Source: an uncultured Burkholderiales bacterium
Lineage (GTDB): Bacteria > Pseudomonadota > Gammaproteobacteria > Burkholderiales > Burkholderiaceae_C
Reading direction: 5' to 3'
Assembly: GCA_903870145.1 (NCBI GenBank)
Contig: CAIQBO010000049.1
Span: 62,001 to 126,000 of the forward strand
DNA length: 64,000 nt
The notes under the pieces were generated by a model, which saw only the letters and a program-made list of their open reading frames with translations, did no database searches and had not been told where the DNA came from. Below, in pieces: positions 1-64,000 of the stretch. Numbering within the stretch: the first letter of the stretch is position 1; the number at the start of each line of letters is the position of its first letter. The position numbers were made by a program, and so were the translations under genes.

Positions 1-68
1 TGATCTGTAATCAGGCCCTCAGCGGGGGCATGGCCCACCTCTCCTTGTGTGCTTGCAGTGTTGCTCAT
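1..68 (-). CDS. Start of an unidentified gene, cut by the left window edge
   Basis: An open frame begins with ATG at 66-68 and stays open to base 1, giving 22 residues that start MSNTAS and end GLITD. AGGAGT lies about 7 bases upstream of the ATG, a good ribosome-binding site. The gene follows the Bug receptor gene after 96 bases on the same strand, so it may be the next member of the long minus-strand operon. The visible residues are too few and too polar to name a family. Confidence rests on the start signal only. Confidence 0.55.
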   Translation of the reverse strand, partial: MSNTASTQGEVGHAPAEGLITD

Positions 69-164
69 TATTCAGACTCCTATTGAAAAATTGATGACAA
101 GATGAACGGTCGAAATTTTCGAAATACGTTCAATTTTTTTAAGAAATACATTTCTGTCTCTTTG

Positions 165-1166
165 TTATTCGATACGGATATCAGCAAGCTTGATGATGCC
201 GCCCCATTTATTTCGTTCCTCTTTCACGAATACATCTAACTGCGATGGCCCCATGAACAAAGGCTCTACCCCAATGTCCATCAACTTGCGGCGCATTTCT
301 GGTTGACTCAGTACTCGCTGAAGATGTTCACTCATTTTTTGCAAAATGTCTTGTGGCGTTCCACGTGGCGCGAACAAGGCATCCCACGCCACAACATCAA
401 AACCGGGCACCCCTTGCTCGGACACTGGCTTGATCCCTGGCAGCATGTCGCTTGCCTTCAAGGAAGTGATACCCAAAGCACGAATTTTTCCACCCATGAT
501 CTGCGGCCTGGCGGCCGTGACTGTATCGATGACAAGCGGAATTTGTCCCCCGATCACGTCTGTCATGGACTGCGCTGAAGACTTGTACTTGACACCAAAC
601 AAGGGGGCCTGCGCTGACTTGACGAATTGCGCAAAGACCACATTCGCAGTTGTACTTGGCAGCCCCACGTTCAACGTGTTGGGCTTTGAACGCGCACGAG
701 AAATTAATTCAGCAATACCATTGGTGGGGAAATCTGCATCCGAAGTGCCAATGACCATGGGCAGCAATCCAATCATGGCTACGCCATCAAAATCCGTGAC
801 AGGATTAAAGCCAAGGCTTGGATAAAGAAATTCATTGGCCGCGTTGGTCGCATTGGTTCCGAGCAAAAATGTATAGCCATCTGGAGCTGACTTTGCCACA
901 GCACTCGAGCCAATGTTACCTCCAGCACCTGCACGATTTTCTATGACGACGGGCTGACCCAAAGCCTTGCCAAGCTCTTGTCCAACCAAGCGCATCAAGA
1001 CGTCAGCCCCCTGACCTGCAGCATAGGGAACAATGACTCGCACAGGACGATCTGGCCAGACTTTTTGCGCAGCTGCGGGCAGTGATAAAACAGCAACAGC
1101 TGCAACAAGGAGTTTCAATCCTAGGCAGGCTAAGGGCTTGGCCATTAGGTAAACATTAGATTTCAT
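165..1166 (-). CDS. Tripartite tricarboxylate transporter substrate-binding protein (Bug/TctC family)
   Basis: Periplasmic solute receptor of about 333 residues, the usual family length. A signal peptide with a long hydrophobic stretch (about residues 10-32, ending AAAQ) is followed by the family hallmarks: the P-D-R-P-V-R-V-I-V-P-Y start of the first lobe, an N-R-A-G-A-G-G-N segment, and P-D-G-Y-T near residue 95. Bug proteins typically bind carboxylates, but the ligand cannot be read from sequence. No TctA/TctB membrane subunits are nearby, as is common for orphan Bug receptors in Burkholderiales. It follows the SMP-30 gene by 33 bases and is probably in the same operon. The start is uncertain: Met8 (base 1145) would also leave a signal peptide, and neither start has a clear ribosome-binding site. 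Confidence 0.9.
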   Translation of the reverse strand: MKSNVYLMAKPLACLGLKLLVAAVAVLSLPAAAQKVWPDRPVRVIVPYAAGQGADVLMRLVGQELGKALGQPVVIENRAGAGGNIGSSAVAKSAPDGYTFLLGTNATNAANEFLYPSLGFNPVTDFDGVAMIGLLPMVIGTSDADFPTNGIAELISRARSKPNTLNVGLPSTTANVVFAQFVKSAQAPLFGVKYKSSAQSMTDVIGGQIPLVIDTVTAARPQIMGGKIRALGITSLKASDMLPGIKPVSEQGVPGFDVVAWDALFAPRGTPQDILQKMSEHLQRVLSQPEMRRKLMDIGVEPLFMGPSQLDVFVKEERNKWGGIIKLADIRIE

Positions 1167-1199
1167 ACAAGCATCATTTCTTCATGGATTTTCAACAGG

Positions 1200-2126
1200 T
1201 CAGGCAGCCAGCGTCAGACCGGCTCGCGGCCAGGGGACAGACAAGAGTTGTCCATAGCCAGACAAAGTGATAAATGCAGTTTGGTAATTGGGTCCGCCAA
1301 AGCAAATATTGGTGCAGTAGCCTTCGGGGGCTTCATGAAACTCGAGCAATTCACCATCAGGGGAAAACACACTGATACCGCCGCGCACCAGCGTGGCCAC
1401 ACAGATGTTGCCGCAAGCCTCTACAGCCAATGAATCAAATCGCTGAAAACCTGCAAGGCCATGCACCAACTGTCCACCGTTGGGTGAAGGCCACGGCGCT
1501 TGTGCCAGCTCACCTCTGCCAATGATTGGAAATGCCCACAGCCTGCTTGTTTCTGTTTCAGCGACATACAGTGCCTTGCCATCGGGTGAAAGTCCAACAC
1601 CGTTCGGTGTCAGCACGGGGTGGGCCGCTCGCCGGATGAAATGGCCGTCGGTGCTTGCGTAATAAACAGCACCACGCATGATCCGATCCTCCAATGTTTT
1701 TCCAAAATCCGTGAACCAAAAACCACCACTGCCATCAAACACGATGTCATTGGGTCCAAACAACTTGATTCCGTCACATTCGGTGTACAAGGTCTGCACA
1801 GCCCCGGTTTGAAGATTCACTCGCTGAATAGCGCCGCCCTCGTAATCAGCCGCCGCCCCAGTCGGGCGCGTGAAGCCGTTATCTGTGCGCCATTGAAATC
1901 CTCCGTTGTTACAGATGTAACAATGACCGTCTGGGCCGAGTGCCGCACCGTTGGGTCCGCCGCCTAACTCCGCTACAACCCGAACTTCTCCAGTTGGCAT
2001 TACACGCTTTAACTTTCCAGCTGCAATTTCAACCACAAGAATGCTACCGTCAGGTAACACCACTGGCCCTTCAGGGAATTGCAAACCTGTCGCCAGCACC
2101 TGGCCTTCTAACTGCAGTACTTTCAT
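1200..2126 (-). CDS. SMP-30/gluconolactonase/LRE family protein
   Basis: A 308-residue protein with the six-bladed propeller signature of the SMP-30 family: early L-Q-F-P-E-G-P-V (metal-binding Glu), G-P-N-G-A-A near residue 57, F-G-P-N-D-I-V near 123 and T-P-N-G-V-G-L-S-P-D-G near 173. Members are calcium- or zinc-dependent lactonases that open sugar or other lactones. No export signal is visible, so it is likely cytoplasmic. It lies 18 bases after the ABC ATPase gene, so it is probably the enzymatic tail of the operon, possibly hydrolysing a lactone made by the upstream dehydrogenases. The exact lactone is unknown. Confidence 0.85.
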   Translation of the reverse strand: MKVLQLEGQVLATGLQFPEGPVVLPDGSILVVEIAAGKLKRVMPTGEVRVVAELGGGPNGAALGPDGHCYICNNGGFQWRTDNGFTRPTGAAADYEGGAIQRVNLQTGAVQTLYTECDGIKLFGPNDIVFDGSGGFWFTDFGKTLEDRIMRGAVYYASTDGHFIRRAAHPVLTPNGVGLSPDGKALYVAETETSRLWAFPIIGRGELAQAPWPSPNGGQLVHGLAGFQRFDSLAVEACGNICVATLVRGGISVFSPDGELLEFHEAPEGYCTNICFGGPNYQTAFITLSGYGQLLSVPWPRAGLTLAA

Positions 2127-2144
2127 GTCTGATTCTCTCTGTGA

Positions 2145-2900
2145 TTAGGCATTTTGAACTTCCTCGCGCCGCTCACCAAGATAGGCATTGATGGCTTTTT
2201 GACGCCCTTCCCGGCTGAGCAGATCACCCGCCTGAAGTTCCCCTGCAATTTCGCCATGGCGCATCACCCAAGCCCGTACCGCGAGCTTGGCTGCAGCATG
2301 AAAGCTTTGCTCGACAAGTAACGCCGTCAACTTTTGTTCTTTCTGTATCAATGCAAGTCGCTCATAGACTCGGGCAACCAGCAAAGGCGCAAGTCCGAGA
2401 GAAGGCTCATCCAAAAGCAAAAGTCGAGGACCCGACATCAGACCCCGTCCGATGGCCAGCATCTGCTGTTCACCACCACTTAATAGCCCCGCCGGCGTCT
2501 TCAATCGGGTAGCGATCTCAGGGAAAAACTCGAGCACCATTTGCCTTCGTCGGCTTCGGGTCAGCGCATCGACAAAATATGAACCCAAAGTAAGGTTCTC
2601 TGCAACCGTTAAATCGGTAACGATCGCACGGCCTTCTGGAACATAAACAATACCCGCACGAAATCTTTGAGAGGACGATAGACGGCTCACATCCTGCCCA
2701 TCAAAATGCACACTCCCCAGTGCCGGCTCAAGTCCTGCTATAGCTCGCAACGTGCTTGATTTTCCCGCCCCATTGGAGCCCAGCAAAGCGGCCACAGTAC
2801 CGCTTTGCACGGCCATCGAGACAGCACGCACCACGGGGCCGCCACCATAGCGAACGGTCAGTCCCTTCACCTCCAGCAGATTGGATACTGCCTCAGTCAT
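2145..2900 (-). CDS. Branched-chain-type ABC transporter ATPase, LivF-like
   Basis: ATP-hydrolysing subunit of a HAAT-family importer. Walker A is G-S-N-G-A-G-K-S-S, the signature is L-L-S-G-G-E-Q-Q-M-L-A-I-G-R, and Walker B is L-L-L-L-D-E-P-S-L-G-L-A, all typical of LivF. I place the start at the ATG at 2898-2900, because GGAG then sits 6 bases upstream. The frame could start earlier, but the extra residues are not LivF-like. The start overlaps the end of livG, so the two are translationally coupled. It works with the LivG, LivM, LivH and receptor proteins encoded upstream. The substrate need not be an amino acid, because the operon carries catabolic enzymes for an acid. Confidence 0.93.
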   Translation of the reverse strand: MTEAVSNLLEVKGLTVRYGGGPVVRAVSMAVQSGTVAALLGSNGAGKSSTLRAIAGLEPALGSVHFDGQDVSRLSSSQRFRAGIVYVPEGRAIVTDLTVAENLTLGSYFVDALTRSRRRQMVLEFFPEIATRLKTPAGLLSGGEQQMLAIGRGLMSGPRLLLLDEPSLGLAPLLVARVYERLALIQKEQKLTALLVEQSFHAAAKLAVRAWVMRHGEIAGELQAGDLLSREGRQKAINAYLGERREEVQNA

Positions 2901-3681
2901 CATCGTCTCCAAGATAGATGCGCACCACTTCAGGGTTCGCGCGTATCTGAGCAGGATCACCGGAGGCAAGCAGGCGGCCCACGTTAAGCACGTGAATGAT
3001 ACTGCTGACCTCCATGATCAAGTCCATATCATGCTCAACCACCACCAGCACCAATGAAGGCGAGCGCAGCATTTTCAGTGCATTGGACAGCTCACGCGTT
3101 TCCACAGAATTCAAGCCTGCTGCAGGCTCATCTAAAAGTAGGACGCGAGGTGAACCCGCAATCGCACGAGCAATCTCTACAAGGCGCAGCATACCCGGTG
3201 GCAGTTGTGTGGGCGATTCATCAGCCACCCGCTCAACCCCCAAACGCCCCAGCGCCGCCAGTGCCAAATGGCGATTGCTCAGCCGTTCATTTCGACCACG
3301 CGCCAGCGGCAAAAATGCATCCAGCCATCCAGCAGAGGATTGCCGCTCCAAACCAATCATCACATTCTCTACAGCGCTCAACTCTGGACAAAGTGCAACG
3401 TGTTGAAAACTGCGCGAAAAACCAAGCGCCGCCCTTTGGGTTGGAGCCAAGCCATTCAATGGCGTTGGGCCAAATTGAATCTTCCCCTGCTGTGGCGAGT
3501 AAAGGCCTGTCAGGCAATTAAAGAGACTGGTTTTTCCTGCACCATTGGGCCCTATCAAGCCCGAAATTTCACCAGGCTCAAGAGTCAATGTGATGTCCTG
3601 AAGCACCTTATTGCCACCAAAAGATAAACAAAGGTCATCAATGACCAAGGGTTGACCTTTGGCGATGGACGAAAGGTTCAC
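2893..3681 (-). CDS. Branched-chain-type ABC transporter ATPase, LivG-like
   Basis: Second ATPase of the importer. It has Walker A G-P-N-G-A-G-K-T-S, Walker B V-L-L-L-D-E-P-A-A-G-L-N, and the LivG-type ending R-I-Y-L-G-D. The frame is open for 74 codons further upstream, but that part is cysteine- and arginine-rich and unlike the family. A GTG at 3679-3681, with GGAGGAAG about 6 bases upstream, gives a normal 262-residue LivG. This GTG overlaps the livM stop as GTGA, which implies translational coupling. The signature motif reads Q-L-P-P-G-M-L-R-L-V-E-I-A-R, that is L-P-P-G in place of L-S-G-G, an unusual variant that may lower ATPase activity. Confidence 0.92.
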   Translation of the reverse strand: MNLSSIAKGQPLVIDDLCLSFGGNKVLQDITLTLEPGEISGLIGPNGAGKTSLFNCLTGLYSPQQGKIQFGPTPLNGLAPTQRAALGFSRSFQHVALCPELSAVENVMIGLERQSSAGWLDAFLPLARGRNERLSNRHLALAALGRLGVERVADESPTQLPPGMLRLVEIARAIAGSPRVLLLDEPAAGLNSVETRELSNALKMLRSPSLVLVVVEHDMDLIMEVSSIIHVLNVGRLLASGDPAQIRANPEVVRIYLGDDDD

Positions 3682-4679
3682 ACCCTTCCTCCTTCTAAAC
3701 GTGCACGAATACCTGCAGGCAGTGCATTGACTCCCAGCACAACCACAAGGAGTGCCCCCCCGTACAGAATCGGCACCCAGTTCCCTGCACCGGCAAGCAA
3801 CAAGGGCATCATGGTCAAAAAGAGTCCCCCCGCTATGCTGCCCCACAATGACAAGGAATACAAACTGACAACAGAACCAACAAGCAAAAAGATCGATGTC
3901 CAAAGCGTGAAGCTATTGGGAGATACCGTCGAGGAACTGAATGAGAGAAACGCGCCAGCGATCGCAGCGATACCTGCGCTCAATGTCATGCATGAGAGCC
4001 TGGCCCAACTGCGGCGCACGCCGAAAGACTCCGCAGCATGGACAGAAGCTCGAATCAGCAGCAGCGCTGCGGCCTGTCTGGAACGTCGGAAATGCATGAG
4101 CAGCATCACGACAATGATCAAACCCGCAAGCGGCAGATAGTAGCGTTGCAACGACTTGGTCATACCCGGCAAAGCATCGAGCTTGACGTACAAGCCTTCA
4201 TAGCCGCCCGTGACAGATGAAAAATGCAGCAATATTTCCGGCAAGGCCAGTGCCAGCGCCATCGTTGTGACGGACAACCCTATGCCAAAGATATTGCGCG
4301 AAGGGTAGGCAAAAATCATCCCTAGGCATGCACCAACAATTGCCGCCACCGGCAGACTGGCGATCAGTGACAGGCCGAAGTACTTCTCGAGCAAAGCGAC
4401 CGTATAGGCGCCTGCTGCAACAAATACACCGTGTCCAATGGACACTTCGCCGCCATAGCGCACTAAGAAACTCACAGAAATGATCGCTATCGCATTGGCG
4501 AAGCACAAACCCAAAGTGAAAATCCAGTAGCCTCCAGCAACCAATGGCATCAAGAACAAAACCAATAAGCCCATCACAGCGCCAAGTTGGATGATCCCCC
4601 TGCGATCAGCAGGCGGCGCGAGCAAGCTCGAAGTCGCTTTCTCTTTTTCATTGGCTTGTGCGCTTGATACATCAGACAC
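3678..4679 (-). CDS. Branched-chain-type ABC transporter permease, LivM-like
   Basis: Integral membrane subunit of 333 residues with about nine hydrophobic segments. The first 30 residues are polar and cytoplasmic. Family marks are the early G-G-E-V-S-I-G-H-G-V-F-V-A-A-G-A-Y block (about residues 75-92) and the loop A-E-S-F-G-V-R-R-S-W-A-R-L (about 215-228), which contacts the ATPases. It pairs with the LivH-like permease, whose gene it overlaps by 8 bases, and its own stop overlaps the livG start. It carries the substrate across the inner membrane. Confidence 0.93.
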   Translation of the reverse strand: MSDVSSAQANEKEKATSSLLAPPADRRGIIQLGAVMGLLVLFLMPLVAGGYWIFTLGLCFANAIAIISVSFLVRYGGEVSIGHGVFVAAGAYTVALLEKYFGLSLIASLPVAAIVGACLGMIFAYPSRNIFGIGLSVTTMALALALPEILLHFSSVTGGYEGLYVKLDALPGMTKSLQRYYLPLAGLIIVVMLLMHFRRSRQAAALLLIRASVHAAESFGVRRSWARLSCMTLSAGIAAIAGAFLSFSSSTVSPNSFTLWTSIFLLVGSVVSLYSLSLWGSIAGGLFLTMMPLLLAGAGNWVPILYGGALLVVVLGVNALPAGIRARLEGGRV

Positions 4680-5550
4680 GGCTACCCCCTCGCACAGAAA
4701 GAATTCCCATTGGGAATAAATTCAGAACCAAAAGAATGGTCAAGAGCAAGTAAGAATTGTTGAATTCTGCGGCAATATAAAACGAAAGAAAATTCATCAA
4801 GACACCAAAGAAGATGCCGCCCAGTACAGCGCCAGGAATGCTGCGAAAGCCCCCCACCACAGCGGCAGCAAAGGCCTGAAGCATGAATGACGAAACAGTT
4901 GTAGACGACAGAAAAGTAGTAGGAACGATCAGCAGTGAAGCAATCAGGCCAAGCAAACCGGCGACCACCCAAGAGAACAAGTGAACGTGGCGTAGATTCA
5001 ACCCGCAGACCCGACTGGCAAAGGGATTTTCCGAAACAGCACGAAAGGCGATGCCAATTCGAGTCCATTCAATCAGCAGATACAGCAAGCCAATCACGAG
5101 ACCCGTTACGCCAAGCACAGTCAAGTCGTACGTTGAAATACGCAATGGGCCCAATTGTCCGCGCCAGTCTGGCATTGGCAGGTCCATCGAAACCACATTG
5201 GAGCCAAATAACATCTGCGTCGCACCCTGCGCGATCAACCCGATGCCCAAGGTTGCGATGGTGCTGGTCAAATCCGATTTAAAAACAAGAGGGGCAATCA
5301 AAAAATAACATACGGCCATGATGGTCACCATGATCACTGTTGTCAGCAATACTGCCGCACCCCAGGTCATATTTGCAAATTCACCTGCCGTGAATCCAAA
5401 TACCAAAAATGCGGCCAGACCAGCCAAGTTCCCATGTGCGAAATTCACAACCTTGGAGCTCTTGTAAATCAAGACGATGCCAATTGCACCGATGGCATAG
5501 AGGCAACCGCTGACCATACCGGACCAGAAGAGACCTATGAAGTCGGACAT
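4672..5550 (-). CDS. Branched-chain-type ABC transporter permease, LivH-like
   Basis: Integral membrane protein of about 292 residues. The family hallmark K-S-S-K-V-V-N-F-A-H-G near the second membrane segment is present, as is the cytoplasmic loop A-F-R-A-V-S-E-N-P-F-A-S-R-V-C-G-L that couples to the ATPases. I chose the ATG at 5548-5550: it begins with the typical hydrophobic first helix and lies just past the stop of the upstream dehydrogenase gene. The longer open frame would add 21 basic residues not seen in LivH. The end overlaps the start of livM. Confidence 0.92.
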   Translation of the reverse strand: MSDFIGLFWSGMVSGCLYAIGAIGIVLIYKSSKVVNFAHGNLAGLAAFLVFGFTAGEFANMTWGAAVLLTTVIMVTIMAVCYFLIAPLVFKSDLTSTIATLGIGLIAQGATQMLFGSNVVSMDLPMPDWRGQLGPLRISTYDLTVLGVTGLVIGLLYLLIEWTRIGIAFRAVSENPFASRVCGLNLRHVHLFSWVVAGLLGLIASLLIVPTTFLSSTTVSSFMLQAFAAAVVGGFRSIPGAVLGGIFFGVLMNFLSFYIAAEFNNSYLLLTILLVLNLFPMGILSVRGGSRV

Positions 5551-5563
5551 ATTTCGATTGCGC

Positions 5564-6481
5564 TCAATTGGTTGCGATGGGCGCAAGTTCAATGTTGCGA
5601 TCAACCACCTCAATCACAGCCGGAAAGTAGCGCCCACTCCATCCATGTGCAGCTGTTGCAGCATAGTACCTGTTTGCAAGTTCAGTCACGCGTGTATTGA
5701 CACCCGTCTGCTGTGCAAGCTCCAGCACGTACCCAATGTCTTTGAGCACATACTCCGGAGGAAAAGATTTCTCAGGGTAAAGCCTGGGCAGCATCGACTT
5801 GCGCGCATGGTTGCGAAGAACAAAACTGTCACCAGATCCCTTTGAAACCGCGTCCAGTAAGGTGGCAGGTTGTACACCCGCGCGCTCTCCAAGAACCATC
5901 ATTTCAGCCAATGCAAGCGTGTTTTCAAAAACCAGTGCGTTGTTGATCAGCTTGACAACTTGCCCACAACCTGTAGCGCCGCAATGCGTCACATCAGATC
6001 CCATATAAGCCAACACCGACTTGACTCGCTCGAAGAGTTCATCGTCAGCACCCACCATGATGCTGAGCTCGCCGCGCTGGGCCGCTTCCCGAGTGCGGGC
6101 TACAGGCGCATCAGCGAAAGACACGTTGAGCAAGGCCAGTCTTTGAGACACGCTGCGCGTGACAGCCACCGATGTGGTGCTCAAGTCCACAATGATGGGT
6201 GGACGCTTCACGCCGCTGGTCAAGCCGTGAGGCCCCAGACAAACTTGCTCAACGGCTGGGCCGCCGGGCAACGAAAGGAGGACAATATCAGCTCGTTCTG
6301 CAAGCTCAGCGAGACTTTGCACACGCTGTGCTTTCGTGTCCTGAATCGACTCCACTGGAGCCAAGGATGTATCAAAAGCGAGAACCTCACCTGCGTGCTT
6401 GAGCGCCACATTTCGGCACATGGGCCCGCCCATCACGCCGAGCCCGACGAAACCGATCACAGGAGCTGCATTAGTTGTCAT
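5564..6481 (-). CDS. NAD(P)-dependent beta-hydroxyacid dehydrogenase (3-hydroxyisobutyrate dehydrogenase family)
   Basis: A 305-residue enzyme. The nucleotide-binding motif F-V-G-L-G-V-M-G-G-P sits at residues 11-20. The catalytic lysine is predicted at 177 within G-C-G-Q-V-V-K-L-I-N-N, with Asn181 following. The substrate-loop motif, normally D-A-P-V-S-G-G, reads D-A-P-V-A-R-T at 124-130, which suggests a substrate other than 3-hydroxyisobutyrate. The family oxidises or reduces 3-hydroxy acids such as tartronate semialdehyde or hydroxymethylglutarate. It lies between the SDR gene (17 bases) and livH (13 bases), in the same operon as the transporter. The true substrate is unknown. Confidence 0.88.
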   Translation of the reverse strand: MTTNAAPVIGFVGLGVMGGPMCRNVALKHAGEVLAFDTSLAPVESIQDTKAQRVQSLAELAERADIVLLSLPGGPAVEQVCLGPHGLTSGVKRPPIIVDLSTTSVAVTRSVSQRLALLNVSFADAPVARTREAAQRGELSIMVGADDELFERVKSVLAYMGSDVTHCGATGCGQVVKLINNALVFENTLALAEMMVLGERAGVQPATLLDAVSKGSGDSFVLRNHARKSMLPRLYPEKSFPPEYVLKDIGYVLELAQQTGVNTRVTELANRYYAATAAHGWSGRYFPAVIEVVDRNIELAPIATN

Positions 6482-6498
6482 TCTTCAAGCCTTACTGT

Positions 6499-7242
6499 TC
6501 AATCCATCCACATGCCACCACTGATGTCCAGCGAAGTGCCCGTTATCCAATTGGAGGCAGGCGAGCACAGGAACAAAGCGGCTTGCGCAATGTCCTCAGC
6601 ATTGCCCCAGCGCCCCAGGGGCACCGATGCGTGGGCAGAAGGCGCTGCATTGCCTGTGACGTTCGCCCACATGGCCGTTTCAACCGGTCCAGGCGCCAAG
6701 GTGTTGGCATAGACACCATGGGGTGCACCCGCCTTTGCAATCCACCGCATCATTCCATGAACAGCAGATTTGGCAGCCACATAGGCAGGGCCAGAGGCCA
6801 CGCCGCCATTCTTTGCAGCGATCGACCCAGCGGCTAAAATTTTCCCGAATCCGTTCTTGCTCATCAGTGGAAACAGTTTGCGAGTCGGGTTGACAACACC
6901 CATCACGTTCACATTCAAAATATCACTCCACTCTTGATCTGTACTGTCCGCTAAAGGAACGCGCGTGATAGTTCCTGCGCACAACACAAGAATGTCTATC
7001 TTCTTGTGCTGATGGATCACTGCATCGATCACACTGTCAGTTTGTTCGTGAGATGTCACATCGTATTGCATGTATTCAATGCCTGGGCCGATGTCTTCGG
7101 CCTTTGCTCGGTCGGTTGAAATCACAATCGCACCCGCATTTTTGAACGCTGTAGAAATCGCGCGACCCATGCCCCCTGCACCGCCTGTGATAAAAGCCAC
7201 TTGGCCCTCAAGGCTTGCAGGTCCACTCAGATGTTGAGCCAT
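6499..7242 (-). CDS. Short-chain dehydrogenase/reductase (SDR)
   Basis: A classical SDR of 247 residues. The cofactor motif T-G-G-A-G-G-M-G-R-A lies at about 19-28, the catalytic serine in A-A-G-S-I-A-A, and the Y-x3-K pair in Y-V-A-A-K-S-A near 154. Typical reactions are NAD(P)-linked oxidation of a hydroxyl or reduction of a ketone. AAGGAG lies about 9 bases before the ATG. It is followed after 17 bases by the beta-hydroxyacid dehydrogenase, so the two may act in sequence on one substrate. The family alone does not fix the substrate. Confidence 0.9.
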   Translation of the reverse strand: MAQHLSGPASLEGQVAFITGGAGGMGRAISTAFKNAGAIVISTDRAKAEDIGPGIEYMQYDVTSHEQTDSVIDAVIHQHKKIDILVLCAGTITRVPLADSTDQEWSDILNVNVMGVVNPTRKLFPLMSKNGFGKILAAGSIAAKNGGVASGPAYVAAKSAVHGMMRWIAKAGAPHGVYANTLAPGPVETAMWANVTGNAAPSAHASVPLGRWGNAEDIAQAALFLCSPASNWITGTSLDISGGMWMD

Positions 7243-7294
7243 TTTTTGTTACTCCTTTGAATGATGTGCATGGATAAATTTAAATTGAATGAAT

Positions 7295-8137
7295 TCAGAA
7301 AAATGTTGCAGTAGCCGACATCGCCAACTCACCATCAGGGCCTCTGGCCCAAAGCGCAAGCCCACCGCCCTCGTCATTTCGAGCTTCCAAGTTGAATGGG
7401 CGATCTACAAACAAGGGGCTGACACCTCGAAAATCAAAACTGGCAATCCGTCGTCCACCTCCATGATCGAGCGCAAATTGCTGCAGAAGTGTTGCAGTTA
7501 ATGGGCCATGGACCACCAAGTCGTGGTACCCCTCCTCGTGCTTTGCATACGATTGGTCATAGTGAATGCGATGGCCATTGAATGTCAACGCAGAGTAACG
7601 AAACAACAGCGTCGTATCGGGCTGAAAGTTTTGCACGAATTGAGCATTCCCCTCATACGCTGGAGCCGCAGGCTGTGCCGCGGCACCTACCGGTGTTGCC
7701 TCCCGATAAACGATGTCCTGTTCCTCAGCGATGCATACTTTCCCTTCACAACTGATTGTGTGAGACACCGTCACAAACCACAATGAACCACGTTTTCCAA
7801 TCTTGTTTTCTACTTTGAGAATGAGGCTGCGCCGTGTTGCCAGTCCATCAACAGGAAGATCAGACAAGTATTTGATTCTGCTGCCTGCCCACATCCTTCG
7901 GGGCAATTCAATCGGAGGAAGAAATCCACCCCGTTGGGGGTGACCATCTAAACCCAGCCCGCTTCTAGAAGCGGTGGGGTTAAAGAAAAGCCAATGCCAT
8001 CCGGGCGGTAGGGGCTGCCCCGCCACAGGCACGTGTTTGTGGTCAAGCGTTGCAGCCATGGCTTGCACTACAGAGGCGTGCGCCCGATCTGTGCGCTCTT
8101 CCTTGCGACCAATCCAAGATTCGAATTGCGTGGTCAC
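7295..8137 (-). CDS. FAS1-like/MaoC dehydratase-domain protein (mesaconyl- or itaconyl-CoA hydratase type)
   Basis: A 280-residue double-hotdog protein. The N-terminal half shows the FAS1-like dehydratase pattern: P-P-G-W-H-W-L-F-F near 44, then G-G-F-L-P-P-I-E-L-P-R-R-M-W-A-G-S near 70-86. The C-terminal half has H-Y-D-Q-S-Y-A near 195, followed by V-V-H-G-P-L as in MaoC hydratases. Known relatives hydrate mesaconyl-C4-CoA (3-methylfumaryl-CoA) or itaconyl-CoA. The start is GTG at 8135-8137 with GAGGA about 8 bases upstream. It sits between the receptor gene and the SDR. A class III CoA-transferase across the divergent promoter could supply the CoA ester; this pairing is inference. Confidence 0.82.
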   Translation of the reverse strand: MTTQFESWIGRKEERTDRAHASVVQAMAATLDHKHVPVAGQPLPPGWHWLFFNPTASRSGLGLDGHPQRGGFLPPIELPRRMWAGSRIKYLSDLPVDGLATRRSLILKVENKIGKRGSLWFVTVSHTISCEGKVCIAEEQDIVYREATPVGAAAQPAAPAYEGNAQFVQNFQPDTTLLFRYSALTFNGHRIHYDQSYAKHEEGYHDLVVHGPLTATLLQQFALDHGGGRRIASFDFRGVSPLFVDRPFNLEARNDEGGGLALWARGPDGELAMSATATFF

Positions 8138-8146
8138 ACAAGTTCC

Positions 8147-9358
8147 TCAGGAAATCTTGGCATTGAACACTTCTGCAGGGTATGGCCGGAATCCAGAAAC
8201 CAGTTTGAAACTGCCGTCTGAAGCTGCTTGAATAATCCCCTCTTGGCGTGCACCGCGATGGTCACCTGCCTTGAAGCTGACATTGCGAGCACCACCCACA
8301 GTAGCGTTTGTCATGGTTTCCATCACGTCGACCAAATTCGCACGTGTGAGCGCCTTCCCGCTGGCCAACAACATCTGAAAGCCCTTGACGAATAACGCGC
8401 CATTGCTCCAGCCGTTAAGGCCAAAAACGCCAATGGGATCATTGGGGTAGTATTTCCCAACGTTGTCGCGGTATGCCTTGATGTCTGGGTCATCCGCACC
8501 GACTGGCATGAGCCAAGACGAGAAATAAACGCCATCCAGCAATGGGCCGGCCAGCTTGCGAGTGGTTGGATCAGCCGTAAAAAAGGGCGCCATCCACTTG
8601 GTCTGGTAGCCAATGCGATCGGCCGCCTTCAGTGCTGCAGCCAAGTTGGCGTTAGAGCCGAACAAAATCACAACATCCGCTTTAGCGTTATTCAAGCGAC
8701 GCACATGTGGCGAGAAATCCGTGTTGCTCACTTCAAAGGGAATCGATTCGACGGCATCCTTTTTCAAGCTAGACATGTGAAGATCGAAACCTCGCTTTGC
8801 AGACCTTCCTAATTCGTCGTTCTCCCAAAGTAATGCCACTCGCTCTGCCTTTAGGCCTCCCAACGCATAGTCCAAGTTGGATGCTGCTGACCAACCATAA
8901 TCTGGCAGTAAAGGGAACACCAAACGCTCAGAGAACAGAGCAGTTGCGCCGCCAATGGGCCCAATCATTGGCAAGCCAACTTCCTTAGCGTAAGGAATCA
9001 CGGCCACCGATTGCGCCGTTCCCGTTGCAGCAGTCAAAGCGAAAATTTTGGTCTCTTCAACCAACCTGCGCGTCACAGCCACACTGCGAGCAGGCTCATA
9101 CCCATCGTCGAAAGTTACAAAGTTGATCTTCCAGCCATTGAGCAAATTGGTCTCGTTGGCCCACTTGAAACAGGATTCGGCCGCATGCGTGAGGATCGTG
9201 TAGAAAGGCACCGGGCCTGTAATGGGCGTGAACGCCCCCACTGTGACCGTCTTGTTGGCAAGGTCAATACCAGGGGACACTTGCTGCGCATGCGTCAAAC
9301 TGGGAAGATTAACCGCTGCTGCAACAGCACCAGTGGATAGAAAAGTCCTTCTAAGCAT
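8147..9358 (-). CDS. ABC transporter substrate-binding protein (LivK-like, peripla_BP_6 family)
   Basis: Periplasmic receptor of about 403 residues, the first gene of the long minus-strand operon. The chosen ATG at 9356-9358 has AGGAG about 9 bases upstream and opens a signal peptide with L-R-R-T-F-L-S-T-G, so Tat export is possible, ending in T-H-A-Q. The mature part has T-V-G-A-F-T-P-I-T-G-P near 40, typical of branched-chain amino acid or aromatic acid receptors. It would deliver ligand to the LivH/LivM-like permeases encoded downstream. In Burkholderiales such receptors bind aromatic and other carboxylic acids as often as amino acids, so the ligand is open. Confidence 0.92.
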   Translation of the reverse strand: MLRRTFLSTGAVAAAVNLPSLTHAQQVSPGIDLANKTVTVGAFTPITGPVPFYTILTHAAESCFKWANETNLLNGWKINFVTFDDGYEPARSVAVTRRLVEETKIFALTAATGTAQSVAVIPYAKEVGLPMIGPIGGATALFSERLVFPLLPDYGWSAASNLDYALGGLKAERVALLWENDELGRSAKRGFDLHMSSLKKDAVESIPFEVSNTDFSPHVRRLNNAKADVVILFGSNANLAAALKAADRIGYQTKWMAPFFTADPTTRKLAGPLLDGVYFSSWLMPVGADDPDIKAYRDNVGKYYPNDPIGVFGLNGWSNGALFVKGFQMLLASGKALTRANLVDVMETMTNATVGGARNVSFKAGDHRGARQEGIIQAASDGSFKLVSGFRPYPAEVFNAKIS

Positions 9359-9428
9359 ATAAGTGTCTCCTGTGATTGTTCGGAATTTGGCGCGCTTGAT
9401 CAGCATCTAAAGCCCGACCAAGAATGCA

Positions 9429-9440
9429 TTGTATGCAATC
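9429..9440. promoter_or_regulatory. Palindrome in divergent promoter region (GntR-like operator candidate)
   Basis: ATTGTATGCAAT is an inverted repeat with one central wobble pair (ATTG-YATR-CAAT) and resembles operators of FadR/GntR-family regulators. A looser partner, AATGTATGATGCATTA, lies at 9501-9516. Both fall in the 178-base space between the divergent receptor gene and the CoA-transferase gene, where one regulator could control both directions. No regulator gene is in the window, so the assignment is tentative. Confidence 0.4.
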
Positions 9441-9536
9441 AAATAATGGCCAACCATTAGGGTTTACCTCTTGAAAATCACTGATTTTGCAATTTATCTG
9501 AATGTATGATGCATTATTTGCGAATTATGAAGACCT

Positions 9537-10766
9537 ATGACTCGTCCTCCTCTCGCCGGCCATCGCATCATTGAGCTGGGAACCATGCTGGCAGCGCCCT
9601 TTGCCACACACATCCTTTCTCAACTTGGCGCAGAAGTCATCAAAGTTGAACCCCCAGCGGGAGACCCCACACGAAGCTTGGTTCGCGGTGGGCCCAGCGG
9701 GACATTCATTGCATACAGCCACGGAAAAAAAAGCGCATGCATTGACCTTGCCAAACCCGAAGGCCTTGCCGCCTTTCGCAAACTTCTGGCAAGTGCAGAT
9801 GCTTTGGTTCACAACTTGGCCCCCAAGGCAGCGCGCAAACTCGGCGTGACCCGCGAGGAATGTGCGCAGGTCAATCCTGACTTGATTTATTGCCATATCC
9901 GTGGGTATGCAGCTGGACCACAAGAAAACGATCTGGCTTCAAACCCTGTTGCCGAAGCAGCGACTGGCATCATGGAAGCCAACCGTGTCAATGGGCGTCC
10001 CAGCCGACTCGGCCCGTCCTACCATGACCAGTTCGCAGGCGCTTATGCGGTCATCGGAATTCTTGCATCCATGTTGCAGCCGAAAAATACGACGAGTGAC
10101 CGGCATGTTGAAGTCGGTCTTTATGAGACGGGCCTTCACGTGGCATCGCGCGATTTGGTCGGATCTCAACTCAAAACTCAACTGCTAGGCCGACCCGAGA
10201 GAGAACCCAATGGGGAGTTCAGCATGCCAGGCTATGGGGCTTACATCACCTCAGACGATCGATGGATTTATTTGGTGATGCTCAATGATGGCCATTGGCT
10301 TAAATTTTGCGATGCTATGCAAGTGCCACGCGAAATTTGCGAAGCCTTTGCCACACTGCGAGCGCGAAAGAAGGCGCGCGAAGAAGTAGAGACTATCGTG
10401 AAAACAGAAATGGCCAAATTCACATTCGAGCATGCATCTGATCGATTGAAAACCTCAGGGCTTGGATTCACAGAAGTTCTGCCCATCGAGCGAGTCCTAG
10501 ACGCGCCCCAAGCACATCAACCCGGAAAATTGCGAGACATCCAATTGCGCGGATTGAATTTTGCTGTGCCAGAGTTCCCCCGCGTTAATGCGGCCGATGA
10601 TGAAATCAAGACGCTGGCGCCACCTGAACATGGCGAGCACACATTGGAGATACTGCAGTCTGCAGGCATCAGCCCAGATGAATGCGCTGCACTCCTAGCC
10701 TCTGAAGCAGTCGCTGTGGCAAGGCCCGATAAATTTGCTTGGGCTCCAGTACGTTCCAGTCACTGA
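9537..10766 (+). CDS. Class III CoA-transferase (CaiB/BaiF family)
   Basis: A 409-residue enzyme that moves CoA from a donor thioester to a free acid by way of an aspartyl-CoA intermediate. The N-terminal family block with G-A-E-V-I-K-V-E-P-P-A-G-D is at residues 31-43. Asp164, in Y-H-D-Q-F-A-G-A-Y, is the predicted catalytic aspartate. The length matches formyl-CoA and succinyl-CoA:mesaconate transferases. It is divergent from the transporter/hydratase operon and starts DUF2889 and two receptor genes on its own strand. A plausible role is activation of the imported acid. The ribosome-binding site is weak (GAAG about 5 bases upstream). Confidence 0.9.
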   Translation: MTRPPLAGHRIIELGTMLAAPFATHILSQLGAEVIKVEPPAGDPTRSLVRGGPSGTFIAYSHGKKSACIDLAKPEGLAAFRKLLASADALVHNLAPKAARKLGVTREECAQVNPDLIYCHIRGYAAGPQENDLASNPVAEAATGIMEANRVNGRPSRLGPSYHDQFAGAYAVIGILASMLQPKNTTSDRHVEVGLYETGLHVASRDLVGSQLKTQLLGRPEREPNGEFSMPGYGAYITSDDRWIYLVMLNDGHWLKFCDAMQVPREICEAFATLRARKKAREEVETIVKTEMAKFTFEHASDRLKTSGLGFTEVLPIERVLDAPQAHQPGKLRDIQLRGLNFAVPEFPRVNAADDEIKTLAPPEHGEHTLEILQSAGISPDECAALLASEAVAVARPDKFAWAPVRSSH

Positions 10767-10787
10767 ACCCTGTCAACCGGAGTATTT

Positions 10788-11351
10788 ATGTCAACCGAAG
10801 TTGTGCGCGAAGAACTTCATCATCGTCAAATTGACTTGCGGTTCTACTCTCGATCAGATGGCCTGTATGAAGTTGAAGGTCGACTCATCGACACAAAGAC
10901 CCTCCCCTTCAAAAGGCAGTTATCACCGGTTGACACGCCAGCAGGCGCTCCAATTCATAACATCCTGGTGCGCCTGATTGTGGATGAAACGCTTTTGGTG
11001 CATGATGCGGTGGCCATCATGAATGCCACGCCCTTTGACACTTGCACGGGTGCGGCCACTACGCTGGCACCTCTGAAAGGATTGCGAATTGGACAAGGTT
11101 GGAATACCCGGATCAGAGAGCACCTGAGTGGCGCAGCATCGTGCACACATATCCTCGAACTTCTCGGGCCAATGGCCACAACGGCCTTCCAAGGACTCGC
11201 TCCAATGCGCCTTGCATTGATCAACGATCCGGCGAACGAGCAGCAACGCAAAGCCAAGGTCAACAGCTGCTTTGCCTATGCAGCACACAGGGAAGTAGTT
11301 GCTCAACTTTGGCCGCACCTTCACGTACCAAGTCCAGACAAATTGCCCTGA
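10788..11351 (+). CDS. DUF2889 domain protein
   Basis: A 187-residue cytoplasmic protein matching DUF2889 by overall pattern. H-H-R-Q-I-D-L-R-F-Y-S-R-S-D-G-L-Y-E-V-E-G at about residues 10-30 leads into L-I-D-T-K, and C-T-H-I-L-E-L-L-G-P-M-A near 120 is a second conserved block. DUF2889 genes are often found beside CoA-ester and aromatic catabolism genes, but their activity is unknown. Here it follows the CoA-transferase by 21 bases with CGGAG before the ATG. No signal peptide or membrane segment is present. The conserved His/Asp/Cys residues could form a metal or catalytic site; that is speculation. Confidence 0.8.
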   Translation: MSTEVVREELHHRQIDLRFYSRSDGLYEVEGRLIDTKTLPFKRQLSPVDTPAGAPIHNILVRLIVDETLLVHDAVAIMNATPFDTCTGAATTLAPLKGLRIGQGWNTRIREHLSGAASCTHILELLGPMATTAFQGLAPMRLALINDPANEQQRKAKVNSCFAYAAHREVVAQLWPHLHVPSPDKLP

Positions 11352-11414
11352 AATCATTTTGACCCACTCATTTGACAGATCAGTTTTGAAATAGGCCACC
11401 AGCAGGAGACGAAC

Positions 11415-12383
11415 ATGCACGATCATAAAAAGTTTTCAATATTGTTTTTCTTAGCCACTTTGTGGTTATCGCTGGCAGTCCACGCGAATCCCGACTATCC
11501 CAACCGACCTGTCAAAATAGTTGTTCCCGTTGCTGCGGGCGGTGGCACTGACTTCACGGCACGTGTATTAGCCGAAAAATTGTCAGTTGCACTAGCCCAG
11601 CCTGTGATTGTGGAAAACCGTCCAGGAGCATCAGGCAACCTGGGCGTCCAGCAAGTGGCTATAGCACCCCCCGATGGCTATACCCTGGTCATGCCGATCA
11701 CCTCTTTTCCGATCAATCCCAGTTTGCATAAGCTGCCATTTGACACGGTCAAAGACTTTGCTCCCGTTGTCCTTGCGGGTACGTTGCCACTGGTCTTGGT
11801 TGTTCACCCCGGATTTCCCGCCAAAAGCGTCAGCGAATTGATCAGCTTAGGCAAACAGAACCAGCCGATTAACTTTGCGAACTCGGGCACCGGGACCACC
11901 GCTCACTTGGCAGGAGAGCTGTTCAATCGAATGGCTGGCATCAAAATGGTCAGCATCAATTACAAGGGCGGCGGCCCTGCCGTGGCTGATTTGATTGGGG
12001 GCCATGTGCAAGTCTATTTCTCCACCATTCCTTCAGTCATACAGCATGTTGAGGCAGGTCGATTACGCGTATTGGCCGTCACAGGAACAACTCGAAGCCC
12101 CGAGCTGCCCAATGTGCCAACTGTTGCTGAGGCTGGACTACCCGGATTTGATGTGACGGCTTGGTTCGCTGTATTCGCCCCAGCAAAAACCCCGGCCCCT
12201 GTGATTGCGAAACTCAATGCAGAGCTGAACAAGATACTCGCAATGCCAGACGTGAAGGCCAAGTTTGCCAATCATGGTGTACAGCCCGCCAGCGGAACCC
12301 CTGAAGCACTGGGTGCATTTTTAGTCAGCGAAATTGACAAGTGGGCAAAGGTCATTCGAGAAGCCAACATTCGGGGCGAGTGA
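11415..12383 (+). CDS. Tripartite tricarboxylate transporter substrate-binding protein (Bug/TctC family), first of a tandem pair
   Basis: A 322-residue periplasmic receptor. The signal peptide spans about residues 10-26 (L-W-L-S-L-A-V-H-A). It is followed by Y-P-N-R-P-V-K-I-V-V-P, G-G-G-T-D-F-T-A-R and P-D-G-Y-T-L-V-M, all family hallmarks. C-A-G-G-A-G lies about 8 bases upstream of the ATG. The next gene encodes a second receptor of the same family after a 35-base gap, so this is a tandem pair. Both probably bind carboxylates related to the neighbouring CoA-transferase substrate. No TctAB membrane genes are present. Confidence 0.93.
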   Translation: MHDHKKFSILFFLATLWLSLAVHANPDYPNRPVKIVVPVAAGGGTDFTARVLAEKLSVALAQPVIVENRPGASGNLGVQQVAIAPPDGYTLVMPITSFPINPSLHKLPFDTVKDFAPVVLAGTLPLVLVVHPGFPAKSVSELISLGKQNQPINFANSGTGTTAHLAGELFNRMAGIKMVSINYKGGGPAVADLIGGHVQVYFSTIPSVIQHVEAGRLRVLAVTGTTRSPELPNVPTVAEAGLPGFDVTAWFAVFAPAKTPAPVIAKLNAELNKILAMPDVKAKFANHGVQPASGTPEALGAFLVSEIDKWAKVIREANIRGE

Positions 12384-12418
12384 CTATTTCAAATAAGCAT
12401 TACACACAGGAGTCAAGA

Positions 12419-13387
12419 ATGCGTAGACAATTTATCCGCACTGCAGCGGGTTTGGCCTTAGGTGCAGTGTCTGGCGTTTCCATCGCGCAGCCAAAATTTC
12501 CGGATCGCCCGATCAAACTCATTGTCCCCCTGGCACCAGGTGGGGGCGGCGATATAGTTGCCCGGTTCGTAGCCGCCAAACTTCAACCGATATTGGGTCA
12601 GCCCGTCGTTGTCGAAAACCGTGCGGGAGGCGCAACAGTCATTGGAACTGATTTTGTTGCCAAAGCTCAACCCAACGGATACACCTTGGTCATGGCAACG
12701 AGCAGCCACGTGATCAATGGTGGCCTGATCAAGTTGCCCTTTGATGCGGTGAAAGACTTCAGCGGTGTATGCCTTGTCGCAACCACGCCCTTGGTTCTTA
12801 CAGTCAACCCCAAAAAATTTCCAGTTCGAACCCTAGAGGAGCTGATAGCCATCGGCAAATCACACCCGCAAGGCCTGACATACGCATCCAGCGGCTTGGG
12901 CAGTCTGCCACACCTGAGCGGGGAGCTGTTGTCGCGTAAAGCGGGAATCACGATGGTGCATATCCCCTATAAGGGAAGTGGCCCCGCCGAATCGGACCTT
13001 CTAGCGGGCCAGGTTGACATGTATTTTGGCAGCCCGTCTTCTTTGGGGCCTCACGTCAAGAGCGGCTCCCTTCGGATGCTTGCGAGCACTGGTTTCAAAC
13101 GTTCGAGCACATTCCCTGATATCCCAACGGTTGGAGAAACCTATTCAGGCATTGGTGCCGAAACTTTTTATGCGATCTTGGCACCAGCGAATACGCCTGT
13201 AGAAATTCTTGACAGGCTCAATGCAGCCATTCTTCAAGCACTCAGCGCGGCAGATGCAAAGGAACGCCTTGAATCTCTGGGGGCCGAAATCGTAGCAAGC
13301 TCACCTGCTGAGACGATCAAATACATCGACTTTCAGGTGCGTCAGTGGGAAAAAGTCATCAAAGACGCCGGGATCAAAGCCAACTGA
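12419..13387 (+). CDS. Tripartite tricarboxylate transporter substrate-binding protein (Bug/TctC family), second of a tandem pair
   Basis: A receptor of 322 residues from the ATG at 12419-12421, which has CAGGAG about 8 bases upstream. The open frame begins 26 codons earlier, but that part overlaps the previous gene and is not signal-like. The signal peptide has R-R-Q-F-I-R-T-A-A-G and ends I-A-Q. F-P-D-R-P-I-K-L-I-V-P, G-G-G-G-D-I-V-A-R-F and P-N-G-Y-T-L-V-M follow. It is similar to its upstream neighbour in length and motifs but clearly diverged, so this is an old duplication, or two receptors with different ligands. Confidence 0.93.
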   Translation: MRRQFIRTAAGLALGAVSGVSIAQPKFPDRPIKLIVPLAPGGGGDIVARFVAAKLQPILGQPVVVENRAGGATVIGTDFVAKAQPNGYTLVMATSSHVINGGLIKLPFDAVKDFSGVCLVATTPLVLTVNPKKFPVRTLEELIAIGKSHPQGLTYASSGLGSLPHLSGELLSRKAGITMVHIPYKGSGPAESDLLAGQVDMYFGSPSSLGPHVKSGSLRMLASTGFKRSSTFPDIPTVGETYSGIGAETFYAILAPANTPVEILDRLNAAILQALSAADAKERLESLGAEIVASSPAETIKYIDFQVRQWEKVIKDAGIKAN

Positions 13388-13424
13388 GCAGGCACACCAA
13401 CACTGCCCTGCCCAAGCTCTGCGC

Positions 13425-13970
13425 TCAAACCTCCGGCGTGATTTCAAGCGCCACCAAGAGCCTGGCCACCATGTTGTAGGTGGCAATGGCGGTGGTCAAT
13501 TCAACCAACTCGGTGGTGCTCAGCCGTGCTTGCAAGGCCTTGAACACGGCGTCTTGCACCTTCACGCGCAGGGTCATTTGCGCTGCGTACTGAACCACCC
13601 AACACTCCATTACACCCAAGGCTGCATCGGCAACCCCAGCGCAGGGGTCAGCCTGAACAGCTCTTTGCAGCGCATCCAGTTCATCTTGCGTGCCGCCGGC
13701 CACCAAAAAATCGGGTGCATGGTGGTGGTACTCATAGTGGGCACCCGTGAGCAAGGCCACTGTGCAAATGCCCAATTCACACTGCTTGCGTGAGGCCGAC
13801 AAACCGGTTCGCACATTTTTCAAATAAACGTTCCAACCTCGGGCCACAGGCTCGCTCCACAACAAGGCTTTGTCCAGGTTCAACAATGCACCGCCCCTGC
13901 GCGCCACAATGGCATTGACCAAATCGGCCGGTTGGGGGTGCAGCTCAGGGGTCCAATCAGGAATACGCAT
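13425..13970 (-). CDS. Carboxymuconolactone decarboxylase family protein
   Basis: A 181-residue, mostly helical protein. The family block is R-K-Q-C-E-L-G-I-C-T-V-A-L-L-T-G-A-H-Y-E-Y-H-H-H-A-P near residues 62-87. It lacks the C-x2-C redox pair of AhpD, so it is closer to the lactone decarboxylase-like or uncharacterised branch. I use the ATG at 13968-13970; the frame could start two codons earlier at TTG. No clear ribosome-binding site is seen. It is convergent with the tandem receptor genes and is followed by a DUF3297 gene upstream on the same strand. Substrate unknown. Confidence 0.82.
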   Translation of the reverse strand: MRIPDWTPELHPQPADLVNAIVARRGGALLNLDKALLWSEPVARGWNVYLKNVRTGLSASRKQCELGICTVALLTGAHYEYHHHAPDFLVAGGTQDELDALQRAVQADPCAGVADAALGVMECWVVQYAAQMTLRVKVQDAVFKALQARLSTTELVELTTAIATYNMVARLLVALEITPEV

Positions 13971-14022
13971 GTTCAATTTTCACTTTCAAAAATACCAAAT
14001 CGCTTGCATTTCAAACGCTGAA

Positions 14023-14271
14023 TTATTTATAAAAAGCTTCCACTTGGCCTTTGAGTTTGATCATCAAGGGTTGGCCTTTGCGGTCGAGCGTTTTGCCCGC
14101 AGGCACTTTGATCCAGCCTTCACTGGCGCAGTATTCCTCCACATCATTTCGCTCTTTGCCATTGAACCGGATACCGATGTCGTGCTCAAACACAGCGGCC
14201 ATGTGAAAGGGGCTGCGTGGATCGATCGACAGGTGATCCGGCAGGAGGGGGCGTTGTGATATTTCTGACAT
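14023..14271 (-). CDS. DUF3297 family protein
   Basis: A small cytoplasmic protein of 82 residues that fits DUF3297 along its length. The typical opening L-P-D-H-L-S-I-D-P-R-S-P-F-H is near residue 10, followed by I-R-F-N-G-K-E-R-N-D-V-E-E-Y-C and S-E-G-W-I-K-V. The ending G-Q-P-L-M-I-K-L-K-G-Q-V-E-A-F-Y is also typical. The frame extends 45 codons upstream, but the extra part is not family-like, so the ATG at 14269-14271 is chosen. Widespread in proteobacteria with no assigned function. It lies 52 bases upstream of the carboxymuconolactone decarboxylase-family gene on the same strand. Confidence 0.88.
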   Translation of the reverse strand: MSEISQRPLLPDHLSIDPRSPFHMAAVFEHDIGIRFNGKERNDVEEYCASEGWIKVPAGKTLDRKGQPLMIKLKGQVEAFYK

Positions 14272-14455
14272 ACGATGGGGTAAAGAGCTTGGGGGGAGGT
14301 AAGGAAGCTTGAATTCTCCTTTATTTACGTGCCAGCCACCGCAGTGCGCCATTAAATCAATCCATATGCGCAAGAATGGCGCTTGGCCCCAGCGTGCCGA
14401 GAACAATTCGGGTAAGACCCGATGTTGCTGCTTGAGCGCAAATGTGATACTAAAA

Positions 14456-14465
14456 CACTATAGTG
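14456..14465. promoter_or_regulatory. Perfect palindrome upstream of sugar-type ABC operon
   Basis: CACTATAGTG is a perfect 10-base palindrome 22 bases before the ATPase start codon. It may be an operator, or may overlap a -10 element (TATAGT at 14459-14464). No convincing -35 at normal spacing was found, and no repressor gene is nearby. The 216-base gap around it (14272-14487) holds no other feature I can support. Confidence 0.3.
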
Positions 14466-14487
14466 CGGTGCACAAGATACAGGAACA

Positions 14488-15567
14488 ATGTCCATGGCGA
14501 GCGTGAGCATCACAGCTGTGAAGAAAAATTTCGGGCCGGTGCCCATTCTTCATGGCGTAGATATCGAAATTCAAGATGGTTCTTTCACTGTTTTGGTAGG
14601 CCCTTCGGGTTGTGGCAAATCCACCCTGCTTCGCATGATTGCAGGGCTGGAAGAGATCAGTGGCGGTGAAATCCGCATCGGCAGCACACGTGTCAACGAC
14701 TTGCCCCCTAAGGCCCGTGACATTGCCATGGTCTTTCAAAACTACGCCTTGTACCCGCACATGACGGTGCGCGAGAACATGGCTTTCTCACTGACCTTGG
14801 CCAAGGCTCCCACGGAAGAGGTCGACAGCAAGGTGGCACGTGCAGCTGAAATTCTGGCGCTGGAGTCTTTGCTCGATCGCTACCCTCGGCAACTCTCCGG
14901 AGGCCAGCGTCAACGCGTGGCCATGGGGCGTGCCATTGTGCGCGACCCTCAAGTGTTTTTATTTGACGAACCTTTGTCCAACTTAGATGCCAAACTGCGC
15001 GTTGCCATGCGCAGTGAAATCAAAGAGTTGCACCAGCGCCTGCGCACCACTTCCATTTACGTCACGCACGACCAAATTGAAGCCATGACCATGGGTGACA
15101 AAATTGTTGTCATGCGCGACGGCCGCATTGAGCAAACCGGATCTCCTTTGGATCTTTACGACTTTCCTGCCAATCAATTTGTCGCCGGCTTCATTGGCTC
15201 TCCCGCCATGAACTTTTTGCCAGGCAAATTGGTGGTCAATGGGGGCCAATGCCAAGTTGAATTGAACGATGGCTTGAAACTTGATTTGCCCCACCCCATC
15301 AAGGGCCAAAATGGGCAAGCCATCGTGTTTGGCACTCGCCCTGAGCATCTGAGCTTGGTGGATGGCGGCGGCATCAGAGCTCATGTGGCCGTCATGGAGC
15401 CCACTGGCATGGACACCTTTGTAGCTTGCCGTCATGAAGGCGTTGAGTTTTCTGCCGTGTTCCGCGAGCGTCATGAATTTCAGTTGGGCAGCACCATCAA
15501 CCTGAAACCCGACATGACACGTTCACACGTTTTTGATTCGGCCACTGGCATGCGCTTGGTTGCCTAA
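14488..15567 (+). CDS. Sugar/polyol-type ABC transporter ATPase (UgpC/MalK family)
   Basis: A 359-residue ATPase of the CUT1 carbohydrate importer class. Walker A is G-P-S-G-C-G-K-S-T near 38, the signature is L-S-G-G-Q-R-Q-R-V-A-M-G-R, and Walker B is F-L-F-D-E-P-L-S-N-L-D. The V-T-H-D-Q-I-E-A-M-T-M switch region and a C-terminal TOBE domain starting near 240 complete the family pattern. It heads a plus-strand run of ATPase, receptor and two permeases, that is a complete importer. Similar systems carry glycerol-3-phosphate, maltose or polyols; the substrate here is unknown. Confidence 0.95.
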   Translation: MSMASVSITAVKKNFGPVPILHGVDIEIQDGSFTVLVGPSGCGKSTLLRMIAGLEEISGGEIRIGSTRVNDLPPKARDIAMVFQNYALYPHMTVRENMAFSLTLAKAPTEEVDSKVARAAEILALESLLDRYPRQLSGGQRQRVAMGRAIVRDPQVFLFDEPLSNLDAKLRVAMRSEIKELHQRLRTTSIYVTHDQIEAMTMGDKIVVMRDGRIEQTGSPLDLYDFPANQFVAGFIGSPAMNFLPGKLVVNGGQCQVELNDGLKLDLPHPIKGQNGQAIVFGTRPEHLSLVDGGGIRAHVAVMEPTGMDTFVACRHEGVEFSAVFRERHEFQLGSTINLKPDMTRSHVFDSATGMRLVA

Positions 15568-15635
15568 TTTTTAAATCATTTCAACCCAATCACTGTTTCT
15601 CTCTCGTCGCTAAACCACTCATAAGGAGATATTTC

Positions 15636-16967
15636 ATGACAAAACTCAATCGACGCGATTTTCTGGAAAACTCAGCCGGCGTTGCGGCAGCTTCCACCAC
15701 ACTGGGCATAGGTGCCATGGCTGTAAGCCCGGCGGCACAAGCCCAAAATCTAAGCTTCAAACCTGAAAAGGGTGCCAAACTGCGCGTACTGCGTTGGAGC
15801 CGATTTGTACAAGGCGACATTGACGCCTACATGGCCAACGTGAAGAAATTCACTGAAGCCACAGGTGTAGAAGTTCGTGTCGACAACGAAGGCTGGGAAG
15901 ATGTTCGCCCCAAGGCGGCCGTTGCAGCCAACACAGGCGCAGGACCTGACATCATTTTGTCGACCAACGACGATGCCAATCTCTATCCAGAAAAACTGCT
16001 GGACGTGACCGACTTGTGCGAATACTTAGGCAAGAAATACGGTGGCTTCTTTCCTTCTTGCCATGCCTATTTAAAACCCGACGGCAAGAAATGGATTGGC
16101 GTGCCTTTGGGTGCTGCTGGCGCCATGTTGGTTTACCGTCAAAGCCAAGTCAAGGCAGCTGGCTTTGACACTTTCCCCAAAGACACTGACAACTTCATGA
16201 AGTTGTTGAAAGCCCTCAAAGAAAAAGGCACACCCGCGGGCTTCGCTTTGGGCAATGCCACGGGCGATGGCCTGTGGTGCAACTGGCTGGTGTGGGCCTT
16301 CGGCGGCAAATTGGTGGATGCCAACAACAAAGTGGTCATTGACAGCCCAGAAACCATCAAGGCTTTGGAATACGCCAAAGAAATGTATGCCACTTTCATT
16401 CCTGGCACATTGTCTTGGCTCGACCCCAACAACAACAAAGCCTTCTTGGACGGTCAAATCAGCTTGACCAACAACGGCATTTCCATTTACTACGCCACCA
16501 AGACATCCACCGATGAAAAAGTGCGCGCATTGAATGCCGACGTGCACCATGCGCCATACCCCGTTGGCCCTGTTGGCACACCTACAGAGTCGCACCTGTT
16601 CTTCAACCAGATGGTCATGAAGTACACCAAGTACCCCAATGCGGCCAAAGAGTTCTTGCGCTTCATGATGGAAAAAGAGCAGTTTGACCCATGGCTCATA
16701 GCGGCTGGTGGCTACATTGCACCGCCCCTGGACTTCTACACAAAGTCTGCCATTTGGACCTCCGATCCAAAGCACACAGCCTATCGCGACCCCGTGAAAA
16801 ACATGCGCCCTGCTGGCTACGCAGGCAAGTTGGGTTATGCCTCGGCCGGCGCTGGTGCTGACTTCATTGTGGTCAACATGGTGGCTGAAGCGGCCAGCGG
16901 TTCTAAGACACCGAAAGAAGCTGCCGAACGCGCACAAAAACGTGCGGAGCGTTACTACAAAGTTTGA
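15636..16967 (+). CDS. Extracellular solute-binding protein, family 1 (sugar type)
   Basis: A 443-residue receptor for the CUT1-type importer. It begins with a likely Tat signal (N-R-R-D-F-L-E-N-S at residues 5-13, hydrophobic stretch, then A-A-Q-A-Q near 37). The mature part shows the family pattern K-L-R-V-L-R-W and G-P-D-I-I-L-S-T-N-D-D. AAGGAGA lies about 8 bases upstream of the ATG. Its position between ATPase and permeases matches a standard order. Tat export would imply folding in the cytoplasm, as for some sugar receptors. Confidence 0.93.
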   Translation: MTKLNRRDFLENSAGVAAASTTLGIGAMAVSPAAQAQNLSFKPEKGAKLRVLRWSRFVQGDIDAYMANVKKFTEATGVEVRVDNEGWEDVRPKAAVAANTGAGPDIILSTNDDANLYPEKLLDVTDLCEYLGKKYGGFFPSCHAYLKPDGKKWIGVPLGAAGAMLVYRQSQVKAAGFDTFPKDTDNFMKLLKALKEKGTPAGFALGNATGDGLWCNWLVWAFGGKLVDANNKVVIDSPETIKALEYAKEMYATFIPGTLSWLDPNNNKAFLDGQISLTNNGISIYYATKTSTDEKVRALNADVHHAPYPVGPVGTPTESHLFFNQMVMKYTKYPNAAKEFLRFMMEKEQFDPWLIAAGGYIAPPLDFYTKSAIWTSDPKHTAYRDPVKNMRPAGYAGKLGYASAGAGADFIVVNMVAEAASGSKTPKEAAERAQKRAERYYKV

Positions 16968-16993
16968 TTATTTTTCAAATCTAAAAAGAACCC

Positions 16994-17905
16994 ATGACAC
17001 CCTTGCTTGAGAGAATTCAGAACAGCCGCAATGTACTTGGCTTGATCTTCATGATGCCAGCGACGCTTTTGTTGCTGCTGTTTCTGACATACCCTCTTGG
17101 CTTGGGTGTTTGGCTTGGTTTTACCGACACCAAAATTGGTCGGGTTGGCGAGTGGATTGGTTTAGAGAACTACATTTTTCTACTGGGCGATAGCGTCACA
17201 CAGTTGGCCTTGTTCAACACCATGTTTTACACCACGGTGGCCAGCGTGCTGAAGTTCTTCTTGGGTTTATGGCTTGCGCTGCTGTTGAACAAAAATATCC
17301 GTTTTAAATCTTTTTTCCGCGCAGTTATTTTACTGCCGTACATTGTGCCCACGGCACTGTCTGCCATTGCTTTCTGGTGGATTTTCGATTCGCAGTTTTC
17401 CATCATCAGTTGGGCGCTGGTGAAAATGGGGTGGATCGACACCTACATTGACTTTTTAGGATCGCCTTGGAATGCCCGTCTTGCCACACTGTCAGCCAAC
17501 GTATGGCGTGGCGTGCCGTTTGTCGCCATTACCTTGCTGGCGGGCTTGCAAACCATTTCGCCTTCGTATTACGAAGCGTCCTCCATTGACGGTGCAACAC
17601 CCTGGCAGCAGTTCTGGCATGTCACATTGCCATTGCTCACGCCCATCATTGCGGTCACCATGACCTTCTCTGTGCTGTTTACCTTCACAGACTTTCAATT
17701 GATCTATGTGCTGACACGAGGCGGCCCTTTGAATGCCACCCACCTCATGGCCACCTTGTCTTTCCAGCGCGCCATTTCTGGCGGCGCTTTGGGTGAAGGT
17801 GCAGCCATTGCCATTTCCATGGTGCCCTTCTTGTTAGCCGCCATTCTGTTCAGTTATTTCGGACTACAGCGCCGCACATGGCAACAAGGCGGCAGCGACA
17901 AATGA
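16994..17905 (+). CDS. Carbohydrate ABC transporter permease (MalF/UgpA type)
   Basis: A 303-residue membrane protein with six predicted segments. The ATPase-contact (EAA) loop reads Y-Y-E-A-S-S-I-D-G-A-T-P-W-Q-Q-F-W near 194-210, typical of the first permease of CUT1 importers. The end overlaps the start of the second permease by 4 bases (ATGA), so the two are translationally coupled. It forms the channel with its partner. Confidence 0.95.
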   Translation: MTPLLERIQNSRNVLGLIFMMPATLLLLLFLTYPLGLGVWLGFTDTKIGRVGEWIGLENYIFLLGDSVTQLALFNTMFYTTVASVLKFFLGLWLALLLNKNIRFKSFFRAVILLPYIVPTALSAIAFWWIFDSQFSIISWALVKMGWIDTYIDFLGSPWNARLATLSANVWRGVPFVAITLLAGLQTISPSYYEASSIDGATPWQQFWHVTLPLLTPIIAVTMTFSVLFTFTDFQLIYVLTRGGPLNATHLMATLSFQRAISGGALGEGAAIAISMVPFLLAAILFSYFGLQRRTWQQGGSDK

Positions 17906-18774
17906 GCAAAGACACTCAAGACACCGTTGGCATGTCCTATTTGGACAGCAACACCACCAAAGTCATCAAGACTTACCTGCCCCTGATTGCCTTCTTATTC
18001 GTTTTGCTTTTCCCTTTTTATTGGATGGGCATCACAGCATTCAAACCCGACAATGAACTGCTGTCGCGCGATGGCAATCCTTTTTGGATCATTTCCCCCA
18101 CCCTCGCTCACATTGAAAAGTTGCTTTTTAAAACAGCGTATCCGCAGTGGATGTGGAACACTGTTCTTGTTTCTGTCACTTCAACATTTTTTTCATTGTT
18201 TGCTTCGGTGTTGGCAGCCTATGCCATTGAGCGGCTCCGATTCAGAGGCGCCAAACAAACTGGCTTGGCCATTTTCTTGGCCTACCTTGTGCCGCCCTCT
18301 ATTTTGTTCATCCCGCTTGCCTCTGTCATTTTCCAGCTCGGCTTGTTCGATACTCGCTTGGCGCTCATTCTCACTTACCCCACCTTTCTGATTCCATTTT
18401 GCACGTGGTTGCTGATGGGGTATTTCAGAACAATTCCCTTCGAACTTGAAGAATGCGCCATGATTGACGGCGCCAATCGTTGGGAAATTTTGGTCAAAAT
18501 TATCTTGCCACTTTCAGTGCCCGGCCTTATTTCAGCGGGCATCTTCGCTTTCACTTTGTCCTGGAATGAGTTCATATACGCCCTGACCTTCATCTCCTCT
18601 AGCGAATACAAAACAGTTCCGGTTGGCGTTGTCACTGAGTTGGTCGAAGGCGACGTTTATCACTGGGGTGCTCTTATGGCTGGCGCACTCTTTGGCTCTT
18701 TGCCAGTGGCCTTTATTTATTCGTTCTTTGTCGAATACTACGTATCTGGCATGACCGGATCGGTCAAAGAGTAG
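17902..18774 (+). CDS. Carbohydrate ABC transporter permease (MalG/UgpE type)
   Basis: Second permease, 290 residues from the ATG at 17902-17904, which overlaps the stop of the first permease. The EAA loop is E-L-E-E-C-A-M-I-D-G-A-N-R-W-E-I-L near 180-196, and the six membrane segments are typical. It completes the importer. The alkane monooxygenase gene begins only 8 bases after its stop, which implies co-transcription with that enzyme. Confidence 0.95.
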   Translation: MSKDTQDTVGMSYLDSNTTKVIKTYLPLIAFLFVLLFPFYWMGITAFKPDNELLSRDGNPFWIISPTLAHIEKLLFKTAYPQWMWNTVLVSVTSTFFSLFASVLAAYAIERLRFRGAKQTGLAIFLAYLVPPSILFIPLASVIFQLGLFDTRLALILTYPTFLIPFCTWLLMGYFRTIPFELEECAMIDGANRWEILVKIILPLSVPGLISAGIFAFTLSWNEFIYALTFISSSEYKTVPVGVVTELVEGDVYHWGALMAGALFGSLPVAFIYSFFVEYYVSGMTGSVKE

Positions 18775-18782
18775 GCCCCAAC

Positions 18783-19898
18783 GTGAGCGCGCTGTCTTCA
18801 GCACCTGAAGCATGGCGTGACAAGCGCTGGCTATGGCTTTTAAGCCCTGCCATTCCATTTTTGATGTCATTGTCTTTGGTGAACTTCGAGCTCACGGGGC
18901 ATTGGTGGTACTTGTGGTTCTCACCCCTCTTCATCCATGCCATCATGCCGGTGCTGGACATGGTGTTTGGTGAAGACTTCAGCAATCCACCTGAGAGCGC
19001 GGTGAACGCATTAGAAAACGACATCTTCTACCGTGTTTTGGTTTGGGCGTATGTGCCATTACAGCTTGCCGGCACGGCCTATGGCGCTTGGTTGGCAGCC
19101 ACCCATGCCATGCCATGGTATGCATTTCTTGGCTTGGTCTTGTCGGTTGGTGCATACAACGGCATCGGCATTGCCACAGCGCACGAGTTGGGGCATAAAC
19201 GCGAAAAACTGGACCGCTGGCTGGCCAAGCTGGCGCTGGCGCCCACCTTGTACGGGCACTTTTCTGTTGAACACAACCGCGGCCACCACACCCGTGTGGC
19301 CACGCCACAAGACCCTGCCAGTGCCAGGTTGGGCGAGAGTTTTTGGGCCTTCCTACCTCGCACAGTGCTGGGCAGTCTGCGCTCCGCTTGGCAACTGGAG
19401 AAAGTCAAACTCCAACGCGAAAAGAAAAGTGTTTGGAGCCTGCACAACGAGAACTTGCAAGCTTGGTCTTTGAGCTTGCTTTTGTATGGTGCACTGACAG
19501 CTTGGCTTGGCTGGGGTGTGCTCGTGTTTTTGGTCTTGCAAGGCCTGTACGGTGCCTCCATGCTCGAGGTGGTCAACTATGTTGAGCACTACGGCTTGCT
19601 GCGCCAAAAAGACTCACACGACCGCTACGTGCGCTGCGAGCCCGAACACTCATGGAACAGCAACCACATTGTGGGCAATATTGTGCTCTACCACTTGCAG
19701 CGGCACTCTGACCACCATGCGCACCCCTTAAGACGTTATCAAGCACTGCGACATTTTGATCAAGCGCCGCAGTTGCCGGGAGGTTACGCAGCCATGATCA
19801 CACTGGCCTATTTCCCACCTCTTTGGTTTGCTGTGATGGACAAGCGTGTGCTGGCACACTACCAGGGTGACGCCAGCAAAGCCAATGTCGTAGCTTGA
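18783..19898 (+). CDS. alkB: Alkane 1-monooxygenase, AlkB type
   Basis: A 371-residue membrane di-iron hydroxylase that inserts oxygen into the terminal carbon of alkanes or similar chains. All diagnostic histidine boxes are present: H-E-L-G-H-K at 134-139, E-H-N-R-G-H-H at 163-169, and L-Q-R-H-S-D-H-H-A-H-P at 305-315. The AlkB-specific N-Y-V-E-H-Y-G is at 265-271 and W-N-S-N-H at 291-295. Hydrophobic helices precede the first box. These boxes separate it from desaturases and from xylene monooxygenase. The start is GTG, 8 bases after the permease stop. No rubredoxin or rubredoxin reductase gene lies in the window, so electrons must come from elsewhere. Its link with a sugar-type importer is unexpected. 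Confidence 0.92.
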   Translation: MSALSSAPEAWRDKRWLWLLSPAIPFLMSLSLVNFELTGHWWYLWFSPLFIHAIMPVLDMVFGEDFSNPPESAVNALENDIFYRVLVWAYVPLQLAGTAYGAWLAATHAMPWYAFLGLVLSVGAYNGIGIATAHELGHKREKLDRWLAKLALAPTLYGHFSVEHNRGHHTRVATPQDPASARLGESFWAFLPRTVLGSLRSAWQLEKVKLQREKKSVWSLHNENLQAWSLSLLLYGALTAWLGWGVLVFLVLQGLYGASMLEVVNYVEHYGLLRQKDSHDRYVRCEPEHSWNSNHIVGNIVLYHLQRHSDHHAHPLRRYQALRHFDQAPQLPGGYAAMITLAYFPPLWFAVMDKRVLAHYQGDASKANVVA

Positions 19899-19919
19899 TT
19901 TCATAAAACTGCTTTCACT

Positions 19920-21470
19920 GTGTCACAAATTCTCACTGTCCAACCTGGTCATCTGACGCTGGCGCAGCTTCAATTGATCCATGACGGTTTGGTGCAACTG
20001 CAGCTGCCAAACCAAGCGCGCGCCCATATCCGCGCCAGTCAACAAGTGGTGCAAAACGCTGCCGATGGTGACACTCCGGTCTACGGCGTGAACACAGGCT
20101 TTGGAAAATTAGCGAACCAACGCATCAGCAAAGAGCAACTGCAAGCGCTTCAGCTCAATTTAATTCGCTCTCACAGTGTGGGTGTGGGCGAGCCACTGAG
20201 CCCACCTGTCATGCGCTTGATGATGGCGCTGAAAGCGGCCAGTCTGGCGCGCGCTTACTCTGGTGTGCGTGAGGTCGTGATTGACACCTTGCTGGCCGTT
20301 CACAACGCAGGCTTGGTGCCCTTCGTGCCATCGCAAGGCTCTGTGGGCGCCTCGGGTGATTTGGCACCACTGGCGCACATGACACTGGCCTTGCTGGGAG
20401 AAGGCGAAATGATGGTAGACGGCCAGCGCGTGCCCGCCATGGCAGCCTTGCGCCAAGCGGGTATAGCGCCGCTCACATTGGGCGCCAAAGAAGGCCTGGC
20501 TTTGATCAACGGCACGCAAACTTCAACGGCGCTGGCGCTTCATGCGCTCTTGAGTTTTGAGCCTGTATTGGAAGCTGCACTGGTCATTGGCGCACTGACC
20601 ATCGATGCCGCGCGCGGCAGTGATGGCCCGTTTGATCCGCGCATTCACGCCTTGCGCGGACAACCTGGCCAAATCGATGTGGCGCAGCATTACCGTCAAC
20701 TGCTCAAGGGCAGCGCGATTCGCAACTCGCATCTTGACGGAGATGATCGCGTGCAAGACCCTTATTGCTTGCGCTGCCAGCCGCAAGTGGTGGGTGCGTG
20801 CCTGGACCAACTGCGGCACGCCTCGCAGGTCTTGCTGCGCGAGGCCAATGCCGTGACTGACAACCCCTTGGTGTTTGCCGAAGATGGGGCCATGCTCTCA
20901 GGGGGCAACTTTCATGCAGAGCCCGTGGCACTTGCAGCCGATGGCATGGCCTTGGCCATTGCAGAGGTGGGCGCCATTGCGGAGCGGCGCATCGCCATGC
21001 TGATTGACAGCAGCGTCTCACGTCTGCCACCATTTTTAACGGCCGATGCGGGGCTCAACAGTGGCTTCATGATTGCCCACGTCACAGCTGCCGCATTGGC
21101 ATCTGAAAACAAATCCTTGGCGCACCCGGCCAGTGTGGACAGTTTGCCAACCAGCGCCAATCAGGAGGACCACGTCTCGATGGCCACATTTGCAGCGCGG
21201 CGCTTGCAAGCCATGATCAGCAACACAGCGCACATCCTGGGCATTGAGCTGTTGGCCGCAGCGCAAGGCATTGATTTTCTGCGCCCCCTGCAAAGCTCGG
21301 TGGCCCTTGAACAAGTTCACGCTTTGCTTCGCCGTGCTGTGCCCAGCATCGTGCAAGATCGCTACTTAGCGCCTGACATTGCGCAGGCCTGTCTGTTGGT
21401 GCGAAGCGGTGAACTTTCCCACATCTTGCGAACGCTCAGCGACTTGCCTGCGCTTTGGTCGACCGACTGA
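19920..21470 (+). CDS. hutH: Histidine ammonia-lyase
   Basis: A 516-residue lyase that converts histidine to urocanate and ammonia. The MIO cofactor triad Ala144-Ser145-Gly146 lies within [21 protein letters not shown] at 55-62 is the tyrosine loop. Ser-His at 84-85 (R-S-H-S-V-G-V-G) is the selectivity pair of histidine rather than tyrosine or phenylalanine lyases. The start is GTG with no clear ribosome-binding site. No hutU, hutI or hutG is nearby, so downstream steps are encoded elsewhere or urocanate is an end product. It lies 21 bases after alkB. Confidence 0.93.
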
Positions 21471-21479
21471 AGTTCCTTT

Positions 21480-21836
21480 TTAGTTTTGCGCGGCAATCAC
21501 GCAAATTTCAACGCCGTACTCGGGCCGTGCCAGTCTGGCGCTTTGCAGCGTTGCGCGGGCAGGCGTTGCACCGGGCACGACCCATTCTTGCCACGCACGG
21601 TTCATGTCGGCAAACGTGTCCATGTTGGTCAGGTAAATGGTGGCCATCAACAGCCGGCTTTTGTCGCTGCCGCTCAGGGCCAAAGCGCGATCGATGCTGG
21701 CCAAGGCCTGCTGGGTTTGCTTGTAAATATCGGAGCCACAACCCTCGTCTGCCACTTGTCCGGCCAGGTAGACGGTTTTTTGAAAGATCACAGCTTCAGA
21801 CAAGCGTGGGCCCGGTTCGATGCGTTGGATGCTCAT
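21480..21836 (-). CDS. RidA/YjgF family protein
   Basis: A 118-residue trimer-forming family member. The conserved arginine of the enamine/imine deaminase site is in P-A-R-A-T-L-Q-S-A near 92-100, and V-Y-L-A-G-Q-V-A lies near 22. RidA proteins hydrolyse reactive imines; relatives act in aromatic and amino acid catabolism. AAGGAAC lies before the ATG. It is the last gene of the minus-strand cluster that includes the FAD oxidoreductase and the chorismate-type enzymes, and its stop is 9 bases from the convergent hutH stop. A role in handling an imine made by the FAD enzyme is plausible but not shown. Confidence 0.88.
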   Translation of the reverse strand: MSIQRIEPGPRLSEAVIFQKTVYLAGQVADEGCGSDIYKQTQQALASIDRALALSGSDKSRLLMATIYLTNMDTFADMNRAWQEWVVPGATPARATLQSARLARPEYGVEICVIAAQN

Positions 21837-21855
21837 GAAGTTCCTTGTAAAAAAG

Positions 21856-23226
21856 TTAAAAGTCTAAATAACAACCATCTTCTTGCAGCCTGCGCACAAG
21901 CGTGGGCACATGGGTCTGTGCAAAAGACTCGTCCTGCCCTAGATAGGCAGCCGCTGTCCCAGCGGCCTGCCCCATCACAAAGCATGCGCCGCTGACCCTG
22001 GCGGCCGACTGGCCTTCGTGCGTCATGGAGGCGCACCTTCCGGCAACAAGCAAATTCGACACCCGCAAAGGCAGCAACATGCGCCATGGCAAATCATTGA
22101 AAAGTCGTGTGCTTTGGCCACTAGGGTGTTCAGGAAACTGCCATTCAATGCGACCTGCTGCATGCATCTCCATAGGCCAAGCGTTGCAGCCTATGCTGTC
22201 ATTAAATTGGGCGCAGCTCAAAATATCTTGGCCCGTTAAAGCATAAAGCCCTTGAATGCGCCGGCTTTCGCGAATGCCCACTTGCGGCGCGATTTCAACG
22301 ATCGAAGATTGCGCAAAACCTGGAATTTCGTTTTTCATAAAACGAAAATATTCAGCGACTTGTTTGCGACCTTCAAGCTCACCTTCGCTCAGTTGCCGCG
22401 CATCGGTGGCATCCATCGCCAGGCCCGATTGATTTTTGATTTGCGTCACATTGACGCGCCATTCGCTTGGGTTTTTTTGAGGTCGCAAAATAGCGCCGTC
22501 TCTTGGAAATTTGTACTGTCCTGGTTTGCTCGTCTGTGCTCTGGCCATCCAATCATTGATGGCTTGAAATGGGCCTACTGCCTGCAGCGCAAGACTGGCA
22601 TCGACATGCCCTACTCTGAACATGGTGCTTGGGTACAGGCCGCTGCCGCTGCCATCGCCCACCTCATAGGGCACACCTGCAAAGTGCGCCACATCGGCAT
22701 CACCGGAGCAGTCAATGAAACTTTTTGCAGCAATGGCTTGGCGGCCCGACTTGGATTCAACAATCAGTGCTTTTATGCGATCGCCTTGCATCACCACTTG
22801 TGCGGCCCAAGCATGAAACAGTATTTCAACACCTGCGTCCACCAGCATCTGATCTGCGGCGCATTTATAAGCCGAAACATCGTATGAGCGAACCCGAATT
22901 CGGCCTTGCATACCGTCTTGCGGCTCATTCAAACCGCCCAGCGCACTCAAGCGCTCAAAAATTTCGTTGACGACACCGTGAACTACTTGCTGCATGACGC
23001 CGTCTTTCATGCCATACAAGCCCGCGAAATTTGTCACGCCAGCGGCTGTGCCCATGCCGCCTAAAAAGCCGTATCGCTCAACCAGGAGCACGCGGGCGCC
23101 ATGCTTGGCCGCGCTGTGACTGGCGGCTATGCCCGACGGACCGCCGCCGACCACCACCACATCGTACTCACCCCAAATTGGAATTTTTCGCGAAGGCTCT
23201 CGAATGAAATGGGTATCGGCGTTCAT
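21856..23226 (-). CDS. FAD-dependent oxidoreductase (FAD_oxidored family)
   Basis: A 456-residue flavoprotein. The dinucleotide-binding motif V-V-V-G-G-G-P-S-G-I-A-A-S lies at about 23-35, and E-R-Y-G-F-L-G-G-M-G follows near 50, typical of the FAD_oxidored branch. F-I-D-C-S-G-D-A-D-V-A near 171 is the second FAD contact. The substrate is unknown. It is 19 bases upstream of ridA and 38 bases after the chorismate-type enzyme gene, so it is probably in one operon with them. An amine or hydroxy acid oxidation producing an imine would fit the RidA neighbour; this is inference. Confidence 0.87.
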   Translation of the reverse strand: MNADTHFIREPSRKIPIWGEYDVVVVGGGPSGIAASHSAAKHGARVLLVERYGFLGGMGTAAGVTNFAGLYGMKDGVMQQVVHGVVNEIFERLSALGGLNEPQDGMQGRIRVRSYDVSAYKCAADQMLVDAGVEILFHAWAAQVVMQGDRIKALIVESKSGRQAIAAKSFIDCSGDADVAHFAGVPYEVGDGSGSGLYPSTMFRVGHVDASLALQAVGPFQAINDWMARAQTSKPGQYKFPRDGAILRPQKNPSEWRVNVTQIKNQSGLAMDATDARQLSEGELEGRKQVAEYFRFMKNEIPGFAQSSIVEIAPQVGIRESRRIQGLYALTGQDILSCAQFNDSIGCNAWPMEMHAAGRIEWQFPEHPSGQSTRLFNDLPWRMLLPLRVSNLLVAGRCASMTHEGQSAARVSGACFVMGQAAGTAAAYLGQDESFAQTHVPTLVRRLQEDGCYLDF

Positions 23227-23264
23227 TTTGAAGATTTCAAAATTGAGTCTTTGGTATTTTCAAG

Positions 23265-25229
23265 TTACTGCGAGACAACAACCAAGGCTTCTAGAAAAAC
23301 CTTTTGCGCCCCCGCGTCTGACATGAGAGAGTCAGGCCGGAACAGCAAACAAGCTAATTTTTTTTCGGCATGAACCCAAGTGCTGGCTTGGCCGTTTTCG
23401 TCTTCTGTCCAAACGGTCCAACCTGGGGGCGCTGCGCCATTTAAAACTTCAAATTGCGCATATTGGACCGTGACGAACTCCTGGGGCAACTGCGGGGGAC
23501 TGCCTGCACGGGAGCGGTTCACAGTCAATCGGCCATTCAGCGGCAGCACGGCCAATACATCAAAGCCCGAATGCTGGAGCAACCGGTAGGCAGCATCTCC
23601 CATTGCAATGCAATTAGTTGCCGGCCAATTCCCACTGCGGCCAGGCCCCACACACAACCGAGTTTGAGCTGCCGAATCGATGCCAATACCCAAGCCCATG
23701 ACGAAGTCGCGCACGCTGGCACCAAATGGATCTTCATCATCTAAAACATTAATAAAATCAGGCAAGATTATGATTTTGTTTGATAATTTTTTATTTGTAG
23801 GCGCGGCTTCCAGGCCAAAAGCGCGCCACAGCGAAAGCGCTTTCAAACTGGACTCTTGCTCTTCGCGTTCAGGCGACGAGTCTGCCATCAGGTCGCCCCC
23901 AGTTCGAACCTGCGCTATGCCGCGCTCAACAATCGCAGCGCGCAGCAAGGTGCCAGCCAGGGCATTGCCATTGCTTGCCACCTGCACCACCAGTCCGCCA
24001 TACCAACCGCGCGGGCTTCTTTCAAATTCCGCAATGGCTGCCAGCGCTGGAGCCCGGGGTGTGCCAGTGACCATGACGGGCGCGGCAGTAGCAAAGATGG
24101 CATCCCATGCGTCGCAGGTGCCTAGCAGTTGGCCTTCCAGGCGGTCAACGGTGTGAACCACGGTGGCCAGCATCATGGGCTTGCGCCGGTCTGTGAGCTT
24201 CAAGGAACCTGGCACACACAAGGGGGCCAAATCGTTGCGCAAAGCATCGGTGCAAACTGCCAGTGAAGCGGCATCGACATCCTCATTGATCAACTCTTGC
24301 AAAGACAAGGCCTCACCAACTGGGCTGTCTCTTTTCAAAACGGTGCCGCAAACCGGCAGAGAAACCACACGCCGACCTTGAACCATCAATTGCAAATCGG
24401 GTGAGGCACCCAACACATGCAGCCCTTTGCCATTGTGGATGAAAAAACACGCTGGTGCGGGGTTGGCTTTTCGCAATCTTGCAAACGCTTCGGTGCTCTT
24501 CATGCTCACACGCCTGCGATACGTTTGGCTCAAGGTCAGGGAAACAAGGGCTGAGTCTTTGAGCCGGACCAAGGCCCGCCTGACCATGTCGGCATATCCG
24601 CCAGGGGGGGAATCGTCTTGAGGCACCTCTGACGTGCCTTCGTGTGCAGTTTGCTTTGCCTGCGCTGCCTGCTGGGCGCTGGTGACTTGGTCTTCATGAT
24701 GAAAGTCTGAGCCTTGAAACACCCCGCTCAGTTCGTCCAAGACCCCATCCATGCGATGCCATTGGCCGGCGCTGTCTCGGCGCAGCAAGTGCTGCCCAAG
24801 ATAGAGCAGGCCCAAAGGAGCGGCGTGGTCGCAGGGGCTGTTCAAAAGATGCGCATCAAAGGGCAAAGCCCCTATCAGCATGAGGTCGGGTGAGGCAGCA
24901 AAGCAAGACAAGAAAGCACGCAAAGACGCTTGAACAGATTGGCCTGCACCTCGGGCTGAGGCTGTTTGCCAAAGGGCCAACTGCGGTATGTTGAGCAAGG
25001 CATTTCCCCACTGCGTCAGGGCTTGCACCTCGATGCCATCACCATGCAAATGAAAAGCGAGTGCGGGCTCCACCAGCAAGGAGGCCTGCAAGGGATGAAG
25101 CCCTGCAATGCCGGCGTCAACGCCCAAATAAATGCCGGCATGCTGCTCTAGCGAATCGAGCGCTGCATCGACCTCCTCTTGCGAAGCATCTCTTGTTTTA
25201 AAACGAAGGTCGAGCACCAAGTCACGCAC
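23265..25229 (-). CDS. TrpE/PhzE-like chorismate-binding enzyme fused to a degenerate glutamine amidotransferase domain
   Basis: A 654-residue fusion. Residues about 205-470 form a chorismate-binding (TrpE/PabB-like) domain: G-A-S-P-D at 274-278, P-V-C-G-T at 292-296, His359 at the usual catalytic histidine, R-G-W-Y-G-G at 407-412 and S-S-P-E-R-E-E-Q-E at 451-459. A Mg-binding glutamate expected near the R-N-D motif (331-333) seems replaced by serine. Residues about 484-654 align with a class I amidotransferase, but the triad is lost: Ala542 for the cysteine in I-A-M-G-D, Arg631 for histidine and Asp633 for glutamate in F-R-P-D-S. So it cannot use glutamine in the normal way. The N-terminal 200 residues are unlike TrpE. 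The start is GTG, overlapping region after the receptor stop. It could make a non-amino chorismate product, or be a pseudoenzyme. Confidence 0.78.
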   Translation of the reverse strand: MRDLVLDLRFKTRDASQEEVDAALDSLEQHAGIYLGVDAGIAGLHPLQASLLVEPALAFHLHGDGIEVQALTQWGNALLNIPQLALWQTASARGAGQSVQASLRAFLSCFAASPDLMLIGALPFDAHLLNSPCDHAAPLGLLYLGQHLLRRDSAGQWHRMDGVLDELSGVFQGSDFHHEDQVTSAQQAAQAKQTAHEGTSEVPQDDSPPGGYADMVRRALVRLKDSALVSLTLSQTYRRRVSMKSTEAFARLRKANPAPACFFIHNGKGLHVLGASPDLQLMVQGRRVVSLPVCGTVLKRDSPVGEALSLQELINEDVDAASLAVCTDALRNDLAPLCVPGSLKLTDRRKPMMLATVVHTVDRLEGQLLGTCDAWDAIFATAAPVMVTGTPRAPALAAIAEFERSPRGWYGGLVVQVASNGNALAGTLLRAAIVERGIAQVRTGGDLMADSSPEREEQESSLKALSLWRAFGLEAAPTNKKLSNKIIILPDFINVLDDEDPFGASVRDFVMGLGIGIDSAAQTRLCVGPGRSGNWPATNCIAMGDAAYRLLQHSGFDVLAVLPLNGRLTVNRSRAGSPPQLPQEFVTVQYAQFEVLNGAAPPGWTVWTEDENGQASTWVHAEKKLACLLFRPDSLMSDAGAQKVFLEALVVVSQ

Positions 25230-25232
25230 CCA

Positions 25233-26231
25233 TTACTCGATGGTCAGCCCTGTGCGCTTGATCACGGGTGTCATCACGCGCAACTCTTGCTGCATGAAAT
25301 TTTTCAACTCCAACTCCGTGCCGCCAATGGGCTCCATGTACTGTGAGTAAAGTTTTTCTTTGACCTCTGGCATGGCCAGCACAGTGTTTATTTCTTGGTT
25401 CATGCGTGCAACGATGTCATTGGCGGTGCTTGCTGGGGCCATGATGGCCATCCAGGCGACGCTTTCAATGCCGCTCAATCCGGCCTCTTTCATGGTGGGC
25501 ACATCAGGCAAAAACTGACTGCGCTTGGCGGTCGAGACGGCCAAAGCGCGCATCTTGCCGGCTTTGACTTGCGGCAGCACAGCCACCGCAGGCACACAGG
25601 CAAACTGCACATCCCCTTGCAAAATGGCCATGATGGCCAATGGCGAGGAGACATAAGGAATATGCACGGCAAACGTTTCTGTTTTTACCTTGAGCAATTC
25701 AACACCGAGTTGAGACAAGCTGCCAATGCCGGTCGATGAAAAATTAAATTTACCGGGGTTTTTCTTCATGGCTTCAATCAAGTCAGCCAATGTATTGATG
25801 CCAGAGTCGGTGCGCACTGCACACACGTTGGACTGCCCGCCCGCCAGCACCACAGGGCGCAATTCGGCGAAGGGGTCATAAGAGAGTTTTTTATACAGCA
25901 CTGTGTTGTAGACCAAAGGGCCGTTGGTGCTGATCAAAAATGTGTAGCCATCGCCTGCAGCTTTGGCCACTGTTCCCGAGCCCGTGTTACCACCCGCGCC
26001 AACGCGGTTTTCAATGATCACAGGCTGGCCCAGACGGGGTGAAAGTTTTTCTGCGACGATCCGCGCAATCACATCGGGCGAAGAACCTGGCCCATAGGGC
26101 ACAACCAATTTAATGGGCTTGTTAGGCCAAGCTTGCTGCGCCCAAGCGCAGGACAAGGGGCTGAGCAGCCCGAAGAAAAGTGCCAAAGAAAATGTGCTGC
26201 GCTGGATCAAAATGGATTTGAGTAATTTCAT
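25233..26231 (-). CDS. Tripartite tricarboxylate transporter substrate-binding protein (Bug/TctC family)
   Basis: A 332-residue periplasmic receptor with signal peptide ending C-A-W-A-Q, then W-P-N-K-P-I-K-L-V-V-P-Y-G-P-G and N-R-V-G-A-G-G-N, as in the family. The ATG overlaps the stop of the chorismate mutase gene by 4 bases, and its own stop lies 4 bases from the GTG start of the chorismate-type enzyme. A receptor wired so tightly between two chorismate-type genes suggests that uptake of an aromatic or cyclic acid is linked to the pathway. Confidence 0.92.
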   Translation of the reverse strand: MKLLKSILIQRSTFSLALFFGLLSPLSCAWAQQAWPNKPIKLVVPYGPGSSPDVIARIVAEKLSPRLGQPVIIENRVGAGGNTGSGTVAKAAGDGYTFLISTNGPLVYNTVLYKKLSYDPFAELRPVVLAGGQSNVCAVRTDSGINTLADLIEAMKKNPGKFNFSSTGIGSLSQLGVELLKVKTETFAVHIPYVSSPLAIMAILQGDVQFACVPAVAVLPQVKAGKMRALAVSTAKRSQFLPDVPTMKEAGLSGIESVAWMAIMAPASTANDIVARMNQEINTVLAMPEVKEKLYSQYMEPIGGTELELKNFMQQELRVMTPVIKRTGLTIE

Positions 26232-26605
26232 GATTCAATGACTTCGGTTTGTTGAAAAAGGTTTTGTTCAGCCGCGATAAATCCAGCCACCAAGGTTTGA
26301 TAAGTGGCTTCAACGATGCCAGGAAAATTTGGGAAATTCTCGGCATGTGCGCTGGCCAATGATTTGACGCGTTCAAAGACTTGGGCCTGCCTGGCAGGTG
26401 CTGACACTTGAAATGCGTCTTTCTTAAATCGGGTGGCATCTTGCACGCACAAAGCGCGCTCTGCCAAGAGCTCAATGATCTGCGTGTCAAGCGCATCAAT
26501 TTTGTGCCTGAGCTGGGCCAAAGTCGGGGCCACATTTTGGTAGTCAGGGTTTTTGAATCGGCGCACTGGCGCCACATTCACCAAGGGCTCACTGGGTGTT
26601 GTCAT
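26228..26605 (-). CDS. Chorismate mutase type II / isochorismate pyruvate lyase (PchB-like)
   Basis: A 125-residue AroQ-fold protein. L-R-H-K-I-D-A-L-D-T-Q-I-I-E-L-L-A-E-R near 31-49 is the first helix. T-R-F-K near 57 and V-S-A-P-A-R near 66 match the flexible loop of PchB (S-R-F-K, I-P-A-P-E-R) more closely than a housekeeping mutase. A-E-Q near the end matches the glutamine helix of PchB. PchB converts isochorismate to salicylate plus pyruvate and has weak mutase activity. About 25 polar residues precede the fold. It is coupled to the downstream receptor gene. I cannot tell mutase from pyruvate lyase by sequence alone. Confidence 0.82.
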   Translation of the reverse strand: MTTPSEPLVNVAPVRRFKNPDYQNVAPTLAQLRHKIDALDTQIIELLAERALCVQDATRFKKDAFQVSAPARQAQVFERVKSLASAHAENFPNFPGIVEATYQTLVAGFIAAEQNLFQQTEVIES

Positions 26606-26636
26606 AGTGCTTTGAAATGCTCAGTTACAGGCAAAA

Positions 26637-27707
26637 TTAATCTCTGTAAACCATGGCCACGGGCTTGCCATCGTTTTGGATGTAACCGCGGTACATGCCC
26701 TCGGTGTTAAAGCCAAACTTGATGTTACCTTTGGCATCCAGCGCTATCAACCCGCCCCGGCCGTTTTTGTCTGTCAACTCGGTTTGAATGGTTTGGTCTA
26801 CAGCATCCGACACAGACAGCTTACTGTATTTCATGCGCGCTGCCACATCGTATGCCACCAAGCCACGCATGAAAAATTCACCCGTGCCAGTACAAGAAAT
26901 TGCAACGGTGGCGTTGTCGGCATAGGTGCCCGCACCGATCACGGGCGAATCCCCCACTCTGCCATACAGCTTGTTGGTCAACCCTCCGGTGGAGGTGCCA
27001 GCTGCCAGGTTGCCGTCGCGGTCTAAGGCTACCGCACCGACGGTGCCGTACTTGTGATCGATCTCCCAAGATTGGGGGGCTTGTGCGTATGAATTTTCAG
27101 TTTTCCCGTCAAAATCAAGTTCCACCATTTCTCTTTTTTGGGCACTTTGAAGTTGGTCCCAGCGGTGCTGCGTGAAGAAATAAGAGGGGTCGACTTGCTC
27201 GAGTTTTTGTGCCTTGACAAATGCATCAGCCCCTGCGCTGGCCAGCATCACATGCTTGCTTTTGTCCATGACAGCGCGGGCCACCACAATGGGGTTCTTG
27301 GCGGTGGTCACGCCGGACACAGCGCCAGCCATGTGGGTTTTGCCGTCCATGATGGAGGCGTCGAGTTCGTTCTTTCCTTCGCTGGTAAAAACAGCGCCTT
27401 TGCCTGCATTGAAAAGTGGGTCATCTTCAAACACTCGAATGGCAGCAACCACCGCATCGGTGCTCGAGCCACCTGCGTGCAGCACAGCATGCCCAGCTAA
27501 CAAGGCTCGCTCAATGGCGCTTCGGTATTGCGCTTCCAATTCGGGCGTGACTGTGGCCCGCGTGATGGTGCCTGAGCCGCCGTGCACGACCAAGGAGAAG
27601 GCAGGGGAGTCAACTGGGATAGACCGCGTATCGCTTGACGCTTGCGCCAGCAGACTTGTTGCACCGACAATGGGAACCATGTCTTGAGATAGGCGTTGTG
27701 ACTTCAT
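26637..27707 (-). CDS. Isoaspartyl peptidase/L-asparaginase (Ntn hydrolase, plant type)
   Basis: A 356-residue precursor that cleaves itself into two chains. Thr222 in K-Y-G-T-V-G-A-V-A is the predicted nucleophile at the new N terminus. V-H-G-G-S-G near 41-46 and G-T-S-T-G-G near 237 complete the substrate site. The first 24 residues include M-V-P-I-V-G-A-T-S-L-L-A-Q-A, which could be a weak signal peptide, so the location is uncertain. It hydrolyses beta-aspartyl peptides or asparagine. It is 31 bases upstream of the chorismate mutase-like gene and may be the first gene of that operon. Confidence 0.9.
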   Translation of the reverse strand: MKSQRLSQDMVPIVGATSLLAQASSDTRSIPVDSPAFSLVVHGGSGTITRATVTPELEAQYRSAIERALLAGHAVLHAGGSSTDAVVAAIRVFEDDPLFNAGKGAVFTSEGKNELDASIMDGKTHMAGAVSGVTTAKNPIVVARAVMDKSKHVMLASAGADAFVKAQKLEQVDPSYFFTQHRWDQLQSAQKREMVELDFDGKTENSYAQAPQSWEIDHKYGTVGAVALDRDGNLAAGTSTGGLTNKLYGRVGDSPVIGAGTYADNATVAISCTGTGEFFMRGLVAYDVAARMKYSKLSVSDAVDQTIQTELTDKNGRGGLIALDAKGNIKFGFNTEGMYRGYIQNDGKPVAMVYRD

Positions 27708-27772
27708 CCGACCATTTTATGAGCAAAGGCATCCAAGGCAATACTGCGCTTGTTGCGTGAGGTTGAGTCCGT

Positions 27773-29158
27773 TCACAGCTCAAAGCTCTGACCAATTTCA
27801 GGCACTTCGACGGCCCACTTATTTTGCAGGCGAAGCTGCTCTGCCAAATTATTGGCTGCAGCTGGTTCACCATGAACCAAAAATGTGCGCTCGGGTGCTT
27901 TTTTAAAACTTGCCGACCAGTTCAACAGCGCTTGTAAATCAGCATGTGCTGAAAAGCCGCCCAGAGTGTGGATCGAGGCACGTACATGAACTTCTTCTCC
28001 AAAAATTCGAACCGTTTTTTCACCATCAACCAAACGCCGACCCAATGTGCCGCCGGCTTGAAAACCGGTGATCAAAATACTGCACTCTGAGCGGCCTAAG
28101 TTGTGTCTTAGGTGATGCTTGATGCGCCCTGCATCGCACATGCCGCTGGCTGAAATGATGATGGCACCTGATCGCACGTTGTTCAAAGCTATGGATTCAG
28201 CAACGTCCGAGACAAAGTGCATTTTGGGTAACTTTTTCGCGTTTTTTTTCCATTCGTGAATGTGCTGGGCTTCGCTGTCAAACAATTCAAAATGCCGCTG
28301 CGTGATCTTGGTCACGGCCACCGCCATGGGGGAGTCGATAAAAATATTCAAATCGCGCAGTCGGCCCTGCTGCGTGAGCAAGTGCAGGTGGTAAATCAGC
28401 TCTTGTGTTCGGCCCACGGCAAAGGCCGGAACAATCACATTGCCCTTGTGCTTGTGCATCGTGTGCTCAATGATTTGCGCCAGTTCGTCCAGCGTGCTGG
28501 GCAGGTCTTTGTGATTGCGATCGCCATAGGTGGATTCCATCAGCAAAAAATCCGCCTCTGCAATCAGTGTGGGGTCGCGCACAATGGGGCGTCCCGGTTG
28601 CCCCAGATCGCCAGAGGCCACCAACTTGCGCGTTCGTGTTCCTTCTGTGATCCAAATTTCCAAAATGGCAGAGCCCAGAATATGCCCCGCGTCGCGGAAG
28701 GTACAGGCCACGCTGGGGTGGGGTGAAAAGCGCTCATCGTAATGGACCGACTCCAATTGAAGCAGACTGTCTTTGGCATCTTGCACGGTGTACAAAGGCG
28801 GCAGCGCGTTGGGCCTGCTGCGCCGCACTGCGCGGTCTGCATCGACCTCCTGGATATGCCCACTGTCAGGCAGCATCACACCCAGCAAATCTTGCGTGGC
28901 CCGTGTTGTGTAAATAGGCCCGTTGTAGCCAGCAAGAACCAACTTTGGCAGCAAGCCACTGTGGTCAATGTGGGCGTGCGTGAGCAGCACAAAGTCAATG
29001 CTTTGGGGATCAAAAGCAAATGGTTTATGGTTGCGCAGCGGGGCGTCACGCCCGCCTTGCACCATGCCGCAATCGATCAGGAAATTGCAGTGCTCTGTCT
29101 CAACCCTGTAGCACGATCCGGTGACTTCTCGTGCTGCGCCTAAAAACGATAATTTCAT
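27773..29158 (-). CDS. Beta-CASP metallo-beta-lactamase-fold ribonuclease
   Basis: A 461-residue protein of the Cft2/CPSF73-like group. The metal motif H-A-H-I-D-H-S-G is at 61-68, preceded by I-D-C-G-M-V-Q-G-G. S-G-D-L-G-Q-P-G-R near 177 and V-P-A-F-A-V-G-R-T-Q-E near 244 mark the beta-CASP region. G-M-C-D-A-G-R-I-K-H-H near 346 and G-G-F-S-A-H-A-D-L near 413 are the last metal ligands. Such proteins process or degrade RNA. It lies alone on the minus strand behind an FNR-type box with promoter-like spacing, so it is probably induced under low oxygen. Confidence 0.9.
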   Translation of the reverse strand: MKLSFLGAAREVTGSCYRVETEHCNFLIDCGMVQGGRDAPLRNHKPFAFDPQSIDFVLLTHAHIDHSGLLPKLVLAGYNGPIYTTRATQDLLGVMLPDSGHIQEVDADRAVRRSRPNALPPLYTVQDAKDSLLQLESVHYDERFSPHPSVACTFRDAGHILGSAILEIWITEGTRTRKLVASGDLGQPGRPIVRDPTLIAEADFLLMESTYGDRNHKDLPSTLDELAQIIEHTMHKHKGNVIVPAFAVGRTQELIYHLHLLTQQGRLRDLNIFIDSPMAVAVTKITQRHFELFDSEAQHIHEWKKNAKKLPKMHFVSDVAESIALNNVRSGAIIISASGMCDAGRIKHHLRHNLGRSECSILITGFQAGGTLGRRLVDGEKTVRIFGEEVHVRASIHTLGGFSAHADLQALLNWSASFKKAPERTFLVHGEPAAANNLAEQLRLQNKWAVEVPEIGQSFEL

Positions 29159-29194
29159 GGAAGCTGCTTTGCTATTTGTTGTAAACCCATGGTC

Positions 29195-29235
29195 ATCCTA
29201 GGCGCTTGGGCCTGAATTAACTTGACGCACATCAA
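29195..29235 (-). promoter_or_regulatory. FNR/ANR-type promoter for the beta-CASP nuclease gene
   Basis: TTGAC-GCAC-ATCAA at 29222-29235 matches the FNR consensus TTGAT-N4-ATCAA at 9 of 10 positions. On the minus strand a -10-like TAGGAT lies at 29195-29200. The predicted start of transcription is then about 40 bases from the box centre, the spacing of FNR class II promoters. The box centre is about 70 bases from the nuclease ATG. It could also act on the divergent aminotransferase gene, where I see no good -10 at the right distance. Confidence 0.55.
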
Positions 29236-29303
29236 GGCAGCTGGTCATAAGTCTCTCCATTGGGTGCAAAATACCCTTCTACCTCTCAACCAAGCAGTTC
29301 CCC

Positions 29304-30512
29304 ATGATTCAAGCCTCTTCGATCACGCCCCGCATTGCGGGCATTCGTTTTGTACACTCGCCCGGCCCCACCCATGTGCCCGACGAAGTCATGCACGCCA
29401 TGCAGCGGCCCATGACCGATCTGTCTGACCCCCGGGTGGCCGCCACCATTGCCGCGTGTGAGCAAGGCATGAAACGCATCTTGCGCACCCAGCACGCCAA
29501 TATCTTTTTGTACGCCAGCAATGGCCACGGCGTTTGGGAAGCTGTCTCGGCCAACTTGGCCTCACCCAAGCACACCTTGCTGATTGCCGGCTCTGGCCAT
29601 TTTTCTGACCAATGGGCTTTGCAAACTTTGGGCTTGAACATTTCCATTCAACGCACCGCCCACACTGAAGGCCACCCCATTGATGTGGCGGCCATTGAGC
29701 AAGCACTGCGCGAGGACAAGGCACACAAAATCAGCGCTGTGATGGTGGTGCACACCGACACAGCCAGCGGCATCACCAGCGATTTGGCCGCAGTCAGGCG
29801 CGCCATCACTGCAGCTGCTCACCCCGCGCTGTACGTGGTCGACGTGGTGGCCTCCTTGGCCGCAGCGCCATTTGACATGGACGCTCTGGGCGTAGATGTG
29901 GCACTGGGCAGTTCACAAAAAGGCTTGATGCTGCCGCCTGGCCTTGGCTTTGTGGCCGTCAATGAGCGCGCTTTTGAATGGTCCAAAACTCACGCTGACC
30001 CGCGATTTTATTGGGATTGGGTTGGGCGCAAAACAGACAACCAATCGGCGAAATTTTGCGGCACACCGCCGCTTGCGCATTTGGCGGGACTGGAGGTCTC
30101 GATTGGATTGCTCGAAGCCGAAGGCCTGCCTGCGGTCTTTGCGCGCCACCAACGGCTGGCCAGCGCTGTGCACGCGGCGCTGGGCCGCTGGGCTACGCAA
30201 GGTGCTGTGCGATTTCATTGCCAAGTGCCCGCGGCCCTGTCGGCTTCTGTGACAGCCATTGAAGTGGCGCAAGGGATTGACCCTGAAGCCCTTCGCACCG
30301 TGGCGCGCGAGCGCTTCCAAGTGGCCATGGCGGGCGGCTTAGGGCCCTTGGCCGGTCGTGTGTTTCGCATTGGCCATTTGGGCGACATGAACGAGCCCAT
30401 GATTTTGGGCGCTTTGGCCGGCATTGAGGCAGCCATGCTGGTGCAAAAAATTCCTTTTGGCACGGACGGTGTGGCAGCTGCGGTGGCCTATTTGGCCAAC
30501 GCCACTTGGTGA
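29304..30512 (+). CDS. Class V aminotransferase (serine/alanine-glyoxylate aminotransferase type)
   Basis: A 402-residue PLP enzyme. Lys206 in G-S-S-Q-K-G-L binds PLP, and Asp180 in Y-V-V-D-V-V-A-S supports the ring. The opening S-P-G-P-T-H-V-P and the ending R-I-G-H-L-G-D-M-N-E are typical of the serine-glyoxylate/alanine-glyoxylate group. It is not a PhnW, as it lacks that family's start, but it stands 157 bases upstream of phnC. It may act on a natural aminophosphonate, or simply on serine and glyoxylate. No strong ribosome-binding site is seen. Confidence 0.88.
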   Translation: MIQASSITPRIAGIRFVHSPGPTHVPDEVMHAMQRPMTDLSDPRVAATIAACEQGMKRILRTQHANIFLYASNGHGVWEAVSANLASPKHTLLIAGSGHFSDQWALQTLGLNISIQRTAHTEGHPIDVAAIEQALREDKAHKISAVMVVHTDTASGITSDLAAVRRAITAAAHPALYVVDVVASLAAAPFDMDALGVDVALGSSQKGLMLPPGLGFVAVNERAFEWSKTHADPRFYWDWVGRKTDNQSAKFCGTPPLAHLAGLEVSIGLLEAEGLPAVFARHQRLASAVHAALGRWATQGAVRFHCQVPAALSASVTAIEVAQGIDPEALRTVARERFQVAMAGGLGPLAGRVFRIGHLGDMNEPMILGALAGIEAAMLVQKIPFGTDGVAAAVAYLANATW

Positions 30513-30568
30513 TTTTTTTGTAAATTTCGACCTGATTGGGGGTAAACGATAGGTCGCATTTTCGGTAA

Positions 30569-30580
30569 ATTGTTAACAAT
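30569..30580. promoter_or_regulatory. Perfect 12-base palindrome upstream of phnC
   Basis: ATTGTTAACAAT is a perfect inverted repeat 20 bases before the Pho box. It may be a second operator for the phosphonate genes, or part of the 3' end signal of the aminotransferase gene. It lacks a T-run, so a terminator is less likely. Confidence 0.35.
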
Positions 30581-30600
30581 ATACAAAATTGGCCATGGCA

Positions 30601-30634
30601 GCGTCATCCAGATGTCATATGCCGGCCTTACTCT
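30601..30634 (+). promoter_or_regulatory. PhoB-dependent promoter (Pho box and -10) for phnCDE
   Basis: GCGTCAT-CCAG-ATGTCAT at 30601-30618 is a direct repeat with the 7-4-7 layout of the Pho box (consensus CTGTCAT-N4-CTGTCAT); 5 and 6 of 7 bases match. A -10-like TACTCT follows at 30629-30634, 10 bases after the box, which is the spacing of PhoB-activated promoters where the box replaces the -35. Transcription would start near 30641, about 30 bases before phnC. Confidence 0.65.
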
Positions 30635-30653
30635 TAGCATGAGCGATCGCTTT

Positions 30654-30668
30654 TCTTTAGTCTAAAGA
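30654..30668 (+). promoter_or_regulatory. 15-base inverted repeat covering the phnC ribosome-binding region
   Basis: TCTTTAG-T-CTAAAGA is a perfect 7-1-7 inverted repeat that ends one base before the phnC ATG, and covers where a Shine-Dalgarno would sit. As RNA the one-base loop is too tight to pair fully. It is therefore more likely a protein-binding site, or part of a longer structure, than a hairpin. Confidence 0.35.
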
Positions 30669-30669
30669 C

Positions 30670-31491
30670 ATGACACATCAACGCCAGAGGACCGGACTTG
30701 AAGTCACGAACATAACCAAATCCTTTGGGGCTGGGGCGCATGCTCTTCAAAATACGAGTTTGAAAATTGAACCCGGCGAGATGGTTGCCTTGATCGGTGC
30801 ATCAGGCTCTGGCAAATCCACCTTATTGCGCCATGTCTCTGGTTTTTTGGCAGCCGACATGGGCAGTGGCGCGATTCAGGTGGGCTCCAACACGATCCAA
30901 GATCAAGGGAAAATCGCAAGCAATATTCGCGCAATGCGCGCTGACATCGGATTTATTTTTCAACAATTCAATTTGGTCGGTCGCATGAATGTGCTGACCA
31001 ATGTCTTAACAGGCATGCTGCCCCGCGTGCCCTTGTGGCGCAGTCTGCTGGCCCATTTCACCGAGGCAGAAAAGCTCGAAGCCTATGATGCATTGCGTGT
31101 GATCGGCATTGAAGACTTGGCCTACCAACGCGCCAGCACCTTGTCGGGTGGGCAGCAACAACGCGTGGCCATTGCCCGCTGCTTGGTGCAACATGCCAAG
31201 ATTATTTTGGCCGATGAACCCATTGCCTCGCTCGACCCCGAGAGCGCGCGCACCGTGATGGACATCTTGGCCAAGATCAACAAAGAACACGGCATCACTG
31301 TTTTGGTCTCACTGCACCAAGTGCAATTTGCCAGGCGCTACTGCCCTCGCACCATTGCACTGCGCATGGGTGAGGTGATCTACGACGGCCCTTCGCAAGA
31401 CTTAACACCTCAACATTTGCGCACTTTATATGGCGCCAGTGTGGAAGAGCTATTGGACGGCACTGAAGCCGTTGATTTTGCAACAGCTTGA
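30670..31491 (+). CDS. phnC: Phosphonate ABC transporter ATPase
   Basis: A 273-residue ATPase. Walker A is G-A-S-G-S-G-K-S-T near 42, the signature is [13 protein letters not shown], and Walker B is [12 protein letters not shown]. The region between, [16 protein letters not shown], is the PhnC hallmark. It is first of phnCDE and is preceded by a Pho box, so phosphate starvation probably induces it. It powers uptake of phosphonates or phosphate esters. Confidence 0.95.
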
Positions 31492-31558
31492 TTTTCACTT
31501 CGCCTCTTCGCCTACCTGAAAAAACTTGATTCACTTTTTATCTAAGGAGTTCATCGCC

Positions 31559-32530
31559 ATGAAAATTTCACGCAAAGCATTTTTATCAGCAGCAGCATCC
31601 CTCCTGGTGCTGGGCGCTGCACATGCGCAAGCGCCCAAGGAGTTGAACTTCGGCATCATCTCCACCGACTCTTCGTCGGCACTCAAGTCGCTTTGGCAAC
31701 CTTTCTTAGATGACTTGTCCAAAGCCACTGGCATGAAAGTCAATGGGTTTTTTGCAACTGACTACACCGGGATCATTGAAGGCATGCGATTTGGCAAAGT
31801 CCAAGTGGCATGGCATGGCAACAAATCAGCCATTGAAGCGGTTGACCGCGCAGGCGGCGAAGTGTTTGCACAGTTCATCGATTTGGAAGGCCGCCCGGGC
31901 TACTACTCGTATGTGATCACACACCGCGACAGCCCACTCAAATCAATCGACGACATGATTGCCAACGGAAAGACTTTGTCATTTGGCATGGGCGATCCGC
32001 AATCAACCTCGGGCACCTTGGTGCCGACTTACTACGTTTTCAGCCAACGCAAATTGGACCCTAAAACAGTTTTTCGCGTCACACGCAGCTCTAACCATGG
32101 CGGCAATTTGTTGGCGGTGCTGAACAAACAAGTCGATGTGGCCACCAACAATAGCGAAGAATTAGACAAACTCAAACTGCGCGATGCTGCCAAGCATGCA
32201 GAGCTTAAGATTTTGTGGACATCGCCTTTGATTCCACGCGACCCTCTGGTGTGGCGCAAAGATTTGCCACCAGAAGCCAAAGATGCCATTAAAAAATTCG
32301 TATTGGGTTACGGGAAAGATGCCAGAGAAAAAGAAATTCTCAAGGGCATGCAACAAATTGCTGGCTTTCGCGAGTCCACCGACATGCAACTGGTTCCAAT
32401 CCGCCAACTCGAGCTCTACAAAGACCGGATCAAATACGAGACTGATGACAAAATGAACGCCAGCGACAAGTCAGCCAAGCTGGCCGAGATTGACAAAAAA
32501 CTGGCAGACTTGGCCAAACTCATCAAATGA
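31559..32530 (+). CDS. phnD: Phosphonate-binding periplasmic protein
   Basis: A 323-residue receptor. The ATG at 31559-31561 is preceded by AAGGAG and opens a signal peptide ending A-A-H-A-Q-A. Strong PhnD marks are [13 protein letters not shown] near 61-73, V-A-W-H-G-N-K-S-A near 79, D-P-Q-S-T-S-G near 148 and V-P-I-R-Q-L near the C terminus. These correspond to the phosphonate-binding residues of E. coli PhnD. The frame begins 11 codons earlier, but those residues are not signal-like. Confidence 0.96.
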
Positions 32531-33324
32531 CAAAACCCCAAACCCAAGCACTCCCCCTGGACCCTTCTGGGGGGCGCTCTTTGCCGCAACTGTTTGCTTG
32601 GGCTGGGTTTTTGATTTTTTTAGGCTGGGCATGGCAAGGTGCTGAAATCAGGCCGTTGGATTTGTTTCGCGACTCCACCAACATGGTCACTTACGCCAAG
32701 GAATTTTTCCCGCCTGATTTTCGCGATCTAGACATCTACCTCAAAGAAATGATCACGACCCTGCACATCGCTGTGTGGGGAACTGTTTTGGCCATCATTT
32801 GCGCTGTTCCCTTTGGTTTGCTCAGTTCGTCCAACATCGTGCCCATCTGGGTCTACCAGCCGGTGCGCCGGGCCATGGACGCCTGCCGGGCCATCAATGA
32901 AATGGTCTTCGCCATGTTGTTCATTGTGGCGGTGGGGCTAGGGCCATTTGCAGGCGTCATGGCTTTGTGGATTCACACCACCGGGACCTTGGCCAAGCTA
33001 TTTTCTGAAGCGGTTGAGGCCATTGACCCTCGTCCTGTAGAGGGCGTTCGGGCTACGGGGGCGATGGCCATTGAAGAAATTGTCTATGGGGTTTTGCCGC
33101 AAGTCATGCCTTTGTGGATTTCGTATTCTTTGTATCGATTTGAGTCCAATGTGCGCTCGGCCTCGGTGGTGGGCATGGTGGGTGCAGGCGGCATCGGCGT
33201 GGTGCTGTACGAGGTGATCCGCGGCTTTCAATATGCGCAGACTTGCGCTGTCTTGCTCATCATCATTTTGTTTGTGACCAGCATTGACTTGCTCTCGTCT
33301 GTGATTCGCAAACGCTTTATCTGA
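32527..33324 (+). CDS. phnE: Phosphonate ABC transporter permease
   Basis: A 265-residue membrane protein with five to six segments. Its ATPase-contact loop includes [16 protein letters not shown] near 180, and the ending E-V-I-R-G-F-Q-Y is typical of PhnE. The ATG overlaps the phnD stop by 4 bases. The N-terminal 20 residues are encoded in part by a GC-rich hairpin and are not conserved in the family, so a later start cannot be excluded. Confidence 0.94.
32553..32574. repeat. GC-rich palindromic element inside the 5' end of phnE
   Basis: CCCCC at 32553-32557 pairs with GGGGG in 32569-32574 across an 11-base loop, a pattern like the small C/G-rich palindromes scattered between genes in Comamonadaceae. 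It encodes P-L-D-P-S-G-G in phnE. Only one copy is seen in this window, so the repeat nature is from general knowledge. Confidence 0.3.
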
Positions 33325-33331
33325 AATTGCA

Positions 33332-34426
33332 ATGACTGCTTCGTGGAATTACCATAACCCTGTGGCCGTGACATTTGGTTGGGGCAGTCTTGCGCAATTG
33401 CCCAAACTCTTGCGTGGGCGGCGTGCGGTGGTGGTGACATTTCCCCAAGCTGCGCAAGCAGGTCTTTTAAGCCGCCTTGAAGGTTTGCTTGGCAAAGATT
33501 TGGCAGGCGTGATCGACGATGTGCAGCCCAACCCCGAACTCACCTGGGTCAGCAACACCTATCGCCAATTTTGGCAGCAGTACGCCGATTGTGTGGTCGT
33601 GGCTGTAGGAGGCGGTTCGGTTTTAGACAGTGCAAAAATGTTTTTGCCAGGCGTTGCCAGCGCAGACTTTTCTGAAATTCATGCAGCGCTGGCCTTGTCG
33701 CAAAGTCCAACCATCACACGCGCTTTGCCCATGATTGCCGTTCCCACCACATCGGGCACAGGCAGTGAAGTCACGCCTTGGGCAACGCTTTGGGACAGAA
33801 CATCGGCCAAGCAGCAAAAGTACTCCTTGCATTTGCCGCAAACTTGGCCTGAAGCCGCGCTGGTGGACCCTGAACTGACGCTCTCATTGCCCAGCACCGT
33901 GACCCGCGACAGCAACTTAGACGCGCTCTCGCATGCGCTGGAAGCCATTTGGAACATCAACGCCAACCCTGTCTCAGACGCGTTGGCGATGCAAGCTGCG
34001 CAAACGGTTTTACAAAATCTCCCTGCATTGCTCCAAGACCCCAGCAACCCTGCGCTTCGAGTTGCTGCTTCACGTGCGAGCTTGATGGCGGGCTTGGCAT
34101 TTTCAAACACCAAAACAGCGCTGGCACACAACATGTCGTATGAGATGACCCTCTCGCATGGCTTGTCACATGGCTTGGCCTGCTCCTTCACATTGCCCAT
34201 GGTCTGGCGCATGGCACAAGGCAAACGTGCAGACCGCGACGCCGTGCTTGCACAGGTCTTTGGCCCTGCTGAAACAGACCCTGCTTCGGCCTTGGAGCGT
34301 TTCTTTGCGCAAGTCGGTGTATCTACTCAGTTTTCAGATTACGGTATCAACGATGCTCAGGCTCAAGAATTGATACAGCAAGCCATGCTAGGCGCGCGTG
34401 GTAGAAATTTTGTGGGTGCCGTTTGA
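33332..34426 (+). CDS. Iron-containing alcohol dehydrogenase, phosphonate-associated type
   Basis: A 364-residue group III alcohol dehydrogenase. The NAD-binding motif V-G-G-G-S-V-L-D-S-A-K is at 92-102. The metal ligands are predicted as Asp197, His201, His266 and His280. The opening W-N-Y-H-N-P-V-A-V-T-F-G resembles phosphonoacetaldehyde reductases and related phosphonate-linked enzymes. It lies 7 bases after phnE, so it is in the same operon. It might interconvert phosphonoacetaldehyde and 2-hydroxyethylphosphonate; that role is inference. Confidence 0.87.
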   Translation: MTASWNYHNPVAVTFGWGSLAQLPKLLRGRRAVVVTFPQAAQAGLLSRLEGLLGKDLAGVIDDVQPNPELTWVSNTYRQFWQQYADCVVVAVGGGSVLDSAKMFLPGVASADFSEIHAALALSQSPTITRALPMIAVPTTSGTGSEVTPWATLWDRTSAKQQKYSLHLPQTWPEAALVDPELTLSLPSTVTRDSNLDALSHALEAIWNINANPVSDALAMQAAQTVLQNLPALLQDPSNPALRVAASRASLMAGLAFSNTKTALAHNMSYEMTLSHGLSHGLACSFTLPMVWRMAQGKRADRDAVLAQVFGPAETDPASALERFFAQVGVSTQFSDYGINDAQAQELIQQAMLGARGRNFVGAV

Positions 34427-34463
34427 AAGCCCTTAAGCACCCTGCCCTGATTAGGGCTGCACC

Positions 34464-36098
34464 TCAAACTTCCTCCGCCGTCATGTCAATCGCCCCACAC
34501 GGGCACTCAGCAGCGCAAATACCGCAGCCTTTGCAGTAGTCGTAGTTAAAGGCAAAACCTATGCCTGGCCCAAGCTTCATGACAGCGTTGTCAGGGCAAA
34601 CGCCGTAGCAGTTGTCGCACTCAAAGCAATTGCCGCAACTGAGGCATCGTCGCGCTTCAAACAAGGCATTTTCTGCATTCAATCCCCCCTGCACTTCATC
34701 AAAGCTGCTGGTGCGCCGCGCCAAGTTGAGTTGGGGTTGTACGGTTTTGGGCGCATCGCTGTAGTACCACGGGTTCAGGCGCTCAAAGAGCGCAGGGGCA
34801 TGCTTGGCTGTGCCTTGCAGCGTCTGGCCTTGCAGCCATGCATGGACATGGCGCGCAGCACGCCGACCATGCCCCACTGCCACTGTGACGTTGCGGTCTG
34901 CTGGCACCATGTCACCCCCGGCAAAAAGGCCTGGATGACCCGTCATCATGGTGATGGGGTCCACCTGAACCACACCGTCTTTCAATTCAAGACCTTCAAC
35001 ATTTTCAAGCAGTGAGAGGTCTGCATCTTGTCCCAAGGCCAAGATCAGCGAGTCGGCCTCCAAGGTTTCAAATTCACCAGTGGGTTGGGGGTTGCCCTTT
35101 TCATCCAAGCGCATTTTCTCAATGGTCAAGGCACCTGCATCAGCCTGTTTGATGGTGCTGAGCCATTTGACCATCACGCCTTCCTCCAATGCTTCTTCAA
35201 CCTCGAAGTCGTGCGCTGGCATTTTCTCGCGTGTGCGGCGATAGACCACGATGGCCTGTGTTGCGCCCAAGCGTTTGGCGGTGCGGGCTACGTCCATGGC
35301 GGTGTTGCCGCCGCCATAGACCACCACACGGCGGCCCAGCATGGGTTTTTCTTCGCCCTCCATGGAGCGCAGCACAGCCACGGCATCCAAAATGCGGGAA
35401 GAGTCTTTGGCGGGGATGTAAGCCCGCTTGGCAATGTGCGCACCAACGGCTAAAAATGCCGCATCGAATGCGCCCTCTTTCATGGTTTGAGCCAAATCTG
35501 TGACTTTGGTGTTCAGTCGCACCGTGACACCCATGGCCACGATGCGCTGCATTTCTGCCTCCAGCACATCACGTGGCAATCGGTATTTTGGAATTCCAAA
35601 ACGCATCATGCCGCCCATTAAAGGGCCTGCTTCAAACACCGTCACAGCGTGTCCGAGGCGGCGAAGTTGATAGGCAGCTGACATGCCCGATGGGCCAGCG
35701 CCAACGATCAATACTTTTTTGCCACTCTCTTGCTGAGGTGGCTCAAAATGCCACGCTTGTTTGAGCGCTTGATCACCTAAAAAACGTTCAACCGAATTGA
35801 TGCCCACTGCCTCATCGAGCTTGCCTCGATTGCAGGCGCCCTCGCACGTGTGATAACAAACGCGGCCCATGATCGCAGGAAAGGGGTTGTCGTTGGTGAG
35901 CTTGCGCCAAGCTGCTTCATAGTTACCGCTTTCGGCATCAAACAACCAGCCTTGAATGTCTTCTCCAGCGGGACACTGCGCGTTGCACGGCGGCAAGCGG
36001 TCAACGTAGACAGGGCGCTCGGTGCGCCACGTTCCGGTTTTATTGGCCAGTGAGGAGCCTGGGTCCAGTGTGATAGCAAAGGGCTTTTGCATGGTCAT
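34464..36098 (-). CDS. NAD(P)H/ferredoxin-type oxidoreductase subunit (GltD-like with C-terminal 2x[4Fe-4S])
   Basis: A 544-residue protein. An N-terminal iron-sulfur domain has Cys38, Cys42, Cys81, Cys85 and Cys89. The FAD motif V-G-A-G-P-S-G is at 132-138, a second dinucleotide motif Y-G-G-G-N-T-A-M-D is near 260, and a ferredoxin-like tail (about 485-533) holds two [4Fe-4S] cysteine sets (C-x2-C-x2-C and C-K-G-C-G-I-C). It resembles glutamate synthase small subunit fused to PorD. It probably passes electrons from the 2-oxoacid oxidoreductase to NAD(P)+, or in reverse. The ATG overlaps the stop of the beta-subunit gene. Confidence 0.9.
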   Translation of the reverse strand: MTMQKPFAITLDPGSSLANKTGTWRTERPVYVDRLPPCNAQCPAGEDIQGWLFDAESGNYEAAWRKLTNDNPFPAIMGRVCYHTCEGACNRGKLDEAVGINSVERFLGDQALKQAWHFEPPQQESGKKVLIVGAGPSGMSAAYQLRRLGHAVTVFEAGPLMGGMMRFGIPKYRLPRDVLEAEMQRIVAMGVTVRLNTKVTDLAQTMKEGAFDAAFLAVGAHIAKRAYIPAKDSSRILDAVAVLRSMEGEEKPMLGRRVVVYGGGNTAMDVARTAKRLGATQAIVVYRRTREKMPAHDFEVEEALEEGVMVKWLSTIKQADAGALTIEKMRLDEKGNPQPTGEFETLEADSLILALGQDADLSLLENVEGLELKDGVVQVDPITMMTGHPGLFAGGDMVPADRNVTVAVGHGRRAARHVHAWLQGQTLQGTAKHAPALFERLNPWYYSDAPKTVQPQLNLARRTSSFDEVQGGLNAENALFEARRCLSCGNCFECDNCYGVCPDNAVMKLGPGIGFAFNYDYCKGCGICAAECPCGAIDMTAEEV

Positions 36099-37114
36099 GC
36101 GTGGACCTCCATGTCCAACAATTTAAAGCGTTCGATGTTGCGGTCGGCTTGGTCTTGAATATGGGCCACCATCTCCGGATGCGGGTGCGCACCAAACAGA
36201 TGGGCGAAGCGTTTTTGAAGTCGCAAGTAATTTTCGACCGGCACGCGGTGCCTTATTTTTTGAACATGGGTGACTTCCCCTTTTTCGGCTTCAAAGACTG
36301 GGAAAATACCGGTCTCACAGGCCAGCCTGGCCAACTTGATGGTGTCTTGGCTGGCCGCACCCCAGCCCAATGGGCAAGGCACCAAAATATGCAGATAGCG
36401 CGCACCGCGCAAGCTCATCGCGTGCGTGACTTTGGCTTCTAAGTCGTGCAAGTCTGCCACAGTGGCTGTGGCAACATACGCAATGTCATGGGCCATGGCA
36501 ATGCGCGGCAGATTTTTGCCTTGCCCAAACACTGCGCCAGGATGCGCTCCCACGGCCATGGTGGTGGCAGTGCGAGCAGCCGCCGGTGTGGCAGAGCTGC
36601 GCTGCACACCGGTGTTCATATAGGCCTCGTTGTCATAGCAGATGTAGAGCACGTCGTCGTTGCGCTCAAACATGCCCGACAAGCAGCCAAATCCAATGTC
36701 GGTGGTGCCACCATCACCGCCCTGTGCGATCACACGCACGTTGCTGTGCGCAAGGCCAGCTTTTTGGGCTTTTACCCTCAACGCCGCGGCAATGCCAGTG
36801 CCCACAGCTGCCGCGTTGCCAAAGAGGGAGTGGATCCAAGGCAGTTGCCAAGATGTTTCAGGGTAAGGCGTCGAAAAGACCTCCAAGCACCCCGTTGCAT
36901 TGGCAGCGATCAGTTGACCGTTTGTGGCACGCATGGCTGCGTCGACTGCGTAGCGTGCGCCCAGCGCTTCGCCACAACCTTGACAGGCGCGGTGGCCGGA
37001 GTTCAATGAGTTGCTGCGCTCTGTGGACGATTGCACACTGCGCTGCTCGGGTGTCAGCAACCTGTTGCCCACAGTGAATGTGCCGGTTTGGTAAAACTTG
37101 ATAGGCTGCGTCAT
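36095..37114 (-). CDS. 2-Oxoacid:ferredoxin oxidoreductase, beta (TPP-binding) subunit
   Basis: A 339-residue subunit. Cys44 and Cys47 in A-C-Q-G-C-G-E-A-L and Cys76 in G-C-L-E-V-F are [4Fe-4S] ligands. The thiamine diphosphate motif runs from G-D-G-G-T-T-D-I-G (133-141) to D-N-E-A-Y-M-N-T-G (161-169). The ATG at 37112-37114 starts one base after the alpha-subunit stop. It oxidises a 2-oxoacid (pyruvate, 2-oxoglutarate or an aromatic one) to acyl-CoA and reduces ferredoxin. Confidence 0.93.
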   Translation of the reverse strand: MTQPIKFYQTGTFTVGNRLLTPEQRSVQSSTERSNSLNSGHRACQGCGEALGARYAVDAAMRATNGQLIAANATGCLEVFSTPYPETSWQLPWIHSLFGNAAAVGTGIAAALRVKAQKAGLAHSNVRVIAQGGDGGTTDIGFGCLSGMFERNDDVLYICYDNEAYMNTGVQRSSATPAAARTATTMAVGAHPGAVFGQGKNLPRIAMAHDIAYVATATVADLHDLEAKVTHAMSLRGARYLHILVPCPLGWGAASQDTIKLARLACETGIFPVFEAEKGEVTHVQKIRHRVPVENYLRLQKRFAHLFGAHPHPEMVAHIQDQADRNIERFKLLDMEVHA

Positions 37115-37115
37115 A

Positions 37116-38369
37116 TTAGGCCACCTTCGCGGCAATGGCGCCTACATCGCGCAGCAAGTTCTCTGCAATCGGCCCGCTTCGTCGCATCTGTGCTTCCCGT
37201 TCGAGTTGCCGATTGACAATGCGCCAGTCCAAGTCCATGAAAGACAAGCTTTCGAGCTGACCGTCAATGGCTTGGCGCAGCGTGCGGTGCAATGAGGCTT
37301 TGGTGATTGCGCGGCCCCCTAATCCTGCGACCACGGTGCAAACGCTTTGATCAAAGCCCGACAAGGCCAAGCGCACATCGGTGGAGACCACGCCGCCTAA
37401 GCCCACTGAAAAACTTTTCTCCAGAACCACAACACGTTTGGTTTGCGCCAAGGCCTCACGCACTGCAGCCAAAGGGAAAGGTCGAAATGATTGAATGCCT
37501 AACACGCCGATAGAAATACCATCAGAACGCATTTCATCCACCGCGTCTTGTAAAGTGCCCAGCACGGAACCCAAGGCCACCACGATGGTCTGCGCGCCTT
37601 GCGTTTGATAGGACCGCACCAAACCCCCTGAGACTCTGCCAAAGCGCTGCGCAAATTCGTCTGCAATGCGCGGAATGTGGTCCAAGGCAGTCAACTGCTT
37701 GGCGTGCGCCAAGTAACGCACTTCCATGAATGCTTCGGGCCCCACCATGGCGCCGATGGAGACAGGCTCTGAGGGGTCGAGCACTTGTCTGGGCTCATAG
37801 GGGGGCAAGAACGCATCAACCTCGCTTTGTGTGGGCATGTCCACGCGCTCGTACGCATGCGTCAAAATAAAACCATCCATGCACACCATGACGGGCATCG
37901 ACAGCTCTTCGGCCAGCTTGAAGGCCTGAATGTGAAGGTCTAGCGCTTCTTGGTTGCTTTGTGCAAAAAGTTGAATCCAACCACAATCGCGTTGGCTCAT
38001 AGAGTCGCTGTGGTCATTCCAAATATTGATCGGCGCACCAATGGCCCGATTGGCCACCGTCATCACGATGGGCAAGCCCAAGCCCGAGGCGTTAAACACC
38101 GCCTCGGTCATGAACAACAGCCCTTGGCTGGCCGTGGCTGTGTAAGTGCGTGCGCCAGTGGCCGATGAGCCGATGGCCACACTCATGGCGGCGAATTCAC
38201 TTTCTACATTGATGAATTCACAAGGGGTCAATGAACCGTTTTTCACCAGCTCGCCCAGTCCTTCCACAATGTGCGTTTGAGGTGAGATGGGATAGGCACA
38301 AATCACATCAGGGCGCGCCAGCGCCACTGCTTGGGCCACCGCCAAAGAGCCTTCAATTTGTTTGAGCAT
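37116..38369 (-). CDS. 2-Oxoacid:ferredoxin oxidoreductase, alpha subunit
   Basis: A 417-residue subunit. C-A-Y-P-I-S-P-Q-T near 25, E-S-E-F-A-A near 53, T-A-T-A-S-Q-G-L near 73 and G-A-P-I-N-I-W-N-D near 106 are PorA hallmarks. The ATG at 38367-38369 has GGAGGAGG upstream. It overlaps the end of the gamma-subunit gene by 17 bases. The 39 extra residues of the longer frame are basic and unlike PorA. It contributes to the TPP site and CoA binding. Confidence 0.93.
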   Translation of the reverse strand: MLKQIEGSLAVAQAVALARPDVICAYPISPQTHIVEGLGELVKNGSLTPCEFINVESEFAAMSVAIGSSATGARTYTATASQGLLFMTEAVFNASGLGLPIVMTVANRAIGAPINIWNDHSDSMSQRDCGWIQLFAQSNQEALDLHIQAFKLAEELSMPVMVCMDGFILTHAYERVDMPTQSEVDAFLPPYEPRQVLDPSEPVSIGAMVGPEAFMEVRYLAHAKQLTALDHIPRIADEFAQRFGRVSGGLVRSYQTQGAQTIVVALGSVLGTLQDAVDEMRSDGISIGVLGIQSFRPFPLAAVREALAQTKRVVVLEKSFSVGLGGVVSTDVRLALSGFDQSVCTVVAGLGGRAITKASLHRTLRQAIDGQLESLSFMDLDWRIVNRQLEREAQMRRSGPIAENLLRDVGAIAAKVA

Positions 38370-38943
38370 GTTGCGCCTCCTCCATAGCCTGTTTGACGTA
38401 GCCAAATGCCTCACTGGCCGCAGCGATATTGCCTTGTGCCACTTTGCCGCTGAATTTTTTTCGGATGGCATCCGAAACAGTTTCAAGAGAAATCAATCCA
38501 GACAAAGCCGCAAAGCCACCCAGCATCACCGCATTGGGCAAGGGCCTACCCAAGTGCTTCATGGCCATTTCTGTTGCAGGAACAGTGATCAGTCGCTCGG
38601 CCATGTAGCGCTGCTCCATCTCGGCCAGGCCCAAGTCATGAAAACTGAGCTTGCTGTTGATCAGCACAAAGCCGTCGAGCTTCAAACCTTGGAATATGTC
38701 AACTTGGTGCAGCAGCGTCGGGTCTTGCACAATCAAGACATCGGGCGCCAAAATGGGTTCCCGCAGACGAATTTCGTGGTCATCGATTCGGCAAAATGCC
38801 ACCACCGGTGCGCCTGTGCGCTCAGACCCAAAGCTTGGAAATGCTTGCGCATGGCGGCCTTGCGCAAAGGCTGCGATCGATAGCATTTCTGCTGCAGTGA
38901 CCACGCCTTGGCCGCCCCGGCCGTGTATTCGAATTTGCAGCAT
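38353..38943 (-). CDS. 2-Oxoacid:ferredoxin oxidoreductase, gamma subunit
   Basis: A 196-residue subunit with the PorG opening I-R-I-H-G-R-G-G-Q-G-V-V-T-A-A near residues 4-17. Y-x-x-x-R-L-I-T-V-P-A-T near 115 and N-A-V-M-L-G-G-F-A-A-L near 137 also fit. CAGGAG lies about 9 bases before the ATG. It is the first gene of the gamma-alpha-beta-NAD(P)H subunit operon. The FNR-type promoter upstream suggests expression at low oxygen. Confidence 0.92.
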   Translation of the reverse strand: MLQIRIHGRGGQGVVTAAEMLSIAAFAQGRHAQAFPSFGSERTGAPVVAFCRIDDHEIRLREPILAPDVLIVQDPTLLHQVDIFQGLKLDGFVLINSKLSFHDLGLAEMEQRYMAERLITVPATEMAMKHLGRPLPNAVMLGGFAALSGLISLETVSDAIRKKFSGKVAQGNIAAASEAFGYVKQAMEEAQHAQTN

Positions 38944-38977
38944 GAAACGATCTCCTGTCAGTGCACGCCAGCTTCGA

Positions 38978-39019
38978 ATTGTTCAATCAAGCAGGTGCAT
39001 AGACATTGACCCAAATCAA
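38978..39019 (-). promoter_or_regulatory. FNR/ANR-type class II promoter for the 2-oxoacid:ferredoxin oxidoreductase operon
   Basis: On the minus strand TTGAT-TTGG-GTCAA at 39006-39019 matches the FNR consensus at 9 of 10 positions. A -10-like AACAAT lies at 38978-38983. The predicted transcription start near 38971 is 41.5 bases from the box centre, exactly the class II spacing. The box centre is about 70 bases from the gamma-subunit ATG, as at the beta-CASP nuclease gene. Confidence 0.65.
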
Positions 39020-39020
39020 A

Positions 39021-40178
39021 TCAACGAGAGAGTGCAGACTTCCAATCGCGAAACACATCCAGGTCGACCCCATCTGGGTAATTGAGCAAGCCCGGGGTAA
39101 AACCCTTCTTGCCTTTTTCACCGTATTGCCAAATGATGGCTTTGGTTTTTCTGTCGACCACGATCACTCGGTCGTTCAAATCGTCCACGATCAAGATGTC
39201 GCCTGTATCGGGTAATTCACGCGCAATGGAGCAATGGTCTAAACTGGCCTCGCCTTCTTTGACAAAATATTCCCAAGTGATTTTGCGTGTAGCGGGGTCA
39301 AAAATAACCACTCGGCCAGGCTTGGTAAAGTCAGCCACGATCACTTGTTTGCCATCGACCGTGGGAAAGGCATCTGAAGGGTAGCGAATATTGGGCGCAG
39401 ACACGCTCCAGACAACTTTACCCTCACGCGTGATGCGAGAGATTTTGGCGTCGGTAATTTCAGAGACCAAAATATCACCATTTTCAAGCGGCGTTGCGCC
39501 ATTGGGGTAAGCCAATTCAGTGGGTGGATTGTGTTTGCATTTACCCGGCGTGCCCCATTGCGTCAAAATTTTGTTGTCCTTCGGGTTGATGATCAATACA
39601 CGGCAGTTGCGAATGTCGGCCGTTAAAAAATTGCCATCTGCGAGCAGGTGCGCATCATCCGGGTAATTGAGCAGTCCAGCCCCTTTGCCTCGGGTATCAG
39701 GCACGCCATACGTCCAAGTGATTTGGCGGGACTCATAGTCAACGATGTGAACGTCAAAGTTGTCCTCTTCGCTGACTGCCAACTGCTTCCCATCAGCTGA
39801 AAAGTTGACATCCTCGTTGCCACGATAAAGCTTCAAGCTAGGCGATGGAAATTCCCAAATTATTTTTTTATCAGGCGCAATTTCAATCAATCGGTTATTG
39901 CGTCTGTCTGCAATCACGATGGGGTATGGCAAAGGCTTGCCCCATGAAGCAACGGGCTTGGATCGATTGCCAGTGACAGGAGGAATTTTGGGAAGCACCG
40001 CGCCACTTGAGACTTGGCCTGCGCCCAACATCTCTGGTGTCACGGTAACCGCCAAGCCTGTCTCGCTATTGGGCTTGGCTGGCTTTTGCGCTTTGCTTAT
40101 CAAGGGGATCGACAAGCCTAGCACTATCAATATGGCGATCGAGCAAGCGGATTGAGAAAAATTTGTGATTTTTTTCAT
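39021..40178 (-). CDS. Exported NHL/PQQ-like beta-propeller protein
   Basis: A 385-residue protein with a signal peptide (hydrophobic residues about 12-30, ending I-S-K-A-Q). Repeats about 45 residues long follow, such as I-V-I-A-D-R-R-N-N-R-L-I-E-I, L-T-A-D-I-R-N-C-R-V-L-I-I and I-V-D-D-L-N-D-R-V-I-V-V; each marks a blade of a propeller. Blades often end with a W-x-Y/F pattern. No catalytic residues are evident, so it may be a binding or scaffolding protein. It lies just upstream of the FNR-type promoter on the same strand. Confidence 0.78.
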   Translation of the reverse strand: MKKITNFSQSACSIAILIVLGLSIPLISKAQKPAKPNSETGLAVTVTPEMLGAGQVSSGAVLPKIPPVTGNRSKPVASWGKPLPYPIVIADRRNNRLIEIAPDKKIIWEFPSPSLKLYRGNEDVNFSADGKQLAVSEEDNFDVHIVDYESRQITWTYGVPDTRGKGAGLLNYPDDAHLLADGNFLTADIRNCRVLIINPKDNKILTQWGTPGKCKHNPPTELAYPNGATPLENGDILVSEITDAKISRITREGKVVWSVSAPNIRYPSDAFPTVDGKQVIVADFTKPGRVVIFDPATRKITWEYFVKEGEASLDHCSIARELPDTGDILIVDDLNDRVIVVDRKTKAIIWQYGEKGKKGFTPGLLNYPDGVDLDVFRDWKSALSR

Positions 40179-40210
40179 GGGTTATTTGTCATAGATTTTT
40201 ATGGAATGGC

Positions 40211-40912
40211 TTACTGATTTTCAAAAATGATGCGCTTGTTCAAGGCCTGCACAGGTCGCGCGTTGTCAGCAAATTTAGATTTGTAAAGGGCCAGTTGTGC
40301 CGGCGATATTTCAACTGGCATGTTCATGACAATCCATTCCACGCCCTCTGTACACGGCGCAGAAGTCAAAGAACCGGTGTAACGGTAATAAGCTCGTGAC
40401 TCGGGCAGCAAGGTATTGGGGTCGATGCTTATTTTTTCGTGACCATGGTCGCCATCGGCCCTGCCAGGGATCAGTGGCATCAGCGCGCTCAATGCTTGAT
40501 TTTTCGCTCCTACACGAAACAACACAACCAACGCCAGAAGTTGCCCAGAGTCACTCTTGTGCAGCAAATGCGCAGACATGGGGAACTCTTCACCCCCGAT
40601 GCGATCTCCCCCGGGTGTGTGGAAGTGAAACTGGTAGAGCCGGAACTTTTGGCTTCCGATTTTCAACTGGCTGCCAGAGGCCAGGCGCACCCGTACCGTA
40701 TGCCCATCATTGGCTATTTTCAGGGGCGAAGCATGGTAGTCAAACTGCAAGGGCATTGCACTTTTGTGCATTGGCCCCTCGATGTTGATGGGCGACTGGG
40801 CTTTGCCTGTCTCGCACAACGAAGCACTGCTTGTGATGGCCATCATCAACCATGGCAAGACACACGATCTCAGGATACTGCGTTTGGAGAATAACGAATG
40901 TTGGCTAATCAC
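40211..40912 (-). CDS. Alpha-class carbonic anhydrase
   Basis: A 233-residue exported enzyme. The signal peptide runs to about residue 30. The zinc ligands are His96, His98 and His115 (F-H-F-H and A-H-L-L-H). Q-S-P-I-N-I is at 39-44, the proton-shuttle histidine is His71 in N-D-G-H, and G-S-L-T-S-A-P-C-T-E-G is the active-site threonine loop. It hydrates CO2 in the periplasm. The usual W-x-Y region before C-x-T-G-K is absent, so the N terminus is shorter than typical. The start is GTG at 40910-40912, with only a weak ribosome-binding site. Confidence 0.9.
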   Translation of the reverse strand: MISQHSLFSKRSILRSCVLPWLMMAITSSASLCETGKAQSPINIEGPMHKSAMPLQFDYHASPLKIANDGHTVRVRLASGSQLKIGSQKFRLYQFHFHTPGGDRIGGEEFPMSAHLLHKSDSGQLLALVVLFRVGAKNQALSALMPLIPGRADGDHGHEKISIDPNTLLPESRAYYRYTGSLTSAPCTEGVEWIVMNMPVEISPAQLALYKSKFADNARPVQALNKRIIFENQ

Positions 40913-41035
40913 TCGCCAAGTCTAGAGACTGGACTGCATGAAAAACTTGCTCAATGTCAATGAAAGTCGGATTTGATCGGACGGACAGCTGGCGGATATT
41001 TCACACTCCACTGTGATAGTGGCTTGCCGTGAAAA

Positions 41036-42334
41036 TTACCAAGCCCCGTACCGATTCACAATCCCCCGCCACAAAGCATCGCGCTCAGCGCCCAAGTGAT
41101 GGCCACTGGCATCGCCCGATGCGTCTTTGCCCACGGCCATGTGAACCACCACCAGCTGTAGCTCGGGGTCGACCATGATGGCCTGCCCATAAACACCCAG
41201 CAGCACAAACCTGCGGTGACTGCCTGGCAGCAACCAAGTCTGTAAGCCATAGCCCAAATAGGTGCTGCCTTTGTTGCGCATCTGCCCTGGCCTGAAAGCT
41301 TGTGGCTGAAGGGAGGCTTGCGTCATGCGCAAAAGATAGTCGCGCGAAACGACAGCTTGCTCACCTCGCCGTCCATCGTTGGCCATCATCCAACCCAAAC
41401 GGGCATAGTCCAAGACAGTGGCGTTGAAATTACCGCCAGCCAATTCAGTTTGGTCAATGGGGTTGGTCAGCCATGTCGCTTTTGACTGAGCGCCCATGGG
41501 TTGCCAGATTTTTTCGCCAATGTATTTGCACAGCGTTTGCCCTGTTGCGGCTCGCAAGACCAAGCCCAACATTTGAGTCTCTGCGCTGGCATAGTTGAAC
41601 TGCACGCCCTGCTCTGCCGCGCGTTCGCTGACCACTTTGGCGCCAGCGGCTGCGCCACTTTGCCGAATGGTTCGGTTAAACCGTGCGTGGTCATCTTTGC
41701 CCGAATAATCTTCTACAAACTGTGCTCCCGAAGCCATGCGCATGAGGTTGATCAACTGGGTCTGCCCGTAAAGCGTTCCTGCAAGTTGGGGCTCGTAGGT
41801 CTGCGCCGTGTCTTCCAGCGATTTGATCAAGCCCTCTTCCAATGCTTTGCCAATGCCCAATGCAACAATGGTCTTGGCCATGGAGTTGGACAGCATCCGG
41901 TCATCTGGCTTTCGCTCGTAGTTCATGCGCTGCGCCACCACCTGGCCATCTTTCACCACCACGACTGCACTGGCTCGCTGCCTTTGCATGTAATCGTCCA
42001 AGGTCCAATTGCGGCCCTGAAAACGGTACTCCAAGGTCGTCTCAACTTTGGCAACGGGCAGTGACAGCGGGTTGGCTGAGGGCTCCAACACGCAGTGGGG
42101 CGACAAGCGGTCCATGCCGCTGAAAGAGCCAACACGGTATGGCTCCCAAAATGCTTGCGACAGATGGGGCGCGATCGGATAGGACTTGGACTTGCCCAGA
42201 AGCTCTTCATCAGGAGCACTCCAGGCCACAGGAATCGAGCTTGCCCCAAGCGCGATTAAGATGCAAGCTGTTCTGATTTTTTGCTTTGGAAGGTGTTTCC
42301 AGCCCCAGATCTCTTTACTTTTAGACATCATCAT
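41036..42334 (-). CDS. Serine hydrolase of the beta-lactamase/class C family
   Basis: A 432-residue exported protein. The signal peptide is near residues 18-40. The catalytic S-M-A-K lies at 151-154, followed by a Y-A-S motif near 251. This is the S-x-x-K/Y-x-S pair of class C beta-lactamases and esterases. Without a clear third K-T-G box I cannot call it a beta-lactamase; an esterase or D-aminopeptidase-like activity is equally likely. It is monocistronic on the minus strand. Confidence 0.85.
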   Translation of the reverse strand: MMMSKSKEIWGWKHLPKQKIRTACILIALGASSIPVAWSAPDEELLGKSKSYPIAPHLSQAFWEPYRVGSFSGMDRLSPHCVLEPSANPLSLPVAKVETTLEYRFQGRNWTLDDYMQRQRASAVVVVKDGQVVAQRMNYERKPDDRMLSNSMAKTIVALGIGKALEEGLIKSLEDTAQTYEPQLAGTLYGQTQLINLMRMASGAQFVEDYSGKDDHARFNRTIRQSGAAAGAKVVSERAAEQGVQFNYASAETQMLGLVLRAATGQTLCKYIGEKIWQPMGAQSKATWLTNPIDQTELAGGNFNATVLDYARLGWMMANDGRRGEQAVVSRDYLLRMTQASLQPQAFRPGQMRNKGSTYLGYGLQTWLLPGSHRRFVLLGVYGQAIMVDPELQLVVVHMAVGKDASGDASGHHLGAERDALWRGIVNRYGAW

Positions 42335-42443
42335 TTTGTGTGTGCTTGGTCAAACCAAATTGTGACTCATAGTCAGTGTATTCGCTCATTTGGGAAAACG
42401 CATGAAATTTAAGGTAATCTGCCATCTCTCACTCAGGATTTTT

Positions 42444-42668
42444 ATGTCAATTCCGAAAAGACTTGTGCTCTTGGCCTTGGCTTTCACGCCTTTTTTGCTG
42501 GCTTGCAAAAGTGAAGTTGAAAAGTGCACGGAGGCACTGGTCAAGCCCAAAGCTTCTTATTACAAAGATCAAGATAAGAGCAATGCCGATGCCAATTCGC
42601 GCATGTGGGCAACCTATGAGGCAGATCGAGCCGCCTGTCTGAAGGATAAACCCGTTCAGCAAAAATAA
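42444..42668 (+). CDS. Small lipoprotein
   Basis: A 74-residue protein from the ATG at 42444-42446, with AGGA about 6 bases upstream. It begins with a lipoprotein signal ending in L-L-A-C (lipobox), followed by K-S-E-V-E-K-C and a short helical, lysine-rich tail. A second cysteine pair at C-T-E-A and A-A-C-L could form a disulfide. The frame opens 18 codons earlier, but that part is not signal-like. No homologue is recognised. Confidence 0.68.
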   Translation: MSIPKRLVLLALAFTPFLLACKSEVEKCTEALVKPKASYYKDQDKSNADANSRMWATYEADRAACLKDKPVQQK

Positions 42669-42723
42669 ATACAATGGCATCGGCTTGATGCCTACCCGTT
42701 CAACCCATCCAGAAAGTCAAGTC

Positions 42724-43302
42724 ATGTCCTTGATCGAAATTCGCAAACGAAGTCTCGTGATTGAAACCACTTACCACGAGGGCGGCCCTGTCACTGACAC
42801 ACCCTTGCGATTGGCAGCTGCATGTGCGGTGATTCGCAATCCTTACGCAGGCCGGTATGAGCCTGACCTGATGCCCTTCATGGCCGAGCTTCGAAGCCTG
42901 GGCACCTTGCTAGCACAGGAGTTGGTCGACACCTTGGGCAAAGACAAGATTGAGGTTTACAGCAAAGCTGCCATCGTGGGTGTAGACGGTGAAATGGAAC
43001 ACGGCGCAGTGTGGCATGAAGCCGGTGGCTGGGCCATGCGCAGCGTGCTGGGCGAGCCCAAAGCCATGGTGCCTGCTTCCAAGGCAGTGGCCAGCGCTGG
43101 CTACCGTTTGATGGTGCCGGTGCACTATATCCATGCCTCTTATGTGCGCAGTCATTTCAACGGCATTGAAGTGGGCATGCAAGATGCACCCAGGCCCAAA
43201 GAGATTTTATTTGCACTGGTCATGGGCACTGGCGGCCGAATTCATTCTCGCCTGGGCGGATTGACCAAAGAGAATGTCACCGTCCACGATGGCCAGCGCT
43301 AA
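42724..43302 (+). CDS. Amino acid synthesis family protein (AA_synth, PF06684), copy A
   Basis: A 192-residue protein. It matches the family by the middle blocks V-I-R-N-P-Y-A-G-R-Y near 43, S-K-A-A-I-V-G near 92 and H-G-A-V-W-H-E near 104. A second copy lies at 52220-52804 inside the large operon. The ATG at 42724-42726 gives the family length; the frame begins 13 codons earlier. The biochemical role of the family is unknown. It faces the NicB-like gene tail-to-tail, and presence of two copies around this operon suggests that both serve the same pathway. Confidence 0.85.
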   Translation: MSLIEIRKRSLVIETTYHEGGPVTDTPLRLAAACAVIRNPYAGRYEPDLMPFMAELRSLGTLLAQELVDTLGKDKIEVYSKAAIVGVDGEMEHGAVWHEAGGWAMRSVLGEPKAMVPASKAVASAGYRLMVPVHYIHASYVRSHFNGIEVGMQDAPRPKEILFALVMGTGGRIHSRLGGLTKENVTVHDGQR

Positions 43303-43315
43303 ACCGTTCTCTGAC

Positions 43316-46300
43316 TCAGTGTGATCGGGCTCTTGCACGTGCCACAGCTTCAGGCACATTGACCCAAGGAGCTTGACCTGGGGCATAGCGTGCTCGCATC
43401 CATTCGACCAATTGCGCAATCTGTGCATTCGTCAAACTTTGCTCAAACCCTGGCATGAAGCCAAGCTCAGCGGATGCAGGGCGCTGAACACCCTCCAAGA
43501 TCACGCGAATTAAATTATCAGGCCTTGCGCTGTGCATCGTGGTATTCAGCGCCAACGGTTGATTCAAGCCTAACAAAGTGGGGCCATCGCCATCATGGTG
43601 ACAGCTACCGCAACTGCCCTCAAATTGACGCTGTGCAGTGCCGGGCAGCGGCGCATTGGCCGCTGCTGCTTGCACCAAGTCGCGAGCTTGCGCTGGCAAA
43701 TCTGCACTGGCTGATGGTTTGGAAAGGTCTGCCAAGTAAACCGCCATGGCGCGCACATCGGTGTCGGGCACAGTGGCCAGGCCGCGCACAACTTCCCCCA
43801 TGGGCCCAGCAGCCATGCCGTGCTGCGCGCTGTGGCCATGCCGCAAGTAATTGAACAGCGCTTCTTGTGTCCAGGGCAAGGGCGCGCGGCTCAGCTGCGT
43901 GAGAGCTGGCGCTTCCCAGCCCTGCACCAAGGCCCCTTGCAAATACGCTGTTTGTGATTGCTCTGCACCCAACAGGCCACGCGGGGTGTGGCAGCCACCG
44001 CAATTTCCAAGGCCGTTGACCAAGTAAGCCCCACGGTTCCACTGCGCACTTTTTAATGGGTTGTCGGTATGCACTTGCGTCTGATGAAACAATGCGTTCC
44101 AAATGCCCATCAAGGGCCGCCAATTAAATGGAAATGACAACTTCGTCTTTGGCACTTCTGAGGGCAATGCTGACTGCGACATCAAGTAGGCATACAAGGC
44201 CATCATGTCATCGTCGCGCACTAGGGCAAAGGCCGTGTAGGGGAATGCGGGATACAGTGCATGACCATCGCGCGAAACACCCTCTCGCATGGCGCGCTCA
44301 AATGCGCGGTACGACCACGCCCCTATGCCGGTGGCCACATCGGGCGTGAGGTTGGTGCTGTAGACCACACCGAACGGTGTCTCCATGGCACGGCCTCCCG
44401 CATTGATTTGTCCATCTTGTGCGGTGTGGCAACCGCCGCAGTCAGCCAAGGCCGCCAGTTGCTGGCCACGCGCAATCATGCTGATGCTGAAAGATGAGGT
44501 GCTGCCTTGCGCAACCAATGGCAAACTGCTGCGCCAGCCCAGCAAGGCAGCCCCCACCGCAAAGAGCCCCAAGCTCAGCGCCGTGACTTGCCGCCACCTG
44601 CGTTGCCAGTTGCTGGCCAAACCTGGCTGGCGGCTGGGTTTCTCTGAAGGCGTTTCTGAAAAGTTTTCAGCCGTTGGAGGGCCGGCTTCCTGCAAAGGGC
44701 TGGCTGCATGGCTCAGTGGATTCAAAGCCGCACGAACCACCTCTGGGGTAAAGGGTGGGTTGCGAAATCGAATTCCGGTAGCATCAAAAATGGCATTGGC
44801 AATGGCAGCGGTACCAGGGACTGAAGAAGACTCACCCGCACCCAATGCAGGCTCACCCAGACGAGGCATGTGCATGACCTCAATCACGGGCACATCGCGA
44901 AAACTCAAAATCGGATAACTGCCCCACTCTTGACTGACCACAGTGCCCTTGAGTGGGTCAATTTGAACTTGCTCTTTCAATGCTCTGCTGGTGGTTTGCA
45001 ACACGTTGCCATGAACTTGGTGCTCAACACCCTGCGGGTTGATCATCAATCCTGCATCGTGCCCAACCACCACGCGTTTGACATGCACTTCTCCGGTATG
45101 CCGATGCACTTGCACATCGGCCACCCACGCGGCCCAAGCGGCACCAAAGCCAGGCCACTTGCTGTGGATGTAGCGAGCGTAGGCAAAGCCTTGGCCTTGT
45201 AACCAATCACCCTGCGGCTCTTGCTGCTGTGCTTGTTGATGCGTCTTCCACTGGGCACGTTGCGCTGTGGCCTGTACCAATTCATGAGCCCTTGGGTCTT
45301 GTAAAACCTTCAAACGATATTGCACGGGGTCCACGCCAGCTGCAGTGGCCATCTCGTCAATGAAACTCTCATGTGCAAACGAGTTGGGCAATGCCGAGAC
45401 GCCTCTCAACCACGAGGCGCGCAAGATGGGCGGCATGTCGTTCACCGTGACCCGCAAATTGTCAAAGGCATAGGGCGGCCTGGCCGTGCGGTCACCCATC
45501 TCATACGCCTGCGCCAAGGGCTCAATGGTGCGTGTCAGCAGCAAAGCCAAGGTGGGCGCGCCATTGGAAGGGTAGCTGGTTTGAAAATCGTAACCTGCGG
45601 GAGAGCCATCGGCCCGCAAACCTCCGCGCACTTGCATCAACTGCGCAGCCCCTTTGGGCTCCCAAGCGTGCTCTTGCTCGCGCGTCAGTTGCACTCGCAC
45701 AGGCGCTCCAACAGCGCGTGACAGCAATGCTGCATCTGCTGCCACATCGTCGGCACCGTTTCTGCCGTAGCAGCCTGCAGCCTCCATGCGAACCACATCG
45801 ACAGCCATGTCTTGCACGCCCATGAGAAGCGCTAAGTCAGCGCGCAACACATGCGGATTTTGGCTGCCAGCCCATACTCTGAGTTGAATGTGAGGAGCCT
45901 GTGGGTCAGCGCCCTGCACCCACTGCGCCAGCGCGCATGAAGGGCCAATGGATGCGTGCATCTGATAAGGCCACACATAAGTGCGGTCTAATGTTTGTGC
46001 TGCGCCCTGCAAAGCTTGCTCGATATGACCTTCGTTGACCAGCTCTCTGCTCGTGCTCGGGTTGTTGCGCAAGGCTTGCTCGGTGTTGTCCAGACCTGGC
46101 ATGCCAGGCCATGCTTTCCACACCACTTCAAGCTCGCGCAGGGCTTGCTCTGCATGCTCTTCGCGTTCTGCCACGATGCCCACAAAGTCTGCTTGCACCA
46201 CCACAGCGCGAATGCCTGGAATGTGCGCTATCGATTCTTGATCAACCCGCTCCAGCGTCTTTCCAATGAATTCACCGCTGTCAGCGCCCGCATAAGGGGG

Positions 46301-46987
46301 GCGCAGCACACGGCCATGCAACATGCCGGGCATGCGCATGTCATGCACAAAGATCAAATCACCTGTGGTCTTTGCCAGCAAATCCACGCGAGGCAAGCTG
46401 CGGCCCACGACAAGGTAGTTTTCAGGAGATTTAACTTCGGTATTGGCATCCAAGGCCAGCACGATTTGCTGCGCAGGCACCCAATGGCTCAGCCGAGCTT
46501 GCTGGTGGGCAGGACCCAACACCAGTCCGTCGCGAATCTGCAGAGAACTCGATGGAACTTTCCAGTCGCGGCTGGCCTGCATCACCAGCCAATGTCGAAC
46601 TTGAGCAGCAGCCGATCTCAAGGGTGCGGCATGAATTTGAAGTGACGCACTGGCAATGGTGGCGCCTTGATTGGGCACAGCTGCGGTGCTGCCCATGAGC
46701 ATGTGAACGCAAGCAGGCGAGACGTCCAACTCTTCCGCCACGATTTGCGTCAATGCCGTACGCAGACCGGTGCCCAAATCAACATGACCATGCAAAGCGG
46801 TCACGCTGCCGTCATCCCAAAATGCCAACAATATTTCGACACCTTCAGCCGGATTGGAGGCCACCCAAAGCGGCTGACCAGGCATCTGCGGCACAGGTGG
46901 CAGTGGTTCACGCACGATCAACAAAACACCTTGCGATTGGTGCATGTCTGCGCGTGAACGAATTTGTTGGGCGCGCATGGTGCTCAT
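43316..46987 (-). CDS. NicB-like molybdopterin dehydrogenase subunit fused to triheme cytochrome c
   Basis: A 1223-residue fusion. Residues about 1-780 form the molybdopterin-binding subunit of the xanthine oxidase family; the active-site glutamate is in G-A-G-E-S-S-S near 717. A hydrophobic stretch (about 799-820) is followed by three heme c motifs: C-G-G-C-H near 849 and 996, and C-G-S-C-H near 1127. Nicotinate dehydrogenase NicB of Pseudomonas putida has the same domain order, and forms 6-hydroxynicotinate with electrons going to the respiratory chain. The hemes must lie in the periplasm; the side of the molybdenum domain is unclear, since no N-terminal signal is seen. The ATG overlaps the 2Fe-2S gene stop. 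Isoquinoline-type oxidoreductases are an alternative. Confidence 0.88.
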   Translation of the reverse strand: MSTMRAQQIRSRADMHQSQGVLLIVREPLPPVPQMPGQPLWVASNPAEGVEILLAFWDDGSVTALHGHVDLGTGLRTALTQIVAEELDVSPACVHMLMGSTAAVPNQGATIASASLQIHAAPLRSAAAQVRHWLVMQASRDWKVPSSSLQIRDGLVLGPAHQQARLSHWVPAQQIVLALDANTEVKSPENYLVVGRSLPRVDLLAKTTGDLIFVHDMRMPGMLHGRVLRPPYAGADSGEFIGKTLERVDQESIAHIPGIRAVVVQADFVGIVAEREEHAEQALRELEVVWKAWPGMPGLDNTEQALRNNPSTSRELVNEGHIEQALQGAAQTLDRTYVWPYQMHASIGPSCALAQWVQGADPQAPHIQLRVWAGSQNPHVLRADLALLMGVQDMAVDVVRMEAAGCYGRNGADDVAADAALLSRAVGAPVRVQLTREQEHAWEPKGAAQLMQVRGGLRADGSPAGYDFQTSYPSNGAPTLALLLTRTIEPLAQAYEMGDRTARPPYAFDNLRVTVNDMPPILRASWLRGVSALPNSFAHESFIDEMATAAGVDPVQYRLKVLQDPRAHELVQATAQRAQWKTHQQAQQQEPQGDWLQGQGFAYARYIHSKWPGFGAAWAAWVADVQVHRHTGEVHVKRVVVGHDAGLMINPQGVEHQVHGNVLQTTSRALKEQVQIDPLKGTVVSQEWGSYPILSFRDVPVIEVMHMPRLGEPALGAGESSSVPGTAAIANAIFDATGIRFRNPPFTPEVVRAALNPLSHAASPLQEAGPPTAENFSETPSEKPSRQPGLASNWQRRWRQVTALSLGLFAVGAALLGWRSSLPLVAQGSTSSFSISMIARGQQLAALADCGGCHTAQDGQINAGGRAMETPFGVVYSTNLTPDVATGIGAWSYRAFERAMREGVSRDGHALYPAFPYTAFALVRDDDMMALYAYLMSQSALPSEVPKTKLSFPFNWRPLMGIWNALFHQTQVHTDNPLKSAQWNRGAYLVNGLGNCGGCHTPRGLLGAEQSQTAYLQGALVQGWEAPALTQLSRAPLPWTQEALFNYLRHGHSAQHGMAAGPMGEVVRGLATVPDTDVRAMAVYLADLSKPSASADLPAQARDLVQAAAANAPLPGTAQRQFEGSCGSCHHDGDGPTLLGLNQPLALNTTMHSARPDNLIRVILEGVQRPASAELGFMPGFEQSLTNAQIAQLVEWMRARYAPGQAPWVNVPEAVARARARSH

Positions 46988-47466
46988 GAATTGAATGCGG
47001 TTTTTGACATCAGCGCAACGGCACGGCGTACTGCGTCGATGATCTCAATGTGCGCTCCGCAGCGACATAAATTACCCGACAAGGCTTGCTGCATTTGCAG
47101 ATCACTGGGGTTAGGGGTGTTTGCCAACAAAGCCACCGTCGTCATGATCATGCCGTTCAAACAGTAGCCGCACTGGGCGGCCTGGGCGTCTAAGAAGGCT
47201 TGTTGAACTGGGTGCAAGTTTGGGCCCTGGGCAAGCCCTTCCAAGGTCGTTATTTCACGTCCTTGAATTTCACAAGCCGGTATCACACAGGAGCGCGCAG
47301 CTACACCGTCAACCAACACCGTGCATGCACCGCACTCGCCCAAGCCGCAGCCAAACTTGGCCGCATTGAGCGCCAAGTCATTGCGAAGCACATGCAACAA
47401 GTTGGCTTGACGCGTCAAATTCAAGCTGTGCAATTGGCCGTTGACCGACAAGTGAACCGGTTTCAT
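46984..47466 (-). CDS. NicA-like [2Fe-2S] subunit of a molybdenum hydroxylase
   Basis: A 160-residue electron-transfer subunit. The plant-type cluster is bound by Cys40, Cys45, Cys48 and Cys60, and the second cluster by Cys99, Cys102, Cys134 and Cys136 (C-R-C). It partners the NicB-like subunit encoded next, overlapping by 4 bases. The length agrees with NicA of Pseudomonas putida (about 157). I chose the ATG at 47464-47466; a GTG at 47491-47493 would add nine residues and neither has a clear ribosome-binding site. Confidence 0.9.
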   Translation of the reverse strand: MKPVHLSVNGQLHSLNLTRQANLLHVLRNDLALNAAKFGCGLGECGACTVLVDGVAARSCVIPACEIQGREITTLEGLAQGPNLHPVQQAFLDAQAAQCGYCLNGMIMTTVALLANTPNPSDLQMQQALSGNLCRCGAHIEIIDAVRRAVALMSKTAFNS

Positions 47467-47485
47467 GAGATGGGGTTGCGCTCGT

Positions 47486-48229
47486 TCAAACACTCAAATA
47501 ATTTCGGCGAATTTCTTCATTTTCAGTCAGCGCGTGCATCGAAGACTCATGGCGAATTTGTCCTTTTTCCAGTACGTAGGCTCGGTCAGATACCCATTGC
47601 GCAAAGTGAAGGTTTTGCTCTGACAACAAGATGCTCACACCTTCTGCTTTGAGGGTCAAAATCATGTCTGCCATTTGCTCCACAATGACAGGCGCTACAC
47701 CCTCAGAAGGCTCGTCCAGAAGAACCAGCAAAGGGTTGCCCATCAAAGTGCGGGCGACAGTCAGCATTTGCTGTTCACCGCCACTCATGCGAGCGCCTTG
47801 GCGGTTTTGCATTTCACCCAAATTGGGGAATAAGCTGAATATTTTTTCATGCGTCCAGTAAGGTACCGGGCTGCCATCTTGAAAATGGCGCGCGGCTTGT
47901 TTGCCAACACTTAAATTTTCCAAAACCGTCAGGTCACTGAAAATGCGCCTGTCTTCCGGCACAAAACCCAAACCTTGACGCGCCACTTGATAGGGCTGAG
48001 CTTGCGATATATCACGGCCTAAAAATTCAATTTTGCCGCTGCGTTTGGGCATCATGCCCATGATGGCTTTGAGGGTGCTGGATTTGCCAGCACCATTGCG
48101 CCCCATCAGAGCGACCACCTCACCTCGGCCAACATTCAAGCTGACATCGAATAATATTTGCGCAGCGCCATACCAAGCGTTCAGACCTTGCGTCTGCAGT
48201 AAGAGGTTTTCAGCGCTGGTGTTAGACAT
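47486..48229 (-). CDS. Branched-chain-type ABC transporter ATPase, LivF-like (second transporter)
   Basis: A 247-residue ATPase. Walker A is G-R-N-G-A-G-K-S-S, the signature is M-S-G-G-E-Q-Q-M-L-T-V-A-R, and Walker B is L-V-L-L-D-E-P-S-E-G-V-A, all LivF-like. ATG at 48227-48229 or 48230-48232 is likely; a G-rich ribosome-binding site (AAAGGGGGG) stands before both and the livG stop overlaps. It lies between livG and the NicA-like gene in one operon, so its substrate is probably that of the molybdenum dehydrogenase (a pyridine carboxylate). Confidence 0.93.
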   Translation of the reverse strand: MSNTSAENLLLQTQGLNAWYGAAQILFDVSLNVGRGEVVALMGRNGAGKSSTLKAIMGMMPKRSGKIEFLGRDISQAQPYQVARQGLGFVPEDRRIFSDLTVLENLSVGKQAARHFQDGSPVPYWTHEKIFSLFPNLGEMQNRQGARMSGGEQQMLTVARTLMGNPLLVLLDEPSEGVAPVIVEQMADMILTLKAEGVSILLSEQNLHFAQWVSDRAYVLEKGQIRHESSMHALTENEEIRRNYLSV

Positions 48230-48995
48230 CATGCCCCCCCTTTCGCGCAAAGGTTTTTCCGCTGCCAAAGTAGACCTCTTGCACTTTGGGGTTGTCACGA
48301 ATTTCTTGTGCTGTGCCCTGCGCAATCAGGCCGCCTCGGGCCAATACGATGATGCGATCGGCAAAACCAAAAACCACATCCATGCTGTGCTCTGTGAACA
48401 GCACTGCCATGCCGCGCTTGGTAACCAACTCGCGCGTCAGCGTCATCAGTTTAAGGCGCTCGGCCGGGGCCATCCCTGCGGTGGGCTCGTCCATCAGCAG
48501 CAAGCGCGGTTGGTTGGCCATGGCCATGGCCAATTCCAATCGCTTGACGTCGCCATAGGCCAACTCGCTGCAGGGCCGCCCTGCTTGCTCTGCCAAGCCG
48601 ACCTGCGCCAACAAGGCCAGCGCATCGGCTCTGCGGTACAAACTGGCTCTGCGCCACATGGAGAACAAACGGGCATCGTCTGAGAGCAAGGCCATTTGAA
48701 CGTTCTCAGCCACTGTCAATGAGGCGAAGGTCTCGGCAATTTGAAATGTCCGGCCAACGCCCATTTTCCAAACCTCGCGCGGTGTTCTTCCAATCAAGCT
48801 TTGGCCATCCAAGCTGATACTGCCACTGTCGGGTTGCAGCTGACCATTGAGCAAGTTGAAAGTGGTGGACTTTCCAGCACCATTGGGTCCAATCAAAGCC
48901 AGCAACTCGCCAGGGGCCAAGTCAAATGAGACATCGTCCACAGCGCGGTTGCCACCAAATGACTTGTGCAAGCCTTTGACTTGAAGAAGACTCAT
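48222..48995 (-). CDS. Branched-chain-type ABC transporter ATPase, LivG-like (second transporter)
   Basis: A 257-residue ATPase with Walker A G-P-N-G-A-G-K-S-T and Walker B L-L-L-M-D-E-P-T-A-G-M-A. The signature region reads S-E-L-A-Y-G-D-V-K-R-L-E-L-A-M-A, that is the L-S-G-G motif replaced by L-A-Y-G, a pattern common in LivG proteins of this group. The ATG overlaps the end of the LivHM gene and the stop overlaps the livF start, so the four are translationally coupled. Confidence 0.93.
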   Translation of the reverse strand: MSLLQVKGLHKSFGGNRAVDDVSFDLAPGELLALIGPNGAGKSTTFNLLNGQLQPDSGSISLDGQSLIGRTPREVWKMGVGRTFQIAETFASLTVAENVQMALLSDDARLFSMWRRASLYRRADALALLAQVGLAEQAGRPCSELAYGDVKRLELAMAMANQPRLLLMDEPTAGMAPAERLKLMTLTRELVTKRGMAVLFTEHSMDVVFGFADRIIVLARGGLIAQGTAQEIRDNPKVQEVYFGSGKTFARKGGHDV

Positions 48996-50902
48996 GCTGC
49001 GGCCTCTCGCGTGCGCCGCAAGGCTTTGAATCGTTCATCCGCAAACCCAGCCAAACCCTGCGGAAAGACCATCACCAAGAGCAAAATCGTGCCGCCAAGC
49101 ACAGCGCGCCAGTAATCGGTGCTGCGTGCGATGCTGTCTTGCAGTCCTGTGAAACTGATCGCGCCAATCAAGGGGCCTACCACCGTTTGCACGCCGCCCA
49201 AAAGCACCATCACCAAGCCGTCAACGGACTTGGTCACCCCCATCGAGTCGGGTGATATGCTGCCCTTGGAAAATGCAAACAAGGCCCCGGCCAAGCCAGC
49301 AAACATGGCAGCCACCACGAAGCCCGCCCACTGCAAATGCTTGACGTTCATGCCCAAAGCTTCTGCGCGCAGTGCGGAGTCACGACAGGCGCGCAAGGCA
49401 TAGCCAAAGGGTGCAAACAACATCCGGCGCAGGGCGTAGACGCCTAGGCCAGTGAGTGCCAAACACAGGTAGTAGTACATTCGTTTGTCTGCCAACCAAG
49501 GGCTTGGCCAAACTCCTGTCAAACCGTTGCTACCGCCCGTCAAGCTGTCCCACTGAAAACAAATTGACCATAAAATTTGACCGAATGCCAGCGTCAACAT
49601 GGCCAAATAAACACCCGACAAGCGCACACAAAACCAACCGAATACCACTGCTGCCAGAGCTGTGAGCAGGGGCGCAAAAAACAGCGTCAACTCCATCGGC
49701 ACGTGCGCCCGCAAAACCAAGAGTGCCGCCACATAAGCACCTAGACCAAAATAAGCTGCGTGTCCAAATGAGTGCATGCCTGCGGGCCCCATGATGAAGT
49801 GCAGACTGCTGGCAAACAATGCGGCAGTCAACAAATCAATGGCCAAGACTGTGGTGTAGGGAGACTGTGCCGTTATCTGCGGCAAAGCCACCAGCACCAA
49901 GCCACACAAAATCCAAACCACTTGGTTGCCCACTCCGCCCAGTTGCAAAGGGGCCTCGGCTTTGCCGCTGTGGCGCGGGTTGGTTTGCGGCTTACCCATC
50001 AAACCCCAGGGGCGCACCATCAGCACCACAGCCATGACCAAAAACTCGGCCACCAGTGTGAGTTTGGAAAATGCAAACGACATGCCCCACATCTCTACCG
50101 TGCCAAGGCCCACACACATGGCCTTGATTTCTGCAATCAACAGCGCAGCCACATAGGCCCCGGGAATCGAGCCCATGCCCCCCACCACCACCACCACAAA
50201 AGCGTCGCCAATGGTGAGCAAATCAAGGCCCAAATTGGCCGGTTCACGGGGCAGTTGCAAAGCACCGCCCAACCCTGCCAGGGCGCAGCCCAATGCAAAG
50301 ACGCTGGTGAACAACCAGCGTTGGTGTATGCCCAAAGCACCAACCATCTCACGGTCTTGGGTGGCAGCGCGCACCAGCGTGCCAAAGCGAGTGCGAGTCA
50401 GCAACAACCACATCAACCCCAATACCAGTGGACCGATTGCAATGAGGAGCAAGTCGTAACTTGGAAATCGTCGCCCTAAAATATCCACCGCGCCAGAAAA
50501 ACCTGGTGCACGTGGGCCGAGCAAATCTTCAGGGCCCCAAATCCAAAGAGTCGCATCTTTGATCACCAGCACCAAAGCAAAAGTTGCCAGGAGCTGAAAC
50601 AATTCAGGCGCTTTGTAGATGCGCCGCAGCAGCAGCATTTCAACCAAACCACCCAGCAACCCTGAAATCAAAGCGGCCAAAAGCAGCAGCCACCAAAAGC
50701 TCACAGACAGGCCGACCGCCCTGCCCACATGCTCGACTAAGGAATACGCCAGATAAATGCCCAGCATGAAAAATGAGCCATGGGCAAAGTTAACGATGCG
50801 TGTCACGCCAAAAATCAGCGACAAACCTGCGGCCACTAAAAATAAAGAAGAGGCCCCCGCCAAACCGTTGAGCCCCTGCACTGCAAAACCAGAAAAATCC
50901 AT
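48992..50902 (-). CDS. Fused branched-chain-type ABC transporter permease (LivH-LivM)
   Basis: A 636-residue protein that joins both permeases. The first half (about 1-295) has the LivH block R-I-V-N-F-A-H-G-S near 31-39. The second half (about 325-636) has the LivM block H-S-F-G-H-A-A-Y-F-G-L-G-A-Y near 372-386 and the coupling loop A-E-A-L-G-M-N-V near 525. A polar linker near 300-325 joins them. About 17 membrane segments are predicted by eye. It moves the ligand of the downstream-encoded dehydrogenase pathway across the inner membrane. Confidence 0.93.
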   Translation of the reverse strand: MDFSGFAVQGLNGLAGASSLFLVAAGLSLIFGVTRIVNFAHGSFFMLGIYLAYSLVEHVGRAVGLSVSFWWLLLLAALISGLLGGLVEMLLLRRIYKAPELFQLLATFALVLVIKDATLWIWGPEDLLGPRAPGFSGAVDILGRRFPSYDLLLIAIGPLVLGLMWLLLTRTRFGTLVRAATQDREMVGALGIHQRWLFTSVFALGCALAGLGGALQLPREPANLGLDLLTIGDAFVVVVVGGMGSIPGAYVAALLIAEIKAMCVGLGTVEMWGMSFAFSKLTLVAEFLVMAVVLMVRPWGLMGKPQTNPRHSGKAEAPLQLGGVGNQVVWILCGLVLVALPQITAQSPYTTVLAIDLLTAALFASSLHFIMGPAGMHSFGHAAYFGLGAYVAALLVLRAHVPMELTLFFAPLLTALAAVVFGWFCVRLSGVYLAMLTLAFGQILWSICFQWDSLTGGSNGLTGVWPSPWLADKRMYYYLCLALTGLGVYALRRMLFAPFGYALRACRDSALRAEALGMNVKHLQWAGFVVAAMFAGLAGALFAFSKGSISPDSMGVTKSVDGLVMVLLGGVQTVVGPLIGAISFTGLQDSIARSTDYWRAVLGGTILLLVMVFPQGLAGFADERFKALRRTREAAA

Positions 50903-50974
50903 GTCTACATTCCGTCAAAAATAGCCCGCAAGCGGCGTCCCATGCGCCTCTTGCGAGCTTGGTCAGGTATTAAC

Positions 50975-52180
50975 TCAATCTGGTTGACGCATTTTTTTGA
51001 CTTCATCGTTGCTCGGCTGGAAGGCCGCACCGTCCATGTAACGGTAGTCCACCATCACGCCTTTGCCATTTTCGTTTTTGATGCGTCCAACGAACGCGCC
51101 CATGGTCGATTGATGGTCTTGCGAACGGAAAGTGACTTTGCCAAATGGGCTGCTCATGCTCAAATCACGGAATGCAACGACCAGTTTTTCGGCATCTGTG
51201 CTGTTGGCTTTTTTGATGCCCACGGCCAGCGCTTGAATCATGGTGTAGCCCACAACCGAGCCCAGGCGTGGGTAATCATTGAACTTGCTTTGGTATGCAC
51301 CCAAGAAGGCTTTGTGCTCAGCGGTGTTGATGCCATTCCAAGGGTAGCCTGTGACGATCCAGCCATTGGGCGTTTCCTCTTTCAGAGGGTCCAAATACTC
51401 GGGCTCGCCTGTGAGCAAACTGACCACCTCACGGCCTTGGAAAAGACCTCGGGTGTTGCCCTCTCGCACAAACTTGGTCAGGTCAGCACCAAACAAAACA
51501 TTGAAGATGGCATCGGGTTTGGCATCGGCCAAGGCCTGCACAACAGCCCCCGCCTCGACTTTGCCCAAGGCAGGTGCTTGTTCAGCCACAAATTCAACAT
51601 CGGGTTGCGCGGCTTTGAGCAACTGTTTGAAGGTGGCGGCAGCCGACTGCCCGTATTCGTAGTTGGGGTAGACCACGGCCCAGCGTTTTTTCTTCAGCTT
51701 GACCGCTTCTGGCACCAACATGGCCGCTTGCATGTAAGTTGATGCACGCAGACGGAAAGTATATTTGTTGCCACCTTGCCAAACAATTTTGTCAGTCAAG
51801 GGTTCACCTGCCAAAAAGAAAATTTTCTTTTGCTTTGAAAAATCTGTCAATGCCAAACCAATGTGCGAAAGGAATGTGCCGCTGAGCACATCCACTTGCT
51901 CGCGTGAAATCAACTCTTCAGCTGCGCGCACGGCATCACCGGGGGTGGCATTGTCATCACGGATCAGGAGTTGCAATTTTTTCCCATTCACGCCACCTGC
52001 CGCATTGATCTCGTCAACCGCCAATTCCATGCCTTTTTTGTAGGGCTCCAAAAATGCGGGCTGCGCTTTGTAGCTGTTGATTTCACCAATTTTGATGACG
52101 CCTTGCGCCACGGCCGGTGTCAGGCCCAAAGCCAACACCACAGCGGCAGCAGCGCGTGAGAGATTACGAAAGTTTTTCAT
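50975..52180 (-). CDS. ABC transporter substrate-binding protein (LivK-like), probable pyridine carboxylate receptor
   Basis: A 401-residue periplasmic receptor. The ATG at 52178-52180 is preceded by AAGGAG and opens a signal peptide ending P-A-V-A-Q. I-K-I-G-E-I-N-S-Y near 28 and Y-K-K-G-M-E-L-A-V-D-E-I-N-A-A-G-G near 45 are typical of the peripla_BP_6 family. It is transcribed between the AA_synth and LivHM genes, in the operon with the nicotinate-type catabolic enzymes. A ligand such as nicotinate or 6-hydroxynicotinate is inferred from context only. Confidence 0.9.
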   Translation of the reverse strand: MKNFRNLSRAAAAVVLALGLTPAVAQGVIKIGEINSYKAQPAFLEPYKKGMELAVDEINAAGGVNGKKLQLLIRDDNATPGDAVRAAEELISREQVDVLSGTFLSHIGLALTDFSKQKKIFFLAGEPLTDKIVWQGGNKYTFRLRASTYMQAAMLVPEAVKLKKKRWAVVYPNYEYGQSAAATFKQLLKAAQPDVEFVAEQAPALGKVEAGAVVQALADAKPDAIFNVLFGADLTKFVREGNTRGLFQGREVVSLLTGEPEYLDPLKEETPNGWIVTGYPWNGINTAEHKAFLGAYQSKFNDYPRLGSVVGYTMIQALAVGIKKANSTDAEKLVVAFRDLSMSSPFGKVTFRSQDHQSTMGAFVGRIKNENGKGVMVDYRYMDGAAFQPSNDEVKKMRQPD

Positions 52181-52219
52181 GCAGGCTCCTTTGTAAATAT
52201 GCACGATGACGAGAAAAAT

Positions 52220-52804
52220 TCAACGCAGACCGTCTTGCCCGACGATGTCTGCAACTTGCAGGCCCCCAATGCGAGGCAAGGGACGACCACTGTCGGTCAC
52301 CACCACTGCCACCAAGATTTCGTTTGCAAAAGGCGCATCGCTCACGCGCGCCTCCATGGCGTCAAAATGAGTGCGCACGAAGGCCGCATCTTTATGGCCC
52401 AATGGCACGTCAATGGCAGTACCCAAGGTTCCACGTTTTTTGGCAGATGGCACCAAAGCAGCACCTTTGCTGACTGCTTGGCGCAAAGGCGCCCCCAATT
52501 TGGGGTGCAGTACAGCGGCTGCATGTTCAAGTTCGCCCGCCTCTCCCACGATCGCAGCTTTGCCATAACTTTGCGCGTGCTCCGGCGCAATGCCCAAGGC
52601 TTGCACGCAGCGCATGCCCAGCAATCCGCCCAATTCTTCACCGATCTGAATCAGGCTGTCTAAGTTTTCACTGTAGCGCCCGGCATAGGGGTTTTCAATC
52701 ACCGCCATGGCCAATGCGCGGCGCGTGGGGGGCGAGACGACTTGACCGCCTTCAAGATGGGTTTCGTCCACTTGCACCACGAGTTTGCGAATTTTGGCTT
52801 TCAT
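52220..52804 (-). CDS. Amino acid synthesis family protein (AA_synth, PF06684), copy B
   Basis: A 194-residue protein related to the copy at 42724-43302. Shared blocks are V-I-E-N-P-Y-A-G-R-Y near 36, G-K-A-A-I-V-G near 87 and the S-D-A-P stretch near 158, but the two are well diverged. It lies 16 bases after UPF0280 and 39 bases before the receptor gene. In other proteobacteria, members often sit beside 6-hydroxynicotinate reductase and enamidase homologues (from memory). The function is unassigned; a role in ring opening or in processing formylglutarate derivatives would fit the position. Confidence 0.87.
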   Translation of the reverse strand: MKAKIRKLVVQVDETHLEGGQVVSPPTRRALAMAVIENPYAGRYSENLDSLIQIGEELGGLLGMRCVQALGIAPEHAQSYGKAAIVGEAGELEHAAAVLHPKLGAPLRQAVSKGAALVPSAKKRGTLGTAIDVPLGHKDAAFVRTHFDAMEARVSDAPFANEILVAVVVTDSGRPLPRIGGLQVADIVGQDGLR

Positions 52805-52820
52805 GAATGATTCTTTCTAT

Positions 52821-53714
52821 CTATCCAGCTAAGCAGGCTTCTTGCCCTGCGTATTCAAACTGTCCTTGACAGCACAACAAGGCGGCGTGAACCAAGCCCC
52901 GAGCTTGTAAATCTTGCGCACAGGCATGGCCTTTGGCCAAGGCTTGTGCCACCAGATGTGCGGGCAGCGAAGGCACCGCCACCGTCACGCAACGTTCACC
53001 CAAATCACTGTCATCACGCAATTGGTTTGCAGGTTGACGCACGATGCGTGCATCGGAAATGTTGACCGCATTGGCGATCAATGTGACTGCCGCATCCGCT
53101 TGCGAGGCCGTCATGGCCAACACGGTCACACTGTCGGCAATGCCCAAAGAGTGACTGCGACCGCGCCATCCGCTGGTGGCAATTCCGCGCACGGGCATCT
53201 GCGCTGTCACGTGCAACTCGCCATCGAGCAGGTCTTGCGCGCCTGGCACTTTCGCCCAAGCCCGTGCAATATCGCTGACCAAGCCAATTCGGCTCGATGT
53301 GCCCTCTGTCAAATGCAAAGCGATATCACCCCCATTGTTAACCCATGCGCGCGTCACGCCACTTTGTTGGTAACACGCCAGCATGCTTTGCGCCACAGAG
53401 CCTGCCACCGCAGCCATGGGGGTGATAAAACCATCGTGACCGGTGATGAATGCATTGGCCAAGGGTGCACAAGCTTCCCACATCATCCGTGCAATAGCAC
53501 CGTTGAAAGGATTGTTGGCCTGCGCTTGCACTGCTTGACGCAGCACAGACAACTCCCCCGCCAAAGTTGGCAGCACATCTTGAAATTTACCCCAAGCCTG
53601 TTCGTGCGCCCGCGCAACGCAGGCCTGATCACCATCGGCTTGAATGATCAAGTCAATGGGGCCGTGTTGAAAATGCCAACGGTTGGGGCTGAGGAGGCGG
53701 CGCTGGGCAGACAT
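52821..53714 (-). CDS. UPF0280 family protein (ApbE-like fold)
   Basis: A 297-residue protein. The family block V-N-N-G-G-D-I-A-L-H-L near 125-135 resembles the flavin-transferase site of ApbE (N-x-G-G-D). T-S-G-W-R-G-R-S-H-S-L-G-I-A-D-S near 177-192 is a second conserved block. ApbE attaches FMN covalently to proteins; UPF0280 is a remote relative whose activity is unproven. It lies 6 bases after the 6-hydroxynicotinate reductase gene, so it is a candidate maturation factor for that flavoprotein. Confidence 0.88.
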   Translation of the reverse strand: MSAQRRLLSPNRWHFQHGPIDLIIQADGDQACVARAHEQAWGKFQDVLPTLAGELSVLRQAVQAQANNPFNGAIARMMWEACAPLANAFITGHDGFITPMAAVAGSVAQSMLACYQQSGVTRAWVNNGGDIALHLTEGTSSRIGLVSDIARAWAKVPGAQDLLDGELHVTAQMPVRGIATSGWRGRSHSLGIADSVTVLAMTASQADAAVTLIANAVNISDARIVRQPANQLRDDSDLGERCVTVAVPSLPAHLVAQALAKGHACAQDLQARGLVHAALLCCQGQFEYAGQEACLAG

Positions 53715-53720
53715 AGGGGG

Positions 53721-55328
53721 CTAGCCTAACATCGGCGGACTGTCCAAGGGCCAAGGGTTGTCCCCGATGGACGGTGCCTCCCAGCGCACTTGTGTCGGAG
53801 CCCCGTCGGTGTGCCAAGCGCCGTGGCGCAAGCTGTCGTCCAGGCTGCGCACATAACCCATATGACCTCCCAAGGCTTTGTAATCTGACAGGCGCATGGT
53901 GAATTCGATCGGGGCCACAATGGCTGGGGTGGGCACGGTGCCAAAACTTCCACGGGGCATGCGCAGCACATCCACCATGATGGTAATGCCCCCTCCCGGC
54001 CACACATAAGAAGGTGCGCCACCACAAGTCACATTGACCAGTGCTCGTTTGATGGCGCGGGTCAGAAGCACTGGGTTGTCCGTGATGCCCGCACGCAAAC
54101 TGCCCCCCGCTCCTCCTAAAAACAGCACGGACACCATAGAGGGTTCGCAGTTTTCACCGATGCGATCAACCACCTGGCGCACCGCTTCGGGCATGGTGGC
54201 TTCTTGCGCTTGCAACTGCTCATCCAGCACATACCAAGCTGCGTGCTCGCCGGTGGTCGAGGTCATCAACAAGCGCAGGCCCGGGCGCGCCACATCGGCG
54301 TCCCACGCATCCAAAATAGACAAGGGGTCTTCTATGTCAGTACCGCCCCAACCGGTGCCCGGATTGGCTACTTGAAAGTAACGCCCAGGGGTCGACTTGC
54401 GCCCCTTGATTTGAATGCCGCTGGGACGAATGTGCAAACATTTTCCGGCTTGGTGCTCACTCAATACGCCAGTGATGTGGTCATCTACCACCACCACTTC
54501 GTCACACAAGCCAAGCCACTGCTGCGCAAAAATACCAATGGCTGCTGAGCCGCAACCCACCCGCATGCGCTGCTCCTTCACGCCGTTGACAATGGGCGCT
54601 TGGCCCGCTTGCAGCACCACAGTAGAGCCCCCTTCGACCTGAACCTCCACAGCGTCGCGGTTGCCCAAAGCCTGCATCATGTTCATGGTGATGCGCCCCT
54701 CTTTTTTGCTGCCACCCGTCAGGTGGTGCACACCCCCCAGGCTGAACATTTGAGAGCCGTATTCAGCCGTGGTCACATGCCCAACCACCTCGCCTTGACA
54801 ACGCACAGCAGCCTGCTCCGGCCCCAGATACCGGTCGGTGTCGATCTTCACTTTCAGACTGCAGTAACTGAAAATACCCTCCGTGACCACCGTGACCATG
54901 TCCACGCCGCGGGACTGCGAAGCCACGATGAAAGGCGCAGGTTTGTAGTCAGGGTAAGTGGTGGAAGAGCCGACGCCGGTCACAAATACACCATGGGATG
55001 GCGTGGCCTCATGGTCTTGCGCTTTGATTTGCGTAGCCTCCCGCAATGACAATTCACCGAGTTTGCTGTCTTGAATGTGAGTGTCTTTTTGCAACAGGCT
55101 TTGCTGCAAAACGACCACTGGGTCTAAGCGGACCAACAGGCCATCCCGATTCGCGTAGCGGTCACATGCGCCTGCGCGGCCTTTGGAGATTTGGCACAGC
55201 ACTGGGCAAGCGTTGCACTCAATTTTATTTCCAGCCATTTGCTCGTTCCGCAAGGAAGCGTGCTCCATGCCCCAATTGGGCGATGCCCCTTCAGGCCCTG
55301 GTAAACCGTCTGATTGGGTGTGGGTCAT
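53721..55328 (-). CDS. hnr: 6-Hydroxynicotinate reductase
   Basis: A 535-residue iron-sulfur protein. Cys38, Cys41, Cys45 and Cys55 (C-N-A-C-P-V-L-C...C) form an N-terminal [4Fe-4S] site. The rest matches the reductase known from Eubacterium barkeri, which uses reduced ferredoxin to turn 6-hydroxynicotinate into 1,4,5,6-tetrahydro-6-oxonicotinate. Glycine-rich F-L-G-G-A-G-G-S near 411 and V-W-P-G-G-G-I near 454 are part of the conserved core. No signal peptide, so cytoplasmic. First gene of the nine-gene operon and divergent from the enamidase gene. Met21 or Met31 (base 55238) are alternative starts, since no ribosome-binding site favours the first. Identification is from family memory and context. 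Confidence 0.86.
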   Translation of the reverse strand: MTHTQSDGLPGPEGASPNWGMEHASLRNEQMAGNKIECNACPVLCQISKGRAGACDRYANRDGLLVRLDPVVVLQQSLLQKDTHIQDSKLGELSLREATQIKAQDHEATPSHGVFVTGVGSSTTYPDYKPAPFIVASQSRGVDMVTVVTEGIFSYCSLKVKIDTDRYLGPEQAAVRCQGEVVGHVTTAEYGSQMFSLGGVHHLTGGSKKEGRITMNMMQALGNRDAVEVQVEGGSTVVLQAGQAPIVNGVKEQRMRVGCGSAAIGIFAQQWLGLCDEVVVVDDHITGVLSEHQAGKCLHIRPSGIQIKGRKSTPGRYFQVANPGTGWGGTDIEDPLSILDAWDADVARPGLRLLMTSTTGEHAAWYVLDEQLQAQEATMPEAVRQVVDRIGENCEPSMVSVLFLGGAGGSLRAGITDNPVLLTRAIKRALVNVTCGGAPSYVWPGGGITIMVDVLRMPRGSFGTVPTPAIVAPIEFTMRLSDYKALGGHMGYVRSLDDSLRHGAWHTDGAPTQVRWEAPSIGDNPWPLDSPPMLG

Positions 55329-55489
55329 TTGGGCGTCGCGAGCAAGTTGTCTATTGGGTTCATCTTGTGTAACATTCGCTGCAAATTGGTGTTATAAAAA
55401 TTCGCTCAAACGGCAATATATCGCATTGTGTGGGTTGTGCTCAGCATTGCGTTCATACTGTCAAAATTAATCACATTGGAGAAGCTCGC
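55329..55489. promoter_or_regulatory. Divergent promoter region between hnr and ena
   Basis: 161 AT-rich bases separate the two divergent genes. ATTCGCT is repeated directly at 55374-55380 and 55400-55406, 26 bases apart; both are followed by CAAA within two bases. This could be the binding site of one regulator for both genes. I see no consensus -35/-10 pair worth reporting. Confidence 0.4.
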
Positions 55490-56677
55490 ATGGCAACCGC
55501 AGTTGTGGAAGAAAAATCAGGAAAAGTGGTCTTGCGACATATTGGATTGCTGCTCTCGGGTGACATTGACCACCCCATCTTAGATGCTGACACCATTGTG
55601 ATTCAAGATGGCATCATCACCGCCGTTGGGCGGGAAAAAGATTGTGATATTTCGGGCGCAAAAACCACCATCGATGTCCAACAAACCTGCGTTGCCCCGG
55701 GTTTGATCGACAGCCATGTGCACCCCGTTTTTGGTGACTGGACACCGCGTCAAAACCAACTTGGCTGGATTGAATCAACCATGCATGGCGGCGTGACCAC
55801 CATGATTTCGGCAGGTGAAGTGCACTTGCCCGGTCGCCCCAAAGACATCGTGGGCCTCAAAGCCTTGGCCATCACCGCACAGCGCGCTTTTGACAACTTC
55901 CGCCCGGGAGGGGTGAAAGTCATTGCGGGTGCACCCGTCATCGAAAAAGGCATGACCGAGCACGACTTTGAAGAACTTGCCGCCGCGGGTGTGACGCTTT
56001 TGGGCGAAGTCGGGCTTGGCTCCGTCAAGGCTGGTTACGAAGCCAAAGAGATGGTGGCTTGGGCTCGCAAGAACGGCATACAAAGCACCATCCATACGGG
56101 CGGCCCTTCTATTCCAGGATCAGGCTTGATCGACAAAGATGTGGTGCTTGAAGCTGACGCTGACGTCATTGGCCACATCAACGGGGGCCACACTTCTTTG
56201 CCTGAAGCACATGTGTGTGAGTTGTGCGAGAAATCAAGCCGCGCCATTGAGATCGTTCACAACGGCAACGAACGCGTTGCGATCATCGCGGCCAAAGCCG
56301 CCTTGGAGCTCAAGTGCCCACACCGCGTGATTTTAGGCACCGATGGGCCCGCTGGCTCAGGGGTTCAGCCCTTGGGCATGCTGCGCATGGTGGCCCTGCT
56401 CTCAAGCCTTGGCAACATACCAGCCGAATTGGTTTTTTGTTTTGCCACAGGCAACACCGCACGCATTCGCAACTTGAATTGCGGGTTGGTTGAAGTGGGC
56501 CGCGCGGCAGACTTTGTCTTCATGGACCGTGCACAGCACACCGCAGGCAAGACTTTGCTCGAAAGCGTGCAATTGGGCGACATACCCGGCGTGGGCATGG
56601 TCATGATTGACGGCTTGGTGCGCTGCGGCAGAAGTCGCAATACACCGCCAGCTACCCAGGTGCCTGTGCAAGTGTAA
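55490..56677 (+). CDS. ena: Enamidase (amidohydrolase family)
   Basis: A 395-residue amidohydrolase. The first metal site has His76 and His78 in D-S-H-V-H-P; Glu173 in G-E-V-G-L-G, His202 in I-H-T-G-G, His229 in G-H-I-N-G-G-H and Asp285 in L-G-T-D-G-P complete the binuclear site. The arrangement and many blocks, such as H-G-G-V-T-T-M-I-S-A-G and R-S-R-N-T-P-P-A, match the enamidase of Eubacterium barkeri, which hydrolyses tetrahydro-6-oxonicotinate to 2-formylglutarate and ammonia. The ATG has GGAGAAG upstream. It is divergent from hnr, whose product is its substrate. Confidence 0.9.
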   Translation: MATAVVEEKSGKVVLRHIGLLLSGDIDHPILDADTIVIQDGIITAVGREKDCDISGAKTTIDVQQTCVAPGLIDSHVHPVFGDWTPRQNQLGWIESTMHGGVTTMISAGEVHLPGRPKDIVGLKALAITAQRAFDNFRPGGVKVIAGAPVIEKGMTEHDFEELAAAGVTLLGEVGLGSVKAGYEAKEMVAWARKNGIQSTIHTGGPSIPGSGLIDKDVVLEADADVIGHINGGHTSLPEAHVCELCEKSSRAIEIVHNGNERVAIIAAKAALELKCPHRVILGTDGPAGSGVQPLGMLRMVALLSSLGNIPAELVFCFATGNTARIRNLNCGLVEVGRAADFVFMDRAQHTAGKTLLESVQLGDIPGVGMVMIDGLVRCGRSRNTPPATQVPVQV

Positions 56678-56683
56678 AGCGAT

Positions 56684-56720
56684 GCTTTACAGCCTATTTT
56701 TTAAGGCTACTAAACAAAGC
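56684..56720. terminator. Possible bidirectional terminator between ena and the sugar-type operon
   Basis: AGCCT at 56691-56695 pairs with AGGCT at 56704-56708 around an AT-rich loop, and GCTTT at 56684-56688 can pair with AAAGC at 56716-56720 to extend the stem. The T-run is in the loop rather than after the stem, so it is not a classic intrinsic terminator. It sits between two convergent stops. Confidence 0.4.
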
Positions 56721-57588
56721 TCTTATGCCTTGCAATGCAGGTGTCAAGCACATGCGAATGATCACGTTGCCACCAATTGCCTGTTGAAAAAATTTCAACT
56801 TCACTGAAGCCAGAAAATCCTTGAGCTTCCACCCAGCCTCTGATTTTGGGAATATCGATCACCCCATCGCCCATCATGCCGCGATCGTTCAGCATGTCTG
56901 TGGTGGGGGTTAACCAATCACAGACATGAAAGGCCAGCAGTCTACTCTTGCCTGCGCGTTCAATTTGTTGCTGCAATTTGGGGTCCCACCACACATGGTA
57001 GACATCTACAGCAACCCCTAAAGCGCCGCTTTGATCAGGGTCCAATGCATCACAAACATCCAGCGCTTGCTCTAAGGTGTTGATGCATGCCCGGTCTGCC
57101 GCATACATGGGATGAAGCGGCTCAATGGCCAGCGGCATATGACAAGACTTGGCATAACTGAGTAATTGAGCAATGCCATCGTGGACCTGATGGCGCGAGC
57201 GCGCGATGTCCTTGTGGGCTGCTTTACCGTCCAAAGCACCGGGCAGACCGCCCACCACCAAGACCAAGCACTGGGCATTGAGTTCGCACGCTTCGTCTAC
57301 AGCCATGCGGTTGTCAAGCTCAGCGGCCTGGGTAGCTTGCGAATCTACCGCCGGAAACATGCCTCCACGACAGTAGCCCGAGAGCTTCAGCCCATGACTT
57401 TTCACAAGCTTGGAAACGACGGACAGTCCCGCTGCCGTAACTTGGTCACGCCAAGGAGAGATCGCACCTATGCCTCGCTCGACACAAGCCTCTATGATTT
57501 TTGGCAAAGGCAGATCCATTCCATTGCTTTTTCGAACAGTAGCGGTGTTGATCGACAAGCATTCATGGTTGAGAGAAAAGTCACGCAT
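56710..57588 (-). CDS. Sugar phosphate isomerase/epimerase family TIM-barrel protein
   Basis: A 292-residue protein of the xylose isomerase-like/AP endonuclease 2 fold. Glu in A-I-E-P-L-H-P near 155, Asp in V-A-V-D-V-Y-H-V-W-W near 191, His in A-F-H-V-C-D-W near 219 and Glu in S-E-V-E-I-F near 263 mark the metal site. Members isomerise or epimerise keto sugars, inosose or hydroxypyruvate-type compounds. It is the last gene of the minus-strand operon that starts beyond the right window edge. The substrate is not known. Confidence 0.86.
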   Translation of the reverse strand: MRDFSLNHECLSINTATVRKSNGMDLPLPKIIEACVERGIGAISPWRDQVTAAGLSVVSKLVKSHGLKLSGYCRGGMFPAVDSQATQAAELDNRMAVDEACELNAQCLVLVVGGLPGALDGKAAHKDIARSRHQVHDGIAQLLSYAKSCHMPLAIEPLHPMYAADRACINTLEQALDVCDALDPDQSGALGVAVDVYHVWWDPKLQQQIERAGKSRLLAFHVCDWLTPTTDMLNDRGMMGDGVIDIPKIRGWVEAQGFSGFSEVEIFSTGNWWQRDHSHVLDTCIARHKSFV

Positions 57589-57611
57589 GTTTGATCATTC
57601 AATAAGTAGTG

Positions 57612-58541
57612 TCAGTGACGTGATTTTTCGCGTCGGATTTGCCGAACGATAGCTGCATTGTCAAGTTCACCGTCGCCTGCTTGAACCGCATGTCGCAGCA
57701 ACTGAGCATGCACATTTGACAAAGGCAATTCTTGGTCTTTGCTCTGCGCTATGTCCAACATGAGTTGCACATCTTTCAAATGTTGCCGGATGCGTGACTG
57801 AGGTTCAAACTGCTGACTGACCATCAGCGCACCCTTGACCACCGCAGCATCTGAACGCGCCGGTGTGGCAAGCACCAATTTCAAAAAAGCATCGGGCTCA
57901 ATGCCCATGGACTGCGCAAAGACCATGCCCTCTGCCAGTGCCGCACGATTGAGCCCCAATACCAAATTGGTAGCCAGCTTTGCACGCGCCGCCATGCCTG
58001 CACCACCCACGTGAATTTGCTGGGTGGAAAGCACTTCTAAGACTGGCGAAATTTTCAAAAAATCAAGGAGATCCCCACCCAGCAGCATCGTTGCTTGGCC
58101 AGCTGCAATTTGTGAGCTGGAGCCAGACAGGGGCGCCTCAATCAAACAATGACCTTCACCATGCAATTTAGTCGCTAATTTTTCAAGCAATGCAGGATCG
58201 CCAGTAGAGCAATCAATGAACGTCAGACTGGTTTGCCTGAGTGCTGTGTTTTCGCTGCCATCTGAGTTTTGGCTGTGCAATATCTCATCTATCACTTGCA
58301 TTGCACCTGCTGTTTCAAACACCGTGAGCAAAAAAATATTCGACAGCGCAGCCAGGTGCGGCAAGGAAGCCTCGGTGCGAAAGCCAAGCGCGACAAACGA
58401 ATCCATGGCGTCGTGCTGCAAATCAAATCCAACGCATTCATAACCAGCAGAGCGCAGTCGACCTGCCAGAGCTCGCCCCACCAGCCCTAAGCCCACGATT
58501 CCAATGCATTGTGGTTCTGTGGGTGTGAGGTCAATTGTCAT
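57612..58541 (-). CDS. NAD(P)-dependent beta-hydroxyacid dehydrogenase (3-hydroxyisobutyrate/2-hydroxymethylglutarate family)
   Basis: A 309-residue enzyme. The cofactor motif I-V-G-L-G-L-V-G-R at 15-23 has leucine-valine where G-x-M-G is usual. The substrate loop is E-A-P-L-S-G-S at 135-141, and the catalytic lysine is Lys188 in R-A-K-L-A-T-N-L. The 2-(hydroxymethyl)glutarate dehydrogenase of the nicotinate pathway in Eubacterium barkeri belongs to this family, so it could reduce 2-formylglutarate made by the nearby enamidase. Its operon neighbours are sugar-type enzymes, which argues for another substrate. Confidence 0.87.
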   Translation of the reverse strand: MTIDLTPTEPQCIGIVGLGLVGRALAGRLRSAGYECVGFDLQHDAMDSFVALGFRTEASLPHLAALSNIFLLTVFETAGAMQVIDEILHSQNSDGSENTALRQTSLTFIDCSTGDPALLEKLATKLHGEGHCLIEAPLSGSSSQIAAGQATMLLGGDLLDFLKISPVLEVLSTQQIHVGGAGMAARAKLATNLVLGLNRAALAEGMVFAQSMGIEPDAFLKLVLATPARSDAAVVKGALMVSQQFEPQSRIRQHLKDVQLMLDIAQSKDQELPLSNVHAQLLRHAVQAGDGELDNAAIVRQIRREKSRH

Positions 58542-58550
58542 GGCGCTGCT

Positions 58551-59261
58551 TCAATGCACAACAGAGGCGCCACCACAAATGGTAATGTCCTGACCTGTGA
58601 TGGCCGATGCTTGTGGCCCTAGCAGATATAAAACCAAAGCAGCCACCTCATCAGGCTGTATGAGTCTTCCAATGGGCGGCAGCTTGGGTGGCGTGTTGGT
58701 TCGTGCAGGGTCGTGCAGCATCGGCGTATCCGTGGCAGCAGGAGAGACCACATTGACCGTGACACCCCGCTCAATAGATTCTGCGGCCCAGCTTCGAGCC
58801 AAAGAAGCCAGCGCTGCTTTGGTTGCCGCATATTGACTTTTGCCTGATATGCCGCCTGAAACCCTGCTGCCAATCAAAACCATTCGGCCTTGTCTGGCTT
58901 GATGCATCAGCGGCAAGAAACGATTGGCCAGTCGCGTTGCCACGTCCACATGCAAACGCCACATCTGCTCGCCAGCATCACTCTCTAATTGCCCCAAAGG
59001 CCCTGCTCTGAGCACACCCGCGGCATGAACAACCGCTTGGGGCAAGCCCATGGCCAGCAATCTTTCCAACACAATTTCAAGTGCGCTCGAATCGGTCAGA
59101 TCGACCAAGCACTCATGGACACCTTGGGCATTGAAGTTGCCCTTGGCAATGTCCAGTGCATGAACATGCCAACCATTGGAAAGCAATTTTTTGGCAATTG
59201 CTCGCCCAATACCAGAACTGGCACCCGTCACAATGGCACAAGGAGGTGGCTTGGATAACAT
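58551..59261 (-). CDS. Short-chain dehydrogenase/reductase (SDR)
   Basis: A 236-residue classical SDR. T-G-A-S-S-G-I-G-R-A at 12-21 binds NAD(P), the catalytic Ser is in L-I-G-S-R-V near 132, and Y-A-A-T-K near 144 holds the Tyr and Lys. It is only 9 bases from the beta-hydroxyacid dehydrogenase gene and 8 bases from the receptor gene. It probably oxidises a hydroxyl of the imported sugar acid-like compound. Confidence 0.9.
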   Translation of the reverse strand: MLSKPPPCAIVTGASSGIGRAIAKKLLSNGWHVHALDIAKGNFNAQGVHECLVDLTDSSALEIVLERLLAMGLPQAVVHAAGVLRAGPLGQLESDAGEQMWRLHVDVATRLANRFLPLMHQARQGRMVLIGSRVSGGISGKSQYAATKAALASLARSWAAESIERGVTVNVVSPAATDTPMLHDPARTNTPPKLPPIGRLIQPDEVAALVLYLLGPQASAITGQDITICGGASVVH

Positions 59262-59269
59262 TGCTTGAA

Positions 59270-60253
59270 TTATTCCAGCGTGATTTTTTTATCGGCAATC
59301 AGTTTTCCAGAAGTTGCAATGTCATCTGCCTGGAATTTTGCAAAATCTGCAGCGCTGCCTCCGCCAGGAACTATGCCATCGGCGATTAAGCGATCACGCA
59401 TATCGCTCAAAAGCGCTTTGTTGATGGCTGCATTGAGCTTCACAACCAAATCCAAGGGCAATTTAGCTGGGCCCCAAAGTCCATACCAACTGGCGCACTG
59501 AAAATCAGGAATGGTTTCTGAGACTGTGGGAACATCTGGCAAATTAGGAAGTCGCTTAGTGGATGTCACCCCCACCACTTTCAATTGCCCGCTGCGATGA
59601 AATTGAACCGATCCCAAGACAGGATCGATGAAGCCCTCAATCTGCCCACCCACCAAGTCGGTCATGGCAGGCCCAGTACCTTTATAAGGAACAACGGCAA
59701 TTTGAGTGTCTGTTGCCTGCTCGAGTTTCACGGTGCACAAATGCCCAGCCGAGCCAATGGAGCCCACAGCAAAATTAAATTTTCCTGGATTGGCCTTGGC
59801 AGCAGTGATGAAACTTTTCAAATCCGAGACACCGAGCTTGTTGCTGATTGCCACAGACAGTGGGGCTAACGCGACCAAACCAATCGGCGTGAAATCAGTT
59901 AGGACTTTGTAAGGGACCGACCGCATGGTCATAGGCGCTGTGACAAACGTGCTGGCATTGAACAGCAAGGTATACGCATCCGGATTGGCCTTGGCCACCA
60001 CGTCAGCACCTATGACGCCATTGCCCCCAGGTCGATTCTCAACAACCAAGCTCTGACCCAACTGCTCTCCAACTTTCAGGGCCAGCATGCGCCCTACTTT
60101 GTCTAACGTGCCACCAGGTGGAAATGGAATGATGACCTTGACAGGTTTCTCTGGATAAGTTGCAGCGGTTTGCGCTGACACACTTGAAACAAACAGCGCC
60201 AAGGCGGCGCCAATTGTCAAAATTTTGAAATTCCTAATGGCTAAATGGGTCAT
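59270..60253 (-). CDS. Tripartite tricarboxylate transporter substrate-binding protein (Bug/TctC family)
   Basis: A 327-residue periplasmic receptor. The signal peptide ends V-S-A-Q-T. Y-P-E-K-P-V-K-V-I-I-P-F-P-P-G-G, N-R-P-G-G-N-G-V and P-D-A-Y-T-L-L-F are the family blocks; P-D-A-Y-T is a small variant of P-D-G-Y-T. AGGGAA lies near the ATG. It is placed between the SDR and DUF993 genes, so its ligand is probably the substrate of this operon. No membrane partner is present here. Confidence 0.92.
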   Translation of the reverse strand: MTHLAIRNFKILTIGAALALFVSSVSAQTAATYPEKPVKVIIPFPPGGTLDKVGRMLALKVGEQLGQSLVVENRPGGNGVIGADVVAKANPDAYTLLFNASTFVTAPMTMRSVPYKVLTDFTPIGLVALAPLSVAISNKLGVSDLKSFITAAKANPGKFNFAVGSIGSAGHLCTVKLEQATDTQIAVVPYKGTGPAMTDLVGGQIEGFIDPVLGSVQFHRSGQLKVVGVTSTKRLPNLPDVPTVSETIPDFQCASWYGLWGPAKLPLDLVVKLNAAINKALLSDMRDRLIADGIVPGGGSAADFAKFQADDIATSGKLIADKKITLE

Positions 60254-60299
60254 AGTATTCCCTGGCTATTCAATCAATCATCATGACAATTTTTAACTT

Positions 60300-61484
60300 T
60301 CAATCCACCCCATGCATGGCCAGCAGCGTCTTCATGCGGTGCACCGCCATATCTGGTTGCTCTAACAAATTAGCGGCATCGGCCAATCGGAACAACTCTG
60401 CCAAATGCACCAGGGACCGCGTACTTTGCTGACCACCGACCATGCTGAAATGCTTTTGATGGCCATTGAGCCAAGCCATGAAGACCACCCCAGTTTTGTA
60501 AAAACGTGTTGGCGCTTTGAAGATGTGGCGAGACAAGGGAACCGTAGGCCCCAAGATGGCGTGAAACTTGTCTAAGTGGCCTTGCGCCAATTCTCCCAAG
60601 GCCGCACTGGCTGCAGGCGCAATGGCATCGAATATGCCCAAGAGCGCGTCACTTTGTCCATGCATCACGTGCCCACCAAAGCCATCTCCCGCAATCAATT
60701 CCGCGTAATTGAAATCATCTCCAGTGTACATGCGAACACCCGCAGGCAAGCGCCGGCGCATCTGAATTTCTTTGTCCTTGTCGAGCAAAGAAATCTTGAT
60801 GCCGTCAACCTTGCTGGCGTGCGCTTGAATGATTCCCAGCGCAGTGTCCATGGATTGGTCGACACCCGGACTGCCCCAATAGCCCGTGAGGGCTGGGTCA
60901 AACATGTCTCCCAGCCAATGCAGCAGAACTGGTTGCTTGGCTTGACTCAAAATTCGGTCATACACGCGTTCGTAGTCAGCAGGTGACTTTGCAACACGGG
61001 CCAACGCTCTGCTGGCCATCACGATCAGCTTGCCACCCAGCTTTTCAATCGCTTCCATTTGAAATTCATAACCAGCAATCACCTCATCGACGGTCGTGAT
61101 GCTTTCTAAATTCAAATGGTCTGTGCCGCAACCCGACGCCAAGAATGCGCCTGGCATGTCCTTAGAAGCCTCTATAGAGCGCTTGATCAACTCCAAGGAG
61201 GTCGGCCAATCCAGCCCCATTCCACGTTGAGCGGTGTCCATGGCTTCCGCCACACCAAGTCCCAAAGACCACAAGTGACGGCGATAGGCAATGGTTGCAT
61301 CCCAATCAACAGCGCAATCTAACCAAGGATCAATCGCAGCCAATGGATCTGAAACCACGTGTGCTGCGGAATAAGCAATGCGATTGAACTTGATGCCAGG
61401 CTTAGGCTTAACCGGCGTGTTACCTGCTAATTTGTACGTCACCCAACGACTGTCTTCGGTGGGCAATTTGAGTAGATCGTTCAT
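60300..61484 (-). CDS. DUF993 family protein (dihydrodipicolinate synthase-like)
   Basis: A 394-residue TIM-barrel protein. Features are G-C-G-T-D-H-L-N near 122, H-W-L-G-D-M-F near 199, and K-I-S-L-L-D-K near 240, the last lysine being a possible Schiff-base residue. The family is remote from aldolases of the DapA group and uncharacterised. The ATG at 61482-61484 lies 11 bases after the Gfo/Idh/MocA stop; the longer frame would overlap that gene. In many proteobacteria this family is found with Gfo/Idh/MocA and sugar isomerase genes, as here. An aldolase or lyase step on the sugar acid is the most natural guess. Confidence 0.85.
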   Translation of the reverse strand: MNDLLKLPTEDSRWVTYKLAGNTPVKPKPGIKFNRIAYSAAHVVSDPLAAIDPWLDCAVDWDATIAYRRHLWSLGLGVAEAMDTAQRGMGLDWPTSLELIKRSIEASKDMPGAFLASGCGTDHLNLESITTVDEVIAGYEFQMEAIEKLGGKLIVMASRALARVAKSPADYERVYDRILSQAKQPVLLHWLGDMFDPALTGYWGSPGVDQSMDTALGIIQAHASKVDGIKISLLDKDKEIQMRRRLPAGVRMYTGDDFNYAELIAGDGFGGHVMHGQSDALLGIFDAIAPAASAALGELAQGHLDKFHAILGPTVPLSRHIFKAPTRFYKTGVVFMAWLNGHQKHFSMVGGQQSTRSLVHLAELFRLADAANLLEQPDMAVHRMKTLLAMHGVD

Positions 61485-61495
61485 GCGCAACGCCT

Positions 61496-62659
61496 TCAAA
61501 TTTTCAAAGGAGCAACATCGACCCATCTCCGCTCTTTCCATGACTGCAAAGCGGCTTCAACCAACTGAACACCCTTTGCGCCTTCTGCCAAGGTCCAGCG
61601 GTAGGGCTCGTTTTCAGCGATATGACGGATGAAGTGTTCCCATTGGATCTTGAACCCGTTGTCATAGACTTGCGTATCAGGGACTTCTTGCCACTGATCT
61701 GTGAAGTTCATTGTTTGCTTGACATCGGGGTTCCAGACTGGCCGGGGTGTATTGACACGACTTTGGGCTTTGCAAGCTTGCAAACCAGCCACCGCTGAAC
61801 CATGCGTGCCGTCCACGTGGAAAGTCACCAGGTCTTCACGGTTCACACGCGTTACCCAGGAGCTGTTGACCTGCGCAATGACTTGCTCGCCTTGATGGCC
61901 TTTCAATTCAAATGTGGCATAAGCAGCATCGTCCGCAGTGCACTCATAAGGCTTGTTCGCTTCATCCCAGCGAGTAGGGATATGTGTCGCTCCAAGGCAA
62001 GAAACCGATTGGATCTCACCGAACAAGTTGTCAAGCACATAGCGCCAGTGGCAGACCATGTCTAAAATAATGCCGCCGCCATCTTCTTTTCGATAGTTCC
62101 AACTAGGACGCTGTATGGGTTGCAAGTCGCCCTCAAAAACCCAATACCCAAACTCAATTCGAACGCTGAGCAATTTGCCGAAAAATCCGGCTCTTCTGAG
62201 CATGTCCAATTTGCGAAGGCCTGGCAGAAAAAGTTTATCTTGCACAGCCCCATGTTTGAAGCCGGAATTTTCAGCAAGCCTTGCAATTTCAACGGCCTCA
62301 TTCAAGTTGGTCGCAATCGGCTTTTCACAGTAAACATGTTTGCCGGCATGAATGGCTTTGGCCAAAATTGTAGGCCGCATTTGTGTGGTGCCCGCGTCAA
62401 AAAAAACAGTGTCTTCCTTGTTGCCAAGCGCAGCGTCCAAGTCAGTTCCATATCGATGGATACCATGGGCCTTCGCGAGTGCTTCTATTTTTTCGGCATT
62501 TCGCCCAATCAAAATGGGATCGGGCATGACTTTGTCGCCGTTGGACAAAGTCACACCGCCCTGATTTCTAATCGCAACAATGGAGCGAATCAAGTGTTGG
62601 TTCGTTCCCATTCGGCCAGTAACGCCGTGCATGATGATGCCTAGTCTTTGAGTGCCCAT
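61496..62659 (-). CDS. Gfo/Idh/MocA family oxidoreductase
   Basis: A 387-residue NAD(P)-linked dehydrogenase. I-I-M-H-G-V-T-G-R-M-G near 8-18 is the nucleotide-binding loop, unusually with a Thr-Gly-Arg stretch. E-K-P-I-A-T-N-L-N-E-A near 136 is the family E-K-P motif, and the H near 207 (V-C-H-W-R) is in the substrate region. TAGGAAT precedes the ATG. It oxidises a hydroxyl of a sugar, inositol or sugar acid. It is followed by DUF993 after 11 bases and preceded by the enolase-superfamily gene 19 bases upstream. Confidence 0.9.
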   Translation of the reverse strand: MGTQRLGIIMHGVTGRMGTNQHLIRSIVAIRNQGGVTLSNGDKVMPDPILIGRNAEKIEALAKAHGIHRYGTDLDAALGNKEDTVFFDAGTTQMRPTILAKAIHAGKHVYCEKPIATNLNEAVEIARLAENSGFKHGAVQDKLFLPGLRKLDMLRRAGFFGKLLSVRIEFGYWVFEGDLQPIQRPSWNYRKEDGGGIILDMVCHWRYVLDNLFGEIQSVSCLGATHIPTRWDEANKPYECTADDAAYATFELKGHQGEQVIAQVNSSWVTRVNREDLVTFHVDGTHGSAVAGLQACKAQSRVNTPRPVWNPDVKQTMNFTDQWQEVPDTQVYDNGFKIQWEHFIRHIAENEPYRWTLAEGAKGVQLVEAALQSWKERRWVDVAPLKI

Positions 62660-62678
62660 TTTTTATTCCTAAGGGGGG

Positions 62679-64000
62679 TTAAGCAATATTTGAATTCAAT
62701 TCAATGGGTTTCATAGATTGAAATTCAGGTAAGACTGAGCTGCCAAATCCAACACAATCCATTGAAGAAAGAGCAATGCGGCCATTGCGAATTTGCAGAC
62801 GAACAGCACCATGGGTGCGTTCATAGACATCCGGATGAGCCGACAAGAAGGCTTGCTGTTCTGATTCTGGCAATGCCGCCATGCCATTGACATAATGGTG
62901 ACCATTTCTCTCGACATGCGTGATGCCAAGCAAGTTCACGAGCGCAAGGTCTTGTTGAACAGAAAGTCCTGCTTGGGTTGTGAGATCCTCTGCAGACATA
63001 AAAAATTTCAATGGCCCTTGCTCTGCGTTCCACCGGGAACACCTAGCGGCATTTAAAAAAGACTTGTACAAACCCTTGCAACTTTTGCTGGACACGCCGC
63101 TGTAGCCTTGCTCGCGGGCGGCAACAAAACTGTCCAGTGAATCATCAGATTCATCAATGATCACTGGCAGCCCCAGCGCGTTGCCGCGAAAATCAGCCTC
63201 CAAGGCCATTTTCCTGTTGACAGGCTGCTCGACAAATAACACCGACGACATCAACCGGATTAACTCTGGCGTGCTTCGCATGCAAGACAGCAACTCCTGC
63301 AATTGCTCAGCGCTTTCATACTGTTCATTGCCGTCTAAGGAGGCAAAGTAAGGCGCTTGAATGCCATCTAAGACCGAGGCAATGCTCTTGAGCCTGTTTA
63401 AGTCTTCATGCAGGTTGCCACCCACCTTGAGTTTGAAGAATCGATGCCCATACACTTTCACCACATCCTCTAAGGATTCCGGCAAGCCATCGTTGACTGA
63501 GGCTTGAATATCGTGTGAAGTGATGGGGTCGAGCATGCCAACTGTATGCCGCGCTTCAATGAAGGGCGCTGGTTTCAGGTCTGACAGGCATTGTGCAACG
63601 CCCAAGCTTGCAAATTCGTCTTGCAGCTTGCCAGCTTGAGAGCTGATCCCAATGAGGTTGTGCTGAACTGCCTTGTAAAATGAAACGTCATGCGCACGGC
63701 ACAGCGCATCGAGAATTGCCCGGTCAATCAGAGCGGGTCCGTAATTTGCCAACAACGAGTTGTAGCCGCGCTGCGCACAAATGAATTTCTGCGCATCGTA
63801 ATGCCGCGCAAAATGCTCGAAGCTGGTAGCGGGTTTTTTGTCCGATAAATAGGCTTGCTTGGCAATGCGCAAAACATCCCGCAACTGATTGAAATTATCT
63901 TCATTCGAAAGCGCCAGGTTTTTATCAAACCATTTGGGCGCCATCACTTCTGCAGCGCCACCATGCACAATCTTTCCCCCAGCCGTGCGCACTTGGACAC
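62679..64000 (-). CDS. Enolase-superfamily enzyme (mandelate racemase-like), cut by the right window edge
   Basis: At least 437 residues, ending at 62679. The frame is open to base 64000 and reads V-Q-V-R-T-A before the first GTG, so the true start lies outside. F-F-K-L-K-V-G-G near 192 holds the K-x-K base, D-G-N-E-Q-Y near 223, E-Q-P near 261 and D-E-S near 286 are the metal ligands, in the order of the superfamily. It would dehydrate or epimerise a sugar acid. It stands at the head of the visible part of the operon, feeding the dehydrogenases downstream. Confidence 0.83.
   Translation of the reverse strand, partial: VQVRTAGGKIVHGGAAEVMAPKWFDKNLALSNEDNFNQLRDVLRIAKQAYLSDKKPATSFEHFARHYDAQKFICAQRGYNSLLANYGPALIDRAILDALCRAHDVSFYKAVQHNLIGISSQAGKLQDEFASLGVAQCLSDLKPAPFIEARHTVGMLDPITSHDIQASVNDGLPESLEDVVKVYGHRFFKLKVGGNLHEDLNRLKSIASVLDGIQAPYFASLDGNEQYESAEQLQELLSCMRSTPELIRLMSSVLFVEQPVNRKMALEADFRGNALGLPVIIDESDDSLDSFVAAREQGYSGVSSKSCKGLYKSFLNAARCSRWNAEQGPLKFFMSAEDLTTQAGLSVQQDLALVNLLGITHVERNGHHYVNGMAALPESEQQAFLSAHPDVYERTHGAVRLQIRNGRIALSSMDCVGFGSSVLPEFQSMKPIELNSNIA

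Follow-up and report, generated by a model that had tools for sequence, protein, structure and literature searches.

A probable reductive nicotinate operon from Burkholderiales in which the ring reductase Hnr is accompanied by the ApbE-fold protein UPF0280

An operon within a 64,000-nt stretch of DNA from an uncultured Burkholderiales bacterium (contig CAIQBO010000049.1; hereafter the window) very probably encodes nicotinate (vitamin B3) catabolism of the reductive type, in which import would be followed by oxidation by NicAB, reduction by Hnr and ring opening by an enamidase. This reading is based on homology and conserved gene neighbourhoods. The strongest new point is the co-occurrence of UPF0280 with Hnr, since the two were found together in 32 genomes of a phylum-wide set of 398, and neither occurred without the other. 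Aromatic ring reduction has a high cost and is rarely seen outside anaerobes. This near-perfect co-occurrence makes UPF0280, a conserved unknown gene, a testable ring-reductase helper.

All eleven genes of the locus are open frames at the positions given in the original prediction, and the frames and their families confirmed its layout of nine tightly spaced minus-strand genes, a divergent enamidase gene and a convergent second AA_synth gene. The minus-strand run consists of hnr (53721..55328), UPF0280 (52821..53714), the first AA_synth gene (52220..52804), a Liv-type periplasmic receptor (Pfam Peripla_BP_6; 50975..52204), a fused LivH-LivM permease with two BPD_transp_2 stretches (48992..50902), LivG-type (48222..48995) and LivF-type (47486..48232) ATPases assigned by Pfam, and the NicA-like (46984..47493) and NicB-like (43316..46987) subunits of the entry enzyme. 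Read from nicB to hnr, and with the LivF start corrected, the intergenic gaps are -4, -8, -11, -4, +72, +15, +16 and +6 nt. The LivF frame opens at 48325, and the ATG at 48232 is its likely start. Similarly, the enamidase frame (55490..56677, plus strand) opens with a GTG at 55430 and likely starts at the ATG at 55490, with a divergent intergenic region of 161 bp (55329..55489) between it and hnr. The second AA_synth gene (42724..43302, plus strand) is convergent to nicB. An Rfam scan of the window returned nothing at gathering scores. The same gene run recurs in many of 80 relative loci, each spanning at most 10 kb either side of Hnr (53 with full flanks), so the arrangement is not due to chance. 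Gene order is kept in the Burkholderiales-type loci among these 80 and in an annotated Comamonadaceae plasmid. The host bacterium is close to Limnohabitans.

The Liv-type importer is predicted to take up nicotinate or a close pyridine carboxylate. By homology, NicAB would then oxidise nicotinate to 6-hydroxynicotinate and pass the electrons via three haems to the respiratory chain. The NicB-like subunit contains molybdopterin and cytochrome c domains (Pfam MoCoBD and cytochrome c; PDB matches) and one membrane-like hydrophobic stretch near residue 800, followed by CxxCH motifs at residues 850, 996 and 1126, in agreement with the triheme nature claimed earlier for this subunit. It is 53-55% identical to three NicB-type proteins from oxidative nic clusters, and the NicA-like 2Fe-2S subunit (Pfam) is 58% and 67% identical to two NicA-type proteins from such clusters; a NicAB entry enzyme with haem domains, as in the oxidative pathway, is present in the window. 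Of the 25 NicB relatives among the matches listed, three that lie outside Hnr clusters were examined, and their neighbours were the oxidative nic set, named as 2,5-dihydroxypyridine dioxygenase, FAD monooxygenase, alpha/beta hydrolase, Asp/Glu racemase and N-carbamoylsarcosine amidohydrolase. The cytochrome-linked entry enzyme occurs in 17 of the 80 Hnr loci and, in a tree of 73 loci and the window, falls only within a single clade of Hnr, made up of Burkholderiales-type records. A FAD-type hydroxylase is present in 47/80 loci, and most non-Burkholderiales loci examined combine a fused FeS-Mo subunit and a separate FAD subunit in their entry enzyme. The cytochrome-linked entry to the reductive route is a less usual, Burkholderiales-type variant, which we did not find in print in the open-access literature, a coverage outside which key older papers lie.

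Hnr is predicted to reduce 6-hydroxynicotinate to 6-oxo-1,4,5,6-tetrahydronicotinate using low-potential electrons. It was recognised by named homologues: 13 of 20 plasmid homologues among the matches listed (26 records in all) are called 6-hydroxynicotinate reductase, with the others unnamed or 'hypothetical', and these NCBI names, along with the annotated plasmid relative, identify it as an Hnr homologue of the reductive nicotinate pathway. Profile scans assigned Hnr to no Pfam or NCBIfam family. Residues C38, C41, C45 and C55 are invariant in 32 aligned sequences (the window and 31 of the 80 loci) and may form a 4Fe-4S site. The best PDB match of the Hnr structure model was just E 0.078, and as this model, built from 32 close sequences, is of middling quality (pLDDT 72.7), we draw no conclusion on the fold. 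A ring reductase that has neither a Pfam or NCBIfam family nor a PDB fold match from a model of this quality is of interest in itself.

The enamidase is an amidohydrolase (Pfam) that matches PDB 2vun, which we take to be the enamidase of Eubacterium barkeri, at E 9.9e-107 over residues 32-410. It keeps the HxH, Glu, two later His and Asp residues in the alignment with 2vun, and these presumably include metal ligands. The enamidase reaction yields 2-formylglutarate and ammonia; by homology, the window's enzyme would form these products from the reduced ring, and 2-formylglutarate may then enter glutarate metabolism. This close enamidase argues against an operon that applies this hydroxylate-reduce-hydrolyse chemistry to a different pyridine or azaarene carboxylate, with nicotinate not the physiological substrate. 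We consider such a substrate unlikely, given also that the window's NicAB is nearest, of those compared, to the NicAB of oxidative nic clusters and that nicotinamidase-like genes lie near the cluster in 11/80 loci. Consistent with another substrate, however, hydantoinase A and/or B genes accompany the Hnr core in 9/80 loci, none with an enamidase in the stretch, a Pleomorphomonas plasmid has the Hnr core and no molybdenum hydroxylase within the 25.5 kb shown, and importer specificity is not readable from sequence.

The nicotinate-type reading had been put forward in the original prediction, and it is supported by the NicAB-like entry enzyme, Hnr, the enamidase, the dedicated importer and the lack of any nicC/D/E/F/X match in the window. 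Distant NicC-like (best 36%) and NicX-like (39%) proteins are encoded on other contigs, and an alpha/beta hydrolase gene adjoins the NicX-like gene. These genes would fit a genome that also runs the oxidative nicotinate branch, leaving Hnr and enamidase as a side branch. This is very improbable, because the NicX-like and NicC-like genes are on separate contigs, acyl-CoA dehydrogenase and AMP-ligase genes also flank the NicX-like gene, and a tblastn search (E 1e-8) of the window and six other stretches of the same genome gave no match to NicD, NicE or NicF.

Electrons probably reach Hnr from NADPH via ferredoxin-NADP reductase (FNR) and ferredoxin, judging by the genes beside hnr in relatives. 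Profile matches across the 80 loci were nicotinamidase-like (11), FNR-like (24), ferredoxin (7) and class III CoA-transferase (14). One nicotinamidase member scored 210.7 against NCBIfam, above the cut-off of 174, whereas one FNR member (125.3, cut-off 390) and one succinate-glutarate CoA-transferase member (230.9, cut-off 750) scored below theirs, these being the best or only names. An FNR gene adjoins hnr, at the place of the divergent region, in 18 of 22 loci (L002-L022 and L026) and occurs in 9/11 cytochrome-type loci of the full-flank set. FNR and tetR, kept beside hnr in relatives, are missing from the window; an FNR homologue (78%) is on another contig of the same genome, whose best CoA-transferase scored 501.9 where the family cut-off is 750. 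Two other candidates were unsupported. Por-type oxidoreductase genes (34464-38943), considered as a source of electrons dedicated to Hnr, were found in 0/80 loci, which reach at most 10 kb from Hnr compared with the ~15 kb that separates these genes from it in the window. The gene at 57612-58541 (3-hydroxyisobutyrate dehydrogenase family), considered as the next enzyme of the E. barkeri type, had weak 23-27% matches in 4/80 loci.

The UPF0280 protein scored 364.7 bits against NCBIfam PRK04334.1-2 (cut-off 290), and its counterpart in an annotated relative carries this name. The gene had been placed correctly in the original prediction, which did not single it out as the most informative one. 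UPF0280 accompanies Hnr in 32/32 genomes, compared with 18/32 for enamidase, which is absent from the other 14 at E 1e-50 and from 21 of the 53 full-flank loci; Hnr is thus not always followed by enamidase. That almost all of the genomes examined that have the reductase also have UPF0280 points to a requirement of the reductase for this protein. In 5 of 25 order-level genomes, all from one genus, UPF0280 was >4 kb from hnr or on another contig, and no direct Hnr-UPF0280 fusion was found among the 80 loci. The structure model of UPF0280 (pLDDT 93.6) has the ApbE fold: Foldseek matched 36 PDB chains at E <= 0.001, two of 2o34 and then 34 of the flavin transferases ApbE, FmnB and Ftp, the best of which gave E 4.8e-6 and probability 1.00. 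UPF0280 differs from these in its query-normalised TM-scores of only 0.33-0.49 and in matching no Pfam family, ApbE included, at E 0.001. In a weak profile alignment (hhalign probability 41.6, E 2.7e-4) of UPF0280 and the ApbE of the same genome, NNGGDI is aligned to NLAGDM and IATSG to LATSG. The UPF0280 alignment covered the window and 37 of 56 listed ORFs.

Co-occurrence and fold lead us to propose a maturation role for UPF0280, which may attach or handle the flavin of Hnr and would be required for making active Hnr. The ordinary ApbE target motif, D-x-x-[ST]-G-A-[ST] as defined in PMC12052999, is missing from all 73 Hnr proteins and from the window's Hnr, and action of UPF0280 through it was rejected accordingly. 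The missing motif also favours UPF0280 being a pathway enzyme or regulator instead, which is possible if somewhat doubtful. An ordinary ApbE gene is present elsewhere in the genome, in line with such a role. We take UPF0280 to be COG2122. According to PMC5764234, COG2122-ApbE homology seems not to extend to the flavin-binding region, and a persulfide role proposed for COG2122 is cited. Against this, UPF0280 tracks Hnr more closely than enamidase does, and it shares the fold of flavin transferases. Returning to maturation, we tentatively extend the proposal: UPF0280 may be a dedicated cytoplasmic enzyme, an ApbE-fold transferase of flavin or a related cofactor that acts on a new target site, and the reductase would be inactive in its absence. 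Hnr, UPF0280 and AA_synth may in addition form an exchangeable ring-reduction module whose partners vary, the entry hydroxylase being either cytochrome-linked or of the FAD type and the ring hydrolase either enamidase or the ATP-dependent hydantoinase A/B. A role of UPF0280 for Hnr was not found in the open-access literature, with key older papers outside this coverage. As an ApbE-related helper, UPF0280 resembles COG2122 of homocysteine synthesis, which, according to PMC5764234, is needed along with DUF39 and NIL/ferredoxin proteins; its partner here is Hnr instead. The UPF0280-Hnr tie is relevant to the helper role suggested for these kin.

AA_synth (PF06684) is present twice in the window and in 31/32 Hnr-bearing genomes. 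The first copy is kin to PDB 2qtp (E 1.5e-84), and the second (DUF1185) is close kin to 3byq (E 1.6e-113). According to PMC2954203, the family name was based on the fold and on adjacent branched-chain amino-acid genes, transporters included. Here, a Liv-type transporter lies in a nicotinate-type operon, which suggests that this widespread annotation is probably misleading. The AA_synth proteins may aid some step of the pathway.

Eubacterium barkeri ferments nicotinate anaerobically with Hnr and enamidase steps, and these two steps are common to the window. In contrast, the window's entry enzyme has no more than a distant resemblance to the nicotinate dehydrogenase 3hrd (E 6.8e-27 and 1.9e-6), which ranks below the aldehyde dehydrogenase 8gy3, and the B12-mutase family was not found among the window genes scanned at 39021-62659. 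The oxidative NicABCDEFX clusters on plasmids of Pseudomonas sp. BYT-5, Azospirillum oryzae and Pantoea dispersa share with the window an entry enzyme of NicB type bearing three haem motifs. When nine proteins of the Pantoea cluster were compared with the window (tblastn, E 1e-8), only NicA and NicB had matches; NicC, NicX, NicD, NicE and NicF are unmatched, and the window has Hnr, UPF0280, AA_synth and enamidase instead. The aerobic reductive nicotinate route is not new, and the novelty implied originally was overstated: it was described in PMC3511419 for Azorhizobium caulinodans and the Bradyrhizobiaceae, with clusters in Bradyrhizobium, Rhodopseudomonas palustris and strain SG-6C. The SG-6C Hnr homologue shares 42% identity with E. 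barkeri Hnr, and the strain grows on nicotinate via 6-hydroxynicotinate; no later metabolite was detected, so the reduced ring was not seen in SG-6C (PMC3511419). As here, those clusters unite Hnr, genes for the first three steps, an ABC transporter and two conserved unknown proteins. The window differs from the Azorhizobium/Bradyrhizobium type by its NicAB entry with three haem motifs, the fused FeS-Mo and FAD form being known from the non-Burkholderiales loci analysed here rather than from the published strains' own entry enzymes.

The window (G000:C49:62001-126000, in a genome of 2.89 Mb) carries the gene set and arrangement of the original prediction, as borne out by open reading frames and by Pfam and NCBIfam families, with two likely start corrections (LivF to 48232 and enamidase to 55490). 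The NicB-like protein had been described as triheme, and it does contain three CxxCH motifs, C-terminal of a hydrophobic stretch. The enamidase matched PDB 2vun (E 9.9e-107). Hnr, the 6-hydroxynicotinate reductase-like protein, has no Pfam or NCBIfam family and matched nothing among PDB sequences better than E 0.4; the name 6-hydroxynicotinate reductase is attached to 13/20 plasmid homologues among the matches listed, and the closest relative among the kept loci is from a Limnohabitans MAG (90%). Adjoining the cluster are genes for xylose isomerase-like, dehydrogenase, SDR, TctC receptor, DUF993 and GFO/IDH/MocA proteins (56710-62659, minus strand), probably a separate sugar-type pathway. Elsewhere in the window, a class V aminotransferase, a phosphonate-type ABC transporter and an iron alcohol dehydrogenase (29304-34426, plus strand) resemble a phosphonate uptake/use cluster.

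The proposed coupling of a NicAB entry to the reductive branch proved right. The NicB-like protein had 25 plasmid rows among the matches listed, and all three that we examined from outside Hnr clusters lay within apparently complete oxidative nic clusters. Full-length identity to the window protein was 53-55%, and the three were 65-67% identical to each other. Hnr-linked NicB proteins from two other loci were 61% (L142) and 78% (L003, truncated where its stretch ends) identical to that of the window. When nine proteins of a Pantoea oxidative cluster were blasted against the window, there was no match except for NicA and NicB. Because these three NicB relatives belong to apparently complete oxidative nic clusters and, of the nine Pantoea proteins, only NicA and NicB have counterparts in the window, we conclude that a NicAB entry has been joined to the reductive branch.

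Neighbourhoods were compared for the best 80 of 172 Hnr relatives, among 191 stretches matched in a genome scan. The entry enzyme was FAD-type (FeS-Mo hydroxylase plus FAD subunit) in 47 loci, cytochrome-type (NicAB-like) in 17, FeS-Mo only in 7 and not found in 9, with many loci ending at contig ends; for the 53 loci longer than 20 kb, the counts were 39, 11, 0 and 3, respectively. In a tree built from 74 Hnr sequences (L010, L023 and L024 are absent), the window and 16 cytochrome-type loci, which make up all 17 rows of this type, grouped in one 22-row clade with support of 100/100, the remaining five rows being loci without a detected entry enzyme. Therefore, the cytochrome-linked variant may reflect a single exchange of the entry enzyme. 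Records in this clade are Burkholderiales or beta-proteobacterial by title, with one labelled just Proteobacteria. The FAD type occurs in two Burkholderiaceae loci, L023 and L024, both outside the tree.

Hnr profile matches were found in 79/80 loci. In the 80th (L032, 6296-11434, plus strand), the FeS-Mo subunit and Hnr share one open frame of 1713 codons with ~35 residues between them, which could be a genuine gene fusion or, in this single MAG, an artefact of assembly. UPF0280 was likewise matched in 79/80, the exception (L047) being a 3.9-kb contig that ends soon past Hnr. For 78 pairs, the two genes were ≤400 nt apart on the same strand in 72, 459-480 nt apart in three and 4.1-8.0 kb apart in three. 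Other genes in the 80 loci were AA_synth-1 (60), AA_synth-2 (57), enamidase (41), FNR (24), CoA-transferase (14), nicotinamidase (11) and ferredoxin (7). Since the profiles were searched against the very loci from which they derive and family names were checked on one member each, some genes labelled nicotinamidase, CoA-transferase and the like may be paralogues. A Comamonadaceae plasmid has the same operon with FNR and TetR genes, annotated by name, and two adjacent AA_synth genes.

Hydantoinase A and/or B (each family confirmed in one example) occurred in 9/80 loci, none of which showed enamidase; in the other 14 full-flank loci without enamidase, neither hydantoinase A nor B was found. On a Pleomorphomonas sp. 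SM30 plasmid (L146, 12043-19510), the Hnr core is followed by apc3/apc4 (named acetophenone carboxylase subunits; hydantoinase-like) and nicR. Two hypothetical proteins occupy the UPF0280 and AA_synth positions, the first resembling UPF0280 by eye, and the 25.5-kb stretch has no molybdenum hydroxylase and no named enamidase. Clusters of this kind may be directed at different substrates.

The pairing of Hnr with UPF0280 extended to whole genomes, in overlapping order and phylum samples where four to six candidates were scored per genome and very divergent copies could be missed. Among 349 genomes of the order, Hnr was found in 26, UPF0280 in 26 and both in 25; Hnr occurred alone in G126, a 78% complete genome whose match sits at the end of a contig, and UPF0280 alone in G084 (97% complete). 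Among 398 genomes of the phylum, both were found in the identical 32 and neither in the others, and 18 of these 32 had enamidase. Fisher tests gave P values of 6e-48 across the phylum sample and 2e-24 when counted by genus (16/212), both inflated by relatedness. UPF0280 has a single in-frame TGA in G240 and in G704, and Hnr appears in G364 (C1:2969811-2971252) as two slightly overlapping matches in different frames. In 5/25 order-level genomes, the genes were at least 4.8 kb apart or on separate contigs, so the pairing is not accounted for by tight linkage alone; however, these five genomes are all of one genus, and genes on separate contigs may still be near each other.

Hnr of E. barkeri carries a covalent flavin. 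The UPF0280 model (pLDDT 93.6) had DVU1097 (2o34) as top structural match (E 9e-12), with structures of ApbE, FmnB and Ftp behind it (best E 4.8e-6; TM-scores normalised to the query of 0.33-0.49). N126, G128, G129, D130, S181, G182, R186 and D207 were invariant in 38 sequences and position 211 was T/S; a weak profile alignment with the ApbE of the same genome paired NNGGDI with NLAGDM and IATSG with LATSG. Counting against flavin transfer, UPF0280 has no Pfam match, the ApbE target motif was not found in Hnr, and PMC5764234 advises caution. The proposal that UPF0280 is an ApbE-fold maturation factor for Hnr was not found in the open-access literature searched.

NicAB would deliver its electrons at high potential, so Hnr would draw on a separate low-potential donor. 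An FNR gene was present in 9/11 full-flank cytochrome-type loci versus 4/39 FAD-type loci. No FNR gene lies beside hnr in the window; a 78% homologue is on another contig of the genome. The window also has a 2-oxoacid:ferredoxin oxidoreductase-like set (34464-38943, minus strand) with PorA, PorB, a GltD-like protein fused to a PorD-type ferredoxin and a PorG-like gene (38353-38943, named by eye). This set is a possible source of low-potential electrons, and was not seen near Hnr in the short stretches of relatives.

AA_synth (PF06684) was found in 31/32 Hnr-bearing versus 4/30 Hnr-negative genomes (P 4e-12), a biased comparison since all 30 negatives are from the order of the window and 28/32 positives from outside it. 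The two window copies match the two solved members, 2qtp and 3byq, for which an amino-acid role was proposed on the basis of fold and neighbouring genes, including branched-chain amino-acid transport (PMC2954203). PMC7913881 links the relatives HcdD (and, by citation, TgnF) to coumarin and trigonelline breakdown, and reports that no effect could be demonstrated for HcdD. We infer a role for AA_synth in heterocycle breakdown.

Elsewhere in this genome, a distant homologue (39%) of 2,5-dihydroxypyridine dioxygenase (L150, G000:C19:24000-42000; 9199-10281, minus strand) is encoded among genes for an acyl-CoA dehydrogenase, an AMP-ligase and an alpha/beta hydrolase, which may point to a ring-cleavage pathway via CoA esters that has so far gone unrecognised. 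A reductive nicotinate route in aerobes is already known, as described in PMC3511419, and the window cluster is a variant of this route.
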